Assembly (NCBI GenBank): GCA_026713105.1
Contig: JAPOPC010000055.1
Location: forward strand, 1 to 64,000
Length of the DNA: 64,000 bases
DNA from: Acidimicrobiaceae bacterium
Lineage (GTDB): Bacteria; Actinomycetota; Acidimicrobiia; Acidimicrobiales; Poriferisodalaceae
Reading direction: 5' to 3'
A program made the translations under genes and the position numbers. Each line of letters begins with the position of its first letter. Position 1 is the stretch's first letter. Below, piece by piece: positions 1 to 64,000 of this stretch. The notes below the pieces were generated by a model. The model did no database searches, was not told the origin of the DNA, and worked only from the letters and a program-made list of their open reading frames with translations.

Positions 1-395
1 CCGCACGAACACCGAAACCGGGACCAGCGACACCCCCACGACGCTGCCGCCTGCAGCCCCAACACCCCGAAACGACAAATCAGGCCAACCGGAATGCCCA
101 AAACACGACTCGCGGCATTCTCATGAATAATCAGGGCTAGCTCGCGTCCGTGATTGCTCAAGGTTCCTGACAGCTGCCTCATCGATCCCATGGTCGCCAG
201 GACATCTTCATCGGAGAACGCAGCTATGTCTTCCGTCAAGTCGTCAAGACAGTAGGGGTACGGCAAGAAATCTTGTGCGATGACAACTAGGAACACCGCT
301 TCGTCTGGTGTGACCTCGCCGTCTGCCAACGAGATCGAAACCAGAAGGCGCCGGATGGCCTCGTCAGTTGTCGAATGAGCGGAAGCCTGAGTCAA
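1..395 (-). CDS. Partial hypothetical protein, possibly TerB-like helical domain
   Basis: An open minus-strand frame runs off the left edge of the window. From a TTG at 395 it reads about 130 residues with GC-rich third positions. Near the start is a stretch with LADGEVTPDEAVFL, which resembles the acidic helix-loop-helix pattern of tellurite-resistance TerB-type domains (family resemblance by eye only). The frame stays open upstream of the TTG, so the true start may be a GTG further right. The last residues before the edge (rich in W, C and R) look less protein-like, so a frame change near position 40 is possible. A short plus-strand frame at 368-556 overlaps its start. Function unknown. Confidence 0.4.
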   Translation of the reverse strand, partial: MTQASAHSTTDEAIRRLLVSISLADGEVTPDEAVFLVVIAQDFLPYPYCLDDLTEDIAAFSDEDVLATMGSMRQLSGTLSNHGRELALIIHENAASRVLGIPVGLICRFGVLGLQAAASWGCRWSRFRCSC

Positions 396-862
396 GCGCG
401 GACTTGAGTCTTGCAGCGGGCGTCCCGCAACACCTGCAGAATTCGTCGGCGCCGACACCGGACGCGGAGTCGTCAGTACCCCCTGGCTATATGTGGAACC
501 ACAAGACCGGCACTCGATATAGGAACCCAGCTCGTCCAGAGGGATCAGTGGGATGAAGAACAGAGTGAACCATCTTCGCACCGAGACATTCGAGTACCAA
601 CCCTCGGCACCGCACCGAGGGCAATGGAAAGAGCCGCTTGAGACGACGCGAGCGCGGGACTTCCATCCGAAGATGATCACAATTGCATCCGCTCTGTCTC
701 CAACTCATCGAATTCCTGCCTGCGAAATCCGCGCGGTATCACTCGGGGTTTAGGTACATGGTCAAACGTTCGGGGCGTGCATGTCGAGGCAATTAGGACC
801 CAAGAAACATGAGGAAATCTAATGCACGGCTCTGGCGCGACCGCGCCTGAACGCTGTACGCG
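396..862. other. Sparse region without a convincing gene
   Basis: No frame here has clear coding character or a recognisable product. Two short plus-strand frames, 368-556 (TTG start, 62 aa) and 553-753 (66 aa), overlap by ATGA, but both lack a good ribosome site and neither resembles a family I know. The GC content is lower than in the flanking genes. The hemL stop lies at the right boundary. Confidence 0.4.
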
Positions 863-2146
863 CTACGCGTTCGCGGTTGTGGCGGCGTCGGCGATGGAAG
901 CGACGGCATCGTCGATGATGTCGGGTGTGTGTGCGAGGCCCACGAAGATCGCCTCGTAGGCACCAGGGGCGAACGCCACGCCGCGTGCGAGCAACTCGGC
1001 GTGGAGTCGCGCGTAGGCCTGCTCGTCGGTGGTACGGGCATCGTCGTAGTCGACCGGCAACCAGCCCGGTTCGGGCCCGGCGCCGCAGTACAAGCCGACG
1101 AGCGTGCCGACCTGGCAGACGGCAGCATCGAAGCCAGCGCCAGCCAGCGCGTCGCGCGCGCCGTCGGCGAACCGGCTGGCCCGCGCTTCCAGTTCTGCAT
1201 AGGCCGCCGCGGTGAGCCGTTCGAGTGCCGTCAGTCCTGCTGCGGTCGCCATTGGGTTCCCCGAAAGCGTGCCGGCTTGGTACACGGGACCGGTCGGGGC
1301 GAGCGTCTGCATGATCTCGGCGCGGGCACCGAGGGCGCCGATGGGCAGGCCGCCGCCGATGACCTTGCCAAAGCACGAGATGTCGGGCGTCACGCCGAAT
1401 CGCTCGGCGGCGCCGCCGCGGCCCAGGCGGAAGCCGGTGATGACCTCATCGAAGATCAGCAGTGCGCCCGCTTCGTCGCAGGCGTTCCGCAGGCCATCCA
1501 GGAATCCGGGCACGGGCGGCACCAGACCCATGTTCGCTGCCACCGGCTCGACCACGACCGCCGCGGTCTGCTCGTCGAGCGCGGGCACGACGTTGTAGGG
1601 CGCAACCACCGTGTCGGCCACTGCGCTCGGCGGGACTCCGGCTGAGCCCGACAACCCGAGCGTGGCAACGCCGCTGCCGCCGGCGGCCAGCAGCGAATCG
1701 GCGTGACCGTGGTAGCAGCCGGCGAACTTCACGATGCGCGGGCGGCCGGTGAAGCCCCGTGCGAGGCGAACCGCGGTCATGGTGGCCTCGGTTCCGCTGC
1801 TGGTCAGCCGCACCTGCTCGACGCCAGGCGCCGCGTCGGCGATGAGCTCCGCGAGCAGCACCTCTCGCTGCGTCGGCGCGCCGTACGAGGTGCCGTCCGC
1901 AGCAGCCTTCGCCACTGCCTCAGTGACGGCCGGGTGGGCGTGACCCAGGATGATCGCCCCGTAGGACTGCACGAAGTCGAGGTACCGGCGACCCTCGACA
2001 TCGAAGACGTACGGCCCTTCGGCCCGTGCAACGAAATACGGTGCGCCGCCGACCGAGCCGAAAGCCCGCACCGGCGAATTGACACCTCCCGGAATCACCC
2101 GCTGGGCAGCTTCGAACAGGTCGGCATTCGTCGGCGGCTCGGTCAC
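863..2146 (-). CDS. hemL: Glutamate-1-semialdehyde 2,1-aminomutase
   Basis: Converts glutamate-1-semialdehyde to 5-aminolevulinate, the last step of the C5 route to tetrapyrroles, using PLP in the cytosol. The 427-residue protein has the family N-terminus with VIPGGVNSPVRAFG, the aminotransferase class-III motif IFDEVITGFR (residues 231-240) and the PLP lysine in CFGKVIGGGLPIG (Lys261). The longer open frame to 2287 was rejected: GTG at 2146 gives the normal family N-terminus and sits 7 nt after a TACGCT -10 box, so the mRNA is probably leaderless. It lies 28 bp after hemD and belongs with hemA and hemC, so the cluster covers both C5 enzymes and two later steps. Confidence 0.97.
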   Translation of the reverse strand: MTEPPTNADLFEAAQRVIPGGVNSPVRAFGSVGGAPYFVARAEGPYVFDVEGRRYLDFVQSYGAIILGHAHPAVTEAVAKAAADGTSYGAPTQREVLLAELIADAAPGVEQVRLTSSGTEATMTAVRLARGFTGRPRIVKFAGCYHGHADSLLAAGGSGVATLGLSGSAGVPPSAVADTVVAPYNVVPALDEQTAAVVVEPVAANMGLVPPVPGFLDGLRNACDEAGALLIFDEVITGFRLGRGGAAERFGVTPDISCFGKVIGGGLPIGALGARAEIMQTLAPTGPVYQAGTLSGNPMATAAGLTALERLTAAAYAELEARASRFADGARDALAGAGFDAAVCQVGTLVGLYCGAGPEPGWLPVDYDDARTTDEQAYARLHAELLARGVAFAPGAYEAIFVGLAHTPDIIDDAVASIADAATTANA

Positions 2147-2153
2147 GGCTCGC

Positions 2154-2159
2154 AGCGTA
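2154..2159 (-). promoter_or_regulatory. -10 box for hemL
   Basis: TACGCT read on the minus strand, separated by 7 nt from the hemL GTG start. Spacing implies transcription starts at or next to the start codon, giving a leaderless hemL message independent of hemACD. Confidence 0.6.
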
Positions 2160-2174
2160 GGGGTGCCGATGCGG

Positions 2175-2963
2175 TCAGTCGCTCGCCGGATGGTGTTCCG
2201 CGCGCAGCGCCGTCGCGACTGCTTCGACCAGACCTTCGCTGGAGGGACGGCTGGCGACGGCCGCCACCGGCAGTCCGGCTTCGGCACACGCAGCGGCCGT
2301 GGTGTCGCCGATGCAGACCACCTTGGCGCGGATCTCTCGCTCGCCGATCTGGCTCAGATGGCCCACCACCGCGGACGGTGAGGCGAAGATCACGGCATCC
2401 GCTGCAGCCACGTCGGCAATGAGATGGTCTGACAGCGTGGGCGTGACCGTGCGGTAGGCGCTGACTGCGTCCACGGCCCAGCCGCGCGCTCGCAGGCCGT
2501 CGACGAGTTCGGGGCGGGCTTGCGCAGAGTGCGGCACAAAGCACGCATCGCCCGGTTGCGGATCGCCGAAGGCCTCAGCGAGGCCGACCGCGTCGTTCCG
2601 GTCGGGCACCAGGTTGGCCGGTCGGTCTAGCTCGGCCTCGACGCGGGCTGCGGTGGCAGGACCAACGGCCGCGACGCGGATGCGCGCGAAGCGACGGCGC
2701 ACCCCGCGCCGGTCGGCGCGTGCGAGAGTTGCTGCGACCGCGTTCGGCGAGGTGAACGCAACCCAGCTGAACTGTTCGAGTCGCAGCAGGGCATCGTCGA
2801 GCGGTTGGCCGCCGTCCAGGGGCGGCACCACCGCAATGGCCGGAGCGATCACGGGACGCGCTTGGTGGCTGCGCAGCGCGTCCGCCAGCGGATCGGCCTG
2901 GTGCGACGCCCTCGTGACGACAACCGTGCGGTCGGCGAGTTCGCTGAATTGGCTCTCAGGCAT
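2175..2963 (-). CDS. hemD: Uroporphyrinogen-III synthase
   Basis: Cyclises hydroxymethylbilane with inversion of ring D to give uroporphyrinogen III. The 262-residue length and the bi-lobed pattern fit the family: an N-terminal RTVVVTRA strand, WVAFTSPNAV at residues 68-77 and a late VIFASPSAVVGHL segment, which are the weakly conserved HemD signatures. Sequence conservation in HemD is always low, so placement between hemC and hemL is important support. Its ATG at 2961-2963 overlaps the last 8 bases of hemC, indicating translational coupling. Confidence 0.92.
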   Translation of the reverse strand: MPESQFSELADRTVVVTRASHQADPLADALRSHQARPVIAPAIAVVPPLDGGQPLDDALLRLEQFSWVAFTSPNAVAATLARADRRGVRRRFARIRVAAVGPATAARVEAELDRPANLVPDRNDAVGLAEAFGDPQPGDACFVPHSAQARPELVDGLRARGWAVDAVSAYRTVTPTLSDHLIADVAAADAVIFASPSAVVGHLSQIGEREIRAKVVCIGDTTAAACAEAGLPVAAVASRPSSEGLVEAVATALRAEHHPASD

Positions 2964-3870
2964 CGTCGCCCAGAGCGGACCACATGGCGGCGTCTGTGCC
3001 GGTTCGGGTCATCAGTTCGCGGGCCAAGGCCGCTCCCAGGGAGAGACCGTCGACATCGCTGCCGCTGGTGCGCACGATGGCGCTGCGATCTGGCGTCGCG
3101 AGCAGCGCGGTCATGTGGAGGTGCCCATCGGCGCCGAGAGTGGCGTGAGCGCCAGTCGGCAGGTCACAACCACCGCCGAGCGTCCGCAAAAAGGAACGCT
3201 CGGCATGCACGCAGCGTGTGGTTGCCTGGTCGATGATCGCCCCGACTGCGGCGGCGGCTTGCGCGTCGTCGGTTCGGTGCTCGATCGCGATGGCACCCTG
3301 CCCGACCTGGGGCACGATCTCGTCGGGGCTGAATCGCTGCGCGATCTGCCCAGATTCACCGAGACGCTCCAGCGCTGCCGCTGCCACGATCACCGCGTCG
3401 ATGCCTGGATCGCTGGCTGTGGCAATGCGACGAGCCATGTTCCCGCGCAATCCGGTGAACCCCAGATCGGGACGCAGTGCAGCCAGCTGGCACTGCCGGC
3501 GCTGTGATCCGGTTGCGACAACGCCGCCGTGCCCGATTGCATCGAGCTCCAGACCGACCAACGCATCGCGCACGTCACCTCTCGCCAGGCAGCCTGCCAG
3601 CGTCAAGCCGGGAGTCGGTTCCGAGCGCATGTCTTTCGCGCTGTGCACCGCTGCATCGGCGCGCCCATCGAGTACGGCGGCTTGCACCTCGGTCACAAAC
3701 ACCCCCCTGCCGGACATCTGCGCGATCGGCGTAGACAAGTCGAGGTCTCCGCTTGTGCGCACCGGCACGAGCTCAATGTCACCCGAAGATGATCCGGCTG
3801 CTGCAAGTGCGGTCGCGACGGCGCGCGCCTGCCACGTAGCGAGCGGGCTCGATCGTGTCGCGATCCTCAC
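2956..3870 (-). CDS. hemC: Hydroxymethylbilane synthase (porphobilinogen deaminase)
   Basis: Polymerises four porphobilinogens into hydroxymethylbilane. The 304-residue protein starts with MRIATRSSPLATWQA, has the catalytic-aspartate region AAVHSAKDM (residues 73-81), GLRGNMARRI (140-149) and the dipyrromethane-cofactor cysteine in LGGGCDLP (Cys235). GTG start at 3870 lies 11 bp after the hemA stop; the 3' end overlaps hemD by 8 bp. hemB, which makes the substrate, is not between these genes as it is in many actinobacteria and is absent from the window. Confidence 0.97.
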   Translation of the reverse strand: MRIATRSSPLATWQARAVATALAAAGSSSGDIELVPVRTSGDLDLSTPIAQMSGRGVFVTEVQAAVLDGRADAAVHSAKDMRSEPTPGLTLAGCLARGDVRDALVGLELDAIGHGGVVATGSQRRQCQLAALRPDLGFTGLRGNMARRIATASDPGIDAVIVAAAALERLGESGQIAQRFSPDEIVPQVGQGAIAIEHRTDDAQAAAAVGAIIDQATTRCVHAERSFLRTLGGGCDLPTGAHATLGADGHLHMTALLATPDRSAIVRTSGSDVDGLSLGAALARELMTRTGTDAAMWSALGDDA

Positions 3871-3881
3871 GCGGCCAAGGT

Positions 3882-5141
3882 CTATAAGTCGAAGAGGTCG
3901 CGCACCGAGTCCGCGAGCCGGTCGCCCTTGGCTTTGCCTGCCGCAGTTCGCAGCGCGACGGTGGGCTGATGCAGCAGCTTGTTGACCAGCGCTGCGGTTG
4001 CCCGCTCGAGGGCCTCGCGCGCGTCTTCGTCGAGATCGGGATGCGCCGCCAGAGCGCGCTCAATCTCGGCTCGGCGGACCGCTTCTGCCTGACCGCGGAG
4101 CGATTCGATCAGTGGTGCCATCTCTCGGGCACTGCGATCGGCCGAGAAGCGCTCTGTCTCGTCGACCAGGATCGACTCGACTGCTGCCACTTCGGCTTGC
4201 CGGCGGACGTGTCCGGTATCGGCAAAACGGGACAGGTCGTCCATGTCGAGGAGGGTGACGCCCGCAAGGCGCGCCACGGCAGGGTCGACATCACGGGGTA
4301 CGGCGATGTCGACGATCAGCAACGGGCGGCCCGCACGCCGCTCGATGACTGCTCCCACGCTGGCGTGGTCGACGATCACCGACGTCGCACCTGTGGATGT
4401 CAGCAGCAGATCAACCTCGACCAGGGCGTCCTCCAGGTTCGCGAGCGGCAGTTGATGGCCGCCTACTCGCGCAGCCAGGGCCTCGGCGTGCGAGGGCGTG
4501 CGGTTGGCTACCTGCACGGCTGCGGGGCCGGCCGCCGCGAGGGCAACGATCATGCCCTCGGCCATTTCGCCGGCACCCACGACGAGCACCCGGGAGCCTT
4601 CCAACGTGCCGAGATGGTTCTTGGCCATGCTGACCGCGGCGTGACTGATCGACGCGGTCCCCCGTGAGATGTCCGTCTCGGTGCGTGCACGCTTGCCAGC
4701 GCTGATCCCATGCCGGAACAGCTGGTTGAGCACCGTGCCTGCGGTTCCCTCTGTGCGCGCCGCGTCCCATGCCGTGCGCACCTGACCCAAGATCTCGTGC
4801 TCTCCCAGCACGGCGGAATCCAGGCCGCTCGTCACACGGAACAGGTGACGGGCCGCATCGTCGTCATAGTGGACGTAGAGATGGTCGGACAGCTCGGCGG
4901 GCGCCGCACCCGACAGGGTGCAGAAAAAGTCGCGCACCTCGCCGAAGGCCGCATGGAACCGCTCAGCCACGACGTAGGCCTCGGTGCGGTTACACGTCGA
5001 CACGACGACGGCTTCGCTGACGTTCTCGCACGATGCGAGATCACCGAGCCGTTTCGGCACGTCGGTAGCGGGAACCGTGCAGCGCTCCAATAGCTCAAGC
5101 GGAGCGCTGCGATGGCTCACGCCCATGACAACGATGGACAC
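3882..5141 (-). CDS. hemA: Glutamyl-tRNA reductase
   Basis: Reduces glutamyl-tRNA(Glu) to glutamate-1-semialdehyde with NADPH; HemL uses the product. The chosen GTG at 5141 gives 419 residues starting VSIVVMGVSHRSAPLELLER; the longer open frame to 5195 adds residues not seen in the family. The catalytic cysteine is in VVSTCNRTEAY (Cys50), the nucleotide-binding loop is VVGAGEMAEGM near residue 180, and the C-terminal helix carries the dimerisation region. First gene of hemA-hemC-hemD. A tRNA-Glu, its substrate source, lies 33 kb away at 38084. Confidence 0.97.
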   Translation of the reverse strand: MSIVVMGVSHRSAPLELLERCTVPATDVPKRLGDLASCENVSEAVVVSTCNRTEAYVVAERFHAAFGEVRDFFCTLSGAAPAELSDHLYVHYDDDAARHLFRVTSGLDSAVLGEHEILGQVRTAWDAARTEGTAGTVLNQLFRHGISAGKRARTETDISRGTASISHAAVSMAKNHLGTLEGSRVLVVGAGEMAEGMIVALAAAGPAAVQVANRTPSHAEALAARVGGHQLPLANLEDALVEVDLLLTSTGATSVIVDHASVGAVIERRAGRPLLIVDIAVPRDVDPAVARLAGVTLLDMDDLSRFADTGHVRRQAEVAAVESILVDETERFSADRSAREMAPLIESLRGQAEAVRRAEIERALAAHPDLDEDAREALERATAALVNKLLHQPTVALRTAAGKAKGDRLADSVRDLFDL

Positions 5142-5249
5142 GAGGACTACCCAGGGTTCGGAAATGCGACCCGCACAGTCTCGCCGGTCCGGCACCCCGT
5201 TTCCACGCGCTTGACCCAGGTTTGCGCCACGAGTGTGACTCCGGGGCGC

Positions 5250-5339
5250 TCAATTGAAGAAGAACAGCAGCCTGAGGGTGGCCGCGAGCAAGATGAGTGC
5301 GACGAGCGCGGCCAGTACGAGCGCAGTTCGAGGTCTCAT
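5250..5339 (-). CDS. Putative 29-residue single-pass membrane peptide
   Basis: A short frame between the SAM hydrolase and hemA encodes a basic N-terminus (MRPRTA) followed by one hydrophobic segment (LVLAALVALILLAATL) and a tail of RLLFFFN. It starts 9 bp after the SAM-hydrolase stop. No strong Shine-Dalgarno sequence is visible. Composition is what a small membrane peptide would look like, but a frame this short can arise by chance; function unknown. Confidence 0.3.
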   Translation of the reverse strand: MRPRTALVLAALVALILLAATLRLLFFFN

Positions 5340-5348
5340 GTCACCGTC

Positions 5349-6173
5349 TCATGTTGAGGGGCGCAGGCGGATCTCCGTGCCTGCGGCAAAGCCCAGGTGC
5401 GCCGCGCTCCCGCCGGCCACCGACAGCTCAAGCAGACCGAATGGATCATCGGACAGCGCGAGGCTGACCGCGCCGGCTGCGCCCGCGGGCGCCACCTGGA
5501 CCGACTGCGCGTTCGCTTCGGCCGGGTGTGAACCGGTTGCGATGGCTGTCCACTCCGCGACCAGGAGATCGCCGAGCGGTGCCACCGTCTCGCGGTCGAC
5601 GTTGAGCTGAACCGTGCCCCAGCGCGTGACCGACAGCACTTCGGCAGTCACGGAACCGTCGTCTTCGACGCGCGGAACCGCAACCAGGGAAGGCAGCAGC
5701 AGCGTCGATTCAATGGGCGAACCCAGCGCCTCGATCGGCTCACCGGCCGCGAGGCGACCGGCCGCAGGTGCGAGCACGTCACGCGCCGGGTGAAGCACCG
5801 ATGGTGGGTCACCGCAGCCGGGAACATCGATGCGGACTGCCATGTCTGCGCCGCCGACTGCCGCTGTTGCCGCCGCCAGCACGCCGCTGTCTGGGCCCAC
5901 CAAGATCGACTGGCCGCCGCCGACCGAGACAGCGATGGCGGGCCTGTCCAATCGGCGACCCAATGACGCCAGCACCACCCCAGGCGCGAGGTGCGGCACG
6001 CTGCGCACCAACGTCAGCGCCGCGGTGCGCGAATCGCCCGGATCGATCTCGTGGCACAGGTCGATCACGGCGGCGTGGGGAGCGGCCTGGCGCACGATCG
6101 AATGGATGACACCCACCGATTCGTCTGCGGTACCGAGATCACTTAGGAGGGTGACGGTGTCGAAGCCCGTCAT
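5349..6173 (-). CDS. SAM hydrolase / SAM hydroxide adenosyltransferase (DUF62 family)
   Basis: Family members hydrolyse S-adenosylmethionine to adenosine and methionine. The 274-residue protein begins MTGFDTVTLLSDLGTADES; LLSDLG is the N-terminal catalytic-aspartate motif (usually LTDFG) and DLCHEIDPGD at about residues 37-46 matches the family DITHxI region. The later LNVDRETVAPLGDLL fits the C-terminal barrel with its N-D sugar-binding residues. ATG at 6173 was preferred to the open frame up to 6275. It follows proC by 31 bp on the same strand and may clear SAM or be housekeeping; the substrate is assigned by family only. Confidence 0.85.
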   Translation of the reverse strand: MTGFDTVTLLSDLGTADESVGVIHSIVRQAAPHAAVIDLCHEIDPGDSRTAALTLVRSVPHLAPGVVLASLGRRLDRPAIAVSVGGGQSILVGPDSGVLAAATAAVGGADMAVRIDVPGCGDPPSVLHPARDVLAPAAGRLAAGEPIEALGSPIESTLLLPSLVAVPRVEDDGSVTAEVLSVTRWGTVQLNVDRETVAPLGDLLVAEWTAIATGSHPAEANAQSVQVAPAGAAGAVSLALSDDPFGLLELSVAGGSAAHLGFAAGTEIRLRPST

Positions 6174-6204
6174 CGTTGTTCGCCCGCCCTCGTCCCGATT
6201 CTGA

Positions 6205-6996
6205 TCACGCTGCGCCGAGTTCGGCGGATCGGCGGGTAGCGGCTTCGATAGCCGCAGCGAATGCAGCGCGCACACCGTGACGTTCCAGCTCGCGAAGCCC
6301 GGCTGCGGTGGTGCCGCCGGGCGATGTCACATCGGCTCGCAGATCGGCAGGCGAACGCCCTTCGGCCAGCAATGTCGCTGAGCCGAGCAAGGTCTGGATG
6401 GCCAGTTCGGTAGCCACGGGACGGCTCAGACCCATGAGGACGCCCGCTTCGATCATCGCCTCGGCCACGAGGAAGACATACGCCGGACCCGATCCTGACA
6501 AACCAGTCACAGCGTCCATCAGGTGCTCAGAAACGCGCGCGACCTTGCCGACCGACCCGAGGATCTCGCTGGCCCAGTCGAGGTCGGCATCGGAGGCGTG
6601 CTCGTTCGCGCAGATGGCCGCCGCCCCTTCCGACACCAGCGCGGGCGTGTTGGGCATGGCGCGCACGATGGGAGTGCCGCTGCGGGCCGCGCCGCCCAGC
6701 GTTGCGAGCGTCACACCTGCGGCAATGGAGAGGATGCGGTCGGTGCCGGCCGCGGTGACAGCAGACGCAACAGTCGGGATCACGTCGGGCTTGGTCGCCA
6801 GGATGGCACCCGCCGAGGCCGCGATTTCGTCCGTGACGGCGACGCCATAGCGGTCTGCCAGCTCATCGCGGCGGGCGGGAATCGGCTCTGAGACGCAGAT
6901 GCTCTGGGCATTGCGGCCCGCGGCGAGCAATCCGCCCAGCAGCGCTTCGCCCATCTTGCCGCCGCCGACGATCAGCAGATCGATCCTCTCAGCCAT
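6205..6996 (-). CDS. proC: Pyrroline-5-carboxylate reductase
   Basis: NAD(P)H-dependent last step of proline synthesis. The 263-residue protein starts MAERIDLLIVGGGKMGEALL with the Rossmann GxGxMGxA pattern (GGGKMGEA), and carries the C-terminal signature region with GLSGSGPAYVF (about residues 159-169) and VTSPGGTTAAGL (about 226-237), both diagnostic. ATG at 6996 is used rather than the longer frame to 7053. A perfect 14-bp inverted repeat lies 48 bp upstream of the start. ProC also lies close to hem genes and mshA in mycobacteria. Confidence 0.96.
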   Translation of the reverse strand: MAERIDLLIVGGGKMGEALLGGLLAAGRNAQSICVSEPIPARRDELADRYGVAVTDEIAASAGAILATKPDVIPTVASAVTAAGTDRILSIAAGVTLATLGGAARSGTPIVRAMPNTPALVSEGAAAICANEHASDADLDWASEILGSVGKVARVSEHLMDAVTGLSGSGPAYVFLVAEAMIEAGVLMGLSRPVATELAIQTLLGSATLLAEGRSPADLRADVTSPGGTTAAGLRELERHGVRAAFAAAIEAATRRSAELGAA

Positions 6997-7043
6997 GCGG
7001 TCACGGTACCGGACGGCATCGGGACCCCTGCTGAGCAGGCGGT

Positions 7044-7107
7044 GCCGGGGCACTCGCAGTCAGTGAGTGGAGCACTTCCCTGCATGCCTGCTGGCGAGTG
7101 CCCCGGC
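7044..7107. repeat. 14-bp perfect inverted repeat between YbjN gene and proC
   Basis: GCCGGGGCACTCGC at 7044-7057 is the exact reverse complement of 7094-7107, separated by 36 bp. The structure lies in the 163-bp gap between the YbjN-like gene and proC. It lacks a T-run, so it is either a hairpin that slows or stops transcription or an unlisted palindromic element. Confidence 0.6.
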
Positions 7108-7159
7108 GAACGCCAAATCAATCAGAAAACTATGAAAGACATCAAATGGTTTTCGGGAT

Positions 7160-7636
7160 CTACTTCTGGAAGCCCAGCCGGACGAGCGTCGTGAAGTCAC
7201 GCTCGATGTACGCCCAAAGCGACCCGACAATCCGGTCCATCTCGTCCTCGTCGACGCAGTGGGTAGGCAGTTCTCCCGTCACATACAGCGCATCCTCGGG
7301 ACCGACGCCGTACTGGGCACCCACCAGCGAGTAGTTGCGTCGCAGAACGAAATCGGCGACCTGATCTGCTCGAAGCTGCGGGGCCGGAAGAACGTAGGAC
7401 TCATAGGCCAGCGTGCGTTGGCGCAGCGTCAACCAGATGGCGATGACATCGCGGGATTCCCCTGCAAGACGCACGTACCAGCGGCGCGGCACCTCGGAGT
7501 CTCGGGTCACGTCCAGCAGCATCGGTCGTTCATCGGGAGCGCCTTGAGACTGTGAGCGAGCCCATTCGGCCAGCCAGTCGTCCATGCGGGCCTCGAGCTG
7601 ATCGAGCTCGGCGGCGGTTGCCGGGCGACGAGTCAT
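7160..7636 (-). CDS. YbjN-domain protein
   Basis: Starting at ATG 7636 the protein has 158 residues. It has the YbjN-like arrangement: an N-terminal helix, a segment RRWYVRLAGESRDVIAIWLTL (residues 51-71) forming the first strands, the strand/loop YESYVLPAPQ, and LRRNYSLVGAQYGVG with DALYVTGELP typical of the fold. YbjN proteins resemble secretion chaperones but have no proven activity here. It lies 19 bp after mshA on the same strand; in mycobacteria (Rv0486-Rv0487) the same pair is adjacent, so an accessory role in mycothiol metabolism is possible but unproved. Confidence 0.8.
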   Translation of the reverse strand: MTRRPATAAELDQLEARMDDWLAEWARSQSQGAPDERPMLLDVTRDSEVPRRWYVRLAGESRDVIAIWLTLRQRTLAYESYVLPAPQLRADQVADFVLRRNYSLVGAQYGVGPEDALYVTGELPTHCVDEDEMDRIVGSLWAYIERDFTTLVRLGFQK

Positions 7637-7655
7637 GGTGCTGCCGACCCAAGAT

Positions 7656-8927
7656 TCACAGGCAAGCGACAAGCTCTCGTCGGCCCGCGGCGTCGAGCAC
7701 GTCCAGTGCTGCTGCCGCGCTCGCGCGCCAGCTATAGCGCTCGGCGCGGCGAGAGCCGGCGTCGCCGAGGCGCAGCGCCAGCAGCGGATCGGTGAGAATG
7801 TCGGTGACGCGGCGGGCGTACGCCTCGCCGCTGCGGCCAGCGATGAGGTAGCCGGTGCGTCCCTCGACAACGTTGTCGCGCAATCCCCCGACGTCTGACG
7901 CGACGACCGGTGTCCCGCACGCCGCGGCCTCCAGAGCGACCAGTCCGAACGACTCGGATCGGCTCGGCACCAGGCACACATCAGCGGCCCGGTAATAGGT
8001 CGACAGCAGGTGGTGCGGGAGAGGATCGACGAACTGCACACAGTCCGAGACCGCCAGATCGTCGGCCATATGCCCCAGCCGGGCGAGCGTCTCGTGACCT
8101 TGCGGACCGCTGGGCCCTCCCACGATGACGAGCTGCGCGTTGGCGCCCGCTGGGCCCCCAGCTCTCGTGGCGGCGAGGGTCTCGATCGCCAATTCGGCGC
8201 CCTTGAGCGGCTGCAACCGTCCGACAAACAGCAGCACCGGTCCGGGCGGAAGCCCGATGGCCGCGCGCGCGGCGTGTCGCTGACCTGGCGCGAACATGGC
8301 GCGGTCCACGCCGGGTGTCAGCACGTGAACTCGTTCTGGCGGTACGTCGTACAGCGATCTGAGCTGGCCCGCCTCCGCGTCTCCCGAGGTGAACACGGCG
8401 TCCGCACAATCGATGACACGCTGCTCGGCCTCGCCGCGGTGGCGCGGCTCGGCCTCACCGATGCTCGCCTTGACTCGGCCCAGCGTGTGAAAGGTGACGG
8501 CCAGCGGGACATCGAGGCGGTGCTTCAGCTCGTGTCCCGCCAGGCCGCTCAACCAGTAGTGAGCGTGGATTGCGTCGACTGGCCGCCGAACTAGGTGCTC
8601 GCCGACCCGATCAGCAAACGCTGCGACGACCGCGAGCAGGTCATTCTTGTCGAGCGATGGAGCACCGGCGTCGACGTGGGTGACGCTCAGCCCCGACTCG
8701 ACTTCGATGTGGTCCGGTTGCGATGGATCGGTGCGACGGGTGTAGATGTCGCAATCGACCCCAAGATGGGCCAGCGCGGCGGTGAGCTCGCGCACGTACA
8801 CGTTCAAGCCGCCGCCGTCGCCGCTGCCTGGCTGGTGGAGCGGCGAGGTGTGCATGCACAGCACCGCAACTCTCGTGACGCGACCAGGTTCGCCCGGCAT
8901 CTGAAGATCGGGAGCATCGGGGGTCAC
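7656..8927 (-). CDS. mshA: MshA-type D-inositol-3-phosphate glycosyltransferase
   Basis: GT4-type glycosyltransferase (423 aa, GT-B fold) that in actinobacteria transfers GlcNAc from UDP-GlcNAc to inositol-3-phosphate, the first step of mycothiol synthesis. Seen here: CMHTSPLHQPGSGDGGGLNVYV (glycine-rich UDP-sugar loop, residues 24-45), HAHYWLSGLAG (120-130), VGRLQPLKGAE (about 240) with the basic donor-site residues, and the ESFGLVALEAAACGTPVV E-x7-E motif (about 330). GTG at 8927 lies 8 nt after a TAGCGT -10 box. Other MSH genes are not in the window. Sucrose-phosphate-synthase-like GT4 enzymes are the main alternative, but the YbjN neighbour supports MshA. Confidence 0.85.
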   Translation of the reverse strand: MTPDAPDLQMPGEPGRVTRVAVLCMHTSPLHQPGSGDGGGLNVYVRELTAALAHLGVDCDIYTRRTDPSQPDHIEVESGLSVTHVDAGAPSLDKNDLLAVVAAFADRVGEHLVRRPVDAIHAHYWLSGLAGHELKHRLDVPLAVTFHTLGRVKASIGEAEPRHRGEAEQRVIDCADAVFTSGDAEAGQLRSLYDVPPERVHVLTPGVDRAMFAPGQRHAARAAIGLPPGPVLLFVGRLQPLKGAELAIETLAATRAGGPAGANAQLVIVGGPSGPQGHETLARLGHMADDLAVSDCVQFVDPLPHHLLSTYYRAADVCLVPSRSESFGLVALEAAACGTPVVASDVGGLRDNVVEGRTGYLIAGRSGEAYARRVTDILTDPLLALRLGDAGSRRAERYSWRASAAAALDVLDAAGRRELVACL

Positions 8928-8935
8928 GGCCGATA

Positions 8936-8941
8936 ACGCTA
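8936..8941 (-). promoter_or_regulatory. -10 box for mshA
   Basis: TAGCGT on the minus strand, 8 nt upstream of the mshA GTG, the same arrangement as other leaderless genes in the window. Confidence 0.5.
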
Positions 8942-8973
8942 CGCAGATCGCCGGAAAAGCACGAACTCAGCGA

Positions 8974-9975
8974 TCAGACATTGAGCAGACCCAAGCCCCA
9001 CATCCACACCAGCGCCGTGACGCTGAGCGAATCGATCCTGCGCACGGCCCACTCCCCCCTCAGGCGCTGCAGCGCTCGATGGGCTCCGCCGGCGAGCCGT
9101 GACTCGCTGCGGCCGACGGCTGATGGGCTCGCAGCATCGGCCCCATCCCGCAGTCGCTCCTGGGGTCGTGCGGCGAGCGCGGTGTTCGTTCGGGCGACGG
9201 CAGGGCCGAGCGGCAGCGTCACCGCAGCGAGCAGGCCAAACCTGATGACGTCGGTGGGCGCGAAGGGCGGCACGCTCAAACCGGTCAGCGCAAAGATCGC
9301 GATGCCGGCTGCGACCACCCCGGCCAGGGGGCCCCGCACACTCGGCGGCCGACCCGCCGCGCTGAGGTGATTGCCAGCGTCGTAGATCGCCGCCGCGCTC
9401 ACGAGTACGAGTGCCGCGCCGAGCGAGTAGCGGGCGACCGCCGCCGCACACGCAGCGGTGACGCCGACCTGCATCCACGTGCGGACCAGCAGTCCCGCAC
9501 GGGCCAGGAATGGCGATGGGGACGAGTGATCTGCGGACGGTGTGTTGGTGCCGGAGCGGCCGGGTTTCAAGGCACCGACCACGATGAAGCTGGCCACAAC
9601 GGCTGCGCCGAGCACGGCTCCTGCCAAGCGGGTGTCGAGGACGCCCGCGAACCCGACTGCACCGGCCAACGCGGCCGCCGGCAGCCGATAACTCGGGTGC
9701 AGCGTGGGCTGTGCGGACGCCCCGCCGGCGCCCGGCGAAGAACGTGGCGCATCGGTACTGCTGCGAACGCTTGCGGCTTGCCAAGCTCCCACCATGGCGA
9801 TCGCCGTCATGGTGAGCCCGAATGTCAAGGCTCCCGCCCACAGCGCACCGATCAGCACCCCGAACCAGATCAACCCAGCACTGATGGTGGCATCGCCCAA
9901 CGCGACCGCCGGCCCAATCCACAGCACTGCTGCGGGGAGTGACGCCGGTCTGAGACCCGGCGACGCTGCCACCAT
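8974..9975 (-). CDS. Multi-pass membrane protein, function unknown
   Basis: The 333-residue protein has about eight hydrophobic segments, among them AVLWIGPAVALGDATISAGL and VLIGALWAGALTFGLTMTAI at the N-terminus and LAGVVAAGIAIFALTG later. Between them is a Ser/Pro/Gly-rich loop (residues 70-95). A D-A-G-N-H-L segment followed by a hydrophobic helix faintly recalls membrane CDP-alcohol or cytidylyltransferase-like proteins, but I would not name it on that. It starts 11 bp after moaD and is probably cotranscribed with it. A larger overlapping frame at 8939-9922 is a shadow. Confidence 0.7.
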   Translation of the reverse strand: MVAASPGLRPASLPAAVLWIGPAVALGDATISAGLIWFGVLIGALWAGALTFGLTMTAIAMVGAWQAASVRSSTDAPRSSPGAGGASAQPTLHPSYRLPAAALAGAVGFAGVLDTRLAGAVLGAAVVASFIVVGALKPGRSGTNTPSADHSSPSPFLARAGLLVRTWMQVGVTAACAAAVARYSLGAALVLVSAAAIYDAGNHLSAAGRPPSVRGPLAGVVAAGIAIFALTGLSVPPFAPTDVIRFGLLAAVTLPLGPAVARTNTALAARPQERLRDGADAASPSAVGRSESRLAGGAHRALQRLRGEWAVRRIDSLSVTALVWMWGLGLLNV

Positions 9976-9986
9976 GCCGCCGTCGC

Positions 9987-10229
9987 TCAGCCGCCCGATA
10001 CCGGCGGAAGGACAGCGATCTCGTCTCCAGCGCTGAGCTGTGCCCCTTCGAGCGCCGGTTCGCCGTTCAACCAGACCCGGCTGGCCGCCAGCACGGCGGT
10101 GAAGCCATCGCCAAACGTCGCCATTGCCCAGTCCAGTGCCTCGGCGACCGACGACGCCTCTGTCTGGGTGCTGCCGACGCCAGCCGCTTCGCGCGCCCCT
10201 GCGAACAGGCGGATCGTCACCGTCGGCAT
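9987..10229 (-). CDS. MoaD/ThiS-family sulfur carrier protein
   Basis: An 80-residue beta-grasp protein starting MPTVTIRLFAGAREAAG and ending in PPVSGG; the C-terminal Gly-Gly is the site adenylated and thiocarboxylated in MoaD-type carriers. FAGAREAAG and DEIAVLPPVSGG are characteristic of molybdopterin synthase small subunits rather than ThiS. No moaE or moeB lies in the window, so the partner enzyme is elsewhere. The open frame continues to 10526 but those residues are antisense to the phosphatase gene. Divergent from the phosphatase at 10292. Confidence 0.85.
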   Translation of the reverse strand: MPTVTIRLFAGAREAAGVGSTQTEASSVAEALDWAMATFGDGFTAVLAASRVWLNGEPALEGAQLSAGDEIAVLPPVSGG

Positions 10230-10277
10230 CGCCGTGATGCTACCGATCGCATCTCGGAGGTAATGCGGACGGCCCGC

Positions 10278-10283
10278 TACGGT
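10278..10283 (+). promoter_or_regulatory. -10 box for the histidine phosphatase
   Basis: TACGGT, 8 nt before the GTG start at 10292. Confidence 0.5.
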
Positions 10284-10291
10284 CAGGCGCC

Positions 10292-10996
10292 GTGACACAG
10301 CATTCAGAGTTGCTGGCGGTGCGACACGGCCAATCCGAATGGAATCTGCGCGGCCGCTGGCAAGGACAGGCCGATCCTGCATTGACCAATCTCGGTGAAC
10401 GGCAAGCCGAGATTGCCGCCGATGCCCTAGCGGCGACGCTCGCGGCTGCGGACGACAGCTGGCGGACGCCGGTGATGCACGGACGCGACCTGCATACCGG
10501 TCGGCATGCATTCGACCTGCCCGCATTCGACCTCATCGTGGCGAGCGACCTGCAACGTGCGCGCCGGACTGCGGAGATCATCGCGAAGCAGCTAGGAGTC
10601 AGCGAGGTCGTGGCCGACGAAGCACTGCGCGAGCGCAGTGCGGGGCCTTGGGAAGGCCTCACTCGAGCGGAGATTGACGAGGGTTGGCCTGGCGATGTCG
10701 CAGCCAGGCGATGGCCGCCCGGATTCGAGTCTGAGGACAGCATCGCCCGGCGGCTGCTGCCGGCATTACAACGTCATCTTTCTGTGTGCGGACGTGTTCT
10801 GCTGGTGGGTCACGCAGGTGTGCTCAAGACGATCGACGCACGAGTGGGCCTCGGTGACGATCGGGTGCCGAACTTGGCAGGCCGCTGGTTCTGGCTCGAC
10901 GGCGCTGCGGCTGACGCGACGTGGAACTGGGATCAACTGGAGCCCCGCAACCGGGTCGAATTGGTTTCCTCCGACATCGACCTCATGATCGAGTAG
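10292..10996 (+). CDS. Histidine phosphatase (phosphoglycerate-mutase superfamily)
   Basis: A 234-residue enzyme with the phosphohistidine motif LLAVRHGQSEWNLRGRWQG (residues 7-25; catalytic His in RHG), the substrate-loop region SDLQRARRTAEII, the acid residue region LRERSAGPWEGLT and the second catalytic histidine in LLVGHAGVLKTI. This is the broad phosphatase group rather than a dedicated glycolytic mutase, since the insert typical of GpmA is missing. A gpm-type gene also lies near mshA in mycobacteria. GTG start with a -10 box 8 nt upstream suggests a leaderless mRNA. Substrate unknown. Confidence 0.9.
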   Translation: MTQHSELLAVRHGQSEWNLRGRWQGQADPALTNLGERQAEIAADALAATLAAADDSWRTPVMHGRDLHTGRHAFDLPAFDLIVASDLQRARRTAEIIAKQLGVSEVVADEALRERSAGPWEGLTRAEIDEGWPGDVAARRWPPGFESEDSIARRLLPALQRHLSVCGRVLLVGHAGVLKTIDARVGLGDDRVPNLAGRWFWLDGAAADATWNWDQLEPRNRVELVSSDIDLMIE

Positions 10997-11033
10997 CTGG
11001 CCCAGGCCGCACAGGCGCACGCGGGAGTGACGT

Positions 11034-11231
11034 TCAGGACTCGGTGAGCCAATCCGTGGCAACTGCGGGATCGATGTCGTCGTCCGCCAGCAGGCCCAGG
11101 GTTCGCTCCGCCCGTTCCAGATCGTCCTCGATGGTGTCGAGTTCGTCATCGCTAAGCAGTTCCGACTGGGGCGGCCCAGCACGCAACCCATCGGGCGAAG
11201 GCGGCTCTTCGGGCCCGGATTCGGGGGACAC
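11034..11231 (-). CDS. Small acidic hypothetical protein
   Basis: The GTG at 11231 is 7 nt from a TAGCCT box and gives 65 residues, Pro/Ser-rich at first and then a strongly acidic helical segment (LSDDELDTIEDDLERAERTL, residues 26-45) ending DPAVATDWLTES. The longer frame to 11294 would start inside the promoter. Convergent with the phosphatase and 80 bp from tRNA-Lys. No family recognised; a protein-interaction peptide is conceivable. Confidence 0.55.
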   Translation of the reverse strand: MSPESGPEEPPSPDGLRAGPPQSELLSDDELDTIEDDLERAERTLGLLADDDIDPAVATDWLTES

Positions 11232-11238
11232 CGTCGTC

Positions 11239-11244
11239 AGGCTA
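11239..11244 (-). promoter_or_regulatory. -10 box for the small acidic protein
   Basis: TAGCCT on the minus strand, 7 nt from GTG 11231; this placement decides the start codon. Confidence 0.55.
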
Positions 11245-11311
11245 GAGCGAGAACCCTCGCCAGTAGCCTCGATACGAGTACCGGAGCGCCGCATCGGCGC
11301 CTACCGACGGC

Positions 11312-11384
11312 GGGCCGCTAGCTCATCAGGTAGAGCAGGGGACTTTTAATCCCAAGGCGCCGGGTTCGAGTCCCGGGCGGCCTA
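11312..11384 (+). tRNA. tRNA-Lys (anticodon TTT)
   Basis: A 73-nt cloverleaf: acceptor GGGCCGC paired with GCGGCCT (one G-U), D arm GCTC/GAGC, anticodon loop CTTTTAA with TTT, T arm CCGGG-TTCGAGT-CCCGG, discriminator A, CCA not encoded. The outer anticodon-stem pair is a G-A mismatch. A decayed copy of its 5' half follows at 11404. Confidence 0.95.
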
Positions 11385-11403
11385 CCGCACCGGCACACCG
11401 CCA

Positions 11404-11450
11404 CCGCAAGCTCATCAAGCAGAGCAGGCCCGCATCAACCCCAAGGCGCC
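11404..11450 (+). pseudogene. tRNA-Lys remnant
   Basis: These 47 nt align without gaps to positions 4-50 of the adjacent tRNA-Lys: CCGC-AGCTCATCA, AGAGCAGG and CCCAAGGCGCC are shared, while the anticodon region is changed so that no TTT loop remains and no T arm or 3' acceptor follows. It is read as a partial duplicate that has decayed. It ends 5 bp before the dut -10 box. Confidence 0.65.
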
Positions 11451-11455
11451 TCACC

Positions 11456-11461
11456 TACAGT
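11456..11461 (+). promoter_or_regulatory. -10 box for dut
   Basis: TACAGT, 7 nt upstream of the GTG at 11469; it argues against the GTG at 11460 as start, which overlaps the box. Confidence 0.6.
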
Positions 11462-11468
11462 GCTCGCC

Positions 11469-11906
11469 GTGGTGGCTGTACCGATACGACGCCTCGATCC
11501 GGACCTTCCGTTGCCGGCCTACGCGAAACCCGGCGACGCGGGATGCGACCTGCTGGCCGCCGAGGCAGTCACGCTCGCCGCAGCCGGCGGTCGGGCCATG
11601 GTGCCAACGGGCATCGCCGTCGCGATCCCACCTGGTTATGCGGGCTTTGTGCAGCCTCGCAGCGGGCTGGCGTTGCGGCACGGTGTGACCTGCGTGAACT
11701 CACCCGGGTTGATCGACAGCGGCTACCGGGACGAGCTGCGGGTGCTGCTGTTGAATACCGACCCGACCAAGCCCTACGAGATCCAACGCGGCGACCGCAT
11801 CGCCCAGTTGGTGATCCAGCGCATTTCCCAGGCCGAGTGGGACGAGGTGGATGCGCTCGACGAGACCGAGCGGGGCCTCGGGGGATTCGGGCACTCGGGT
11901 CGCTGA
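11469..11906 (+). CDS. dut: dUTP diphosphatase
   Basis: Hydrolyses dUTP to dUMP and pyrophosphate, protecting DNA from uracil and feeding thymidylate synthesis; active as a homotrimer. The 145-residue protein shows the five trimeric dUTPase motifs in order: GDAGCDLLA (about 21-29), [10 protein letters not shown] (63-72), [11 protein letters not shown] (79-89), [10 protein letters not shown] (107-116) and [11 protein letters not shown] at the C-terminus. The start is placed at GTG 11469 from the -10 spacing; upstream GTG 11460 would add three residues. Confidence 0.96.
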
Positions 11907-12011
11907 GCCCGGACGATCATCCCGACTCGGCCCGTCGCTGGACCGTCCGCGAGCTTGGTTCGGGAGGCGACGCGAGCCTTCGTGTTACACCCCATCGGTA
12001 GCCATGACTGC

Positions 12012-12302
12012 ATGACGACGAAGCCGCCGACACAGCAACCGCTGACGTTGTTTGACGCCTCGCAGTTCGAGTTCGAGGACGACTGCGCTGCCAAGACGCC
12101 GGCTCGGCCGTCGCTCAAGGGGCTCGGAGCCAATGGCTTTGCTGTCGCAGGCAGCACCCTGAGGGTCGCAAGCGCCGAGGCGGCGCAAGCCCGCAGGCGC
12201 CGCGCACGCGCACGGCTGGCGAAACGTCGCTACCTCGCCGATACCGATGGCTACGAGCGCATTGAGCAGGCCCGCCGGGCGCTGCAGCTTGTGGCCGATT
12301 AA
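12012..12302 (+). CDS. Hypothetical basic protein (96 aa)
   Basis: ATG at 12012 opens a 96-residue frame: a polar N-terminus with TLFDASQFEFEDD, a middle segment and a strongly basic helical region (QARRRRARARLAKRRY, near residues 59-74) followed by an amphipathic tail. Such a basic helix could bind nucleic acid, but no family is recognised. Its TAA overlaps the stop of the convergent K+ channel gene by three bases. Confidence 0.55.
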   Translation: MTTKPPTQQPLTLFDASQFEFEDDCAAKTPARPSLKGLGANGFAVAGSTLRVASAEAAQARRRRARARLAKRRYLADTDGYERIEQARRALQLVAD

Positions 12303-13123
12303 TGCTTGCCGTCTTCGGCCGCGTCCTGATGCAAGGCGAGCGCGGCTATGTATGCCCCGCCGATCAGGTTGGGATTGATGACGCGATCGGCGCCTGCCTG
12401 TTGCAGCTTCGGCAGCGCACCACCCGAATTTGCTCTCGCCACGATGAAGAGATCTGGGTACATCGCGCGAGCACTCAAGGCGATATACAGATTGTCGACG
12501 TCGGAGTCCAACGCCAGCACCAGAGAATTCGCCCTCTCGGTCCCGGCGTGGCGCAGCGTGATGTCCTCGGTGGCGTCGCCGAGCACTAGATGCAGGCCGC
12601 CGGGGTCAATGCCGGGATCGCGGTCGATCAGCACCATTTCGGCTCCTGCATCACTCATGGCCGCCGCGATGGCCCGACCCACCTGGCCGTAGCCGCAGAT
12701 GACCGTGTGACCGGACAGATTGTCAATAGAACGCTGCATGCGTCGTCTCCTGACATGGTCGTCGAGCCGTCCCTCGAACAGCATCTCGATGACAACACCG
12801 ATGGTGTAGAGCGAAGTGCCAGTGCCGAGCAGGATGAGCACGATGGTGAAGAGCTGATAGCGGCCTCCCACGTTCTCGGGGTCGCCGTAGCCGACCGTCG
12901 AGACAGTGATGACGGTCTGGTACAGCGCTTCGAGCACATCGAGACCGAGCAGCACATATCCCGTCGTGCCGGCCACCAAGATGGCCGTGAGCACTGCGAG
13001 CCCGGCGACGAGCCGTTCGACGGGTTCAAGCCCTCCAGAGACGAGGCGTCGCCGCGACTTGCCTCGGAGTCGCTGACCGCGGCGCGATCGCCGTCGTCGC
13101 AGCACGCCTTTCATCGATTGCAC
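12299..13123 (-). CDS. Potassium channel with RCK (TrkA-N) domain
   Basis: A 274-residue ion channel. After a basic N-terminus comes TM1 (LVAGLAVLTAILVAGTTGYVL), the pore helix and selectivity filter TVSTVGYGD (about residues 73-81), TM2 (LFTIVLILLGTGTSLYTIGV), then a cytoplasmic Rossmann RCK domain starting VICGYGQVGRAIA (about 141) with GDATED and later LDSDVDNLYIAL. This is the MthK/Kch arrangement, gated by ligands on the RCK ring. The C-terminal TrkA-C domain seems absent. It is divergent from orn, with about 44 bp between the starts. Confidence 0.9.
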   Translation of the reverse strand: MQSMKGVLRRRRSRRGQRLRGKSRRRLVSGGLEPVERLVAGLAVLTAILVAGTTGYVLLGLDVLEALYQTVITVSTVGYGDPENVGGRYQLFTIVLILLGTGTSLYTIGVVIEMLFEGRLDDHVRRRRMQRSIDNLSGHTVICGYGQVGRAIAAAMSDAGAEMVLIDRDPGIDPGGLHLVLGDATEDITLRHAGTERANSLVLALDSDVDNLYIALSARAMYPDLFIVARANSGGALPKLQQAGADRVINPNLIGGAYIAALALHQDAAEDGKH

Positions 13124-13153
13124 GCTATTGCGGTCGACGGCCCAGGTCGTGCC

Positions 13154-13159
13154 TACGAT
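13154..13159 (+). promoter_or_regulatory. -10 box for orn
   Basis: TACGAT, 7 nt before GTG 13167; fixes the orn start inside the longer open frame from 13128. Confidence 0.65.
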
Positions 13160-13166
13160 GCAGCCC

Positions 13167-13757
13167 GTGATGGTCTGGCTGGATCTGGAGATGACCGGAC
13201 TCGATCATCGGCGCCATCGAATCGTGGAGATCGCGACCGTGATCACCGACGATGCACTCGACGTGATCGCCACGGGTCCGTCGTTGGTTATGGGGGCGTC
13301 ACAAGCCGATCTCGATGCGATGGATCCCGAAGTCCACACGATGCACACCAAGACCGGGCTGCTCGGCGAGATCGGGGCGTCGCAGATCACCGTGGCTGAG
13401 GCAGCCGAGCGCACGCTTGCGTTCGTGACTGAACACATCCCCGAGCCGCGCACGGCGCCGCTGTGCGGGAACTCGATCGGTACCGACCGTCGCTTCTTGG
13501 ACCAGTACATGCCGGCGCTGGAAGAGCACCTGCACTACCGGGTGGTCGACGTGTCATCGATCAAGGAACTCGCCAAGCGATGGCGACCGGACGTCGCTGA
13601 GGCGTGGGTTGAACAGAGCCGATCCCGGGCCGGGACCACCAAGCATCGAGCCCTCGACGACGTACTCGAGAGCATCAACGAACTGCGCTTCTACCGGGAG
13701 CGATGGCTGAACACGGAACTCGCCGATGCCCGCTCCTCCTCGGCTGGGGATTCCTGA
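13167..13757 (+). CDS. orn: Oligoribonuclease
   Basis: Degrades 2-5-nt RNAs (and linear diguanylates) to mononucleotides; DEDDh exonuclease, dimer. The 196-residue protein has VWLDLEMTGLD (Exo I, D and E), GNSIGTDRRFLDQYMP (Exo II) and KHRALDDVLESI (Exo III, His and Asp) with the Tyr-rich family region YRVVDVSSIKELAKRW. GTG 13167 is placed by the -10 box; the upstream frame to 13128 lies in the promoter. Confidence 0.96.
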   Translation: MMVWLDLEMTGLDHRRHRIVEIATVITDDALDVIATGPSLVMGASQADLDAMDPEVHTMHTKTGLLGEIGASQITVAEAAERTLAFVTEHIPEPRTAPLCGNSIGTDRRFLDQYMPALEEHLHYRVVDVSSIKELAKRWRPDVAEAWVEQSRSRAGTTKHRALDDVLESINELRFYRERWLNTELADARSSSAGDS

Positions 13758-13797
13758 CACAGAATCGAATGATCTTTAGAAGGTTGAGGTAGCTGGC

Positions 13798-13803
13798 TAG
13801 CCT
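13798..13803 (+). promoter_or_regulatory. -10 box for the MBL-fold gene
   Basis: TAGCCT, 7 nt before GTG 13811. Confidence 0.6.
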
Positions 13804-13810
13804 GCAGCCC

Positions 13811-14899
13811 GTGTCACGCCCGACGCGCGAGGAGCAGATGCCGCCCGACGGCAAGGTCACTGAGCTCGCGCCGGACGTGCGCCGGCTGCAGCTGCCGATG
13901 TCGATGCCAGGTCTCGGGCACGTGAACTGCTACATCCTCGACGACGACCGCGGCGCCGCCCTCGTCGATCCCGGCCTGCCGGGCCCAGCCAACTGGAAGG
14001 CGCTCATGGCAGGGCTGGCACAAGCTGAGGTGCCGCCCGAGCGGGTCCACTCGATCATCGTCACCCACAGCCACCCGGATCACTTCGGGGCGGCGGGACG
14101 CTTCGTCCGTGAATTCGGAGCCGATCTGGTGACCCATCGCCGATTCCGGTTGTGGTGGGACACCGCGGACGAGGACGAGGAAGCTCTCGAACCGGTGTCG
14201 TCCGACGGCGAGAACAACGAGCTCGTCGCCGATCCGGTGCACAGCGGACGCGACACCGGACCAGGCGGCCCGACGCCATGGGGCGGCCAGCGTTACAAGA
14301 TGCCAATCCGGGCGAAACTCGGCTACTGGGCGATGCGCAATGGGTGGGCCGGCCGCTGGTTCGCCACGCCGCACCCCACGCACCACGTCGAAGATGCCGA
14401 CCGGATCAAGCTGGCGCGGCGTGAGTTCGTGGCGGTCCACACCCCGGGTCACACCATCGACCACCTGTGCCTGTTCGATCCCGAGGGCGGCTTGATGATC
14501 TGCGGCGACCACGTGCTGCCGACGATTACGCCGCACATCTCGGGCATCACGACGGCGCGCGACCCGCTCAAGGATTTCTTCTCCAGTCTTGATCGGGTCG
14601 CCAGCTTTGACGGCGTGACGATGGGCCTGCCGGCTCACGGCCAGCCGTTCACCGACCTGTCTGGCCGGGTCGAAGACATCAAGCGTCACCACAACGAACG
14701 CTTGGACCTGCTCCGTTCGTCGTCGGACCGGCTCGGTCGCGCACCCGTGCAGGACTACATGAAGCAGCTCTTCAAGGAGCGTTCGTGGGGTCCGATGGCG
14801 GAGTCCGAGACCTTTGCCCATCTCGAGCATCTGCGCTACATCGGCGAGGTCGGCGTCTCCCGGCGACCCGATGACGTCCTCGAGTACGAGTTCGACTGA
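13811..14899 (+). CDS. MBL-fold metallohydrolase
   Basis: A 362-residue metallo-beta-lactamase-fold protein. The metal-binding motif is VTHSHPDHFGAAG (HxHxDH, residues 84-96), with further ligands in VHTPGHTIDHLCLF (about 214-227) and ICGDHVLP (about 234-241); MGLPAHGQP supplies the last histidine. A loop of about 60 residues between the first and second metal motifs and a C-terminal helical tail mark the subgroup that hydrolyses thioesters or similar. The substrate cannot be told from sequence. Own leaderless promoter; a palindromic repeat follows 35 bp after the stop. Confidence 0.9.
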   Translation: MSRPTREEQMPPDGKVTELAPDVRRLQLPMSMPGLGHVNCYILDDDRGAALVDPGLPGPANWKALMAGLAQAEVPPERVHSIIVTHSHPDHFGAAGRFVREFGADLVTHRRFRLWWDTADEDEEALEPVSSDGENNELVADPVHSGRDTGPGGPTPWGGQRYKMPIRAKLGYWAMRNGWAGRWFATPHPTHHVEDADRIKLARREFVAVHTPGHTIDHLCLFDPEGGLMICGDHVLPTITPHISGITTARDPLKDFFSSLDRVASFDGVTMGLPAHGQPFTDLSGRVEDIKRHHNERLDLLRSSSDRLGRAPVQDYMKQLFKERSWGPMAESETFAHLEHLRYIGEVGVSRRPDDVLEYEFD

Positions 14900-14933
14900 A
14901 TATTCCCTCCGTTCGCAGCAGCCCGAGCAGATG

Positions 14934-15018
14934 CCATAGCTGCGCAGGCGGCAGGAGACTCTGCGACGTTGCGACCGGCCGGATCGCTGGAGCAGAGGGT
15001 TCTGCCGCCTGGGCAGCG
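14934..15018. repeat. Palindromic dispersed repeat, copy A
   Basis: An 85-bp element shared with 19408-19492. Outer arms are 14939-14956 and 15000-15017 with a 43-bp spacer; inside, CTCTGC and GCAGAG (around 14959 and 14992) can pair too. One pair in the outer arm is C-G here and G-C in copy B. It sits downstream of the MBL gene. Confidence 0.75.
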
Positions 15019-15140
15019 AGCGCGCGGAAAATAACTTGACACGGCCTGCGGTGAAGTGATGCTCTTGGCGCCGCTGCGGCCTATCGTCGGGATTCCGCAG
15101 CTGGCCACCAGCCCCGACCATTCGCTCGCTTGGATCTGCA
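15019..15140. other. Intergenic segment upstream of small ORF
   Basis: Contains a TTGACA hexamer at 15036-15041 with a poor -10 candidate (GATGCT) 16 nt downstream. It could drive the small frame at 15141, with a long leader. No gene seen. Confidence 0.3.
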
Positions 15141-15386
15141 ATGTCCGACCTCGGCACCTACACCACGGCGCGTGCCTGCGGGTACCGCGTACGGGTGCTT
15201 GTGCCTGACGCGCGTTGCCGCTGGCAGCCCGTCACGCGGTCCCGGACGCGCGGCACGGCCATCGACGTGCTCGCGGCGGTGGGTCCCATGCCGACCATGT
15301 TCCAACGTGCGGTGCGCGGTCACGGTGCCAACCCAGCGGCAACCGTCAAGCGTCACCGCCTGCGGCCCTCGGAGTGTCTGATGTAG
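15141..15386 (+). CDS. Small basic hypothetical protein (81 aa)
   Basis: The frame from ATG 15141 has consistently G/C third positions over 81 codons and is followed 26 bp later by a terminator hairpin, which makes it a credible gene. The product is basic, with two cysteines near the start (ARACGYRVRV and ARCRWQPV) and a hydrophobic AIDVLAAVGPMPTMF segment. No family recognised and no strong ribosome site. Confidence 0.4.
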   Translation: MSDLGTYTTARACGYRVRVLVPDARCRWQPVTRSRTRGTAIDVLAAVGPMPTMFQRAVRGHGANPAATVKRHRLRPSECLM

Positions 15387-15411
15387 TCCACTGAGACACC
15401 AGAACTCTCCG

Positions 15412-15441
15412 AACGGCCGCCGGGACAACCCGGCGGCCGTT
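15412..15441 (+). terminator. Hairpin terminator before whiB
   Basis: AACGGCCGCCGGG (15412-15424) pairs perfectly with 15429-15441 around an ACAA loop. The 13-bp stem ends in TTTC, a short T tract, so it should work as an intrinsic terminator for the preceding frame; the stem is symmetric and could act both ways. Confidence 0.7.
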
Positions 15442-15515
15442 TCGCGTGTACGGCACACCCGCCGAGATCACCACCACCACCCAGTTCGCAACCCACAAGA
15501 CAGAGGAGCAATCCC

Positions 15516-15860
15516 ATGCTGGAACTCGTCATTGACAACACACCGACCCTCACCAATGAGGGTTGGCGCACGCGGGGTCGCTGTCGCGACCTCGTGGGCA
15601 CCCTGACCCCCTTGTTCTTCTCGGAGAACTTCTACGAGATCGCTCGCGCCAAGGCCATCTGCTCAGCATGCCCAGTGATGGGCGAGTGCTTCGAGGCCGC
15701 CACCGAACGCCATGAGCCATGGGGCGTCTGGGGCGGCGAGCTCTTCGAGAACGGGCGGGTCTGCAGGGACAAACGCCCACGCGGCCGTCCGCCCAAACGG
15801 TCCCGGCCGCATCTGATCGTCGAGGAGGTGCCCCTGCCTCCCGACCTGGTCCGCGCCTGA
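15516..15860 (+). CDS. WhiB-family transcriptional regulator
   Basis: WhiB proteins are actinobacterial [4Fe-4S] regulators that bind the primary sigma factor. The 114-residue protein has the four cluster cysteines (Cys23, then CSACPVMGEC with Cys49, Cys52 and Cys58), the sigma-contacting GVWGG turn (about 70-74) and a basic C-terminal RPRGRPPKR that looks like an AT-hook-type DNA contact. ATG 15516 is preceded by GAGGAG-type ribosome binding sequence at about 15502-15508. The gene lies between two hairpin structures. Which WhiB subfamily cannot be decided here. Confidence 0.95.
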   Translation: MLELVIDNTPTLTNEGWRTRGRCRDLVGTLTPLFFSENFYEIARAKAICSACPVMGECFEAATERHEPWGVWGGELFENGRVCRDKRPRGRPPKRSRPHLIVEEVPLPPDLVRA

Positions 15861-15989
15861 GTCTTCCCCTGCTCAGGTGCGCCCTCCGAGTGGATCCGCT
15901 CCCCTTGTCGGGTCCCTCCGCTGGGCTTGCCGACCCCCTCCGGCAAGCCCAGCCGCCACGGCCTGCACTGCCCCCGCAGGCCTCATCAG

Positions 15990-16055
15990 ACGGTCTGCTC
16001 CGGTGGACTGAGGCTGCCCGAAATGGGCGGCTGGCAGCCCCGGAGCAGGCCGTCA
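15990..16055 (+). other. Nested hairpin downstream of whiB
   Basis: Outer arms 15990-16004 and 16041-16055 form 15 pairs (one G-U). Inside, GGCTGCC (16013-16019) pairs with GGCAGCC (16034-16040), directly abutting the outer stem. There is no T run. The flanking 15861-16157 shows no gene; this could be a terminator, a structured 3' end of whiB mRNA or a small RNA. Confidence 0.5.
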
Positions 16056-16142
16056 AGCGGTTGTGCGATGCAGCCAGCGCCAAGCGTTGCCACAGCCATC
16101 TCACCGTCGGGGGCCTGAACTAACCGCTCCGAAGAGCGCAAG

Positions 16143-16148
16143 TAGCCT
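16143..16148 (+). promoter_or_regulatory. -10 box for the thioredoxin-like gene
   Basis: TAGCCT, 9 nt before ATG 16158. Confidence 0.5.
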
Positions 16149-16157
16149 CACGCCTGC

Positions 16158-16898
16158 ATGGAGGCACCGAGGCGCGCAGGCTGGCGAGCACATCTCAGGG
16201 GTTGGCGCGGGGGCTTGTTCGCCCTGCTCGGCCTCTACGCACTTGGTGTGACGGTTTTCCTGGTTGCAGGCGGTGCCCAACCCGCGATGACCTCGCTGGT
16301 GGCGATGGAAGCCGAGGTGGACAGCGGCGAAGCCGGCGACGGCACCGGAGAAGCCGCTCCGGAGGATGCCGCTGCACCAGAAGGGGCGGCGCCCGACGCA
16401 ACGCCAACCCCTTCGACAATGGCCGCGGCGACGGAACCCCCTCCGGCGTGCAGTGACATCAACCCCGTCGATCACGGCGTGAATCCGGGTCTCACCGGCG
16501 TGCACGCGCTGGAATTTGTCACGCTCGAAGAACAACCGGCAGCGTTCGCCGGGTACGAAGGCTGCCCGCTCATCGTGAATTTCTTCGCGTCGTGGTGTGT
16601 GCCATGCGTCGTCGAGATGCCCGATTTCGAACGTTTCTGGAATACCCACGGCACACAGGTTGCGGTGCTGGGACTGGCGGCGAATGATCGGCTGGAAGAC
16701 GCCATTGCTACGGTCGCTGAGCGGGGCGTGACCTATCCCACCGGGCTCGATGAGGGCGAGCTGTTCATCGACTTCGGCGGTCTGGGCATGCCCACGACAG
16801 TGTTCGTCTCGCCGCAGGGCGAGATACTCGAAACGCACAGCGGCCTGCTCACTCTGGAAGACATCACCACGCGAGCAGAGGAGCACTTCGGGCTCTAA
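16158..16898 (+). CDS. Membrane-anchored thioredoxin (TlpA/ResA type)
   Basis: Extracytoplasmic thiol reductase, expected to reduce apocytochrome c haem-binding cysteines with electrons from CcdA. The 246-residue protein has an N-terminal membrane anchor (LFALLGLYALGVTVFLVAG, 20-38), an Ala/Glu/Pro-rich linker (about 50-95) and a thioredoxin domain with the active site ASWCVPCVVEMP (Cys147 and Cys150) and a cis-proline in GMPTTVFV. It precedes ccdA; the same pair (Rv0526-Rv0527) follows hemL in mycobacteria. Cytochrome c maturation would serve CtaC at 30683. Its stop codon lies inside the first unit of the tandem repeat. Confidence 0.9.
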   Translation: MEAPRRAGWRAHLRGWRGGLFALLGLYALGVTVFLVAGGAQPAMTSLVAMEAEVDSGEAGDGTGEAAPEDAAAPEGAAPDATPTPSTMAAATEPPPACSDINPVDHGVNPGLTGVHALEFVTLEEQPAAFAGYEGCPLIVNFFASWCVPCVVEMPDFERFWNTHGTQVAVLGLAANDRLEDAIATVAERGVTYPTGLDEGELFIDFGGLGMPTTVFVSPQGEILETHSGLLTLEDITTRAEEHFGL

Positions 16899-17005
16899 GC
16901 CCGAAGCAACAACACAGCGGGCTCTAAGCCCGAAGCAACAACACAGCGGGATATGAGCCCGAAGCAACAACACAGCGGGCTCTGAGCCCGAAGGAAGGAC
17001 ACAGC
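16890..17005 (+). repeat. Four tandem 29-bp units between thioredoxin gene and ccdA
   Basis: Units start at 16890, 16919, 16948 and 16977. Units 1 and 2 are identical; unit 3 differs at GGGATATGAGCCC and unit 4 carries GAAGGAAGGA in place of GAAGCAACAA. Each unit contains a small CGGGCTCTAAGCCCG-type hairpin. Unit 1 includes the end of the thioredoxin gene with its TAA, and unit 4 supplies a purine-rich AAGGAAGG 12 nt before the ccdA ATG. Confidence 0.9.
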
Positions 17006-17010
17006 GGTCT

Positions 17011-17928
17011 ATGAACGGCGCTCGCCTCACCTTCGCCTTCACCGCCGGCATTGTCGCGACGGTCAACCCGTGCGGGTTCGCGATGCTGCCCGCCTACCTG
17101 TCGTTCTTCTTGGGAATCGATCGCAGGGCTGGTGAAGGCAGTTCCCGAGCAGGTGTCGGCAGGGCACTGGCAACGGGCGCCGTTGTCACCACCGGCATCG
17201 TCGTTGTCTTCGGAGTCGTCGGCATCGCCCTGTCAGCGGGGTTGAGCGCCCTGCGCGACTACGTGCCGTGGGCAGCCATCGTCATCGGTGTCGGACTCAT
17301 CGCACTCGGCGTCGCTATTCTCGCCGGCTTCCGCTTGACGGCGTACCTGCCAAAGTTCGAGCGCGGAGCCTCGGGGCGAGATGTGCGCTCGCTCTTCCTG
17401 TTCGGCGTCAGTTACGCAGTGGCATCGGTGTCGTGCGGGTTGGCGACGTTCCTCGTCGTGGTCACCGCGTCGGCCGGCGACGACAGCTTTGTCGGCGGCA
17501 TCGTGTCGTTCGTGCTGTATGCGCTGGGCATGGGCCTCGTGCTCACCTCGCTGGCAGTCAGCCTGGCGCTGGCCCGCGGCTGGTTGCTCGGCAAGTTGCG
17601 AGTGCTGATGCGTTACACGGACTCCATCGCCGCTGTGCTGATGATTGCCGCCGGCGCCTTCACCATCTGGTATTGGTTCATCGACCTGACCGACCGCGGT
17701 GGCGACGGACTGGTGGTGACGGTCGAACGCTGGAGCAGCAGCCTGAGCAACTGGGTCGCCTCGGTCGGCGGATTGCGGCTGGGTCTGGTCATGAGCATCG
17801 TGCTCGCCATCGGAGGCATGGCAATGCTCGTGTCAGGCCGTGGCGACGACCCAGCCACGGGGTCGGGCGTCTCCGACGAGTCCTCCGGGCCAGACCAAGC
17901 GGGCACCGCCGCTGAGGTGCTGAACTAA
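17011..17928 (+). CDS. ccdA: Cytochrome c biogenesis protein CcdA
   Basis: Transmembrane electron carrier moving reducing equivalents from cytoplasmic thioredoxin to the outside thioredoxin-like partner encoded just upstream. The 305-residue protein has the CcdA signature TVNPCGFAMLPAYLSFFLG (Cys21) and the pseudo-symmetric second cysteine in SVSCGLATFLVV (about residue 137), with six to seven membrane segments and a short acidic tail. ATG 17011 follows the tandem repeat, whose last unit provides a weak AAGGAAGG ribosome site. Co-directional with the next gene, 6 bp apart. Confidence 0.93.
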   Translation: MNGARLTFAFTAGIVATVNPCGFAMLPAYLSFFLGIDRRAGEGSSRAGVGRALATGAVVTTGIVVVFGVVGIALSAGLSALRDYVPWAAIVIGVGLIALGVAILAGFRLTAYLPKFERGASGRDVRSLFLFGVSYAVASVSCGLATFLVVVTASAGDDSFVGGIVSFVLYALGMGLVLTSLAVSLALARGWLLGKLRVLMRYTDSIAAVLMIAAGAFTIWYWFIDLTDRGGDGLVVTVERWSSSLSNWVASVGGLRLGLVMSIVLAIGGMAMLVSGRGDDPATGSGVSDESSGPDQAGTAAEVLN

Positions 17929-17934
17929 GCCACT

Positions 17935-18633
17935 GTGGCACTGCACCTCAAGGACCGCACGCTCCTCGATGCCGAGCGGCCATTCGCCGAGCTGCTGGGC
18001 CGTCCCGGTGTGACCGAGGTGCTGCAGCTCGGCTCGCGATTCGGCTTCATGGCGTTTCACGGCGGTTGGCTCGAGGAGATCACCGACGACATCGCCACGT
18101 CCGCCGCCGAGCGCAGCGGGGCCTCGATGTACGCCTGCCTGCAGGGCCCCGACGATCAGTGGCACCTGCCCAGCCACTGCTTCGATCCGACCGACTCGCC
18201 GGTGCTGCGCGAGTTCCTCGATCACGTGGACGTCGTGGTCGCAGTCCACGGATTCGGCAGCCCCCGCTTGTTGCGGGCAGTGCTGCTCGGCGGACGCAAT
18301 CGGACCCTCGCAGCCCACGTCGCGGTGCATCTGATCGGTCGGCTGCCCCACTATGAGATCCTTCACCGTCTCGACGAGATCCCCAAGTCACTGGCAGGCC
18401 AGCATCCCCGCAACCCGTGCAACCTGCCCCGCGGCGGCGGCGTCCAGATCGAGCTGCCCCCGCGCATCCGCGGCAAGAGCCCGATGTGGACCGGATTCCG
18501 GGGACCCGGCCGTGTGCCGCATCACGAGGCGCTCATCGAGGGTCTCGCGGCGGCGGCACGCGCCTGGACGCTCTCCGAGAACCCGGCCGTCGAACATCGC
18601 GGCCGCCTTCCCGAGTCTTCGATCGCCGGCTGA
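17935..18633 (+). CDS. Poly-gamma-glutamate hydrolase-family protein (DUF867/YjqB type)
   Basis: A 232-residue zinc-hydrolase-like protein. AFHGGWLEEITDDIA (about residues 39-53) matches the family HGGxIExGTSEIA metal motif, VAVHGFG (about 102-108) and VLLGGRNRTLAA (about 117-128) match the second block, and GGVQIELPPRIRG the C-terminal signature. Family members cleave poly-gamma-glutamate (phage PghP) or are uncharacterised (YjqB). The first motif departs from the consensus GTSE (here EITD), so activity should not be assumed. GTG start 6 bp after ccdA. Confidence 0.8.
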   Translation: MALHLKDRTLLDAERPFAELLGRPGVTEVLQLGSRFGFMAFHGGWLEEITDDIATSAAERSGASMYACLQGPDDQWHLPSHCFDPTDSPVLREFLDHVDVVVAVHGFGSPRLLRAVLLGGRNRTLAAHVAVHLIGRLPHYEILHRLDEIPKSLAGQHPRNPCNLPRGGGVQIELPPRIRGKSPMWTGFRGPGRVPHHEALIEGLAAAARAWTLSENPAVEHRGRLPESSIAG

Positions 18634-18643
18634 GTGATCCCCG

Positions 18644-19057
18644 ATGCCGTCGCGCGTCGCATGGAGGGTGGCGGCGGCGGGGGTCATCGGCGCCGCCATC
18701 CGCTGGGGCGTCGCCACACCCCTCGACGACACATGGGCACTGCTCATCGTCAATGTCGTCGGATGCGGCATCGTCGGCTGGGCCACCGCTCGCCGTGAGC
18801 GCATCTGGACCCGGCGACTCACGCAATCCAGCATCCCCAGTTCCGGCAGGGTCGACGACGGCCCATCGCCCTGGTTGACCGTCGGTTTCTGCGGGGCGCT
18901 CACCAGCATGTCGGCACTCGCCCTGCAACTTGCCAGACATCTCGACGACGGCCGCATCGCTACCGCGGGAGCATGGCTCGGTCTGACCATTGCAGCCTGC
19001 ACTGCCGCATTCGTGGGCTGCCGTATTGCCGTCGTCGCCCGCTGGAGGCGATCATGA
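18644..19057 (+). CDS. crcB: Fluoride channel Fluc/CrcB subunit 1
   Basis: 137-residue, four-helix membrane protein. GAAIRWGV (N-terminal GAxxRY motif), WALLIVNVVGCGIVGW (GTLxVNxxGSFxxG block) and GFCGALTSMSAL (family G(F)CGGLTTFST motif) identify Fluc. It pairs with the next gene: Fluc proteins work as antiparallel dimers that export fluoride, and two unequal genes usually mean a fixed-topology heterodimer. Starts 10 bp after the previous gene. Confidence 0.85.
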   Translation: MPSRVAWRVAAAGVIGAAIRWGVATPLDDTWALLIVNVVGCGIVGWATARRERIWTRRLTQSSIPSSGRVDDGPSPWLTVGFCGALTSMSALALQLARHLDDGRIATAGAWLGLTIAACTAAFVGCRIAVVARWRRS

Positions 19058-19383
19058 CGGCGTTTGTCGTGGCGGTCGGCTTCAGCGTCGCAGCCGCCGC
19101 AGGCACCCTCGTGCGCTGGCGAGTGAGCACAGCACTCGGACCAGGCGGGACGCTGATCATCAACATCACCGGAGCCTTCGTTCTGGGCCTGCTCGCCGGC
19201 ACGTCGGGCGCCGCCGCAACCATCATTGGCACCGCGGGCCTCGGCGCTCTCACCACGGTTTCAGGCATCCTGCCCGAGAGCGCCCGCCTCAGCCGAGCCA
19301 GCCCGCTGCTCGCCCTCGGCTACGTCTCGCTGACGATCACCGGCGCCACAGCAGCCGCCACTGCCGGTCTCGCCCTCGCGTAG
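19054..19383 (+). CDS. crcB: Fluoride channel Fluc/CrcB subunit 2
   Basis: 109-residue partner of the previous gene, overlapping it by ATGA (19054-19057). It shows AAAGTLVRWRVS (GAxxR region), GTLIINITGAFVLGLLAG and GLGALTTVSGIL, the Fluc motifs, with four hydrophobic segments. The longer frame starting 18973 is antiparallel filler. Expression from one message with translational coupling would give equal amounts of both subunits. A palindromic repeat follows. Confidence 0.88.
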   Translation: MTAFVVAVGFSVAAAAGTLVRWRVSTALGPGGTLIINITGAFVLGLLAGTSGAAATIIGTAGLGALTTVSGILPESARLSRASPLLALGYVSLTITGATAAATAGLALA

Positions 19384-19407
19384 GACTCGAACCAGTAGTC
19401 ACAGAGG

Positions 19408-19492
19408 CCATAGCTGCGGAGGCGGCAGGAGACTCTGCGACGTTGCGACCTGCTGGATCGCTGGAGCGGAGGGTCCTGCCGCCTCCGCAGCG
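19408..19492. repeat. Palindromic dispersed repeat, copy B
   Basis: Second 85-bp copy (compare 14934-15018). The 18-bp outer arms 19413-19430 and 19474-19491 are perfectly complementary with a 43-bp spacer of the same length as copy A. It lies between the converging crcB pair and serS and could serve as a two-way terminator. Confidence 0.8.
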
Positions 19493-19504
19493 GGCCGCAG
19501 CGTT

Positions 19505-20758
19505 TCATGCGGGAGCGGGGATCTCGGTGAAGTTGAGCCAGGGGTGGAGAACTTCGGGCACCGCAATGGAGCCGTCGGGACGCTGGTGGTTCTCCATGAT
19601 GAACACGAGCGTGCGGCCGACGGCGCACGCCGTGCCGTTCAGGGTGTGGACCAGGCCGGTTCCGTTGTCGTCCGTCCAGCGGGTGCCAAGACGCCGGGCC
19701 GAGTAGTCGGTGTAGTTCGAGCACGACGTGACCTCGCGGTATGCCCGTTCTGACGGCAGCCAGACCTCGAGGTCGTACTTCTTGGCCGCGGCTGCCCCCA
19801 GGTCGCCCGCTGCCACATTGATGACCCGGTAGGGCAGGTCCAGCGAGCCGACGATCTCTTCCTGGATGGCCCGCAGGGCCTCCAGCTCGTCCCAGCTCGT
19901 GTCCGAGTCGCAGAACGAGAACATCTCGACCTTGTCGAATTGATGCACCCGGAAAATGCCGCGGGTGTCTTTGCCATACGTGCCGGCCTCGCGCCGGAAG
20001 CACGACGAGAACCCCGCATAGCGCAGCGGCAGCTCGGTCCGGGCCAACCTCTCGCCCCGGTGAAGGCCGGCCAGCGCCACCTCTGACGTCCCGATGAGGA
20101 ACAGGTCGTCGCCGTCAATCTCGTACACCTGGTGACGGTCGGCGGGAAAGAACCCGGCCTCGACCATCAATTCCTCACGCACCAGCACGGGCGTCACCAC
20201 CGGCACGAAGCCGTTGCGTTCCAGCAGGTCCATCGTCCACTGCACGAGGGCAAACTCCAACCGAACCGCAGCGCCCTTGAGGTAGGCGAACCGCGAGCCG
20301 CTGTTGCGAGCCCCGCTCTCGGAGTCGACCAGGCCCGTCAGTGCGCCGATCTCGGCGTGGTCGTGGGCGGGCGGCTCGCCTCGCTCCCCCACCTCGTGCA
20401 CCGTCTCGAAGTTCTCCTCGCCGCCGGAGGGCACATCGGCCGCGGCCGGGTTGGGGACCTGCAGCGCCAGCTCGGTTCGTCGCTCAGCGGTGCCCCGCTC
20501 AACGGCCTCGAGACGCTCCACCTCTTCCTTGAGGCGTCCGGCCTCGGCGATCTTGGCGGGACGATCATCGGCGGCCGCGCGCCCGATGTCCCGAGACGCG
20601 GCATTCTGGGCGGCCCGCGCCTCCTCGGCTTGATGGGTCACCGATCTCCACGTCTCGTCGGCTTTGAGCACCTCGGAGATGAGATCGGCTGCGACGCCCT
20701 TGCGAACTGCGCCATCGCGGTACGCAGCGTCGTCGCGAAGCTGCCGAAGGTCGATCAC
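19505..20758 (-). CDS. serS: Seryl-tRNA synthetase
   Basis: Charges tRNA-Ser, and tRNA-Sec where selenocysteine is used, with serine. 417 residues from GTG 20758: an N-terminal coiled-coil arm (about 30-100), then class-II core motif 2 CFRREAGTYGKDTRGIFRVH and motif 3 LNGTACAVGRTLVFIMENHQ with GSIAVPEVLHPW at the end. GTG 20758 is 8 nt from a TAGCTT box; the longer frame to 20911 runs into the divergent permease gene. Confidence 0.97.
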   Translation of the reverse strand: MIDLRQLRDDAAYRDGAVRKGVAADLISEVLKADETWRSVTHQAEEARAAQNAASRDIGRAAADDRPAKIAEAGRLKEEVERLEAVERGTAERRTELALQVPNPAAADVPSGGEENFETVHEVGERGEPPAHDHAEIGALTGLVDSESGARNSGSRFAYLKGAAVRLEFALVQWTMDLLERNGFVPVVTPVLVREELMVEAGFFPADRHQVYEIDGDDLFLIGTSEVALAGLHRGERLARTELPLRYAGFSSCFRREAGTYGKDTRGIFRVHQFDKVEMFSFCDSDTSWDELEALRAIQEEIVGSLDLPYRVINVAAGDLGAAAAKKYDLEVWLPSERAYREVTSCSNYTDYSARRLGTRWTDDNGTGLVHTLNGTACAVGRTLVFIMENHQRPDGSIAVPEVLHPWLNFTEIPAPA

Positions 20759-20766
20759 GCCGGGTG

Positions 20767-20772
20767 AAGCTA
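20767..20772 (-). promoter_or_regulatory. -10 box for serS
   Basis: TAGCTT on the minus strand, 8 nt from the GTG at 20758. Confidence 0.5.
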
Positions 20773-20841
20773 CCGGCCTTGCACGCCGCCGGTGGGTTGC
20801 CCCAGCTTGCGCGCGCACCCATCTCCCGCGAGCATCACCGG

Positions 20842-22608
20842 ATGGCAGAACACCCGCCGGCACCTGACCGGCACATCCGTTACGAAGCCGACGACAAGCC
20901 CCCACTGCCACTCACGGCTGGACTGGGCTTGCAGTTCGCCATACTCGCCATCGCCGGCATCGTGCTGACGCCCGCCATCGTCGTGCGAGCCGCCGGCGGC
21001 AGCGACGACTACCTGACGTGGGCGGTGTTCGCAGCGGCCGCGATCAGCGGCGTCAGCACCATCGCCCAAGCGGTCCGTTTCGGGCGCATCGGAGCCGGCT
21101 ATGTGCTGCTGATGGGGACCTCCGGCGCGTTCATCGCCGTCTGCGTCACCGCGCTGACCGAAGGCGGGCCGGGATTGCTCGCCACCCTCGTCGTTGCGTC
21201 CTCGCTGTTCCAGTTCCTGCTGGCCACGAAGTTGTCGCTGTTCCGGCGGTTGCTGACCCCGACCGTGGCGGGAACGGTGGTGATGCTGATTGCGGTCACC
21301 GTGATGCCGCTCATCTTCGACATGGTGGCGGCCTCGCCTGAAGGCAGCTCGGCGTGGAGCGCTCCGGCAAGCGCTCTCGCCGCCATGGGAGTGATCGTCG
21401 TCATCGCGCTGAAGGCATCGGGCACGCTGCGGCTGTGGGCGCCCGTCATCGGCATCGTGGCCGGTTCGATCGTCGCTGCGTTCTTCGGGCTGTATGACTT
21501 GGACCGGGTTTCCGAGGCTGCTTGGATCGGTTTGCCGGACGCCAGCTGGCCCGGTTTCGATTTCTCATTCGGGGGCGAGTTTTGGAGCCTGCTGCCAGCG
21601 TTCGTGTTCGTCACGCTGATTGGCGCCGTCGAGACCATCGGCGATTCGGTGGCCATTCAACGTGTCTCGTGGCGACGTCCGCGAGCAACGGACTACCGCG
21701 CCGTGCAGGGGGCGGTTGCGGCCGACGGCGCGGGGAACCTGCTCTCTGGGCTCGCCGGCACCGTGCCGAACACGACCTATTCCACAAGCATCTCCATCAC
21801 CGAGCTGACCGGCGTTGCAGCACGGCGAGTCGGTGTGGCGATCGGCATCTCGTTCATCGTGATGGCCTTCGTGCCCAAGCTCCTGGCACTCGTGCTGGCG
21901 GTACCCGACGCGGTCGTCGCTGCCTATGTGACCGTTCTGCTGGCGTTGCTGTTCGTGGTCGGCATGAAGATCGTGATCTCCGATGCCACCGACTACCGCC
22001 GCGGGCTGATCGCAGGCTTCTCCTTCTGGATCGGCGTGGGCTTCCAGAACAATCAGATCTTCGGTGAGTACCTGTCGGGCTTCGCCGGCGGTTTCCTGGA
22101 GAACGGCATGACTGCCGGCGGGCTGACTGCGATTGTCCTCACGCTGTTCACCGAGGTCACCCAAGCACGCCCGAAGCGCTTGCGCTGCGAGCTGGCGACA
22201 TCGGCATTGCCGCAGGTACGGGTGTTCTTGGGCCAATTTGCCGACCGCAACGGTTGGAACCGCGCGATGGCGGACCGTCTCGACACCGTGGCTGAAGAGG
22301 CACTGTTGACGCTGATCGACGCCGAACCGCCTGTGGGTGCTCATGAGCATCGTTCCCTGCGCCTGACCGCAAGCAAGCAGGACGGGCGCGCCGTGCTCGA
22401 ATTCGTCGCAGCTGCGAGCGGGGACAACATCGAGGACCGGCTGGCGGTGCTCGACGAGCAGCAGATTGACCGACCGGTCGAACGGGATCTCTCGCTGCGA
22501 ATGCTCCAGCACCACGCCTCGACCGTGGCGCACCAGCAATATCACGAGGTGGATATTGTGACCGTCCACGTCGATGTGCCCGCATCGGCCCCACGCGAGG
22601 TGTCATGA
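20842..22608 (+). CDS. NCS2 nucleobase permease with C-terminal ATPase-like domain
   Basis: From ATG 20842 the protein has 588 residues. Residues 25-445 form the NCS2 (uracil/xanthine/ascorbate) transporter with many hydrophobic helices, including FGRIGAGYVLLMGTSGAF, FVTLIGAVETIGDSVAIQ (conserved E in TM8) and NLLSGLAGTVPNTTYSTS (TM10 NxG/T motif). After helix 14 a soluble region of about 130 residues begins RLRCELATSALPQVRVFL and has VAEEALLTLID, resembling the N-box helix of RsbW/HATPase_c domains, though the expected Asn is missing. The gene overlaps the following UGSC gene by ATGA. Substrate is unknown. Confidence 0.82.
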   Translation: MAEHPPAPDRHIRYEADDKPPLPLTAGLGLQFAILAIAGIVLTPAIVVRAAGGSDDYLTWAVFAAAAISGVSTIAQAVRFGRIGAGYVLLMGTSGAFIAVCVTALTEGGPGLLATLVVASSLFQFLLATKLSLFRRLLTPTVAGTVVMLIAVTVMPLIFDMVAASPEGSSAWSAPASALAAMGVIVVIALKASGTLRLWAPVIGIVAGSIVAAFFGLYDLDRVSEAAWIGLPDASWPGFDFSFGGEFWSLLPAFVFVTLIGAVETIGDSVAIQRVSWRRPRATDYRAVQGAVAADGAGNLLSGLAGTVPNTTYSTSISITELTGVAARRVGVAIGISFIVMAFVPKLLALVLAVPDAVVAAYVTVLLALLFVVGMKIVISDATDYRRGLIAGFSFWIGVGFQNNQIFGEYLSGFAGGFLENGMTAGGLTAIVLTLFTEVTQARPKRLRCELATSALPQVRVFLGQFADRNGWNRAMADRLDTVAEEALLTLIDAEPPVGAHEHRSLRLTASKQDGRAVLEFVAAASGDNIEDRLAVLDEQQIDRPVERDLSLRMLQHHASTVAHQQYHEVDIVTVHVDVPASAPREVS

Positions 22609-24407
22609 CCGCCGCACCCTTATCTGGCGAGCCCTCCTACGACGTCGTCTGGCCGGGATCCCCGTCGGGAATCGAGCAGCGGGAACTGGTGCCGCGGCTC
22701 GACACGCTGGCCGGCAAGCGCATCGGCTTCCTCTGGGACTACCTGTTCCGGGGCGACGAGCTGTTCCCGATCCTCGAGCGCGAGCTCGCTTCCCGCTATG
22801 GGGATGTGACCTTCGTCGGCTACGAAGCCTTCGGCAACACCCACGGCGGTGACGAAGCCGAGATGATTGACCGCTTGCCCGATTCGCTGCGCTCACGAGG
22901 TGTTGACGCGGTGGTGTCGGGCATGGGCTGCTGAGGCAGTTGCACGCCCGCCGTGGCGCGGGCAGCAGTGGCAGCCGAAGCGGCCGGGGTGCCGTCGGTC
23001 TCGGTGGTGTGCGAGAGCTTCGACGGCCAAGCCGTCGCGACCGCCCGCGGACACGGCTTCGACGGTCTGCAGTTGGCCGTCACCGTGGGCCACGTAGATG
23101 CCCAGTCGGCCGCCGAGATGGAACGCAACTTTGTCGACCACACCGTCGACGCCGTCATCGCCGGATTGACGAGGTCGGCCAACAGCGGCAACGGCACGAA
23201 CGGTGCAGTCGCGGGCATCGCCTCGGACCGCACCGATACAACGCAAGATGAGCCGAGCCCCATTCACTCGCACGCTGCTGAAGTGGCTCCCCATGACACG
23301 GTGGCGAGCGGTTCGATCGACGAGATCAATGACACCTTCGCCAGCCGTGGCTGGTCTGATGGCCTGCCGATCATCCCCCCGACACGCGAGCGCGTCGAGG
23401 CATTCCTGGCCGGCTCTGGTTTGGACCCGCAGCAATCGCTGGGCCTCGCCCGCACCACCGGGCGCGACATGACCGTGTGGTCGGTGGCAACCAACGCCGT
23501 CATGGCCGGCTGCGAGCCGCGTCACCTGCCGGTGCTGCTCGCGGCTGCGCGCATCCTGACCGACCCGCACTACGGCGCCGAGCACTCGGGCAACACCACC
23601 GGCGCCGACGCGTTGATGATCCTTGACGGACCGAACGCGGCCAAGCTCGGCTTCAACTCCGGCGTCGGGGCGCTGCGCGACGGCGTGCGTGCCAACACCA
23701 GCGTCGGGCGCTGGCTGCGGCTGTACCAGCGCAACGTCTTCGGCTTCACCGCCGCTGAGCATGACAAGTCCACGTTCGGGAACACATTCCGAGTCGTGCT
23801 GTGCGAGGACGCGGCCACGCTGGCCGACATCGGATGGGAGCCCGTCGGCGCCGAGTTCGGATTCGATCCCGACGATGACGTGCTGACGATGGCCCGTTTC
23901 AACAGCGGCGCGATCATCGGCAGCGTGTTCGGCTCAACCCCCGACGAGATCGTGCCGTACCTGGGTGACGGGCTTGCCCGCGTCACCGGCTGGGATCTCG
24001 GGCACCTGTACGGCCTCGGCCGGTTGCAGTACCGACCGCTCCTGGTGCTTTCGCCGATCCTGGCGCGCACGTGCGCGGCGGCTGGGTGGACGAAGGCCGA
24101 TCTTGCTGAGGCCCTCTTCGAACACGCTCGCATCCCGGCGTGGCGCTTCGAGAAGCTCATCGGGGAATGGTCCAACCTGGTCGCGGGCCGGCCACGACTG
24201 ACCGACATCGTCGCCGCCAGCGATCTGCCGCCCGAGTTCGCGACCTCAGACGACCCCGACCGGCTCGTGCCGATCGTCTCGACGCCCGCGAAGTTCGTCA
24301 TCGCGGTGGCAGGTGATGCGAACCGCACCAACGCCTACGTGTTCAGCCACGACGGCCCGCACGGCGACTACACCGCCAAGAGCATCGAACCGCTCAGCAG
24401 CACTTGA
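22605..24407 (+). CDS. UGSC-family selenoprotein (Sec encoded by TGA 22932)
   Basis: One 600-residue protein with an in-frame TGA at codon 110. The stretch around it reads SGMGC-U-GSCTPAVARAA, exactly the UGSC motif from which this family is named; the frames before and after the TGA are the same frame, with continuous high-GC coding and no start signal after it. Residues 1-190 form the UGSC domain with FDGQAVATARGHG; residues 230-600 form a second domain with TFASRGWSDGLPIIPPTRER and a conserved end (AKFVIAVAGDANRTNAYVFS). The catalytic role is unknown; the Cys-Sec-Gly-Ser-Cys cluster suggests redox or thiol chemistry. ATG overlaps the permease stop. Selenocysteine machinery is not in the window. 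Confidence 0.85.
22946..22963 (+). promoter_or_regulatory. SECIS-like hairpin after the Sec codon
   Basis: Eleven nt after the TGA, GCCCGC (22946-22951) pairs with GCGGGC (22958-22963) around a CGTGGC loop. The loop holds a GU about 18 nt from the TGA, the position and feature expected for a bacterial SelB-binding SECIS. Confidence 0.6.
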
Positions 24408-24453
24408 CGGGCGTCGGGGGATGCGTGTGCTGAACGGCGCGAGGCGCAGATTC

Positions 24454-24609
24454 CTAGTCCTCGTCCGGCGGAGCAGGACTCGCCGGCGACTCTTCGGGAG
24501 GTGGCGGAGCGTATAGGTCCGCCGGAAACTGCTCGAGCGGGAACTCTTCGTCTGGCATGTAGCCGCCACGGCGCTCAAAGAGTCCCAATCCCCTGCGGTC
24601 GCGAGCCAT
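24454..24609 (-). CDS. Small Pro-rich protein overlapping the DUF6338 gene
   Basis: 51 residues from ATG 24609, which has a good AAGGAG ribosome site 7 nt upstream. The sequence is basic then acidic: RDRRGLGLFERRGGYMPDEE, then a Pro-rich tail ending in DED. It overlaps the end of the DUF6338 gene by 35 bp in another frame. DUF6338-type genes are often followed by such small proteins with a G-Y-x-P start, so a partner role is plausible (recollection of family context, not tested). Confidence 0.65.
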   Translation of the reverse strand: MARDRRGLGLFERRGGYMPDEEFPLEQFPADLYAPPPPEESPASPAPPDED

Positions 24610-25240
24610 CGCTGTCTCCTTGGTTGAGCGGTGTGAACTCGAGTGTCTCAACATCGTCCCACTTGACGAGCAAGCCGGTGCACCGTCGTTGACTTCCGGC
24701 CCACAGTGGCTCGCCGTCGTCGGTCCTGAGGATCGTACCTTCATCAGTGAGTTGAACTGCACGAGAAATATAGATGTCTCTCTTTGGGCCCTGCGCTGAG
24801 GCATACGAATCGCGGTCGTAGACACCGCCAACCCAGCGGCCCGACTTGAGCCTGCACCGAACTATCCCGGTCTTCTCTCGCTGAAACAAGTGTGCCCATG
24901 CGTTCGGCGCGTTCCTGTTGCCCTCGGCGGGACGGCCGAGCCGTGCTGCGAGCGCTCCCAAGGCGACCGACGCCAACAAGTACCCGGATGGGGCGAAAGC
25001 AAGCAGCCACCACGGCAACGGCTTCAAGTTGCGGAAATCGTCCCAATAGGTCTGCATCAACCGATAGAGCGGCAGTGCCAGCAACCCCAGGATGGCGGCC
25101 GAAATGGCTGTGAGGCGAAACAGCCAATCACTCGCCTTTCGCGAGTACACCTCGTGTCGACGCTCGTAGGCCCAGACTGCTGCAACGCCGGGAATGAGCA
25201 TTGCGGCTAAGGCCAACGCTGCGTACGCGATGTTCGTCAT
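24575..25240 (-). CDS. DUF6338-family membrane protein
   Basis: A 221-residue protein with three hydrophobic segments at the N-terminus (IAYAALALAAMLIPGVAAVW, LFRLTAISAAILGLLALPLY, LLASVALGALAARLG), then a cytoplasmic part with AWAHLFQREKTGIVRCRLKS, GRWVGGVYDRDSYASAQG and RDIYISRAVQL, matching the DUF6338 soluble domain with its WVGG strand. The family function is unknown. Followed in an overlapping frame by the small Pro-rich protein, so the two are likely made together. The right flank is the IS3 remnant, consistent with an accessory origin. Confidence 0.75.
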   Translation of the reverse strand: MTNIAYAALALAAMLIPGVAAVWAYERRHEVYSRKASDWLFRLTAISAAILGLLALPLYRLMQTYWDDFRNLKPLPWWLLAFAPSGYLLASVALGALAARLGRPAEGNRNAPNAWAHLFQREKTGIVRCRLKSGRWVGGVYDRDSYASAQGPKRDIYISRAVQLTDEGTILRTDDGEPLWAGSQRRCTGLLVKWDDVETLEFTPLNQGDSDGSRPQGIGTL

Positions 25241-25346
25241 CGCAAGCTGCTTAGCGATATCGCTCAGGCCCCGTCAAGGCAATTTCGAAGCTGCGGGAGG
25301 CACAAGGCTCACTAATTGTGAGTGCTTGGGGGATGTCGAGCTGGGG

Positions 25347-25499
25347 GACCGCAAACGCTGGCGCACACGCATCGAGCTGGCCAACGCGATCTTCGAATAT
25401 CTCGAGATCTGGCACAACCGGCAGCGACGGCACACCTCGCTTGGCATGCTCACTCCCATCGAATTCGAAGCTCGACACCGACACCAACCGGCAGCATGA
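25347..25499 (+). mobile_element. IS3-family transposase (OrfB) C-terminal remnant
   Basis: The last 50 codons of a frame read DRKRWRTRIELANAIFEYLE, IWHNRQRRHTSLGMLTPIEF, the C-terminal end of an IS3-type DDE integrase. The DDE catalytic core is absent upstream and no terminal inverted repeats were found; this is a broken, immobile fragment. It lies within the accessory stretch 24420-27460. Confidence 0.8.
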
Positions 25500-25659
25500 A
25501 TCCAGTAATCCGCCCCCACCGAACACAGGGACCCCCAGAGCCTCCACCAAAACCGGGGCGATTCACAGCCCAAGACAGCAGTGACGGCGCGTGTCCGTGT
25601 GCCTTGTGAGCGCTCACCGGTAGTCGTGTGGGCGTGGCCGCGACGGTGAGCGAGCGGCC
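25500..25659. other. Non-coding gap after IS3 remnant
   Basis: 160 bp with no supported gene; C-rich start (CCCCCACCGAACACAGGG) may contain the former right end of the IS, but no matching left end was found. Confidence 0.3.
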
Positions 25660-26013
25660 CTAACGGACGCGGTGTTTTTTGCAGCGCGCCCACAGCGCCA
25701 CGCCGGCGACGATGGCCACACCGGCGAGCAGAAATCCGGCGTAGCCAATGGCTCCCGAACCGCGCAACCACACAGCCGCCAGGAACACCGCCGACCCGGC
25801 GACGGTGACGACCATCTCGCCGCGGCTCGTGAACTTGTCGCGTTTGAGCGCCCACAGCAGCACGGCTCCGAGCACGCAGGCCCACATAGCCAGCTCCGCC
25901 TGCCATCCGACGAATTCGCGCAGGAAGCCGTCCGCAAGCATCGGAGCCATCCAGAGATACCACCGCTCCGGCGCTGCGGCCGTGTCGGCCGGCGGGTCGC
26001 TCTGCTCAGCCAA
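25660..26013 (-). CDS. Small three-helix membrane protein
   Basis: 117 residues with about three hydrophobic segments (AELAMWACVLGAVLLWALK, VVTVAGSAVFLAAVWL, AIGYAGFLLAGVAIVAGVAL) and a basic C-terminus (CKKHRVR). It begins 12 bp after the frameshifted small gene at 26026 and may have been its operon partner. No family recognised. Confidence 0.6.
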   Translation of the reverse strand: MAEQSDPPADTAAAPERWYLWMAPMLADGFLREFVGWQAELAMWACVLGAVLLWALKRDKFTSRGEMVVTVAGSAVFLAAVWLRGSGAIGYAGFLLAGVAIVAGVALWARCKKHRVR

Positions 26014-26025
26014 CGCTCCGGCCGG

Positions 26026-26204
26026 TCAGCTGCGGGCCAGAACGGTGCTGCCGGCGCCCAGCCGGCCCGGCACGACGAGATACGCCAGCGACGCGGCGTT
26101 TCCGTCGCCGGAGAACGGCCAGCCTGCGAGCGCGGCGTGAGCGATCAGCGGCACTCCCCAGCGAGCAGAGCCAGCCCCAGTCCGATACGGCGACGGCGTT
26201 TCAT
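26026..26204 (-). pseudogene. Frameshifted small membrane or secreted protein
   Basis: ATG 26204 reads a basic N-terminus and hydrophobic segment (MKRRRRIGLGLALLAG), then runs into TGA at 26145. One extra G in the G4 run at about 26156-26159 would continue the frame as GVPLIAHAALAGWPFSGDGN to a stop at 26026, giving about 59 residues. A one-base loss in a homopolymer explains this simply, whether as true mutation or as a sequencing error. Confidence 0.45.
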
Positions 26205-26351
26205 AGCACCAACTCTAGCCCTGCCGCGACATTCACAGCCCTGTAGCCGCAGCAGCACCGGCAGGCTAACGGTACGCAGACGAGCCAGCGGCCGGGCCAG
26301 CGAGCCTGCGGCTGGGGCCGATGTCGGCCAGATGCGCCCTATCAGGCGCTT

Positions 26352-26357
26352 TACACT
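26352..26357 (+). promoter_or_regulatory. -10 box for the HTH gene
   Basis: TACACT, 6 nt before ATG 26364, the leaderless pattern seen elsewhere. Confidence 0.5.
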
Positions 26358-26363
26358 CTGGCC

Positions 26364-26603
26364 ATGCTGGTAACAACCGCAACCGGCCTGGCCAACCTCG
26401 GCCGTCTCTGATCGAAATGGCAGGCCCTGCAAGACGAGCAGGCCGCGATCCGGGCCCGAATGATCGAGCTAGCCCGCCGGCTGCACCGCTCCGGAGAGAG
26501 CGTCAGCGCCATGGCCCGCACAGCAGGCGCGTCCCGCCAGGCCGTTCACGCTCGGATCGAAGCCGACGCGTCAAGCGGTTTGCGCAGCACGACTCAGCCA
26601 TAA
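26364..26603 (+). pseudogene. HTH protein interrupted by in-frame TGA
   Basis: From ATG 26364, 15 codons (MLVTTATGLANLGRL) reach TGA at 26409, and the same frame continues as SKWQALQDEQAAIRARMIEL and ARRLHRSGESVSAMARTAGA followed by SRQAVHARIEAD to TAA at 26601. The second part is a convincing helix-turn-helix (SVSAMARTAGASRQAVHARI). The promoter sits at the first ATG, so a nonsense mutation (for example TGG to TGA) seems likely; translation from ATG 26460 would rescue only the HTH. This lesion is one of three in 900 bp. Confidence 0.55.
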
Positions 26604-26604
26604 G

Positions 26605-27095
26605 CGCCCGTTTCCGCATCGTCTGCTGGGCGATGCTGCTGATCGGAGCCCCGCTATTTGTTCTGGGTCCCTGGCTCTTTGTCGATGGCCCATACGGCTA
26701 CCTGTCACCGGGAGCGTGGGGCACGGGACTCATGGCCGGCGGCTCGGGAGTGCTGCTCGGGGACGTCATCCGCCGCCGCCGTTGCGGCACTCGTGCTCCG
26801 GAACGCAGTCGCAGCGACAGTCTGTCGTGAGCACCGCAGCCGCGTCGAGTCCCTCGCCATTGACCGACGCATCGGCCGCTCGGCCATGCTCACCGCTCAG
26901 GCCGAAGTCGAGCTGTCCATCACCATCGAGCGGCTGCGCCGCGACTGCGGCCAGTACCTCGATCTCGACCAGGTGGCCGACCGCCTGACATTCCGGATCG
27001 ATCCGCTGCACCGAGATGTCGAGCGCTACATCGACCGCGGTGTCGGCCAGTCGCCGGCGGCATCACCCGAGCAGACTACTTCACCGAATTGGTGA
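26605..27095 (+). pseudogene. Probable frameshifted two-helix membrane protein
   Basis: One frame (26605 to about 26780) encodes RFRIVCWAMLLIGAPLFVLG and TGLMAGGSGVLLGDVI; a second frame from about 26765 to 27095 continues AAAVAALVLRNAVAATVC, then a soluble part with AMLTAQAEVELSITIERLRR. The two join naturally at the CCGCCGCCG tract near 26770. No start codon is clear upstream (ATG 26633 is the first in frame). Function unknown. Confidence 0.35.
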
Positions 27096-27240
27096 CTCTC
27101 GCAGCGACCGCGGCCATGATCAGCAGGGTCGCCAGGAACGTCAGGCTGACTACCGTCGGAGCCGAGCGCCCTATGAGCACTCCCGCAGCGGAACCGCCGA
27201 AGCTCGCCAACGCAATGATCAAAAGGCGTCGCCACGTCAC
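27076..27240 (-). CDS. Small two-helix membrane protein (54 aa)
   Basis: GTG 27240 opens TWRRLLIIALASFGGSAAGV and SLTFLATLLIMAAVAARVT, two hydrophobic helices with a short loop (IGRSAPTVV), ending at TAG 27076. The codon usage is GC-rich and the sequence is clearly membrane-like. The frame continues further upstream through the UGSC fragment, which is antisense. Low support because it is short and lacks a clear ribosome site. Confidence 0.4.
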   Translation of the reverse strand: MTWRRLLIIALASFGGSAAGVLIGRSAPTVVSLTFLATLLIMAAVAARVTNSVK

Positions 27241-27308
27241 CGCCGCATTCCACCCGCCGCTCGCTGTCGAGTACGGCGGGCCGCCAGGAGACAACGGCAG
27301 CCCGTGTA

Positions 27309-27456
27309 TATCGACGTCTCGATCGTGTCGGAGCCGGCGAAGTTCGTCATCGCGGTGGCAGGTGACGCGAACCGCACGAACGCCTACGTGTTCAGCCACG
27401 ACGGGCCGCACGGCGACTACACCGCCGCGGCGGTCGAGTACCTCAGCAGCGACTGA
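27309..27456 (+). pseudogene. 3' fragment of a second UGSC-family gene
   Basis: 27320-27460 aligns without gaps to 24271-24411, the end of the UGSC selenoprotein gene, with about 20 differences in 141 positions. The translation AKFVIAVAGDANRTNAYVFS and GPHGDYTAAAVEYLSSD to TGA keeps the frame. No upstream part of the protein remains, so this is the stump of a paralogue rather than a recent copy. Confidence 0.85.
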
Positions 27457-27475
27457 CGGGCAGGCTTACAAACTT

Positions 27476-27490
27476 GCCGCGACACGCGGC
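27476..27490 (-). terminator. Hairpin after ctaF
   Basis: GCCGCG (27476-27481) and CGCGGC (27485-27490) pair around a three-base loop 6 bp past the ctaF stop, followed on the minus strand by AAGTTTGT. It would end the cytochrome oxidase operon. Confidence 0.55.
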
Positions 27491-27495
27491 GGGGC

Positions 27496-27882
27496 TCAAC
27501 AGCTTGGGTTGGGGCTGAGATCGCAGCCTGCGGGGTCGGTCCAGAACACCATCGAGGTGCCCATTGCCGCGTAGACGGCGACGGCGAGCACCAATCCCCC
27601 GACGAAGAGCCATGTGAAGAGCTTGTTGTCGAAACGCAGGTGCATGAAGTACGCCACCACGATCTCGAACTTGACGACCATCAAGATCAGCAGCATCGGA
27701 ACTTCGAGCGGGCCGACTTTGTCGTCGAAGAAGTAGATCAAGACCTCGGCAGCCGTCAGCACCGCCAGCAGCAGTGCAACCTTGATGTAGCCGAAATCGC
27801 TCAGGCCATGGTCATGATCGTCGTGAGCGTCGTCGAGTTCGTCGTGAAGCTCTTCAGGGGCGGTCTCGGTGGCGGTACTCAT
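27496..27882 (-). CDS. ctaF: Cytochrome c oxidase subunit IV (CtaF/CyoD type)
   Basis: A 128-residue accessory subunit of the caa3 oxidase. After an acidic, His-rich N-terminus (DDAHDDHDHGL, residues 18-28) it has three transmembrane helices: YIKVALLLAVLTAAEVLIYF, VPMLLILMVVKFEIVVAYFM (containing FEIVVAYFMHL, the COX4-pro signature) and LFVGGLVLAVAVYAAMGTSM. It is the last gene of the operon, 10 bp after ctaE, and is followed by a hairpin terminator. Its exact contact in the complex is unknown here. Confidence 0.88.
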   Translation of the reverse strand: MSTATETAPEELHDELDDAHDDHDHGLSDFGYIKVALLLAVLTAAEVLIYFFDDKVGPLEVPMLLILMVVKFEIVVAYFMHLRFDNKLFTWLFVGGLVLAVAVYAAMGTSMVFWTDPAGCDLSPNPSC

Positions 27883-27892
27883 CGATCTCCCC

Positions 27893-28573
27893 CTACGGAA
27901 TCAGGTACACGACCGCGAAGATCACGATCCAGACGATGTCGACGAAGTGCCAGTACAGGCCGATGATCTCGACGGTCTCGGCCCGCTCAGTGCCGATGAT
28001 CCCTCGATTCACCATCACCCACAGCGTGACCAGCATGATGATGCCCAGCGACACATGGACGCCGTGGAAGCCGGTCAAGGTGTAGAACGCCGACGACGAG
28101 ATGCTGACGGTGTATCCGAGGCCTTCGCGGTAGAAGCTCGTGAACTCATACACCTGCCCGGCGATGAACACAGCGCCCTGGGCGGCGGTGGTCAGCAGCC
28201 ACAGCTTGCAGCGCTCCATCTCGCCACGGGAGATCGCCGACACGGCCAGCACCATGGTGAGCGAGCTCATCAGCAGCACAAACGAGCTCACCGAGGTGAA
28301 CGGGATGTCGAACAGATCGGCCGCCCTCAGCGACTCTTCGCCGGAAAGCGGCTGACGGTTGCGCAGCAGCAGGTACGTCGAGATCAGCGCGCCGAACAGC
28401 AGGCAATCTGAGCCCAGGAAGGCCCACATCGTCATCTTCTCGTTGGACAGGCTCGTCGTGGGCGGGACGATCTCGTAGTCGTCCCACTCCGTACGTGGGT
28501 AGGCGGCCGGCGGCTCGTCGTCCTCGACCGGCTCGGCGGCGGCTGTGCTGGAGGCCGTCGGGGTATCAGTCAC
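27893..28573 (-). CDS. ctaE: Cytochrome c oxidase subunit III
   Basis: 226-residue membrane subunit with the five-helix form typical of caa3 oxidases (no N-terminal two helices). Seen: MWAFLGSDCLLFGALISTYL (about 49-68), the acidic residue region EFTSFYREG, and FHGVHVSLGIIMLVTLWVMV with the family GFHGxHV motif; the C-terminus ends in IVFAVVYLIP. Stabilises subunit I. Overlaps ctaD by 8 bp and precedes ctaF by 10 bp. Confidence 0.95.
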   Translation of the reverse strand: MTDTPTASSTAAAEPVEDDEPPAAYPRTEWDDYEIVPPTTSLSNEKMTMWAFLGSDCLLFGALISTYLLLRNRQPLSGEESLRAADLFDIPFTSVSSFVLLMSSLTMVLAVSAISRGEMERCKLWLLTTAAQGAVFIAGQVYEFTSFYREGLGYTVSISSSAFYTLTGFHGVHVSLGIIMLVTLWVMVNRGIIGTERAETVEIIGLYWHFVDIVWIVIFAVVYLIP

Positions 28574-30647
28574 CGGCGGCCTCCCCGTTTCCAGTGCTGG
28601 AAGTCAACACGCCGTTGCCGTCGTCGTGGCCGTTGGGCCCGCCGTCATGATCGTCATCGTGGGCCCCGTCACCATGGTCCCCGTCATCGTGACCGTGGCC
28701 GTGGCCCGCGTCGGGATCGGTTGCCGGCTCGAGCGTCCAGCCGAACATCGAGCCGACCAGCAGCAACAGTCCGATGCCGGCGATCCACAGGTTGTAGATC
28801 AGCCCGAATCCGATGAGCGGCAGGCCTACTGCCAACACGATCGGCCAGTACGACGGCGATGGCAGGTGGGGGTGCTGGTCGCCGCGCTGGGCGATGTCGT
28901 TGCCGTTGGCAATCCGCCGCAGCTTGCCGTTCTCGTCGGGCTGGTACTTCTTGTGCCAGAAGTCGTCGACATCGGTCACCACCGGCACGTAGTCGAAGTT
29001 GTGCTCAGGCGCCGGCGAGGGAATCGCCCACTCCAGCGTGCGGCCGTCCCACGGGTCTGCTTCGGCCTGCGGCTCGAGACCCCGGCGATATCGGCCCCAC
29101 GTCCGGAAGATGTTGACGGCCAAGATCGTCATGGCGATGAACATGAAGAAGTAGCCGATCGTGGCGATCTTGTTCCAGAACTCGAAACCGTCGAACTCGC
29201 CGTACACGCTGTGGCGGCGAGCCATGCCCTGCAAGCCGACGATGTGCATCGGGCCGAACGTGATGTTGAAGCCCAAGAGCATGAGCCAGAAATGCCAGCG
29301 GCCGAGCCGGTCGTTCAAGTGGTAGCCGAACGCCTTGGGCCACCAGTAATAGATGCCGGCGAACATGCCCATGAGAGCGCCGCCGACAAGCACGTAATGG
29401 AAGTGCGCCACGATGAAATACGTGTCGGTCTGCTGCGTGTCTGCAGGCGCGATCGCGTGCATGACGCCTGACAGGCCGCCGATGGTGAACATCGAGACCA
29501 GCGACACCGAGAACATCATCGGCACCGTGAAGCGGACTTTGCCGGCCCACATGGTCGCGATCCAGTTCAGGATCTTCACACCTGTAGGCACCGCAATGAA
29601 CATGGTCGTCGCCGAGAATGCCGCCACCGATACCGGTCCCATGCCGGCGGTGAACATGTGGTGGGCCCACACGCCCCAGCCCATGAAGCCGATCGCGGCG
29701 CCCGACAGGACCACGATCGGGTAGCCAAACAGCGGCTTGCGGCTGAACACCGGCAGCGTCTCAGACACGACGCCGAACGCTGGCAGGATCAGGATGTACA
29801 CCTCAGGGTGGCCGAATATCCAGAACAGGTGCTGCCACAGCAACGGATCGGCGCCCGCGTCCACGTTGAAGAAGTTCGAGTCGAAGGTGCGGTCGAAGGT
29901 CAGCAGCACCAGTGCCACGGTGATGACCGGCAGCGCGAACACCAGCAGGAACTGCACCACCAGGATCATCCAGGTGAAGACCGGCATGCGCAGCAGCGTC
30001 ATGCCCGGGCAACGCATGTTGATGATGGTCACGAGCAGATTCAGCGCACCCAGCAGCGAGGCGATACCGGCGATCTGCAGGCCCAGGGCGTAGAAGTCCA
30101 TGCCGTTGCTGGGGCTGAACGCCATCCCGGTGTTGGGCGCGTAGGCGAACCAGCCTCCGTCGGCGCCTCCGCCCAGGAACCAGCTCAAGTTCAGGAAGAT
30201 TCCGCCGAAGACGAAGATCCACAAACCCAGCGCGTTCATCCGCGGGAAAGCCACGTCCCGAGCGCCGATCTGCAGCGGCACGAGATAGTTGGCGAACGCA
30301 TTCGCCAGCGGCATGATCACCAGGAAGACCATCGTGACGCCGTGCATCGTGAAGAGCTGGTTGTACGCGTCGGCGCTCAGCACCTCGCCGTCGGGTGCCC
30401 ACAGCTGCAGGCGCACCAATCCGATCTCGATGCCGCCCACGAGGAACCAGAACAGCGCAGCAGCGCCGTACATGATCCCGATCTTCTTGTGGTCCACCGT
30501 GAAGAGCCACTCGCGCCAGCCCGTCGCGTGCGTGGGGCGGGCAAAGACGCCAGTACGCGGCGCTTCGTCGTGATCGGGGGCGCCGTCAGCCACCTCGAGC
30601 TCGGTGCTCGGCCCAGCGCTGTCCGGCTGATCGGTGATGATTGCCAT
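28566..30647 (-). CDS. ctaD: Cytochrome c oxidase subunit I
   Basis: Catalytic haem-copper subunit (693 aa, 12+ helices) reducing O2 to water and pumping protons. All ligands are present: MHGVTM (haem a His), FGHPEVYILILPAFG (CuB His, cross-linked Tyr), WAHHMFTAG (two CuB His) and AHFHYVL (haem a3 and a His). A C-terminal extension contains PSPSYWPIVLAVGLPLIGFG and two further helices (subunit-IV-like), then a His/Asp-rich tail (HGHGHDDGDHGDG, about 655 on). Haem A comes from CtaB/CtaA at 35147-37090. Overlaps ctaE by 8 bp. Confidence 0.98.
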   Translation of the reverse strand: MAIITDQPDSAGPSTELEVADGAPDHDEAPRTGVFARPTHATGWREWLFTVDHKKIGIMYGAAALFWFLVGGIEIGLVRLQLWAPDGEVLSADAYNQLFTMHGVTMVFLVIMPLANAFANYLVPLQIGARDVAFPRMNALGLWIFVFGGIFLNLSWFLGGGADGGWFAYAPNTGMAFSPSNGMDFYALGLQIAGIASLLGALNLLVTIINMRCPGMTLLRMPVFTWMILVVQFLLVFALPVITVALVLLTFDRTFDSNFFNVDAGADPLLWQHLFWIFGHPEVYILILPAFGVVSETLPVFSRKPLFGYPIVVLSGAAIGFMGWGVWAHHMFTAGMGPVSVAAFSATTMFIAVPTGVKILNWIATMWAGKVRFTVPMMFSVSLVSMFTIGGLSGVMHAIAPADTQQTDTYFIVAHFHYVLVGGALMGMFAGIYYWWPKAFGYHLNDRLGRWHFWLMLLGFNITFGPMHIVGLQGMARRHSVYGEFDGFEFWNKIATIGYFFMFIAMTILAVNIFRTWGRYRRGLEPQAEADPWDGRTLEWAIPSPAPEHNFDYVPVVTDVDDFWHKKYQPDENGKLRRIANGNDIAQRGDQHPHLPSPSYWPIVLAVGLPLIGFGLIYNLWIAGIGLLLLVGSMFGWTLEPATDPDAGHGHGHDDGDHGDGAHDDDHDGGPNGHDDGNGVLTSSTGNGEAAGD

Positions 30648-30682
30648 CAGGTCGTCCTCCTAGGCCCGTGCGCCAGTGCTCA

Positions 30683-31846
30683 TCAGGGCAGCACCGGCGG
30701 GCTGCCGAGGGTCTTCAAATAGGCCATGAGATGGTCGAGATCCTGATCGGTCAAGACCTCCGAGAAGTCCAGCATGCCCTGCTGGTTGTCGGCACGAGCC
30801 GGCTTCATCTCGGGCGCATTGCGCACCCACTCGCGCATTTCGGCGATGTTGAGGACGAGGTTGCCGCCGGAATCTCGCAGGTACTCACCGTCGGGTCCTT
30901 GCAGGTAGGTCTCGTACAGCGCTCCGGCAAAGGCCGTGCGGCTCATGAGGTTGGTGAGATTCGGTGCGATGCCCGCGAGGAGGTTCGCATTGCCCCCCGC
31001 CGCGCTCTCGTACGTGCCGTCGACGACGTGGCAGCTGATGCAGTGGGTCTCGAACAGCGCCGCACCGGCAGCTTCGAGCGATCCTTCTGCGGGAGCCGTC
31101 TGCGCTGCAGCCTGGCCGCCTTCCTGCTCTTGCTTCCAGCGCTCGAAGTCCTCGTCAGCGAGCGCAATCGTCCGCATCTGCATGTTGGCATGGCTCAGGC
31201 CGCAGAACTCCACGCACTCGCCGTAGAAGATGCCCGGCTCGTCGGACCTGATCCGCCAATCGTGAACGCGGCCGGGCACGACATCCCGCTTGCCGTTGAG
31301 CTGGGGGATCCAGAACGAGTGGATGACATCGTTGGAGTGGAGTTCGAGGTTGACGTCTTCGCCGGTCGGGATCACCAAGTCATTCGCCGTGACGATCTCG
31401 TAGTGCCCGTCTTCGTCGAGGTCGTAGCTGAACTGCCACCACCACTGCTGGCCCTCGACCTTGATGGTGGGTCCGGCGCCCGCTTTGGCGAGATCGAACA
31501 CCACCGGCAATGTCCAGATGGTCAGGCCGACCAGCATCGCCGTCGGAATGAGTGTCCATGTGAGCTCGGCTTTACGGTTTCCGTGAATCTGCGGGGGCAG
31601 GTCGTCGGGGTCGTCGGTGGGCTTGGCCCGGAACTTCACGATGATCGTGGCAACCGCCGCGGCCACGAAGATGCCGACGCCCACCGCCATCCAGCCCGAC
31701 AGGCGCATGAGCCCGTCGATTTTCTGGGCTTCGGGGCCGACGGGCTTCGTCGCGTCGAGACGGCCCGTGGCACAGCCGGCGACGATCAGTCCCGCGAGCG
31801 CTACCGCCGCGACACGCCCGCATCGAGCGAAGCGGATGCCCATCAC
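30683..31846 (-). CDS. ctaC: Cytochrome c oxidase subunit II with cytochrome c domain
   Basis: Electron entry subunit (387 aa) of a caa3-type oxidase. Lipoprotein-type signal ends LAGLIVAGC (Cys25), two membrane helices follow, then the CuA domain with GQQWWWQFSYD and GECVEFCGLSHANM (about 213-226), and a C-terminal cytochrome c with the haem motif CISCH (about 270-274) and axial Met in the QQGMLDFS region. Start is GTG 31846 or ATG 31843, both overlapping the previous gene. Cytochrome c maturation needs the CcdA/thioredoxin pair at 16158-17928. Confidence 0.96.
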   Translation of the reverse strand: MMGIRFARCGRVAAVALAGLIVAGCATGRLDATKPVGPEAQKIDGLMRLSGWMAVGVGIFVAAAVATIIVKFRAKPTDDPDDLPPQIHGNRKAELTWTLIPTAMLVGLTIWTLPVVFDLAKAGAGPTIKVEGQQWWWQFSYDLDEDGHYEIVTANDLVIPTGEDVNLELHSNDVIHSFWIPQLNGKRDVVPGRVHDWRIRSDEPGIFYGECVEFCGLSHANMQMRTIALADEDFERWKQEQEGGQAAAQTAPAEGSLEAAGAALFETHCISCHVVDGTYESAAGGNANLLAGIAPNLTNLMSRTAFAGALYETYLQGPDGEYLRDSGGNLVLNIAEMREWVRNAPEMKPARADNQQGMLDFSEVLTDQDLDHLMAYLKTLGSPPVLP

Positions 31847-32625
31847 TCGTGCCCTCCGTCAGACTCGCTCATCTCGCCCGCTTCGCCTGATCCCGCTTCG
31901 CCATGATCATCGGAAACCTCGGCGTGCCCGCCGGGCGGGTGGAACTCGCGCTCGCCGATCACGGCTGAGGTGATGCCGGCGACAATGAGCGCGACGCCTC
32001 CCAGCACCAGCATCGATGCCGTAACGGCGCGTCGCAGATGGGGCTTCGCATACACCACGAAGGCGAACGCCAGAATCACCGCAGAGATCACGATGGCCGC
32101 GAGGCTTGCCGCCGTCTTGCTTACGGTCAGGAAGATGCGCGACGCGAGCACCACCGGAATGGCGATGCCCAGCGCGCCGTAGAGCGAGATCTCGAAGGGC
32201 CGCAGCAACCGTGCGCGCTCGGTCGCATTCGACGCCGCGTCGGTGGACAGGTGCTCTGCCCATGCGCTCATCGTCCACTCGACCGCCGAGATCAGCAGCA
32301 ACGCCACCCCCGCGATCGTGAGCAGGGAGTCGGTCACCAGGCCGACCATGAGCACGCCCATGCCGACCGCCGCCATGATGGGCCAGTACGCCGGCGCGGC
32401 TCGGTGGGCGTGCGAATGCGCCCGGTCGAGCGAGTCGCCGTCGCCCACGGTGAGCGCCAGCGCGAACAGCAGTGCGAATGCCCCGGAGGCGACGCCCAGC
32501 ACAATCGTGGCGTACATGACCACATGGCCCGTGCCGTCCATGCCGGTGAGCACGCCGACCAGCACCGCGGCCGCGGCAGCCAGCGCAATGCGCCCGGCGA
32601 AGTACCTGCTGGCGATGCCGACCAT
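31843..32625 (-). CDS. Multi-helix membrane protein of the oxidase operon
   Basis: 260 residues with about seven hydrophobic segments. The stretch PAYWPIMAAVGMGVLMVGLV and the following SLLTIAGVALLLISAVEWTM resembles the C-terminal, subunit-IV-like part of CtaD (PSYWPIVLAVGLPLIGFGLI with LLLLVGSMFGWTLEP), so this may be an oxidase accessory subunit built from the same repeat. The C-terminus is acidic and His-rich (EFHPPGGHAE). Stop overlaps the ctaC start; begins 7 bp after the subunit-III-like gene. Confidence 0.7.
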   Translation of the reverse strand: MVGIASRYFAGRIALAAAAAVLVGVLTGMDGTGHVVMYATIVLGVASGAFALLFALALTVGDGDSLDRAHSHAHRAAPAYWPIMAAVGMGVLMVGLVTDSLLTIAGVALLLISAVEWTMSAWAEHLSTDAASNATERARLLRPFEISLYGALGIAIPVVLASRIFLTVSKTAASLAAIVISAVILAFAFVVYAKPHLRRAVTASMLVLGGVALIVAGITSAVIGEREFHPPGGHAEVSDDHGEAGSGEAGEMSESDGGHE

Positions 32626-32632
32626 CGATCCC

Positions 32633-33253
32633 CTACTTCACCACGTACACGACGTACCAGGTGGCGGCCCACGCAAGCACGGCGAAGTCCCAAAAGAAGA
32701 CCGCTGAACCCAGCGGTGTCGAACGGTCGCGGCCCACGCTGCCGCCCAGCGAACGAAGCGTCATCAGGCCGAGATAGAACATCCCCACCATCACGATGGC
32801 CAGCGAGAGCCCGGTGACGGCGAACGCCAAGGTCGCCCATTCGCCCGAACCGATCTCGATCTCCATGCGGTTCAGGCTGAACATCACCATGTTGAAAAAG
32901 GCGAAGCCCATCACCAGGGTGAGGGCCATACCCACCCAGGTGTGGCCACGCTCGCCGCGGCCGCTTGCCCACACGGCCCAGTGGGCAGTGACGACAGAGA
33001 CTCCCAGGGTGATGAGCGCGTAGACGAGTTGCGGGTTTGGCACCGAATGGCCGGCGAGCCACTCGTGGCCGGGGTCGATGCCGGAGGCATGCCGGCGCGC
33101 CATGTAATGACCCAGCGCCCCTGCGACGGCCATGGCGCCGGCCGCGACGGCGAACCCGGTGCCGACGAGCTGGCTGCGCGGGCGCGGCGGCGGACCGGGG
33201 AGGTTGTAGCGGCCCGGCGGGGGGGCCTCGACGGTGCCGGTCGTGTCCGCCAT
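32633..33253 (-). CDS. Haem-copper oxidase subunit III-like protein
   Basis: 206 residues, Pro-rich N-terminus (residues 10-27), then about five helices: LVGTGFAVAAGAMAVAGALG, LVYALITLGVSVVTAHWAVW, HTWVGMALTLVMGFAFFNMV and TLAFAVTGLSLAIVMVGMFY, ending with FFWDFAVLAWAATWYVVYVV. The last pattern (FWDF at the start of the final helix) matches the subunit III C-terminal W-H-F-V-D helix, here without the His. Its ATG overlaps the stop of the preceding subunit-I-like gene by one base (TGATG). Confidence 0.75.
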   Translation of the reverse strand: MADTTGTVEAPPPGRYNLPGPPPRPRSQLVGTGFAVAAGAMAVAGALGHYMARRHASGIDPGHEWLAGHSVPNPQLVYALITLGVSVVTAHWAVWASGRGERGHTWVGMALTLVMGFAFFNMVMFSLNRMEIEIGSGEWATLAFAVTGLSLAIVMVGMFYLGLMTLRSLGGSVGRDRSTPLGSAVFFWDFAVLAWAATWYVVYVVK

Positions 33254-34989
33254 CAGGCCGGCACCTCGTGCGCGTCGCGATCGGCCGCAACGCCGCTGCC
33301 GTTGAGCCCATTGCCGTTGAACTCGGGGTCGAGCAGCGGAGTGCCGGAGGTGAGCTCCGGCAGGGTCTCCGAGGGCCCGAGCGGGGGCGGCGAGTCGAGC
33401 AGCCATTCTGGCGTCAGACCGCCCCACGGATCGGACTCGGCCGGGGCACCCTTGCCCATCGCCACAGAAATCAGGAGATTCAGCACGACGAGTGCCAAGC
33501 CTGCCAGCACGATGGCCACACCGACGGCACCGAGCGCGGAAAGGCCTTCGGCGCCGGAATCGTCGACCTGGCCGCTGTAGAGAGTCGTGAGCAGCGGCTC
33601 GCCGTACACGAATTGGGGCTGCTCGGTGAATGCGCCCGACAATGTCGGGCCGAGCCATGCCAGAAAGGCGCCCCCGCCGATGGCGGCGAGGCTGGCCCAC
33701 CCGGCAAGTTCGGACAGCCGCCGGCCCCAGATCTTGGGCGCCCACCAGTGCAGCGCCGCCAGCGCGCCCAGCAGCCCTGCGCCGTAGATGAGCAAGCTCT
33801 GCTGACCCGTGACCCAGGTGGTGAATCGCAGCGGTGCGTTCCCGTCGACGCCACGGCCCGCAATCTGCAGCCAGTCGACGCCCGCGCCCACCAGCCCGAC
33901 GAGCGCGGCGACGGCGATGAGCTGCCCGGCGGCGAATGCAGCCAGCACCGCGGTGCTGGGCCGCGGCCACGTGCGGCTCTGCCACACGGTGAAGCCCAAC
34001 AGCGCCAGCAATCCGGAGACTCCTGCGAGTGCTCCGGCGTACAGGCCGACCAGCACGATGCCCTCGAGTCCGTCGACAATGTCGGCGCCCTCATCGGTGA
34101 TGCCGAAGTTCGCCCACGCGCCGAACCCGAACAGCCCCACGAGTCCCATCGTGAAGTACAGCGCCAGCGGCTCGAACACCCAGCGGCGGGCGGCCGCCAG
34201 CATGATCTCGGCAATCACACCCAGTACCGGCACCACGTAGATGAACAGCTGCGGCGTGCGGTACATCCAGTCGATGCGAGACCAGATGCCGTAGTTGCCG
34301 CCCAGGAAGCGGGGGCCATAGCGGTGTTCGATGTAGAGAATGACGATCTGGCCGAGCACCACGCCGAGGCTGACGACCAGCATGGACGCCGTGACGAGCG
34401 CCGACCAGGCGAACGGGGGCGTGCGGTCCATGTACATGCCGGGCGCGCGCATCGTGAGCGTGGTGACGGCGACACAGATCGCGCCCGTCAGCAGCGATAT
34501 CACGAGCCCCGCGACGGCCAGCAGGTGCAGATCGACTCCGTCCGCGAAGCCGCCCCCTGGGCCGCCGTTGGCGGCGTAGGCCCCCACGAGCACGCCAGCC
34601 GATACCAGCCAGCCCCAGAACGACAGGGCGGCTGCCCGCCCGAAGGCCACGTTCGGCGCGCCGACCTGCAGCGGCACCACATAGATGGCAATGCCCAGGA
34701 ACAGCGGGATGAGCATGCCGAACACGAGGGCGTCGCGCGTGAAGGTGAAGACCTGCACGAACGAGTCGCCGTTGAGAACGGTGTGTCCGCCCGATGAGGT
34801 CAAGTCGAACCGGACCAGCAGGTCCGCGATCGCGCCGGCGAGGCCGAACAGCAACGAGCAGGCAATGAACAGCCGGCCGATGCGCTTGTGGTCGACCGTG
34901 TTGAGCCACCCGAACGCCGTCGGGTCTTCCACCGGTGCGGCGCCGGCAGATCCTCCCGAATACGTCGCTTCGGTCGTTGCGTCGGTCAT
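33253..34989 (-). CDS. Subunit I-like protein lacking all haem and copper ligands
   Basis: 578 residues from ATG 34989 (the frame to 35043 is a longer alternative). It follows the subunit I fold: TVDHKRIGRLF (31-41), YVVPLQVGAPNVAF (103-116), HWWAPKIWG (414-422), SDPWGGLTPEWL (519-530). Every ligand is replaced: MHG to FTRD region (Thr84), GHPEVY to RTPQLF (Thr245, Phe249), WAHH to WANF (Asn294, Phe295), AHFH to GQQS (Gln396, Ser398). It cannot bind haem a, haem a3 or CuB in the usual way. It heads a seven-gene operon that continues into ctaC-ctaD-ctaE-ctaF, so it may be a structural, assembly or proton-channel component. Confidence 0.85.
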   Translation of the reverse strand: MTDATTEATYSGGSAGAAPVEDPTAFGWLNTVDHKRIGRLFIACSLLFGLAGAIADLLVRFDLTSSGGHTVLNGDSFVQVFTFTRDALVFGMLIPLFLGIAIYVVPLQVGAPNVAFGRAAALSFWGWLVSAGVLVGAYAANGGPGGGFADGVDLHLLAVAGLVISLLTGAICVAVTTLTMRAPGMYMDRTPPFAWSALVTASMLVVSLGVVLGQIVILYIEHRYGPRFLGGNYGIWSRIDWMYRTPQLFIYVVPVLGVIAEIMLAAARRWVFEPLALYFTMGLVGLFGFGAWANFGITDEGADIVDGLEGIVLVGLYAGALAGVSGLLALLGFTVWQSRTWPRPSTAVLAAFAAGQLIAVAALVGLVGAGVDWLQIAGRGVDGNAPLRFTTWVTGQQSLLIYGAGLLGALAALHWWAPKIWGRRLSELAGWASLAAIGGGAFLAWLGPTLSGAFTEQPQFVYGEPLLTTLYSGQVDDSGAEGLSALGAVGVAIVLAGLALVVLNLLISVAMGKGAPAESDPWGGLTPEWLLDSPPPLGPSETLPELTSGTPLLDPEFNGNGLNGSGVAADRDAHEVPA

Positions 34990-35049
34990 GCGGTGAAGTG
35001 GTTCCCGGACTCGGCTGGCAGCGCCGCTTGGGGGCGACGCCAACGGGGC

Positions 35050-35055
35050 ACTCTA
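35050..35055 (-). promoter_or_regulatory. Possible -10 box for the oxidase operon
   Basis: TAGAGT on the minus strand, 60 bp upstream of the ATG at 34989, which would leave a leader of about 54 nt. It is the best TANNNT in the 157-bp gap to ctaB. Confidence 0.3.
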
Positions 35056-35146
35056 GCGACCCGCGGCCCCCTCAACCAGATTGTTCGCGTCCAACCCTCA
35101 GTGTCCTCCCACACGCGCGGAGCGCCCACGTCAGATCCCAACCTGG

Positions 35147-36046
35147 TCACCAGCTGAGCCGAACGACGACGTCCACGGCCATGGCCGCGAACAGCAGCCC
35201 CAAGTACGCGATGGAGGTGTGAAAGACACGCATCGCGGTCGGGGGCGTCAGCGCACGCCACAACCTCACGAGCTGCCATCCAAACGCCGCTCCCCCGGCC
35301 AGCGCGACCGCCCAATACAGCCCGCCGGTACCGGCAGCCACCGCAAACCACAGCGACAGCGCGATCACCGCACCGGTGTGCACGGTCATCTGCACGAGCA
35401 CCGAGCGCTCGCTGGCAACCGAGGGCAGCATCGGCACCTCAGCAGCGTCGTAGTCCTCGGCGTAGCGGATCGCCAGCGCCCAGAAATGCGGCGGCGTCCA
35501 GAAGAAGACAATCGCGAACGCGATCCAGGCCTCGAGCGACAGCGTCCCGGTCACGGCCGCCCAGCCCACGAGCACCGGGGCCGCACCGGCTGCCCCGCCG
35601 ATGACGATGTTCTGAGCAGACGACCGCTTCAGCCACAGCGTGTACACGAACACGTAGAACAGGCACGCCGCCAGCGCAAGCGACGCCGCCAACAGATTGG
35701 CACCCCACCACAGAATCCCGAAGGCCGACACCTCGAGCACCACGCCGTAGATCAGCGCTGCGCGCGGCGTCACGGTGCCGACCACCAGCGGGCGGTGCGC
35801 GGTGCGCGCCATCGTCGCATCGATGTCGCGATCGATGTACATGTTGAAGGTGTTGGCACCCGCGGCGGACAGCGTGCCGCCGATGACGGTGAGCACCATC
35901 AGCGCCACGCTGGGCACGCCGCGCTCGGCCACGAACATCGGCGGCACCGTGGTCACCAGCAGCAGCTCGATGATGCGCGGCTTCGTGAGCGCGACGTATC
36001 CCCGCAATGTTGATCCACGCAGTGTTGGCCGCGGCGCCGCCAGCAT
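35147..36046 (-). CDS. ctaB: Protohaem IX farnesyltransferase (haem O synthase)
   Basis: Attaches a farnesyl group to haem B to give haem O. 299-residue UbiA-family membrane enzyme. The two Asp-rich motifs are visible: NTFNMYIDRDIDATMARTAH (about 66-85; DxxxD) and the second with YAEDYDAAEVPML (about 190-202). VALTKPRIIELLL starts the first helix. ATG 36046 is 7 nt from a TAGCCT box; the upstream frame to 36289 is antisense to ctaA. Divergent from ctaA. Confidence 0.96.
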   Translation of the reverse strand: MLAAPRPTLRGSTLRGYVALTKPRIIELLLVTTVPPMFVAERGVPSVALMVLTVIGGTLSAAGANTFNMYIDRDIDATMARTAHRPLVVGTVTPRAALIYGVVLEVSAFGILWWGANLLAASLALAACLFYVFVYTLWLKRSSAQNIVIGGAAGAAPVLVGWAAVTGTLSLEAWIAFAIVFFWTPPHFWALAIRYAEDYDAAEVPMLPSVASERSVLVQMTVHTGAVIALSLWFAVAAGTGGLYWAVALAGGAAFGWQLVRLWRALTPPTAMRVFHTSIAYLGLLFAAMAVDVVVRLSW

Positions 36047-36053
36047 TGCTGTG

Positions 36054-36059
36054 AGGCTA
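36054..36059 (-). promoter_or_regulatory. -10 box for ctaB
   Basis: TAGCCT on the minus strand, 7 nt from ATG 36046. The 36-bp ctaB-ctaA intergenic carries both divergent boxes. Confidence 0.65.
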
Positions 36060-36070
36060 CGAGTCGCCTC

Positions 36071-36076
36071 TAGCGT
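36071..36076 (+). promoter_or_regulatory. -10 box for ctaA
   Basis: TAGCGT, 6 nt before GTG 36083; the two divergent -10 boxes lie only 11 nt apart, so the -35 regions of ctaA and ctaB must overlap the other gene. Confidence 0.6.
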
Positions 36077-36082
36077 TTCAGC

Positions 36083-37090
36083 GTGAGGTTGGATGACTCG
36101 TCGCGTCGGCACGAGCACAGGCTGTGTGTCACGCCCCAGCGGTTCGCCCTGATCGCGCGCTGGGCGCTGTGGTCGCTTGTGGCAATTGTCATCACCGGCT
36201 CGCTCGTACGGCTTACCGGAAGCGGCCTGGGATGCAGCGAATGGCCGAATTGCGAGCCCGGGGAATTCGTACCGGCGGCTGACTTTCATGGCTGGGTGGA
36301 GTTCGGCAATCGCATCGTGACCGGCCTGGTGTCGGTGGCCGTCGTCGTGGCAATCGGGGCGTCATGGTGGCGCCGGCCGCGCCGGAACGACTTGGTGTGG
36401 TGGTCACTGGGCCTGGTGGCCGGAGTGGTTTTCCAGATCGGGCTCGGCGCCGTCACCGTGCTGACTCACCTGTCTCCGCCAGTCGTGATGTCGCACTTCC
36501 TGGCGTCCCAGGTGTTGGTTGCAGCTGCGGTCGTCTTGGCGCATCGATCCGCTCGCGAACCGCTCACCAACGGCGACCGTGCGGCCGGATTGCCGGCGCA
36601 CATCCGTTCATTCACATGGCTCGCCGCGTCACTCACCGCAGCCGCCCTGTGGACCGGAACGGTGGTGACCGGAACAGGCCCCCACGGCGGCGACGAGCAC
36701 GTCGAACGCTTGCAATTCGCTCTGCCGTCAGTGGCACGCATTCACGGCATCACGGTCGTCGTGCTGGCCGCGGTCACGTTGCTGGGAGGCCTTGCAGTGC
36801 GACGCCTCGCCGCGACATCGGGCGCGGAGACGGTCAGCGCGGACGCCGCAATGCTGGGTCGGCGCATTCGGATCGTGATCGGCACCATGGCCATTCAGGC
36901 GGCGATCGGATACGTGCAGTACTTCAACGAATTGCCCGTGCTGCTGGTGGCCCTGCATGTCGTCGGCGCGACGCTGCTCACCATCGCCATGACGCGCATG
37001 GTGCTTGCGGCTGAGGCGGCTCACCGGGCGCCGCCAGGGTCCGAGGTTGGCGCATCGGTTGGCATCGCGGGCCGTGGCTTCGCAGAATGA
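36083..37090 (+). CDS. ctaA: Haem A synthase
   Basis: Oxidises the C8 methyl of haem O to the formyl group of haem A in the membrane. The 335-residue, eight-helix protein has [20 protein letters not shown] (41-60) with the paired cysteines, the haem-ligand region [13 protein letters not shown] (about 68-80), MSHFLASQV (about 136-144), then RIHGITVVV and LHVVGATLL in the second half. The C-terminus is hydrophilic. It stands divergently with ctaB and shares the 36-bp promoter gap. Confidence 0.95.
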
Positions 37091-37094
37091 GACT

Positions 37095-37463
37095 GTGAGC
37101 CAGACCGCTCCAGCTGTGTTGCTCCCGCTGGCGAATGCGCCAACGGTGTCGCCTCGCCTGGCGAACGCTCCAGCCGTGGCCGATCCTGAGGTCGTCCGCG
37201 ATCCGACCACCGAGGATTCCCACAGCACCGACGCTCCTTGGGTGGTCCTCGTGTGGAATGACCCGATCAACTTGATGAGCTATGTCGTGTATGTGTTCCA
37301 GAAGCTGTTCGGTTACAGCGAGGCCAAGGCCACCGAGCTGATGCTGGACGTACATCACAAGGGTCGCGCCGCTGTGGCCTGGGGCACGCGCGAGAAAGCC
37401 GAGCTCGACGTCTTCCGGCTCCACGAGTATGGACTGTGGGCCACCATGCAAAAGGATGACTGA
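37095..37463 (+). CDS. clpS: ATP-dependent Clp protease adaptor ClpS
   Basis: Delivers N-degron substrates to ClpAP/ClpC. Start GTG 37095 is 4 bp after ctaA and gives 122 residues: a repetitive Ala/Pro N-terminus ([20 protein letters not shown]) then the ClpS core [20 protein letters not shown] (about 50-69), [20 protein letters not shown] and [12 protein letters not shown]. The N-degron pocket (N-D-P-I/N, M, H in VHHKGRA) is intact. The longer frame from 37005 is in ctaA. Adjacent to DUF2017, a conserved actinobacterial pair. Confidence 0.95.
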
Positions 37464-37522
37464 GCGGTGCCCACTGCACCCCACAAGCGACGGCGTGACG
37501 GTCGGCTGATGGCGGCGGTCTC

Positions 37523-38011
37523 GTGAGCGGGACGCGGTTCGGAGCTCGGGGCTCGTTGGTGAGCGTGCACCTCGCCGATTGGGAGCGACGCCTGCTGGCC
37601 GAGATGGTGGCTGAGCTGCGATCCAATCTGCTCGACCACACACCGGCGCGCGACGGCGGCGACGGATTGGATCCCTCGCTGCGACGTCTCTTTCCACCGG
37701 CCTACTTGAGCGACCCCGACCGCGATGCGGAGTACCAGCGACTCATGCGCGACGAACTGCTGGTCGAACGCCTGGACCATCTCGATCTGCTCGACAGCAC
37801 TCTCGCCGCGGAACATCTCGACGATTCGCAGGTCACCGCCTGGATGCAGGGTCTGAACGAGCTGCGCCTCGTGCTCGGAACCCAGATCGATATCTCCGAG
37901 GAAGACGATCCCGCCGAGGTCGACCCGCAGGATCCGGCCCAACGACCACGGCTGCGCTACCACTACCTCGGCGGACTCCTCGCGGAACTCATCGACGCCG
38001 CGTACCGCTGA
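37523..38011 (+). CDS. DUF2017 (AosR-like) protein
   Basis: 162-residue helical protein of the family whose mycobacterial member AosR (Rv1332) adjoins clpS (Rv1331). Features: LADWERRLLAEMVAELRSNL (about 18-37), LRRLFPPAYLSDPDRDAEYQ and LDLLDSTLAAEHLDDSQVTA, with LRYHYLGGLLAELI at the end. AosR is reported as a redox-responsive partner of a sigma factor, based on a CXXXC pair; no such cysteines are present here, so a redox role cannot be carried over. Confidence 0.8.
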   Translation: MSGTRFGARGSLVSVHLADWERRLLAEMVAELRSNLLDHTPARDGGDGLDPSLRRLFPPAYLSDPDRDAEYQRLMRDELLVERLDHLDLLDSTLAAEHLDDSQVTAWMQGLNELRLVLGTQIDISEEDDPAEVDPQDPAQRPRLRYHYLGGLLAELIDAAYR

Positions 38012-38067
38012 TCCCGGCATCGTCCTGTGAACCTCATCACGGTCGTGGTCACGCTGCGGGCTCGGCC

Positions 38068-38073
38068 TAGCCT
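38068..38073 (+). promoter_or_regulatory. -10 box for tRNA-Glu
   Basis: TAGCCT, 10 nt before the mature 5' end of tRNA-Glu, consistent with a start two to four nt upstream of it. Confidence 0.6.
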
Positions 38074-38083
38074 GAGATGCCCT

Positions 38084-38156
38084 GCCCCCATCGTCTAGCG
38101 GCCTAGGACACCGGCCTTTCACGCCGGCGGCACGGGTTCGAATCCCGTTGGGGGTG
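38084..38156 (+). tRNA. tRNA-Glu (anticodon TTC)
   Basis: Cloverleaf of 73 nt: acceptor GCCCCCA paired with TGGGGGT, anticodon stem CCGGC/GCCGG with loop CTTTCAC (TTC), T arm ACGGG-TTCGAAT-CCCGT, discriminator G, CCA not encoded. Confidence 0.96.
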
Positions 38157-38175
38157 CTGGCTAGGGGCCAGCGGC

Positions 38176-39576
38176 TCAGTCGTGCTCGGCGAGCGGGAGA
38201 CGGAGTTCTACCGTGGTGCCCCCGCCGTCGGTGTCAATGACTGACGCAGTGCCTCCATGGGTGCGGGCCACGTAGTCGACGATGGACAGCCCGAGCCCGG
38301 AACCGGGCTGAGATCGGGCTTCAGGGGCGCGGTAGAACCGCTCGAAGACTGTCTCGCGCAGGGCTACGGGGATGCCCGGTCCGTAGTCGCGCACTCGGAC
38401 GTGAGCCTCCCGGTCTGCTGCCGCAACGCTGATCTCAATGGGTTCGCCGGGCGGCGACCACTTCACCGCGTTGTCGACGAGGTTGCCGATCGCTCGCTCG
38501 ACGAGGACCGCATTCGCCACTACCTCGCACGGCTCGATATCAGTCACGAAATCCGCCTCCGTCCGGCGGCGGTGCCGGTCCACCACCGATGCCGCCAGCT
38601 CAGCCAGATCGACTGGTTCGGGCTCGGCTTGGGATCGCTGGTCGGTCGCCAGCTCGACGAGCTCGCTCACCAACTCGGTGAGCTGATCCAGCTCGAACTG
38701 CACATCGTCGAGCATCTGGCGTCGCTCGTCACCGGCGAGTGCGACGGCCATATTTGTGCCGGCGGCACCAGACGTTGTTGCCGCCTCCGCTGGGGCTGCG
38801 GACTGTTCGGCGCGCGCCAGCAATTCGATGTTGGTGCGGATGCTGGTGAGCGGTGTCCGCAGCTCGTGGCCGGCGTCGGTGACCAACCGATGCTGCTGGG
38901 TGCGCGACTGCGCCAAGGCCTCGAGCATCGCATTGAAGCTGCGTGCCAATTCGCCGAGCTCGTCGTCGCGTTCGAGCTCGATGGGCTGTTCCAGGTCTTG
39001 AGTCTGCGCGACGTTGCGCGCCGCATCGGTGAGCCGCCGGACCGGCCGGATGGCACGGCCCGCCACCAGGAATCCCAGCAGCCCAGCTCCCGCTACACCG
39101 ATGACGGCAACCACCGCCAGCGCGTTGCGCAAGCCCTCCACATTCGCGTCCACCTCATCGAGCGGCCTCGCGACCATCAGCGCCCCAACCGGTGTTATCG
39201 GCACGGTCAGCACTCGCAGACGCACACCGTCGGCAGACACATCGGCGCGATGCGGTCGAGCCTGGCCATTCGCTACGGCAAGATCGGCGGGCCCCACTGG
39301 CAGCACCCCGTCAGACGCGTACATGACCGCGCCGTTCGGGGCCACGATCTGCGCGAGCACATCGCGAGGGACGAACCGTCCGAAGAACTGGACGCCGCGG
39401 CGTTCGGGCAAGCGTCCGCCGCTCGTCACCAGGACGGCAACGCGGTCGTCCAGCTGCTGGTCGAGTGCCGACCGGGCCTCTGTTCGGGCAATCCAGAGCG
39501 CGACACCCGAGATAGCCAGCACCGCGACGGCGACCGAAGCTGCCACCACCAGCCCGAGCCGGGTACGAAAGCTCAT
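38176..39576 (-). CDS. Sensor histidine kinase (PrrB/MprB-like)
   Basis: 466-residue membrane kinase. TM1 (LVVAASVAVAVLAISGVALW), an extracytoplasmic sensor of about 115 residues, TM2 (NALAVVAVIGVAGAGLLGFL, about 151-170), HAMP (IRPVRRLTDAARNVAQ), H-box VTDAGHELRTPLTSI with His237, N-box GNLVDNAVKWSP and G-box YGPGIPVALRE, GSGLGLSIV. A Gly/Ala insert (SAAPAEAATTSGAAG) sits between the dimer helices. Shares an ATGA with the response regulator. The stimulus is unknown. Confidence 0.93.
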   Translation of the reverse strand: MSFRTRLGLVVAASVAVAVLAISGVALWIARTEARSALDQQLDDRVAVLVTSGGRLPERRGVQFFGRFVPRDVLAQIVAPNGAVMYASDGVLPVGPADLAVANGQARPHRADVSADGVRLRVLTVPITPVGALMVARPLDEVDANVEGLRNALAVVAVIGVAGAGLLGFLVAGRAIRPVRRLTDAARNVAQTQDLEQPIELERDDELGELARSFNAMLEALAQSRTQQHRLVTDAGHELRTPLTSIRTNIELLARAEQSAAPAEAATTSGAAGTNMAVALAGDERRQMLDDVQFELDQLTELVSELVELATDQRSQAEPEPVDLAELAASVVDRHRRRTEADFVTDIEPCEVVANAVLVERAIGNLVDNAVKWSPPGEPIEISVAAADREAHVRVRDYGPGIPVALRETVFERFYRAPEARSQPGSGLGLSIVDYVARTHGGTASVIDTDGGGTTVELRLPLAEHD

Positions 39577-40292
39577 GCCGGTCTCATCACGTATCCCACG
39601 CCGCGCACGGTCCGGATCGGGCTGCGGCCGTCGGTGCCTGCTGCCGCAGCCGCCAGCTTGCGTCGCAAGTAGCCCACGTAGACCTCCAGGGAGTTGGAGG
39701 CCAGCGAGGCGTCGTAGCCCCACACCGTGTCGTAGATCTCGTCGCGGTGGAGCACGCGGCCAGGGTTGCGCAAGAACAGTTCCAGCAGCCGGTGTTCGGT
39801 ATGGGTCAGCTCGACAGATTCGCCAGCACAGCTCACCTCGTAGCTGGCGGTGTCCAGCACGATGCCTGCGCACGTGAGGCGCTCGCCCCCGTTAGTGGGG
39901 AGGGCCTCGGCGTTACGCCGCAGGAGCGCACGCAGCCGTGCGAGCAGCTCGTCGAGCGCGAACGGCTTCGCCAGGTAGTCGTCGGCGCCGGCATCGAGGC
40001 CCTCCACGCGGTCTGAGGTGGCGCCTCGGGCCGTCAGCAGCAGGATCGGCACGCGGCTCCCCGCTGCGCGCAGGCGACGGCACAGCTCGAATCCGCCCAG
40101 ATTCGGCATGGTGGCATCGAGCACCAACACGTCCGCCCGTCCGGCGAGCGCCTCGCCCTCGAGACCGTCGCGGCCTTCGAGCACCTCGTAGCCCTCAAGC
40201 TGCAGGGCGCGTCGCAAGGCGGCCCGGATGCGCTGATCATCGTCGATGACGGCGACTACGGGGCTGCTGCGGGGTGGTGGGTCGGCGCCCAT
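39573..40292 (-). CDS. OmpR-family response regulator
   Basis: 239 residues: receiver domain with VAVIDDDQRIRAAL (acid pocket), phospho-acceptor Asp59 in VLVLDATMPNLGG, the conserved K in DDYLAKPFALDELL, then a winged-helix DNA-binding domain ending with LEVYVGYLRRKL and IRTVRGVGYVMRP. It and the following kinase (ATGA overlap) resemble the PrrA-PrrB and MprA-MprB pairs. Targets are unknown; no binding sites could be identified. Confidence 0.95.
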   Translation of the reverse strand: MGADPPPRSSPVVAVIDDDQRIRAALRRALQLEGYEVLEGRDGLEGEALAGRADVLVLDATMPNLGGFELCRRLRAAGSRVPILLLTARGATSDRVEGLDAGADDYLAKPFALDELLARLRALLRRNAEALPTNGGERLTCAGIVLDTASYEVSCAGESVELTHTEHRLLELFLRNPGRVLHRDEIYDTVWGYDASLASNSLEVYVGYLRRKLAAAAAGTDGRSPIRTVRGVGYVMRPA

Positions 40293-40355
40293 GGCCTCAT
40301 TCTGGAATACGAACCGTGAGAAACCGATGAGAGGGGGAGCCGCTCGGCTGCGCCC

Positions 40356-40898
40356 CTAGCCGGCGGCGGAGGCGGTGCGGCGCAGGTGCGGGATCGTGAG
40401 CACCGAACAGGCTTCTCGCTCGGATTCGTAGCTCAGCGCCCGCACGGCGTCGGCGATGTCCCACCAAGCCACCTCGTCGACCTCGCTCGGGTCTCCCGCG
40501 AGCCGTTTGGGCACCTTCGTCGGCGCCATCGAATAGAACAGCACCAGCTTGGGAATCTGGTTGCTGATCAGGTAGCTGACCGGGTAAGGCGCCGAAGTGA
40601 TCACGCACCGGACACCGGTCTCCTCGCGCACCTCACGAAGCGCAGCCTCTTCCCAGGACTCGCCCGGGTCGAGATGGCCCTTCGGCAGCGACCAGTCGTC
40701 ATAACGGGGCCGGTGCACCACCAGTACGGCACCCTCGTGGCACACGACACCGCCGGCAGCCCGGTCCACCGGGGCGTTGGAGTAGCGACCCCGTTCGCGG
40801 TGGCGGCGCCGCGTCTTCATCGGAGTCTTGGCTGAGTCTCTCTTCTGGCCCTTCTTGGGGGAACCCGACTTCGATGACCCAGGTCGGTTCTGTGCCAC
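40356..40898 (-). CDS. NUDIX hydrolase
   Basis: 180 residues. The Nudix box GHLDPGESWEEAALREVREE followed by TGV is complete (G-x5-E-x7-REUxEExGU). An N-terminal extension of about 40 residues is very basic (KSGSPKKGQKRD, KTRRRHRERGR), often seen in actinobacterial MutT1-like or Ap4A-type enzymes. The substrate cannot be named from sequence. Start GTG 40898; about 96 bp from the divergent LLM gene. Confidence 0.88.
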   Translation of the reverse strand: MAQNRPGSSKSGSPKKGQKRDSAKTPMKTRRRHRERGRYSNAPVDRAAGGVVCHEGAVLVVHRPRYDDWSLPKGHLDPGESWEEAALREVREETGVRCVITSAPYPVSYLISNQIPKLVLFYSMAPTKVPKRLAGDPSEVDEVAWWDIADAVRALSYESEREACSVLTIPHLRRTASAAG

Positions 40899-40994
40899 GG
40901 TTCGTGTCTAGCGTGTCCGCGCCACCCGCGGTGAGCTTGTCGCGGGCAACGACGAAGATCGCGCGGAGATCCACGCAGACTCGGGGGTGCCGTC

Positions 40995-42080
40995 ATGGAC
41001 TTGGGAATTTGCATCGCATCGCACATCGGCGATCTCGACTACGTCGAGCGCGCCGAGGAACTCGGCTACACGCATGCCTGGTTCGCGGACAGCCACATGC
41101 TGTGGTCGGACTGCTACGCCACGCTGGCGCTTGCTGCGGAGCGCACCAGCACCATCGGACTCGGCACCGGTGTGTCGGTCTCGGGCACGCGGCCCGCGCC
41201 GGTCACTGCGGCGTCGATCGCCACCATCAACGCCCTCGCTCCCGGGCGGACATTTCTGGGCATCGGCACCGGCAACACGGCCATGCGGATTATGGGGCAC
41301 AAGCCCCAGCGCATCGCCGAGTTCGACCAATACCTGGCAGCGCTGCGCCCACTGCTTCGCGGCGAGGAAGCGATGCATCACTTCGCCGGCAGCGCGCAGC
41401 CGATCCGCCACATCATGCCCGACTCCGGTTTCGTCAACTTCGAAGACCCGATCCCGCTGTACGTGTCGGGTTTCGGGCCGAGGTCGCTGGGGCTGGCCGG
41501 CCGGTACGGCGACGGCGCCGTGCTGTCGGTGCCGCCTGACGGTTCAGCCACGGCCCGGGTGTGGGAGTACATCGAGGCCGGGGCCGCCGAAGCAGGGCGC
41601 ACCCTCGACCGAGACGACTACTTGATGTGTTCGCTCACGACCATCGTGATCCTCGATGACGGCGAGACGCTTTCCAGCCAGCGCGAGCGGGTACATCACG
41701 AGGCGGGTGCGTTCGCGATGGCATCGCTGCACTACTCCTATGACCAGTACCGGCAATTCGGCAGGTCGCCCGGAGCGCGCCTGGAGGCGGTCTGGGACGA
41801 GTACTGCGCCATGCTCGACGACACCGACCCCGATCGCATCCACCAGCGGATCCACGCTGGTCACAATTGCTGGGTACTCCCCGAAGAACGCCGCTTCCTG
41901 AGTGATGAACTCATCGACGCCACCTGCATCGTGGGCACCGTTGATCAGGTCACCGAGCGACTGGCAGATCTCGACGAGCGCGGACTCGACCAGGTGATGA
42001 TCCTGCCGAACTTCGACCCGCGCTACGACGTGCTCGAACGTGTCGGGCGGGAGATCATCCCCCGGCTGCACGCCGTCTGA
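40995..42080 (+). CDS. Luciferase-like (LLM class) flavin-dependent oxidoreductase
   Basis: 361-residue TIM-barrel protein of the bacterial-luciferase superfamily (F420 or FMN). MDLGICIASHIGDLDYVERA, EELGYTHAWFADSHMLWSDC and IGLGTGVSVSGTRPAPVTAA define the core; LGIGTGNTAMRIMG (about 91-104) and PIPLYVSGFGPRSLGLAGRY (about 155-174) are the cofactor-proximal strands of the family. The closest subfamilies are actinobacterial F420-dependent reductases such as the phthiodiolone and tetrahydromethanopterin-reductase-like enzymes. Substrate unknown. Confidence 0.88.
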   Translation: MDLGICIASHIGDLDYVERAEELGYTHAWFADSHMLWSDCYATLALAAERTSTIGLGTGVSVSGTRPAPVTAASIATINALAPGRTFLGIGTGNTAMRIMGHKPQRIAEFDQYLAALRPLLRGEEAMHHFAGSAQPIRHIMPDSGFVNFEDPIPLYVSGFGPRSLGLAGRYGDGAVLSVPPDGSATARVWEYIEAGAAEAGRTLDRDDYLMCSLTTIVILDDGETLSSQRERVHHEAGAFAMASLHYSYDQYRQFGRSPGARLEAVWDEYCAMLDDTDPDRIHQRIHAGHNCWVLPEERRFLSDELIDATCIVGTVDQVTERLADLDERGLDQVMILPNFDPRYDVLERVGREIIPRLHAV

Positions 42081-42104
42081 GTGGGTCAGCCCAAGACCGC
42101 TCGC

Positions 42105-42110
42105 TAGCCT
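42105..42110 (+). promoter_or_regulatory. -10 box for rpmB-rpmG
   Basis: TAGCCT 42 bp before the rpmB ATG. Unlike the others it leaves a leader of about 35 nt with a GGGAG ribosome site. No Zur-like palindrome is visible. Confidence 0.4.
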
Positions 42111-42152
42111 TGTCCGCTGCTGTCACGCCCACCCGCCGGGAGCTGCGTTCGA

Positions 42153-42389
42153 ATGAGCAACATCTGCCAAGTCACCGGCCGCCGGCCGCACTCGGGCTTC
42201 AACGTGTCGCACTCGCACCGGCGGACCAAGCGCTGGTTCAAGCCGAACATCCAGCGGAAGCGGTTCTGGGTTCCCAACGAAGGGCGCTGGGTCACGCTGA
42301 CCGTCAGCGCAAAGGGCATCAAGACCATCAACAAGCGTGGCATTGAGTCGGTGGTGGCTGACCTGCGCCGTCGGGGGGAGAAAGTCTGA
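42153..42389 (+). CDS. rpmB: Ribosomal protein L28
   Basis: 78 residues starting [20 protein letters not shown] and continuing with [15 protein letters not shown], the L28 core, and a lysine-rich C-terminus. Only one cysteine is present, so this is a zinc-independent (C-minus) form; the zinc ribbon cysteines are missing. It overlaps rpmG by a TGATG junction. The rpmB-rpmG pair is a common ribosomal unit. Confidence 0.95.
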
Positions 42390-42553
42390 TGCCCAAGAGC
42401 GACAAGCGTCCCGTCATCAAGCTGAAGTCCACCGAAGGCAGCGGCTACACGTACTCGACTCGAAAGAACAAGACGAACACCCGCGACCGGATCGAACTGC
42501 GCAAGTACGACCCGGTGCTGCGCCGGCACGTCATCTTCAAAGAAGAACGCTGA
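42389..42553 (+). CDS. rpmG: Ribosomal protein L33
   Basis: 54 residues from ATG 42389, which overlaps the last base of the rpmB TGA. The sequence [20 protein letters not shown] followed by [20 protein letters not shown] and [14 protein letters not shown] is a full L33. It contains no cysteines, so it is also the zinc-independent form and matches L28. It ends at TGA 42551. Confidence 0.96.
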
Positions 42554-42687
42554 TCAGCGCCGCTGTCGGGATAGCTGAGCGGGTTCGCGAGCGGCCTGCG
42601 TCCCAACGCCTGTTGCCCCGAGCACTTGCCGCCGCGTACCCAGACTTCCGGGGGCACGTTCTCGCCCTTCGGCGCGGCCACTGAGCC

Positions 42688-43956
42688 ATGACCACCGTTA
42701 GGCCTGTGCGCCTGAGCTTGCGGGCGGCACGGCACCTCGCCATCGGCGCGCAAGGGCTCGCTGCAACGCTCCCGGCGGGACGGCTCGATGCACGCCATCT
42801 GCGACGCGCCATGGACCAGATGGGTCTGCTGCAGATCGATGCCGTCAATGCGCTCGCCCGCTCGCACCTGCTGGTCTTGCGTGCCCGACTCGGGGGCACA
42901 CACGACGGCGTGCTCCGACTGCTGGAACGCGCCGCGTACACCCGCCGCCCGGACCAACGCAGTTTGACCGAGTACTGGAGCCACGAGGCATCGTTCGTTC
43001 AGGTGAGCGATTGGCCGCTGTATCGCTGGCATATGCGGCGCGGCGAACAAGGCGAGATGTGGAGCGGCTTTGCGCGATTCGGGCGCGAAGAGCCACGCCG
43101 CATCACCGAGGCATTGGCATGGCTGGACGGCAATGGACCAGCGTCATCGGCGGAACTGGACGCAGCGCTGGGTTGGGGACCCGGTGTGCGAGGGCCGTGG
43201 GGCACGCGCAGCAACGCAAAGATGGCGCTGGCATGGCTCTTCTGGTGCGGTCAGGTGGGCGTCACGGAGCGGGTCGGCTTCACTCGCCGCTACGACGTGA
43301 TCGAACGGGTGCTGCCCGACGATGTGCTGGCACGCGAAGTCGATGAGCCAGACGCTCACCGGGCGTTGCTGAGCCAAGCCGCCATCTGCCTCGGCATGGG
43401 GACTGCTGACGATCTGATCGACTACCACCGACTGCCGAAGCGCGTTGCGCGGACACGCATTCGCGAGTTGGTCGAGGAGGAAACCCTGCTCGAAGCGACG
43501 GTCGAAGGATGGGACGAACCCGCCTACGTGCCTGCCGGGTTGAAGCGCGGCCGCAAGCAGTCCCGGTCGGTGCTGTTGAGCCCGTTCGATCCGCTGGTGT
43601 GGTTCCGCCCGCGTGCGGAGCGCCTCTTCGGGTTCCACTACCGGATCGAGATCTACACGCCCAAGGCCAAGCGACAGTACGGCTACTTCGTGCTGCCGTT
43701 CTTGCATGACGATGCGCTGGTGGCGCGCCTCGACGTCCGTTTCGATCGGGACCGCGGCGTCCTGGAGGTGCCGGCTTCTTGGGCGGAACCAGGGGCGTGG
43801 CCCAGCGGTGGCGAACCAGAGACCAGCGCTCTCGAGGCGTTGGCAACCGAACTGCGCTCGCTGTCAGCATGGTGCGGCGGCGAGGGAGTGTCGGTGTCGT
43901 CTCGCGGCGATCTCGCTGACCGTCTCGGGCGGGCACTGGGCGGCGCTGATTGCTGA
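42688..43956 (+). CDS. YcaQ-like winged-helix DNA glycosylase
   Basis: 422-residue protein of the YcaQ/AlkX family, which unhooks DNA interstrand crosslinks. Characteristic blocks: LGLLQIDAVNALARSHLLVL-type segment (residues 45-64, containing LQIDAVN), YWSHEASFVQVSDWPLYRW (about 97-115), and SPFDPLVWFRPRAERLFGFH with YRIEIYTPKAKRQYGYFVLP, the catalytic-side region. Several tandem winged helices are expected. Base-lesion specificity cannot be told. Starts 134 bp after rpmG. Confidence 0.85.
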   Translation: MTTVRPVRLSLRAARHLAIGAQGLAATLPAGRLDARHLRRAMDQMGLLQIDAVNALARSHLLVLRARLGGTHDGVLRLLERAAYTRRPDQRSLTEYWSHEASFVQVSDWPLYRWHMRRGEQGEMWSGFARFGREEPRRITEALAWLDGNGPASSAELDAALGWGPGVRGPWGTRSNAKMALAWLFWCGQVGVTERVGFTRRYDVIERVLPDDVLAREVDEPDAHRALLSQAAICLGMGTADDLIDYHRLPKRVARTRIRELVEEETLLEATVEGWDEPAYVPAGLKRGRKQSRSVLLSPFDPLVWFRPRAERLFGFHYRIEIYTPKAKRQYGYFVLPFLHDDALVARLDVRFDRDRGVLEVPASWAEPGAWPSGGEPETSALEALATELRSLSAWCGGEGVSVSSRGDLADRLGRALGGADC

Positions 43957-44034
43957 TCCAGATCGCTATCGTTGCTGGCCTTGCACCGGCGGGAATCTCG
44001 GTTCCACCCGGTTCGAGCACACAGCAATACAGCT

Positions 44035-44109
44035 GGTCCCGTGGTGAAGTCTGGAGTTCACGCTGGCCTGTCAAGCCAGAGGTCGCGGGTTCAAATCCCG
44101 TCGGGACCG
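44035..44109 (+). tRNA. tRNA-Asp (anticodon GTC)
   Basis: 75-nt cloverleaf: acceptor GGTCCCG with CGGGACC, anticodon stem CTGGC/GCCAG and loop CTGTCAA (GTC), T arm CGGG-TTCAAAT-CCCG, discriminator G. One base separates it from tRNA-Phe, so both come from one transcript. Confidence 0.95.
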
Positions 44110-44110
44110 C

Positions 44111-44183
44111 GGTCGGGTAGCTCAGTTGGCAGAGCGCGCGCCTGAAAAGCGTGAGGTCACCGGATCGACGCCGGTCCCGACCA
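44111..44183 (+). tRNA. tRNA-Phe (anticodon GAA)
   Basis: 73-nt cloverleaf: acceptor GGTCGGG with CCCGACC, D arm GCTC/GAGC, anticodon stem CGCGC/GCGTG and loop CTGAAAA (GAA), discriminator A. The T loop reads ATCGACG instead of TTCGANN, so T54 is A, which would break the usual T54-A58 pair. Confidence 0.92.
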
Positions 44184-44192
44184 CTGGTTTAT

Positions 44193-44223
44193 GCGAGCGG
44201 AAGGGGCTTCGCCCCCCGCTCGC
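44193..44223. terminator. Two-way hairpin between tRNA-Phe and malic enzyme
   Basis: GCGAGCGG (44193-44200) and CCGCTCGC (44216-44223) with an inner GGGGC/GCCCC, an AA bulge and a TTC loop. It lies 9 bp after tRNA-Phe and 39 bp before the malic enzyme stop on the other strand, so it can end both. No long T run. Confidence 0.6.
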
Positions 44224-44262
44224 GACAATAGGGGTGCCGTCGCGACGAGATTCGCTGGGTGC

Positions 44263-45678
44263 TTAGCGGCGCGTGACTTGGTCGGTGCGGGCTGCTTTGG
44301 CTACTGCTTTGGCTACTGCGGGGACTACTGAGCGGTCGAAGGCTGTGGGGATGACGAGCTCGGGGCAGAGGTCGTCGCTCGACACGGCCGCTGCGATTGC
44401 GTCGGCTGCCGCGATCTTCATGTTCTCGGTGATGTCGGTGGCGCCTGCATCGAAGGCGCCCCGGAAGATGCCCGGGAATGCCAGCACGTTGTTGATCTGG
44501 TTGGGGTAGTCGCTGCGGCCGGTCGCCACAACGCCTGCGATATCGGTGATGTCGTCGGGCAGGATTTCGGGGTCGGGATTCGCCATCGCGAACACGATTG
44601 GTCGCTCTGCCATGGTCGCCACGTCGTCGCGGGTGACGAGCCCAGGGCCGCTCAGCCCCAAGAACACGTCTGCACCGGCCATCGCGTCGGCCACCGTGCC
44701 AGCCACACGCTCGGTGTTGGTGTTGGCGGCAAGCCATTCCTTGGCGTGGTTCAGGTCGGCGCGACCGGGGTGAATGGTGCCCTTGCGGTCGCAGGCGATC
44801 ACGTTGCCGATTCCAGCACCGAGCAGGATCTTTGCGGTTGCCACGCCGGCGGCGCCAGCGCCCAGGATGACGCATTGCAGGTTCGCCAGCTCCTTGCCCA
44901 CAATGCGCGCCGAATTCTCGAGCGCCGCCAGCGCAACTACAGCGGTGCCGTGCTGGTCGTCGTGGAACACGGGAATGTCGAGCGCTGCGCGCAGCGCTTC
45001 CTCGACCTCGAACGCGCCGGGCGCCGCGATGTCCTCCAGGTTGATGCCCCCGAAGGTCGGCGCGAGCCGGATGACCGTTTCGACGATCTCTTCAGGCTTG
45101 GTGACGTCGAGGCAGATCGGGAAGGCATCCACGCCGGCGAACTCCTTGAAGAGCAGCGCCTTGCCTTCCATGACCGGCATCGCCGCCGCAGGACCGATGT
45201 CGCCGAGACCGAGCACTGCGGTGCCGTCGGTGACGATGGCCACCGTGTTGCCCTTGATGGTCAGGTCATGGACTCGTTCGGGGTCATCCACGATGGCCCG
45301 GCAGACTCGAGCCACACCCGGCGTGTACGCCATGGAGAGGTCATCTGCGTTGCGCAGCGAGATCCGGCTGACCGTCTCCAGCTTCCCGCGGTCGTGCAGC
45401 TCGAAGGTGCGGTCGAGCGCAGCGATGACCGTGATGCCCTCGAGGCCGTTCACCGCCTCGCAGATCTGGATGATGTGCTGCTCGCTCGCGGCGTCGACCA
45501 CGATGTGCTGGCGCAGGGCACCCTGTGTGATCGTGAAACCGTCGAGGCTCTGAATGTTGCCGCCTACATCGCCGATGGCGGTGCACAGCCGGCCGAGCGT
45601 GCCCGGCTGGTGAGCCAGCTCGACTTCGAGGGTGGCTGAATAGGCGGCGGTGGGTCGGGACCCCGCGGTGGCAGTCAT
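44263..45678 (-). CDS. Malic enzyme with N-terminal ACT domain
   Basis: Oxidative decarboxylation of malate to pyruvate with NAD(P). 471 residues from ATG 45678. An ACT domain (about 15-90: ATLEVELAHQPGTLGRLCTA, IQSLDGFTITQGALRQHIVV) for amino-acid-type allostery precedes the malic enzyme core: MAYTPGVARVCRAI (Tyr catalytic), GKALLFKEFAGVDA (Lys base), CLDVTKPEEIVE, FHDDQHGTAVVALAALEN and the Rossmann VILGAGAAGVATAK. Its ATG overlaps the purM stop by ATGA, tying it to the purine operon. Confidence 0.93.
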   Translation of the reverse strand: MTATAGSRPTAAYSATLEVELAHQPGTLGRLCTAIGDVGGNIQSLDGFTITQGALRQHIVVDAASEQHIIQICEAVNGLEGITVIAALDRTFELHDRGKLETVSRISLRNADDLSMAYTPGVARVCRAIVDDPERVHDLTIKGNTVAIVTDGTAVLGLGDIGPAAAMPVMEGKALLFKEFAGVDAFPICLDVTKPEEIVETVIRLAPTFGGINLEDIAAPGAFEVEEALRAALDIPVFHDDQHGTAVVALAALENSARIVGKELANLQCVILGAGAAGVATAKILLGAGIGNVIACDRKGTIHPGRADLNHAKEWLAANTNTERVAGTVADAMAGADVFLGLSGPGLVTRDDVATMAERPIVFAMANPDPEILPDDITDIAGVVATGRSDYPNQINNVLAFPGIFRGAFDAGATDITENMKIAAADAIAAAVSSDDLCPELVIPTAFDRSVVPAVAKAVAKAARTDQVTRR

Positions 45679-46829
45679 CGGCGCTCCTGCGCGTGTGCAG
45701 AACCGGCAGGGTATTGGTCTGAATCGATGATCTGGACCTCGCCGTTGCCGGGTCGGATCTCGCCGATCTGGAATGCGTCGTGTCCCGCTGCGCCAGCAAT
45801 GTCGATGGCACTGTCCGCGTACGCAGGCGGGACCGCCACCACCATGCCGATACCCAGATTGAAGACGCGGTCCATTTCGGACGGGGCAACCGGACCGCTG
45901 CTGGCGATGTGGTCGAAGATGGCGGGTACCGGCCACGTGCCTCGCCGCACGACCGCCTCAGCGCCGGGACCCAGCATGCGCGCGACGTTCGCAGCCAGTC
46001 CCCCGCCGGTGATGTGGGCTGCTGCACGGGCGTCGCACTCGCTGAACAATGAGAGCACTGCGGGGGCATAGATCACCGACGGTCGCAGCAACTCGTCGCC
46101 CAGCGTGCGATCGGCTCCGGGCCATGCCGGCGCGGCAAGCTGTTCCGCGTCGAGCGAACTGCCGCACAGGACGCGGCGAGCAAGGCTGTAACCGTTGCAT
46201 CGCAGCCCACCGGAGGCGAGTCCGACGAGCACTAGGGGCTCACTCCCCACCGGGGTTCGCAGCCGTGCCCGCTCGACGACTCCTACGGCAAAGCCGGCGA
46301 TGTCCACCTCGCCCGGCGCGAGTGCGTCAGGGTGTTCTGCCAGCTCGCCGCCGACCAATGCGCAACCGGCGGTCCGGCAGCCCGCCGCCAGACCCGAGAC
46401 GATCGTCTCCACCACGTCGGGATCAAGACGTCCCGCAGTGATCTGGTCGTGAAACAGCAACGGTTCTGCGCCGAGTGTGACGATGTCGTCGACGCACATG
46501 GCCACCACGTCGATTCCGATCGTGTCCCAGCGGCCAAGCGCAGCGGCAATGAGCGGCTTGGTGCCAGCACCGTCATTCGCGCTCACGAGCACCGGTTCGT
46601 CCATGCCCGGCGGCACCGCAGTGACCGCCCCGAACGCCCCGATGTCATTCAGCACTTCGGGTCGGAAGGTGTTGCGGGCGTGCGGTGCCAGACGGCGGAC
46701 GGCCTCGTCTCCCGCGGCAATGTTCACCCCTGCGGCTTCGTAGGTCAGCGGTGCGGGTCCGCTGCTGGCCGGTTCGCCAGTCCGCGGATGCTCGGCCTCC
46801 GCCGTCACCGGACGGCCGTCATCGCACAA
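45675..46829 (-). CDS. purM: Phosphoribosylformylglycinamidine cyclo-ligase (AIR synthase)
   Basis: Cyclises FGAM to AIR with ATP. 384 residues (ATG 46829; GTG 46808 is an alternative since the first residues overlap the purF end). Blocks include LTYEAAGVNIAAGDEAVRRL (about 28-47), VSANDGAGTKPLIAAALGRW with the ATP-site D-G-V/A-G-T-K, DTIGIDVVAMCVDDIVTLGA, HITGGGLAANVARMLG and FNLGIGMVVAVP. It overlaps purF by 11 bp and the malic gene by ATGA. Confidence 0.96.
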   Translation of the reverse strand: MCDDGRPVTAEAEHPRTGEPASSGPAPLTYEAAGVNIAAGDEAVRRLAPHARNTFRPEVLNDIGAFGAVTAVPPGMDEPVLVSANDGAGTKPLIAAALGRWDTIGIDVVAMCVDDIVTLGAEPLLFHDQITAGRLDPDVVETIVSGLAAGCRTAGCALVGGELAEHPDALAPGEVDIAGFAVGVVERARLRTPVGSEPLVLVGLASGGLRCNGYSLARRVLCGSSLDAEQLAAPAWPGADRTLGDELLRPSVIYAPAVLSLFSECDARAAAHITGGGLAANVARMLGPGAEAVVRRGTWPVPAIFDHIASSGPVAPSEMDRVFNLGIGMVVAVPPAYADSAIDIAGAAGHDAFQIGEIRPGNGEVQIIDSDQYPAGSAHAQERR

Positions 46830-48429
46830 GAGGTCCAGCGACTGCCGCGGGCCGGACGTTGCCCGTCGCGATCAGGGAGCGAGGGGGTTCGTCGCTACCG
46901 CTGCCGAACACCTCGGCCCGTGCGCTCGCACCGATTTCCACCGGGTACTCGCCAGTGAGACATGCGTGGCAGAACCCGCCACCGGGCACGCCGGTGGCCT
47001 CGACAAGCTGATCGAGGCTCAGGTACGCCAGCGAATCGACTCCCAGATACGCCTGGATCTCGGCCAGATCACGACTCGCGGCCAGCAGCTCGTCGGAGGT
47101 GCCGGTGTCCATGCCGTAGAAGCAGGGCCACCGGTAGGGCGGCGAGGAGATGCGCATGTGCACCTCTGTGGCGCCGGCGCCGCGCAGCATCTCAACAATG
47201 GACCGAGTGGTAGTGCCCCGCACAATCGAGTCGTCGACCACCACGAGCCGGCGTCCGTTGATGTTGGGGCTGATCGGGTTCAGCTTCGTTCGCACGCCCA
47301 ACGACCGGACATGCTGGTTTGGCGCGATGAAGGTGCGCCCGATGTAGCGGTTCTTGACCAGTCCGTCGCCGTAGGCGATGCCGCTGGCACGCGCGTAGCC
47401 CTGCGCCGCCGGAATGCCCGATTCGGGAACGGGCATCACCAGATCCGCTGCGACCGGTGCATTGGTCGCCAGGTGCGCGCCCATGCGCTGCCGGGCTGCG
47501 TGCACGTTCTGGCTGGCCAAGGTTGTGTCAGGACGCGAGAAGTACACGAATTCGAAGATGCACAGGTGCGGTGCCAGCCCGCCGCCGGTTTCGGGTCTGC
47601 TGGCGAACGGCCACAGCGAACGGCACCCCGCGGCGTCGATGATGATCATCTCGCCCGGCCGGATCTCGCGTTCGAACGTCGCGCCCACCACCTCCAGTGC
47701 GGGGCTCTCCGAGGCCAGCACCCAGCCGCCATGCTCATCGACCCCTTGCTCGTCGACATGGAGGCGTCCGAGGCACAGCGGCCAGATGCCGTGCGGATCA
47801 CGAACCCCGATCAGGCGATCACGGTCGGCAACCACGAACGTGAAGCCGCCACGAAGACTCGGCAGCACCTCTCCCAGTGCCTCGGTGACAGCCTCGCGTG
47901 GGCGAGCGCGGGTGATCTGCGGGGTGGCGCTGATGCGTTGGGCGACCAGTTCGGCGACGAGGTCGCTGTCGCTGGTGACCACCCCGTCGAGCATCCCCGA
48001 GGAGGCAGCAAGCTCGGCGGTGTTGGTGAGGTTCCCGTTGTGCCCGAGCGCGAATTCCGTGCCGTCGAGGCCCCGATAGAACGGCTGCGCCGCGCGCCAC
48101 GAGCTCGACCCTGTCGTCGAGTATCGGGTGTGCCCGATGGCCAGATTGCCCTCGAGCCCGGCCAGCACCCGGTCATCGAACGCACTGGCGACGAGGCCCA
48201 TGTCCTTCACCACGGTGATGTGCGTGCCGTCGGACACCGCAATGCCAGCCGATTCCTGCCCGCGGTGCTGCAGCGCGTACAACCCGAGGTAACTCAGGTG
48301 GGCGACTGGACCGCCCGGCAGGTACACCCCGAAGACACCGCAAGCTTCGCGCGGCTTGTTGAGGTCCACGCCCCCGTCCGGCGCGCTCTCCGGGCTGAGG
48401 TCCGCTCCCTTCTCCGGGGTGCCACTCAT
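46819..48429 (-). CDS. purF: Amidophosphoribosyltransferase
   Basis: First committed purine step: PRPP plus glutamine to phosphoribosylamine. 536 residues from ATG 48429. A 29-residue propeptide precedes the nucleophile in CGVFGVYLPGG (Cys30), so autocatalytic cleavage is expected. LQHRGQESAGI and GHTRYSTTGSS form the glutaminase; the PRTase site is VVVDDSIVRGTTTRSIVEML. Cysteines in LCIFEFVYFSRP, RWPCFYGMD and GGFCHACLTGEYP fit the Fe-S cluster type of Bacillus. Overlaps purL by ATGA and purM by 11 bp. Confidence 0.97.
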   Translation of the reverse strand: MSGTPEKGADLSPESAPDGGVDLNKPREACGVFGVYLPGGPVAHLSYLGLYALQHRGQESAGIAVSDGTHITVVKDMGLVASAFDDRVLAGLEGNLAIGHTRYSTTGSSSWRAAQPFYRGLDGTEFALGHNGNLTNTAELAASSGMLDGVVTSDSDLVAELVAQRISATPQITRARPREAVTEALGEVLPSLRGGFTFVVADRDRLIGVRDPHGIWPLCLGRLHVDEQGVDEHGGWVLASESPALEVVGATFEREIRPGEMIIIDAAGCRSLWPFASRPETGGGLAPHLCIFEFVYFSRPDTTLASQNVHAARQRMGAHLATNAPVAADLVMPVPESGIPAAQGYARASGIAYGDGLVKNRYIGRTFIAPNQHVRSLGVRTKLNPISPNINGRRLVVVDDSIVRGTTTRSIVEMLRGAGATEVHMRISSPPYRWPCFYGMDTGTSDELLAASRDLAEIQAYLGVDSLAYLSLDQLVEATGVPGGGFCHACLTGEYPVEIGASARAEVFGSGSDEPPRSLIATGNVRPAAVAGPLVR

Positions 48430-50783
48430 GCCGCCGTCCCGTCGACGGGCTGCGCGAACGACTCGGGCAAGGCGCCGCTCCACCGGGCGAGCGTCTCGTC
48501 GAGCGCGAGGTCGATGTCAAGACCGGGTTCTGCGAGACGGCCGATCTGCACGCGCGATCCGCCGAACGATCCAAGGCGGCGGCATTCGACTCCCGCTGCG
48601 GATGCCGCACTCGCGAGACGATCGACATCGTGAACCTCAACGGCCGCGAGCACGCGGCCGGGCGGCTCGGCGAACAGCGCTCGTGCCGCTGGCGCCGATG
48701 CTCCAAGCGACGGCACCCGGGCCTGCACGCCCGTGCCGCCGTGACAGCACATCTCCGCGATTGCCAGCGCGATGCCGCCATCGGAAACGTCGTGCGCGAA
48801 ATGCACGAGGTTGTCCCGCACGGCCCCTGCAACGAATTGGGCCGTTGCGACGCTGGCGGCGAGGTGGAGCTGCGGCAAGGCCCCGTCGCGGCAGTGGCGG
48901 CGTTCCCATGCCCAGCGGCTGCCGCCCAGCGGGACTGGCTGGCGCGCGACAGCGTCATCGCCATCGTCCGCCTGACCGGCGAGTCCGGTCGGAGCCAGCA
49001 CCACGAGCTCGGTCCCGGGCGCCACGGCGGCGGCGATCGGACGCCGGACGAGGTCGGGATGCACACCGACCATGCACACCACTGGAGTCGGGCAGATGTT
49101 GATGCCGTTGGTCTCGTTGTACAGGCTGACGTTGCCGCCTACGACCGGTATTCCGAGCGCATCACAGGCTTCGGACATGCCGTCGATGGCCTCCGACAGC
49201 TGCCACATGACCTCGGGATGGGTTGGATTGCCGAAGTTCAGGCAGTTGACGAGCGCGAGCGGGTCGGCGCCCACACAGGCAAGGTTCAGTGCCGCTTCGA
49301 CCACCACCATGGCGGTGCCCCGGCGGGGATCAGCGTCGCACCAGCGGTGGTTGCCGTCGACCGAGATTCCCAGTCCCCGACCGGTGGGCGTGCCGTCGCG
49401 AGGGTCTCGCAATCGCAGCAGCGTGGCGTCGTGCCCGGGGCCGACGACCGTGTTCAGAAACAGTTGGTGGTCGTACTGCCGGTATACCCAGCTCGGGTCC
49501 GCGAGCATCGCCAGCAGATCCGCAGCGCAGTCGCCGGGATCAGCGACCTGCGGGCTTCCCGCGACGGGCCGGGCCGCAGGGTCGACGCCGCGGCGGACCT
49601 CCCGCTCAGCAGGCGGACACTGGGGGCGGTCATAGGACGGCGCGTCGTCGTGCAATGTGCTCGCAGGAACCTCTGCCAGGATTTCGCCATCGGCACCGTC
49701 GCGCACCCGCAGCATGCCGTCGCCGGTGACGCGCCCGACGACGGTCGCATTCACTTCCCAGCGCGCGCAGATCTCGAGCACCTGATCGACGTGGGCCGGC
49801 GCGACGATCGCCAGCATCCGTTCCTGGGACTCCGAGGTCATGATCTCGAAGGGCTCCATGCCGTGCTGACGCAAGGGCACCGCGGTGACGTCGACCTCCA
49901 TGCCGGTACCGCCGCGTGAGGCGGTCTCGCTGGCCGCACACGTCAAGCCGGCGCCGCCGAGATCCTGAATACCGCTGACGAGTCGTGCCTCGAGCAGTTC
50001 CAGGCAGGCTTCGATGAGGCGCTTTTCTTCGAACGGATCGCCGACCTGAACGCTCGGGCGTTTGGTCGCATCGTCGTCAGCTTCCTCAAAGCCCGCCGAC
50101 GCCAGCACGCTGACACCGCCGATGCCGTCGCGGCCGGTGCTCGCGCCCATGAGCACGGCCGAGCCGCCTACGTCGGTCGCGCGGCCAAGGACTAAGCGTT
50201 CAGTCGGCATGATGCCCAAAGCGGCCACATTCACCAGCGGGTTGTCTCGGTACGTCTCGCATGACACGAATTCGCCTGCGACGGTCGGAACCCCGACGCT
50301 GTTGCCATAACCGGAAATACCGCTGACGATTCCCTCAGCAATCCAGTTGCTTCGCGGCTCATTCAGCGGTCCGACACGCAAAGGATCCGCGAGGGCAATA
50401 GGACGTGCGCCCATCGTGAAGATGTCGCGCAAGATGCCGCCGACGCCTGTCGCCGCGCCTTGATACGGCTCGATGGCGGAGGGGTGGTTGTGGCTCTCGA
50501 TGCGCACTGCTACGGCAATGCCGTCGCCGACATCGATGACACCGGCGTTCTCGCCAGGACCGACGAGCACCCAGGGTGCCTCCGTTGGCAGCCGAGCGAG
50601 ATGGCGACGCGACGACTTATACGAGCAATGCTCGGACCACATGACCGCATACATGGCGAGTTCGAGATGGTTCGGCTCACGGACCAATAGCTCGCAGATG
50701 CGTTCGTATTCGGCATCGGTCAGGCCCAGCGCTTCATGAATACTCACGGCGTCAGAATCCCGTGCAGTCACATCAGCCCGCAT
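48426..50783 (-). CDS. purL: Phosphoribosylformylglycinamidine synthase, small-type PurL
   Basis: Amidotransferase synthetase subunit (785 aa) that with PurQ and PurS converts FGAR to FGAM. YAVMWSEHCSYKSSRRHLAR (about 43-62), GPGENAGVIDVGDGIAVAVR, ESHNHPSAIEPYQGAATGVG and DLGGAGLTCAASETASRGG are the PurL signatures; the long Formyl-glycinamidine N-terminal PurS-like domain of large PurL is missing, hence the small type. It starts 38 bp from the divergent 50822 gene and overlaps purF by ATGA. Confidence 0.97.
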   Translation of the reverse strand: MRADVTARDSDAVSIHEALGLTDAEYERICELLVREPNHLELAMYAVMWSEHCSYKSSRRHLARLPTEAPWVLVGPGENAGVIDVGDGIAVAVRIESHNHPSAIEPYQGAATGVGGILRDIFTMGARPIALADPLRVGPLNEPRSNWIAEGIVSGISGYGNSVGVPTVAGEFVSCETYRDNPLVNVAALGIMPTERLVLGRATDVGGSAVLMGASTGRDGIGGVSVLASAGFEEADDDATKRPSVQVGDPFEEKRLIEACLELLEARLVSGIQDLGGAGLTCAASETASRGGTGMEVDVTAVPLRQHGMEPFEIMTSESQERMLAIVAPAHVDQVLEICARWEVNATVVGRVTGDGMLRVRDGADGEILAEVPASTLHDDAPSYDRPQCPPAEREVRRGVDPAARPVAGSPQVADPGDCAADLLAMLADPSWVYRQYDHQLFLNTVVGPGHDATLLRLRDPRDGTPTGRGLGISVDGNHRWCDADPRRGTAMVVVEAALNLACVGADPLALVNCLNFGNPTHPEVMWQLSEAIDGMSEACDALGIPVVGGNVSLYNETNGINICPTPVVCMVGVHPDLVRRPIAAAVAPGTELVVLAPTGLAGQADDGDDAVARQPVPLGGSRWAWERRHCRDGALPQLHLAASVATAQFVAGAVRDNLVHFAHDVSDGGIALAIAEMCCHGGTGVQARVPSLGASAPAARALFAEPPGRVLAAVEVHDVDRLASAASAAGVECRRLGSFGGSRVQIGRLAEPGLDIDLALDETLARWSGALPESFAQPVDGTAA

Positions 50784-50821
50784 TCATTGGATAACTCAAC
50801 ACATCGTGATATACAGACAGC

Positions 50822-51223
50822 ATGAGCGAACGAACAATGTCCGATGAACATAAGGCTGCAATCGCTGCGGGGCGTATCGAGGCTACGGCAGTGCGTGACT
50901 ATCTCGAGGCTCTCGAGACACACCGGCCTCGGCCCGGTCGCAAGCAGAGTGCAGAGTCGCTGAACACCAAGAAGGAAGCAGTCGACGCCCAGATGGCCGA
51001 CGCAAAGCCCATCAAGCGCTTGCTCTTGATGCAAGAGCGTCGGGACATCGAGGCAGCCATCGAGGATCTGCAGGTCGAGCCCGATATGGCTTCCGTCGAA
51101 GAGGGCTTCGTCACTCACGCCGCCAACTACGGGCAGCGCAAGGGGATCCAGTACGCCACGTGGCGTGAATTCGGGGTTCCATCCGACATGCTGGCCCGTG
51201 CGGGCATCACACGGGGCGCCTGA
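50822..51223 (+). CDS. Conserved-type hypothetical protein (133 aa)
   Basis: Charged, helical, plus-strand protein lying between purQ and purL, which are both minus strand. MSDEHKAAIAAGRIEATAVR (6-25), YLEALETHRPRPGRKQSAES and KPIKRLLLMQERRDIEAAIE are helical, and it ends TWREFGVPSDMLARAGITRG, which looks like a short conserved DNA- or protein-binding motif seen in some actinobacterial proteins. TATACA 6 nt before ATG could be its -10 box. Function unknown; lower GC than the neighbours at its start. Confidence 0.75.
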   Translation: MSERTMSDEHKAAIAAGRIEATAVRDYLEALETHRPRPGRKQSAESLNTKKEAVDAQMADAKPIKRLLLMQERRDIEAAIEDLQVEPDMASVEEGFVTHAANYGQRKGIQYATWREFGVPSDMLARAGITRGA

Positions 51224-51284
51224 CACTTCAGACCACCTGGCCTTCGGCACTTGAGGTTTCGATCCTCACGGTCGTCATTCCTCG

Positions 51285-51983
51285 TCAAGCCGTACGGCGG
51301 TCGATAACTTGACGAGTGCTCGCTGCTGCTTCGAGCAGTGCTTCGAGCAGCCTGCAGCCGTCCGTTGACCCCAAGAGTTCCGAGGTGGCCCGTTCAGGGT
51401 GGGGCATGAGACCCACCACATTGCCCATCTCATTGCAGATTCCGGCAATGTCATCCAACGATCCGTTGGGATTGCCCACGTAGCGCATCACCACTTGGCC
51501 TTTCTCGCGCAAACGCTGCAATGTCAGGCGATCACACACATAGTTGCCTTCGAAGTGATTAATGGGGATGTGCAGCACCTCCGACGTTGACAGTCCATGC
51601 CCCAGAACATGATTCACCGACGCCATCACTACCTGCTGCGGCTGGCACAAGAACGAGAGCCCCGCATTAGGTCGTAATGCTCCGGGCAGCAGACCTGCCT
51701 CGGTCAGCACTTGGAACCCATTGCATATGCCGACGATGGGACCGCCGGCACTCGCAAATGACGCCACTGCGTCCATGATCGGCGAGAAGCGGGCGATTGC
51801 TCCCGTGCGCAGGTAGTCGCCGTGAGCGAAACCGCCTGGGATGACGACAGCATCGAGACTTCCGAGCGAGGTCTCATCGCTGTGCAGCAGCACAGTTCTC
51901 GCCCCCAATTCAGCCAGCGCATCGAGTGTGTCGAGATCGCAGTTCGTGCCGGGAAACCGCACGACGCCGACCGTGACGCTCAC
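51285..51983 (-). CDS. purQ: Phosphoribosylformylglycinamidine synthase glutaminase subunit
   Basis: Class-I glutaminase supplying ammonia to PurL. 232 residues from GTG 51983, whose codon overlaps the purS stop (GTGA). VGVVRFPGTNCDLDTLDALA at the start, nucleophile in IVGICNGFQVLTEAGLLPGA (Cys at about residue 84) and NVVGLMPHPERATSELLG with the catalytic His-Glu. Frame upstream to 52091 is in purS. Followed by the convergent 50822 gene. Confidence 0.96.
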   Translation of the reverse strand: MSVTVGVVRFPGTNCDLDTLDALAELGARTVLLHSDETSLGSLDAVVIPGGFAHGDYLRTGAIARFSPIMDAVASFASAGGPIVGICNGFQVLTEAGLLPGALRPNAGLSFLCQPQQVVMASVNHVLGHGLSTSEVLHIPINHFEGNYVCDRLTLQRLREKGQVVMRYVGNPNGSLDDIAGICNEMGNVVGLMPHPERATSELLGSTDGCRLLEALLEAAASTRQVIDRRTA

Positions 51984-52282
51984 CGACTGGGTTCCGGCGC
52001 TGCGGGTTCCGGCGCTATCGGTTCTTGCGCTACGGCGCACAATTCGATGCGGGTGTCTTCGATCACCGGATTCGCCAGCAGGCGATCGCACATCTGCTCG
52101 GTCACTGACCGGGCCTCAGCGGCGTCCGCTGCGGAGACCTCCATGCGGATGGCTTTGCCGACGCGCACCTCGCCGACGCCCGCAAATCCCAACGCTGCGA
52201 GGGCGCGTTCAATCGTGGTTCCCGCCGGATCGGCAATCTCAGCGCGCGGCGAGACTTCCACCAAGACATCCCAGCGACTCAT
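51980..52282 (-). CDS. purS: Phosphoribosylformylglycinamidine synthase subunit PurS
   Basis: Structural partner holding PurQ and PurL together; found where PurL is small. 100 residues, with VLVEVSPRAEIADPAGTTIE (7-26), LAALGFAGVGEVRVGKAIRM (strand with conserved V-G-K) and VTEQMCDRLLANPVIEDTRI (helix and strand). A Pro/Glu/Ala tail (PIAPEPAAPEP) follows the fold. Overlaps purC by ATGA and purQ by GTGA. Confidence 0.93.
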   Translation of the reverse strand: MSRWDVLVEVSPRAEIADPAGTTIERALAALGFAGVGEVRVGKAIRMEVSAADAAEARSVTEQMCDRLLANPVIEDTRIELCAVAQEPIAPEPAAPEPSR

Positions 52283-53184
52283 GGGGCAGTTGCTCCGCTC
52301 AGCACGCCCGATTGTGTCAGCCAGTCGTCGAACGACTCGCCGGTCAGCGTCTCGTATGCCTCGATGTACCGGGCACGGGTGGCGGCCACCACGTCGTCGG
52401 GCAGCGGCGGGGGCGGCGGCTCCTTATTCCAGCCAGTGGCTTCGGTGGCGTCACGCACCGGCTGCTTGTCGAGCGACGGCGGCGATGCGCCCGGCTGCCA
52501 GTGATCCTTGGGCCAAAAGCGGGACGAATCGGGCGTGAGCCACTCGTCGGCGATGACCAGGGTGCCGTCCACGTAGCCCAGCTCGAACTTGGTGTCGGCG
52601 ATGATGATGCCCCGCTGCGAAGCGTGAGCGGCCGCCGTGCTGTAGGCATCGACGCACACTTTCTGGGCGGCAGCGGCTGCTTCATCACCGACCAGTTCTG
52701 CGGCAGCGGCGAAGGAGACGTTCACGTCGTGCCCATCGGTCGCCTTGGTGGATGGCGTGAAGACCGGTTCAGGAAGCTGCTGCGATTCGAGCAGCCCGGC
52801 CGGCAGCGGCTCGTCGTGCATGGTGCCGTGCTCGCGGTATTCCTTCCACGCCGAACCGGTGATGTACCCGCGCACGATGCACTCGATCGGCAGCATCTCC
52901 GCCCGACGGACAAGAAGAGCCCGGCCAGCGAGTTCGGGTCGCCGTGCGGCGGCGGGGAAGTCGCCGGGGTCGGTGGAGACCACATGGGTCGGTGCAATGT
53001 CGCCGAGCCACCTCGACCACCACGCCGTCATGGCGGTCAGGACACGGCCCTTGTCGGGCACCGGTTCGTCGAACACCACGTCGAAGGCCGAGATGCGGTC
53101 GCTTGCGACCATCAGCAGATGCCTGTCGTCGACGCGGTACATCTCGCGCACCTTGCCGCGGTGGACGAGTTCGAGCTCGCTCAC
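52279..53184 (-). CDS. purC: SAICAR synthetase
   Basis: Joins CAIR and aspartate with ATP. 301 residues from GTG 53184, with AAAGGAG ribosome site 4 nt upstream. HRGKVREMYRVDDRHLLMVA (8-27), SDRISAFDVVFDEPVPDKGR (about 28-47), IECIVRGYITGSAWKEY (residues around 96-112) and the SAICAR signature DTKFELGYVDGTLVIADEWL followed by TPDSSRFW. The open frame to 53343 is longer but unsupported. Overlaps purS by ATGA. Confidence 0.97.
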   Translation of the reverse strand: MSELELVHRGKVREMYRVDDRHLLMVASDRISAFDVVFDEPVPDKGRVLTAMTAWWSRWLGDIAPTHVVSTDPGDFPAAARRPELAGRALLVRRAEMLPIECIVRGYITGSAWKEYREHGTMHDEPLPAGLLESQQLPEPVFTPSTKATDGHDVNVSFAAAAELVGDEAAAAAQKVCVDAYSTAAAHASQRGIIIADTKFELGYVDGTLVIADEWLTPDSSRFWPKDHWQPGASPPSLDKQPVRDATEATGWNKEPPPPPLPDDVVAATRARYIEAYETLTGESFDDWLTQSGVLSGATAP

Positions 53185-53245
53185 GTTGCTCCTTTCATCG
53201 GGTCCCTCTTCGGATCGTGATCGCCGAAGCGCCATCTCGCCGCGT

Positions 53246-54676
53246 TCACAGCACCTCGCCCCCTTCATAGGCCACAGCCGGTCCGTATCGCTCGGCGATC
53301 TTGCCTGCCGCAGCGACGAACTCGTCGACTTGATCGGCGGCACGACCGCTGAAGGAAGCGGGGTCGGCGAGTGCCGATTCGATGTCGCCGGCGCTGAGCG
53401 TCAGCACGGGGTCGGCCGCGAGCCGCTCGGCCAAATCGTTCGTGGCGGCGTTGCCCTCCCGCAGCGACAGCACTGCGGCGGTCGCGTGCTCGGCGATTCG
53501 CTCGTGCGCCTGCTCGCGGCCCGTGCCCGCGCTCACAGCAGCCGCGAGCAAGCGGGTCGTCGCAAGGAACGGCAGGTACTCGGCCAGCTCTGCCGCGATG
53601 CGCGCAGGGAAGGCGCCGAACCCGTCCAGCACGCTGAACGCCGTCTCGAGTGCGCCGTCAAGTGCGAAGAAGGCGTCGGGAAGCACCACCCGGCGCACTA
53701 CCGAACAGCTGACATCACCCTCGTTCCACTGATCGCCGGCCAATTGCGATGCCATCGTGAGATGCCCTCGCAGGATGACGGCGAGGCCGCTGATGCGCTC
53801 GCAGGACCGGGTATTCATCTTGTGCGGCATGGCCGACGAACCGACTTGGCCGGCCTCGAATCCCTCGGTCACCAGCTCGTGGCCGGCCATCAGGCGAACG
53901 CTGAGCGCCAGGTTGGCGAGCGGCGCTGCGGCGACGACGAGCGCGGCAACGACATCGAGGTCGAGCGAGCGTGGATAGACCTGCCCGGCCGACCCCAGCA
54001 CGCGGCCGAATCCCAGCTCATCGGCGATCCGGCGTTCCAGGCGGTCGACCGCTGCGGGATCGCCGCCGAGCAGTTCCAGCAGGTCCTGCTGGGTGCCGAC
54101 CGGTCCACGCAGCCCGCGCAGCGGGTAGCGGCCGATCAGCTCTTCGAGGCGTTCGATGGCCACCAGTGCCTCGGTGCCGATGGTGGCCCAGCGCTTGCCG
54201 AGCGTGGTCGCCTGAGCAGGCACGTTGTGGGAGCGTGCGGTCATCACGAGGTCACGGTGGGCAGCGGCCAGGGCGGCGACGCGCGTGATGAACGCCGCCA
54301 TGCGCTGAGTGACCAGCTGCAAGGCTGAGCGCACCTGGCACTGCTCGACGTTCTCGGTGAGATCTCGCGAGGTCATGGCGCGGTGGATCTGCTCATGGCC
54401 GGCCAGCGCGCAGAACTCCTCGATGCGTGCCTTGACGTCGTGCCGGGTGGTCCGCTCGCGTTCGGTGATGGAGTTCAGGTCGACCTGGTCGATCACCTCG
54501 CGGTAGGCCTCCAGCGCGGCGCCGGGAACGTCGACGCCCGCGTCGCGTTGGGCTTCGAGCACTGCTATCCACAGACGGCGTTCGAGAATGATCTTGTGGC
54601 GTGGCGACCACAGCTCGGACATCTCGCCAGAGGCGTAGCGCGTCGCCAACACGTTGGGGACGACGTCGGGGCTCAT
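53246..54676 (-). CDS. purB: Adenylosuccinate lyase
   Basis: Fumarase-superfamily lyase acting on SAICAR and on adenylosuccinate, so it serves both the main path and the AMP branch. 476 residues from ATG 54676: MSELWSPRHKIILERRLWIA near the start, TTRHDVKARIEEFCALAG (catalytic-region His), MTSRDLTENVEQCQVRSALQ and the fumarate lyase signature GSSAMPHKMNTRSCE (about 264-278). Starts 7 bp after purE stop. Confidence 0.97.
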   Translation of the reverse strand: MSPDVVPNVLATRYASGEMSELWSPRHKIILERRLWIAVLEAQRDAGVDVPGAALEAYREVIDQVDLNSITERERTTRHDVKARIEEFCALAGHEQIHRAMTSRDLTENVEQCQVRSALQLVTQRMAAFITRVAALAAAHRDLVMTARSHNVPAQATTLGKRWATIGTEALVAIERLEELIGRYPLRGLRGPVGTQQDLLELLGGDPAAVDRLERRIADELGFGRVLGSAGQVYPRSLDLDVVAALVVAAAPLANLALSVRLMAGHELVTEGFEAGQVGSSAMPHKMNTRSCERISGLAVILRGHLTMASQLAGDQWNEGDVSCSVVRRVVLPDAFFALDGALETAFSVLDGFGAFPARIAAELAEYLPFLATTRLLAAAVSAGTGREQAHERIAEHATAAVLSLREGNAATNDLAERLAADPVLTLSAGDIESALADPASFSGRAADQVDEFVAAAGKIAERYGPAVAYEGGEVL

Positions 54677-54683
54677 GTCGGCG

Positions 54684-55130
54684 TCACCGGGCACCCGCGG
54701 CGCGGAACTCGGCCAGACGAGTGGCAAGTCCAGCATCGGTCACCGCCAGGATCTCTACGACGAGCACCGCAGCATTCGCCGAGCCGTTCACCGCAACCGT
54801 CGCCACGGGAATGCCCTTGGGCATCTGCACCGTCGACAGCAATGCATCGAGCCCGTCGGCAAGGCCGCCGCTGAGCGGCACGCCGATCACCGGCAGAGTC
54901 GTGTGTGCGGCCACCACGCCAGCGAGGTGCGCTGCCATGCCGGCTCCGCAGATGATCGCGGCAAATCCGGCATCCCGTGCTGCAGTCGCGAACGACATGA
55001 CGGCTGCCGGCGTCCGGTGGGCGCTCATCACCTCGGTCACATGTTCGATGCCGAACCTGTCGAGCATCTCGGCGGCTGGCGCCATCTTCGGCGCATCGTT
55101 CGGCGAGCCCATCAAGATGGCGACTTTCAT
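54684..55130 (-). CDS. purE: N5-carboxyaminoimidazole ribonucleotide mutase
   Basis: Moves the carboxyl group from N5-CAIR to CAIR. 148 residues: ILMGSPNDAPKMAPAAEMLD (5-24; the usual GSxSDxxxM has Asn in place of the Ser), VMSAHRTPAAVMSFA with the catalytic His, ICGAGMAAHLAGVVAAHTTL, PVIGVPLSGGLADGLDALLS. The normal substrate supplier PurK is not in the window. GGGGAG ribosome site 8 nt before ATG 55130. Confidence 0.95.
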   Translation of the reverse strand: MKVAILMGSPNDAPKMAPAAEMLDRFGIEHVTEVMSAHRTPAAVMSFATAARDAGFAAIICGAGMAAHLAGVVAAHTTLPVIGVPLSGGLADGLDALLSTVQMPKGIPVATVAVNGSANAAVLVVEILAVTDAGLATRLAEFRAAGAR

Positions 55131-55245
55131 TGCTGGGCTCCCCTGTCATGGATCGGCGTGTAATGCGAGTCTCGCCGCCCGGAGTCGGTGACGGGGAGAT
55201 TTCCGCAGCCGCGCTCGAAGCGCCGACCGATCCCCGTCGGCACCC
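55131..55245. other. purE-purD intergenic
   Basis: 115 bp with a ribosome site for purE but no gene; break in an otherwise tightly packed operon, so a promoter for the purEBCSQ part may lie here. Confidence 0.3.
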
Positions 55246-56517
55246 TCATCGACTGAGGGCGGCAGTTGCTGCGGCCTCGGCCGCAGCGATGTCGGTGCGG
55301 TAGGTCATGCCGGGCCAATGAAGGTGCTGCACGGCTTGGTAGGCGCGGTCGCGGGCCGCCGCGACATCGGGGCCGCGGCCGCACACGTTCAGCACTCGGC
55401 CGCCGCCGGTCACCAAAGACCCGCCAGACCCAGCCTGACCGTCCGCGGTCCCGACACCCGCACAAAAGATCGTGACGCCGTCAACCTCACGCGCGCGCTC
55501 GAGGCCAGAGATGACGTCGCCGGTGCGCGGTGCAGCCGGGTAGCCCTCCGCAGCACAGACCACACACACCATGGCGTCGTCGGAGACGATGATCTCGTCG
55601 CTCAGCTCGCCCGCTGCCGCCCCGGCCAGCAGCAATGCGAGGTCGTTGGTGATGCGCGGCAGCGTGACCTGTGCCTCGGGATCGCCGAAGCGCACGTTGA
55701 ACTCCAGCAGGCGGGGTCCGTCGGGCGTCAGCATGAACCCGGCGTAGAGCACGCCGCGGTAGTCGACGCCCCGCCGGGCCAGCTCGGCCAGCGTCGGCTC
55801 GAACGCCAACGCGCCCAGTTCGGCGCAGGCAGCCCGGTCGACATCTGCCAGCGGCGAGACGCAGCCCATGCCGCCTGTGTTCGGCCCCGTGTCGCCGTCA
55901 CCGACGCGCTTGTGGTCACGCACGGCTGTGGGCAGCAGTACCGCTCGGCGACCGTCACAGAGCGCGAACAGCGACACTTCGGGGCCTCGCATCCCTTCTT
56001 CGATGACGATGCGGCGGCCGGCGTCCCCGAATGCCGTGCCGTCGAGCTTGGCGTCGATGTCGGAATGGGCTGATGCCACATCGTCGGTGACCAGTACGCC
56101 CTTGCCGGCGGCGAGTCCGCTCGTCTTGATGACATACGGCGGTGCCAGCGTCTCGAGGTAGGCGTGCGCTGCTCGGCGCTGCGCTGGCTCGCTGGCGAAG
56201 GTGGCATAGCCCGCCGTGGGCACGCCCGCAGCGCTGACCACTTCCTTCATCCACGCCTTGGAGCTTTCGAGCGCGGCGCCATCTGCGCCCGGTCCGAACA
56301 CGAGGCGGCCCGCTGCCCGCAGGCGATCTGCCAAGCCATCGGCCAGGGGACCCTCAGGTCCGATGACGTACAGGTCTGCGTCGATCTCGGTGGCGGTGGC
56401 GGGAGTGCTGCCGGCTATGCCGGGGTTCCCGGGGGTGACAACGACATCGGCTGTCGCGGCCAGGGCACTCGCAAACGCGTGCTCGCGCCCACCCTGTCCC
56501 ACCACGCAGACCCTCAT
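55246..56517 (-). CDS. purD: Phosphoribosylamine-glycine ligase (GAR synthetase)
   Basis: ATP-grasp enzyme, second purine step. 423 residues: MRVCVVGQGGREHAFASALA (1-20), IGPEGPLADGLADRLRAAGR (63-82), YVIKTSGLAAGKGVLVTDDV (ATP-grasp Lys region, about 130-149), VGDGDTGPNTGGMGCVSPLA and the catalytic LLEFNVRFGDPEAQVTLPR. Starts 14 bp after purA on the same message. Confidence 0.97.
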   Translation of the reverse strand: MRVCVVGQGGREHAFASALAATADVVVTPGNPGIAGSTPATATEIDADLYVIGPEGPLADGLADRLRAAGRLVFGPGADGAALESSKAWMKEVVSAAGVPTAGYATFASEPAQRRAAHAYLETLAPPYVIKTSGLAAGKGVLVTDDVASAHSDIDAKLDGTAFGDAGRRIVIEEGMRGPEVSLFALCDGRRAVLLPTAVRDHKRVGDGDTGPNTGGMGCVSPLADVDRAACAELGALAFEPTLAELARRGVDYRGVLYAGFMLTPDGPRLLEFNVRFGDPEAQVTLPRITNDLALLLAGAAAGELSDEIIVSDDAMVCVVCAAEGYPAAPRTGDVISGLERAREVDGVTIFCAGVGTADGQAGSGGSLVTGGGRVLNVCGRGPDVAAARDRAYQAVQHLHWPGMTYRTDIAAAEAAATAALSR

Positions 56518-56531
56518 CAGCGCTCCCCGAC

Positions 56532-58048
<1,517 letters not shown>

Positions 58049-61000
58049 ATGATTCTTGTCCATGGCGTCTGCCACCACGGTGCCCTCGTGGTGTGGGCCG
58101 AAGCCTCCGATGCCGCTGACGCTCTGCCCGCGGGATTCCCCGATGCCGTCACCCACCGACCGCACCCGTTCGCAGCTGCCGCGTCCGTCCTCGCCAAGGC
58201 GATCCGGAGCACCGAACCCGATCTCCGCATCACCGCGCGCCGCGCGCGGCCAGTCGTGATGTGGCTTCCCAGCAGGACCGATGCGCCGGCCGCTTCGAGC
58301 ACGATCATCGAGTCCACTGCTGAGGATGACCACGGCGCCATCCGCAGAGCCCCCTGGACGGTGCCCGCGCTCTGCCTGGCGCCGACTGAGGCGATTGCGC
58401 TCCTGCGGGCAGTGTGCCGTGACCGGAATCTGGCCTCGGGCGTATTCGCGGGCACAGACCTGCGTTTCTGGGCGGAAGACGCATTCAGATTCGCGGCCGC
58501 GCTCGTAGCCCGACAGCAGTTCCTGCCGGGCATCGCGCTCGACCGGCAGGGAGCACGAGCGGTCTGGGAACCGGTATTCACCGGCGACGACGGCGAGCGC
58601 CTGGCGACCATCGCCGCTCGTATGCCGGGGTCGGCACGGGCGGCAACTGATCCGGACGCTCAAACAGCCCCCGACGATCCGCCAGTCGAAGTCCTGCGCC
58701 AAGCGCTCACCGTGCTGGTCGACCATCTGGTGAGCAGCACGGTCAGCGCGGCCGACCGCCCCGCGGACCGTATCGGCGCAGACTCCCACGACCTCTGGCT
58801 CGAGGCGTTGCTGGGCGCGGACGGCCGGCTTGACCGCAGCGTTGACGCCGAACACATGGCGGACCAGATTGCCAGGTGGCGCCGTCCGGTGGCCGCCGCG
58901 GAACGTTCCCCGTTCAGGCTCTGTTTCCGGCTGGAGGAGCCGGAAACCGCGCTCGACGCCGACCCGCCGCCGGAGGACGCTTGGTGCGTTCGGTACCTGC
59001 TGCAGCCGCACTCGGACCCCAGCCTGCTGATCTCCGCGGCAGACGGATGGCAATCAGACATTGGGCAGATGGTCCCCTCAGTGGCCGGGGAGCGCGGGGC
59101 GCGGGAATCCTTGCTTCTGGGTCTCGGGCAGGCCGCAGGGATCTCCACGCGTGTTGCCGGCAGCCTCGAGCACGCGAACCCCGATGGATTCAGCCTGAAC
59201 ACGGCGGAGGCGTACGACTTCCTGAGCGAGGAAGCCCTTGCCCTCGAGGAGGCGGGCTTCGGTGTCCTCTTGCCGTCGTGGTGGGCGCGCAAGGGGACGC
59301 GTTTGCGCCTGAGCGCGCGAGCGACTGCCTCCGCTCCCGCGATGCAGTCGAGCAGCGGCATCATGTCGCTGGACGCGATCGCAGACGTCGATTGGGATCT
59401 GGCGCTCGGCGATGATCGCCTCACGGCGGACGAGATCGAAGCCTTGGCCACGATGAAGGCACCCCTCGTGCGCCTCCGCGGGCAGTGGATCGCGCTGAGC
59501 TCGAATGAGATTCAGGAGGCAATCCGGTTCTGGCAGACCCGCGGCGAGCATCCGTCGACGCTTCGGGACATCGTCCGGATGCACATCGGGATGCCCGCCG
59601 TCGCCGGCGGACCGCAGCTTGACCATGTCGAGGCAACAGGCCCACTGGCTGATCTGCTGGGACGTCTCAGCGGCGGCGACGCGGTTCTCACGGACATCGA
59701 CGCTCCGTCGGCGTTCGCGGGAACGCTTCGTCCGTACCAAGCACGGGGCTACGCATGGTTGTGGTTCCTGCGCCGCTGGGGCCTCGGCGGCTGCCTGGCG
59801 GACGACATGGGACTCGGCAAGACCATTCAGGCGCTGGCGTTGTTCCAACGCGACTGGGAGTCCGGCAGCGACATGCCGACCTTGCTTGTGTGCCCGACGT
59901 CGGTGATCAACAACTGGATCAAGGAGGCCTCGCGGTTTACTCCGGACCTGCCAGTGATGGTGCACCACGGCCCTCGTCGGGCCCGTGGCGAGGCCTTCGG
60001 CGAGCGCGCCGGAGGTCATGCTCTCGTCGTCACCAGCTACGGCCTGCTGCAGCGAGACATCGAGTTCTTGCGCGAGCGGTGTTGGCGCGGCGTCGTGCTC
60101 GACGAAGCGCAGCAGATCAAGAATCCCCAGACCGCCCAAGCGCGCGCCGCCCGCTCCTTGACAGCTGACTATCGCGTCGCCCTCACCGGCACGCCAGTCG
60201 AGAATCACCTTGGCGACCTGTGGTCGGTCATGGAATTCCTGAATCCGGGTTTCCTTGGCACCCTGACAGACTTCAAGCGCAACTTCTTGGTTCCGATCCA
60301 AGCAGAACGCGACGCCGGCGCTGCTCAACGATTGCGCCGCGCCACAGGGCCGTTCATGCTGCGCCGGGTGAAGACCGATCGCGCCATCATCAAAGATCTG
60401 CCCGAGAAATTCGAAGGCAAGACGTACTGCGCCCTGACCGCCGAGCAAGCATCGCTGTACCGGGCCGTGCTGATCGATGCCGAAGAGTCCCTCCAGCATG
60501 CTGAGGGCATCGACCGGCGCGGTCTCATCCTCGGCGTGATGACGAAGCTCACACAGGTTTGCAATCACCCCGCGCACTTCCTCGGCGACGACTCCCCCAT
60601 CGACGGACGTTCCGGAAAGCTCAATCGGCTCATCGAGATGATCGAGGAAACTCTTGCGAGTAACGAGCGTGCTCTCGTCTTCACCCGTTTCGTGACCATG
60701 GGCACGATGCTGCAGCGGCATCTCCAAGAGGTATTCGGCACCGAAGTGCTGTTCCTTCACGGCGGTGTGCCCAGAGCAAGCCGAGATCGCATGGTCGACC
60801 GCTTCGGCGACACCGACGGTCCTCCATTGTTCGTCCTGTCGTTGCGGGCCGGCGGCACCGGACTGAATCTGACCGCAGCCAATCACGTGTTCCACTTTGA
60901 TCGCTGGTGGAATCCCGCGGTCGAGAACCAAGCCACCGACCGTGCCTACCGCATCGGCCAAGAGCGCAACGTGCAGGTCCACAAGTTCATGTGCGCCGGC

Positions 61001-61150
61001 ACGCTCGAAGATCGAATCGACGAGATGATCGACGCCAAGCGCGAACTATCGGACCAGATCGTCAATGGCGGCGAGCGCTGGTTGACCGAACTCTCCAATG
61101 ACGATCTTCGCGCCGTGCTCACGCTGAGCCGCGATGCCGTGCGGGGGTGA
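58049..61150 (+). CDS. SNF2-family DNA helicase/translocase
   Basis: 1033 residues. The N-terminal half (1-550) is a variable region of the bacterial HepA/SNF2-associated type. The ATPase core follows: LRPYQARGYAWLWFLRRWGL (Q-motif region, about 560), DDMGLGKTIQALALF (Walker A), VVLDEAQQIKNPQTAQAR (DEAQ Walker B), VALTGTPVENHLGDLWSVME (III), then VFTRFVTMGTMLQRHLQ (IV), LSLRAGGTGLNLTAANHVFH (V) and the VI motif ATDRAYRIGQERNVQVHKFM. It precedes a SWIM protein by 8 bp. Probable role in remodelling nucleoprotein or repair. Confidence 0.93.
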   Translation: MILVHGVCHHGALVVWAEASDAADALPAGFPDAVTHRPHPFAAAASVLAKAIRSTEPDLRITARRARPVVMWLPSRTDAPAASSTIIESTAEDDHGAIRRAPWTVPALCLAPTEAIALLRAVCRDRNLASGVFAGTDLRFWAEDAFRFAAALVARQQFLPGIALDRQGARAVWEPVFTGDDGERLATIAARMPGSARAATDPDAQTAPDDPPVEVLRQALTVLVDHLVSSTVSAADRPADRIGADSHDLWLEALLGADGRLDRSVDAEHMADQIARWRRPVAAAERSPFRLCFRLEEPETALDADPPPEDAWCVRYLLQPHSDPSLLISAADGWQSDIGQMVPSVAGERGARESLLLGLGQAAGISTRVAGSLEHANPDGFSLNTAEAYDFLSEEALALEEAGFGVLLPSWWARKGTRLRLSARATASAPAMQSSSGIMSLDAIADVDWDLALGDDRLTADEIEALATMKAPLVRLRGQWIALSSNEIQEAIRFWQTRGEHPSTLRDIVRMHIGMPAVAGGPQLDHVEATGPLADLLGRLSGGDAVLTDIDAPSAFAGTLRPYQARGYAWLWFLRRWGLGGCLADDMGLGKTIQALALFQRDWESGSDMPTLLVCPTSVINNWIKEASRFTPDLPVMVHHGPRRARGEAFGERAGGHALVVTSYGLLQRDIEFLRERCWRGVVLDEAQQIKNPQTAQARAARSLTADYRVALTGTPVENHLGDLWSVMEFLNPGFLGTLTDFKRNFLVPIQAERDAGAAQRLRRATGPFMLRRVKTDRAIIKDLPEKFEGKTYCALTAEQASLYRAVLIDAEESLQHAEGIDRRGLILGVMTKLTQVCNHPAHFLGDDSPIDGRSGKLNRLIEMIEETLASNERALVFTRFVTMGTMLQRHLQEVFGTEVLFLHGGVPRASRDRMVDRFGDTDGPPLFVLSLRAGGTGLNLTAANHVFHFDRWWNPAVENQATDRAYRIGQERNVQVHKFMCAGTLEDRIDEMIDAKRELSDQIVNGGERWLTELSNDDLRAVLTLSRDAVRG

Positions 61151-61963
61151 CGCCGCAGTGAGCCGATTCGGTTACGACAACCACGCAGACTATGGCCGAC
61201 CGCGTGAGGCACGCGGCGGCATCAAAGCACAATCGCGCCGCGGCGATTTCGGTCAGAACTGGTGGGCCCGCCGCTGGATTGATGTCCTCGACCGCTTCAA
61301 CATTGCGTCACGCATCGCCCGTGCGAGAACCTATGCCCGTCGCGGCCAAGTCCTGACGATCGATGTCGGCATCGGTGAGGTGACAGCCTTGGTACAAGGA
61401 TCCGAACCGCGGCCATACCGAGTCTCGATCCGGGTCGCAACACTGCGACCCGACGATTGGCGCAAGGTCGCGTCGACACTGGGCGAGCGGCCCGTATTCG
61501 CCGCCAGCCTGATCGCCGGGCGCATGCCCGATCGAATAGAAGACGCATTCGGGGAGTGGGGGCTCTCGCTGTTCCCTGCGGCAAGAAGTGACCTTCGCAC
61601 CTCGTGCTCGTGCCCTGACCAGACGAATCCGTGCAAGCACATCGCTGCTGTCTACCTCTTGCTTGGCGAGGAATTCGATCGCGATCCGTTCCTGTTGTTC
61701 CAGATGAGAGGACTGCAGCGTGACGACTTGCTCACGCTCGCCGGCCTGCGCCTCGCGTCCTCGCATACAGCTTCGGCACTCGCTCCCGCTGATCCACTGC
61801 CTGAGGACCCCGAGGTGTTCTGGGGCCGGGCTTACGAACCCGACCCAGCACGAGTGGTGGGCATCGCGCGAATTCCCGCCGCCAACGCGGTCATCGCACG
61901 TCGTCTGGGGGGCTTCCCTTTCTGGACGGGTTCCGCTCCCTTCTTGCCGACGCTGGAAACCGT

Positions 61964-64000
<2,037 letters not shown>

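What the first reader, a model, noticed from the sequence alone, without database searches (positions are those of the whole stretch)
33253..34989. Oxidase subunit I homologue with every metal ligand replaced, heading the caa3 operon
Alignment by eye to CtaD in the same operon is unambiguous (YVVPLQVGAPNVAF with YLVPLQIGARDVAF; HWWAPKIWG with YWWPKAFG; VIAE with VVSE). All six histidines (haem a, haem a3, CuB) and the cross-linked Tyr are replaced: Thr84, Thr245, Phe249, Asn294, Phe295, Gln396, Ser398. So this protein cannot do oxygen chemistry, yet it has kept full length and an intact reading frame, and is co-transcribed with a subunit-III-like gene and ctaC-ctaD-ctaE-ctaF. A dead subunit I retained beside a live one suggests a new role: supercomplex scaffold, regulator, or a repurposed proton channel.
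Basis: partly seen in the sequence, partly recalled or inferred. Interest (0 to 1): 0.9.

Follow-up and report, generated by a model that had tools for sequence, protein, structure and literature searches.

The report
Conserved metal-free twin of cytochrome oxidase
Many uncultured actinobacteria of one order carry, beside a normal oxygen-consuming respiratory enzyme, a second copy of its core that has lost its metal-binding residues yet is kept by selection, so it probably serves as a structural partner and not as an enzyme.

Summary
The gene at 33253-34989 (-) is a full-length COX1-fold protein in which all six metal-ligand histidines and the cross-linked tyrosine are replaced; the ctaD downstream is intact. 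It is not decaying: median dN/dS 0.117, ctaD 0.106. It belongs to an ancient paralogous module, I'-III'-IV', in front of ctaC-D-E-F. Strong IV' matches occur in 168 of 248 sampled genomes of the order, in 33 families (hand count). The 63 sampled paralogues form one clade, support 100/100. Of 137 distinct sequences none keeps the helix VII CuB histidine pair and 99 keep none of the six histidines. Most members of the deepest lineages keep the two haem a histidines and an IV' with an intact cupredoxin; elsewhere both are mostly lost. D- and K-channel residues are gone, so the proton-channel idea is disfavoured. Conservation is inverted relative to CtaD: the redox core (TM6-10) is relaxed, TM1-5 is kept. 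Best reading: a redox-silent module that serves as structural or assembly partner of the live caa3 oxidase. The partnership is inferred, not shown. Acetobacter has a reported ligand-less COX1-like precedent (PMC10715153); this family is broader and keeps intermediates.

The parts
33253..34989 (-). I': ligand-less COX1 paralogue (P0001, 578 aa)
   Evidence: COX1 fold and Pfam match; all metal ligands replaced
32633..33253 (-). III': subunit-III-like paralogue (P0002), start overlapping the stop of I'
   Evidence: COX3 27.4 bits, cut-off 23.8; actinobacterial CtaE model 38 bits, far below its 190 cut-off
31843..32625 (-). IV': subunit-IV-like domain joined to a 3-helix cupredoxin-type membrane anchor without the cupredoxin, His-containing tail (P0003)
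   Evidence: Cyt_c_ox_IV below cut-off; 7 long helices predicted, pTM 0.53; top Foldseek hit is chain H of the mycobacterial bcc:aa3 complex, but E 0.25, not significant
30683..31843 (-). ctaC, subunit II with the CuA motif intact (my reading of the sequence) and a cytochrome c domain; the only subunit II in the operon
28566..30647 (-). ctaD, live subunit I with all seven residues
27893..28573 (-). ctaE, subunit III
27496..27882 (-). ctaF, subunit IV
35147..36040 (-). ctaB, haem O synthase, upstream on the same strand
   Evidence: UbiA 211 bits
36083..37090 (+). ctaA, haem A synthase, divergent
   Evidence: COX15-CtaA 83 bits

Best explanation
I' is a non-catalytic twin of cytochrome oxidase subunit I that assembles with III' and IV' into a membrane module without redox centres, and this module acts as a structural partner (stabiliser, dimer half or supercomplex docking piece) of the caa3 oxidase encoded by the same operon. 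SHOWN: the COX1 fold match; the loss of all ligands; the paralogous III' and IV'; purifying selection; one origin; deep conservation; linkage to a live ctaD; relaxation of the redox core with better retention of TM1-5 and some loops. INFERRED: the module began as a duplicate that lost CuB at its origin but still moved electrons (cupredoxin on IV' to haem a in I'); that use was later abandoned in most lineages, this one included, leaving the scaffold. NOT SHOWN: binding of I' to III', IV' or the CtaC-D-E-F complex, and any effect on oxidase stability or activity.
For: Tight co-orientation of I', III', IV', ctaC-F with overlapping or near-touching genes. Of 142 loci with the paralogue (137 distinct sequences), 123 show a CtaD in the fetched DNA, all on the same strand, median start distance 4588 bp. 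Median dN/dS in ten genomes of the genus (45 pairs): I' 0.117, III' 0.091, IV' 0.113, ctaC 0.190, ctaD 0.106, ctaE 0.104. One clade, 100/100, 63 sampled rows. Mean entropy: live CtaD TM6-10 0.76 against TM1-5 1.08; paralogue TM6-10 2.19 against TM1-5 1.89; the paralogue-minus-live difference differs between the two regions at p 3.6e-8 (54 and 51 rows; columns are not independent). Branch-rate covariation on 123 branches: I'-ctaD partial 0.31, I'-IV' 0.30, III'-IV' 0.32. No second subunit II in the operon, so no complete second oxidase is encoded there.
Against: No physical interaction was tested. The covariation test is weak: the known partners ctaD-ctaE score only 0.11. The operon evidence is equally compatible with a separate complex or an assembly factor. 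L025 carries the module with no ctaC or ctaD recognised in 13.6 kb, so linkage is not absolute. About a third of sampled genomes of the order have no strong IV' match (80 of 248); the four of them whose COX1 locus was read have another CtaD type (L128-L131), so aerobic life in the order does not require the module. Every transmembrane segment of the paralogue is less conserved than in CtaD, so 'kept' is relative.
Confidence: 0.5

Rival explanations
1. I' (with III' and IV') is a dedicated assembly factor: a CtaD look-alike that holds CtaA/CtaB, a haem donor or a nascent subunit during maturation and is not part of the final oxidase.
For: It lies between ctaB and ctaC-D in the operon; the Acetobacter ligand-less COX1-like gene also sits in a cluster with ctaB, and its authors propose stabilisation of CtaB (PMC10715153, passage read); IV' ends in a His-containing tail in most lineages.
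Against: The genome has the usual factors Caa3_CtaG and SURF1, so neither of those roles needs filling; a whole I'-III'-IV' set is more than a chaperone would seem to need; related taxa with another CtaD type do without it.
Confidence: 0.22
2. The module is a separate membrane complex with its own non-redox task (small-molecule or ion passage, lipid or sensor function), merely co-regulated with the oxidase.
For: Gln recurs at the former helix VI and first helix VII ligand sites (31 and 39 of 55 rows), hinting at a polar pocket; residues conserved in the paralogues more than in CtaD include R39, G99, G143, G146, L154, L387, R423, S548, P551.
Against: The former pocket region (TM6-10) is less conserved than TM1-5, and the Gln pair at helices VI and VII is absent from the window's own protein (T245, N294); the linkage to ctaC-F is kept in most loci.
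Confidence: 0.16
3. Repurposed proton channel of the oxidase supercomplex.
For: COX1 fold retained.
Against: K-channel Lys kept in 0 of 55, D-channel Asp in 1 of 55, helix VI Glu in 3 of 55. A proton path by other residues is not excluded.
Confidence: 0.04
4. Decaying relic of a duplicated oxidase.
For: All catalytic residues lost; faster evolution than CtaD (total tree length 39.4 against 16.1).
Against: dN/dS 0.117 with a maximum of 0.20 in 45 pairs; no stop inside any listed match in 61 relatives; persists across 33 families with III' and IV'.
Confidence: 0.02

Closest known systems
CtaD/COX1, A-type haem-copper oxidase subunit I
   Same: 12-helix fold, full length, conserved loops and C-terminal DPWxGxTxEW..SPPP motif
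   Different: All metal ligands, D- and K-channel residues and propionate arginines replaced in the window protein; redox core relaxed
Ligand-less ('deranged') COX1-like protein of Acetobacter (PMC10715153; abstract and passages read, its source paper not read)
   Same: COX1-like, said to lack all conserved metal-binding residues, in a cluster with ctaB, retained
   Different: The same paper reports loss of cytochrome oxidase in acetous taxa; here the protein stands beside a live ctaD, with paralogous III' and IV', is ancient and order-wide, with haem-a and cupredoxin intermediates. Homology of the two losses was not tested.
CydB, partner of CydA in cytochrome bd (PMC8951039, passages read; absence of haem in most CydB recalled)
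   Same: Works-like comparison: same fold as the catalytic subunit, kept as the other half of the enzyme
   Different: Unrelated protein family; there the partner is an established subunit, here partnership is inferred
Cupredoxin proteins encoded after ctaF in other actinobacterial lineages (L123-L126)
   Same: Three-helix membrane anchor and, in L125 and L124, a junction like the IV' tail
   Different: They carry a Pfam cupredoxin or copper-binding domain; the window's IV' has lost it and has a subunit-IV-like domain in front

Membership tests
Catalytic COX1/CtaD | COX1 fold / PF00115 | tested here: met
Catalytic COX1/CtaD | Six metal-ligand His and cross-linked Tyr | tested here: not met
Catalytic COX1/CtaD | D- and K-channel residues | tested here: not met
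Catalytic COX1/CtaD | Score above the NCBIfam equivalog cut-off for cytochrome c oxidase subunit I | tested here: not met
   TIGR02891 193 bits, cut-off 670.75; the live CtaD itself scores 669.1, just under, so this cut-off is strict
Ligand-less COX1-like proteins (Acetobacter kind) | COX1-like, all metal ligands absent, near ctaB | tested here: met
   the Acetobacter side is from PMC10715153
Ligand-less COX1-like proteins (Acetobacter kind) | Shared ancestry with the Acetobacter protein | not tested
   No Acetobacter sequence was fetched
Ligand-less COX1-like proteins (Acetobacter kind) | No live cytochrome oxidase beside it | tested here: not met
   Live ctaD in the same operon
Pseudogene | Relaxed selection or broken frame | tested here: not met
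Structural subunit of the caa3 oxidase | Physical presence in the complex | not testable with these tools
   No complex prediction or proteomics available

The most novel reading that the evidence does not exclude
The module descends from a previously undescribed kind of respiratory complex, a haem-copper oxidase relative without CuB and without CuA that took electrons from a cupredoxin on its own subunit IV to haem a, and that still exists in deep Acidimicrobiales lineages. In most descendants, this genome included, every redox centre was removed and the shell became the permanent non-catalytic half of a caa3 oxidase, a haem-copper counterpart of the CydA/CydB pair.
Probability: 0.25. Interest if true: 0.9.

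Novelty: new variant of a known kind. Interest (0 to 1): 0.72.

Why it matters
It gives a natural series of the disarming of a respiratory enzyme core, from a CuB-less but haem- and cupredoxin-bearing form to a form with no metal ligand at all, kept by selection over an order. That makes it testable which parts of subunit I serve structure and which catalysis, whether bacterial oxidases use dead paralogues as partners, and what a haem a protein without a binuclear centre does. It also warns annotators that many genes of Acidimicrobiales that match the COX1 family cannot reduce oxygen.

Tried and rejected
A scan of genome contigs with the 21-row family alignment was not possible, so names come from a five-row alignment of the window's family, which returned 79 loci. 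My first rule, that a cupredoxin is present exactly where all three haem histidines are kept (5 of 5 loci), was refuted by loci fetched afterwards: L182, L183, L185 and L191 keep the copper motif with the a3 histidine lost, and L201 and L204 keep it without the haem a pair. The looser association (15 of 25 distinct sequences with the haem a pair, 2 of 108 without) is not significant when relatedness is respected (5 independent pairs, median sign-test p 1). The first tree put the Solirubrobacterales protein L105 at the base of the paralogue clade; with L151-L153, which have full ligands, it falls among live CtaDs and joining it to the clade is rejected (AU p 0.0003), so it is an independent loss. 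Repurposed proton channel (as far as the canonical residues go) and pseudogene were rejected. Branch-rate covariation was too weak to decide partnership. The structure model of IV' was poor (pTM 0.53) and its Foldseek hits are not significant. Literature searches for this paralogue found no paper on it (listings seen, five papers opened in part); the library lacks most subscription journals. Counts by locus (142) were recounted after removing five contigs fetched twice by two routes (137 distinct).

Full report
WHAT IS THERE. The window lies on contig 38 of a genome of 117 contigs; its nearest named relatives are MAGs titled Acidimicrobiia, Acidimicrobiales and Microthrixaceae bacterium. On the minus strand a tight cluster runs I' (33253-34989), III' (32633-33253), IV' (31843-32625), ctaC, ctaD, ctaE, ctaF, with ctaB just upstream on the same strand and ctaA divergent. 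CtaC has a COX2 and a cytochrome c domain, so the live enzyme is of caa3 type.

OBSERVATION. I' matches the COX1 family (145 bits, cut-off 34.8) and the window's CtaD (26% identity). D- and K-channel residues and the propionate arginines are replaced as well (the roles of these positions are recalled). An AlphaFold2 model from a 48-row alignment has pLDDT 83.9 and pTM 0.88; all 50 rows that Foldseek listed from the PDB are chains of haem-copper oxidase or respiratory-supercomplex entries.

NOT A RELIC. In ten genomes of the genus (window included, 45 pairs) median dN/dS is 0.117 for I', 0.091 for III', 0.113 for IV', against 0.106 for ctaD, 0.104 for ctaE and 0.190 for ctaC (Nei-Gojobori counts, own script). 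The highest value for I' is 0.20. No listed match of P0001 in 61 genomes has an internal stop.

HOW WIDESPREAD. The IV' profile finds a match in 187 of 248 sampled genomes of the order; by my hand count 19 of these are weak (E 1.2e-8 or worse; the one whose place I saw, G680, covers the IV-like half only), leaving 168 of 248 with E 3e-20 or better, in 33 families. In the phylum sample 101 of 296 genomes have some IV' match; among the matches listed (the list is cut at the weak end) those that cover most of the profile all lie in this order, while those outside it are partial, mostly the anchor half or the IV-like half. I' with a readable ligand set was seen in 142 loci, 137 distinct sequences. 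A CtaD is in the fetched DNA of 123 of the 142, always on the same strand, at a median start distance of 4588 bp (range 2917-9719). Of the other 19, most end before the expected place by my reading; L025 is a real exception and L202 is uncertain. Four genomes of the order without an IV' match whose COX1 locus was read (L128-L131) have a full-ligand CtaD that groups with those of Rhodococcus and Streptomyces.

HOW IT CHANGED. Of 137 distinct sequences none keeps the helix VII histidine pair of CuB, and 99 keep none of the six histidines. Where both I' and IV' could be read (133), 25 keep the two haem a histidines (by locus 26 of 140). On a tree of 83 proteins, with the ligand columns left out, the 63 paralogues are one side of a branch with support 100/100. 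Nearest to the live CtaDs stand family f34 (3 rows, all with the haem a pair and the copper motif; its place is supported 95/67 only) and a clade of 12 rows, mostly with Arg at the helix VI CuB position, of which 9 keep the haem a pair and 3 do not. The tree needs 6 changes of the haem a pair and 5 of the cupredoxin.

SUBUNIT IV'. P0003 has seven long predicted helices (low confidence). Its first half resembles actinobacterial subunit IV (Pfam below cut-off). Its second half is homologous to the three-helix anchor of cupredoxin proteins encoded after ctaF in other actinobacterial lineages. In the deep lineages IV' still carries a cupredoxin: Pfam Cupredoxin_1 above cut-off in L030, L035, L036 and L038, below it in L033, with a C-x-x-H-x(2,3)-M motif. 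In family f7 and its kin the tail is similarly long but has no Pfam cupredoxin match and no copper motif (I read it as degenerate), and in the window's family it is gone. The copper motif is present in 15 of 25 distinct sequences with the haem a pair and in 2 of 108 without, but relatedness accounts for this: 5 independent pairs, sign test not significant. I read it as two redox centres inherited together and lost in most lineages; their functional link is a suggestion.

WHERE SELECTION ACTS. In live CtaD the redox core TM6-10 is better conserved than TM1-5 (mean entropy 0.76 and 1.08); in the paralogues the order is reversed (2.19 and 1.89), and the paralogue-minus-live difference differs between the regions at p 3.6e-8 (54 and 51 rows; columns not independent). 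The best-kept stretch is the loop after TM2 (0.96), and the C-terminal tail is nearly as conserved as in CtaD (1.75 against 1.49). Every segment is less conserved than in CtaD. Helix limits come from the model and the side of the loops from the known COX1 topology (recalled). In known oxidases subunit III packs on helices III and IV of subunit I (recalled), so the pattern would fit binding of III' without a subunit II.

MECHANISM. The best-supported reading is a non-catalytic I'-III'-IV' module acting as structural partner of the caa3 oxidase. Partnership is inferred from operon, selection, the absence of a second subunit II in the operon, and weak rate covariation (I'-ctaD 0.31, I'-IV' 0.30, III'-IV' 0.32, with the known pair ctaD-ctaE at only 0.11; 15 pairs tested). 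An assembly role is the main rival; the genome has Caa3_CtaG and SURF1. A proton channel is disfavoured: K-channel Lys 0 of 55, D-channel Asp 1 of 55 (this set includes L105, which proved an independent case).

KNOWN OR NEW. [quoted passage not shown] That makes this a new variant of a known kind. New here, as far as nine searches of an open library show, are the coexistence with a live CtaD, the paralogous III' and IV', the order-wide age, and the surviving intermediates. PMC8239418, PMC4013037 and PMC9145763 do not mention it in the passages seen.

INDEPENDENT CASE. L105, a MAG titled Solirubrobacterales, has a separate ligand loss (HQYSRQH) nested among full-ligand CtaDs (L151-L153); joining it to the Acidimicrobiales clade is rejected (AU p 0.0003). 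Its neighbouring CtaC has lost the CuA cysteines by my reading of the sequence. Losses of this kind have therefore happened more than once.

LIMITS. MAG assemblies; stop-to-stop reading frames; ligand states read from automatic alignments, so single columns next to gaps (helix VII in some rows) are uncertain; related genomes are not independent; no complex prediction; no expression data.

Noticed in passing
L105:3951-6898: Solirubrobacterales MAG with an independent ligand-poor CtaD (HQYSRQH) preceded by a CtaC whose CuA cysteines are replaced, with a second, complete ctaC-ctaD-ctaE set further on; close relatives L151-L153 have full ligands.
   Followed up: partly
L191, L205-L208 (family f34): Deep paralogues with the unusual set HYWSEQH or HYWSQVH and an intact cupredoxin motif on IV'; candidates for biochemistry of a CuB-less haem a protein.
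   Followed up: partly
L033, L035, L036, L038, L181, L184: Members with both haem a histidines and the a3 histidine kept but Arg at the helix VI CuB position, so a haem with a possible distal arginine.
   Followed up: no
L123-L126: Membrane-anchored cupredoxin proteins encoded shortly after ctaF in other actinobacterial lineages; possible electron donors to the oxidase.
   Followed up: partly
L082, L078, L112: Record titles (Bifidobacterium breve, Acidobacteria, Candidatus Kapaibacterium) do not fit their Acidimicrobiales-type paralogues; probably mislabelled MAGs.
   Followed up: no
window:37005-38011 (+): ClpS adaptor followed by a DUF2017 gene, downstream of ctaA.
   Followed up: no
window:38176-40292 (-): Two-component pair near the cox cluster: response regulator with a Trans_reg_C domain and a HAMP histidine kinase.
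   Followed up: no
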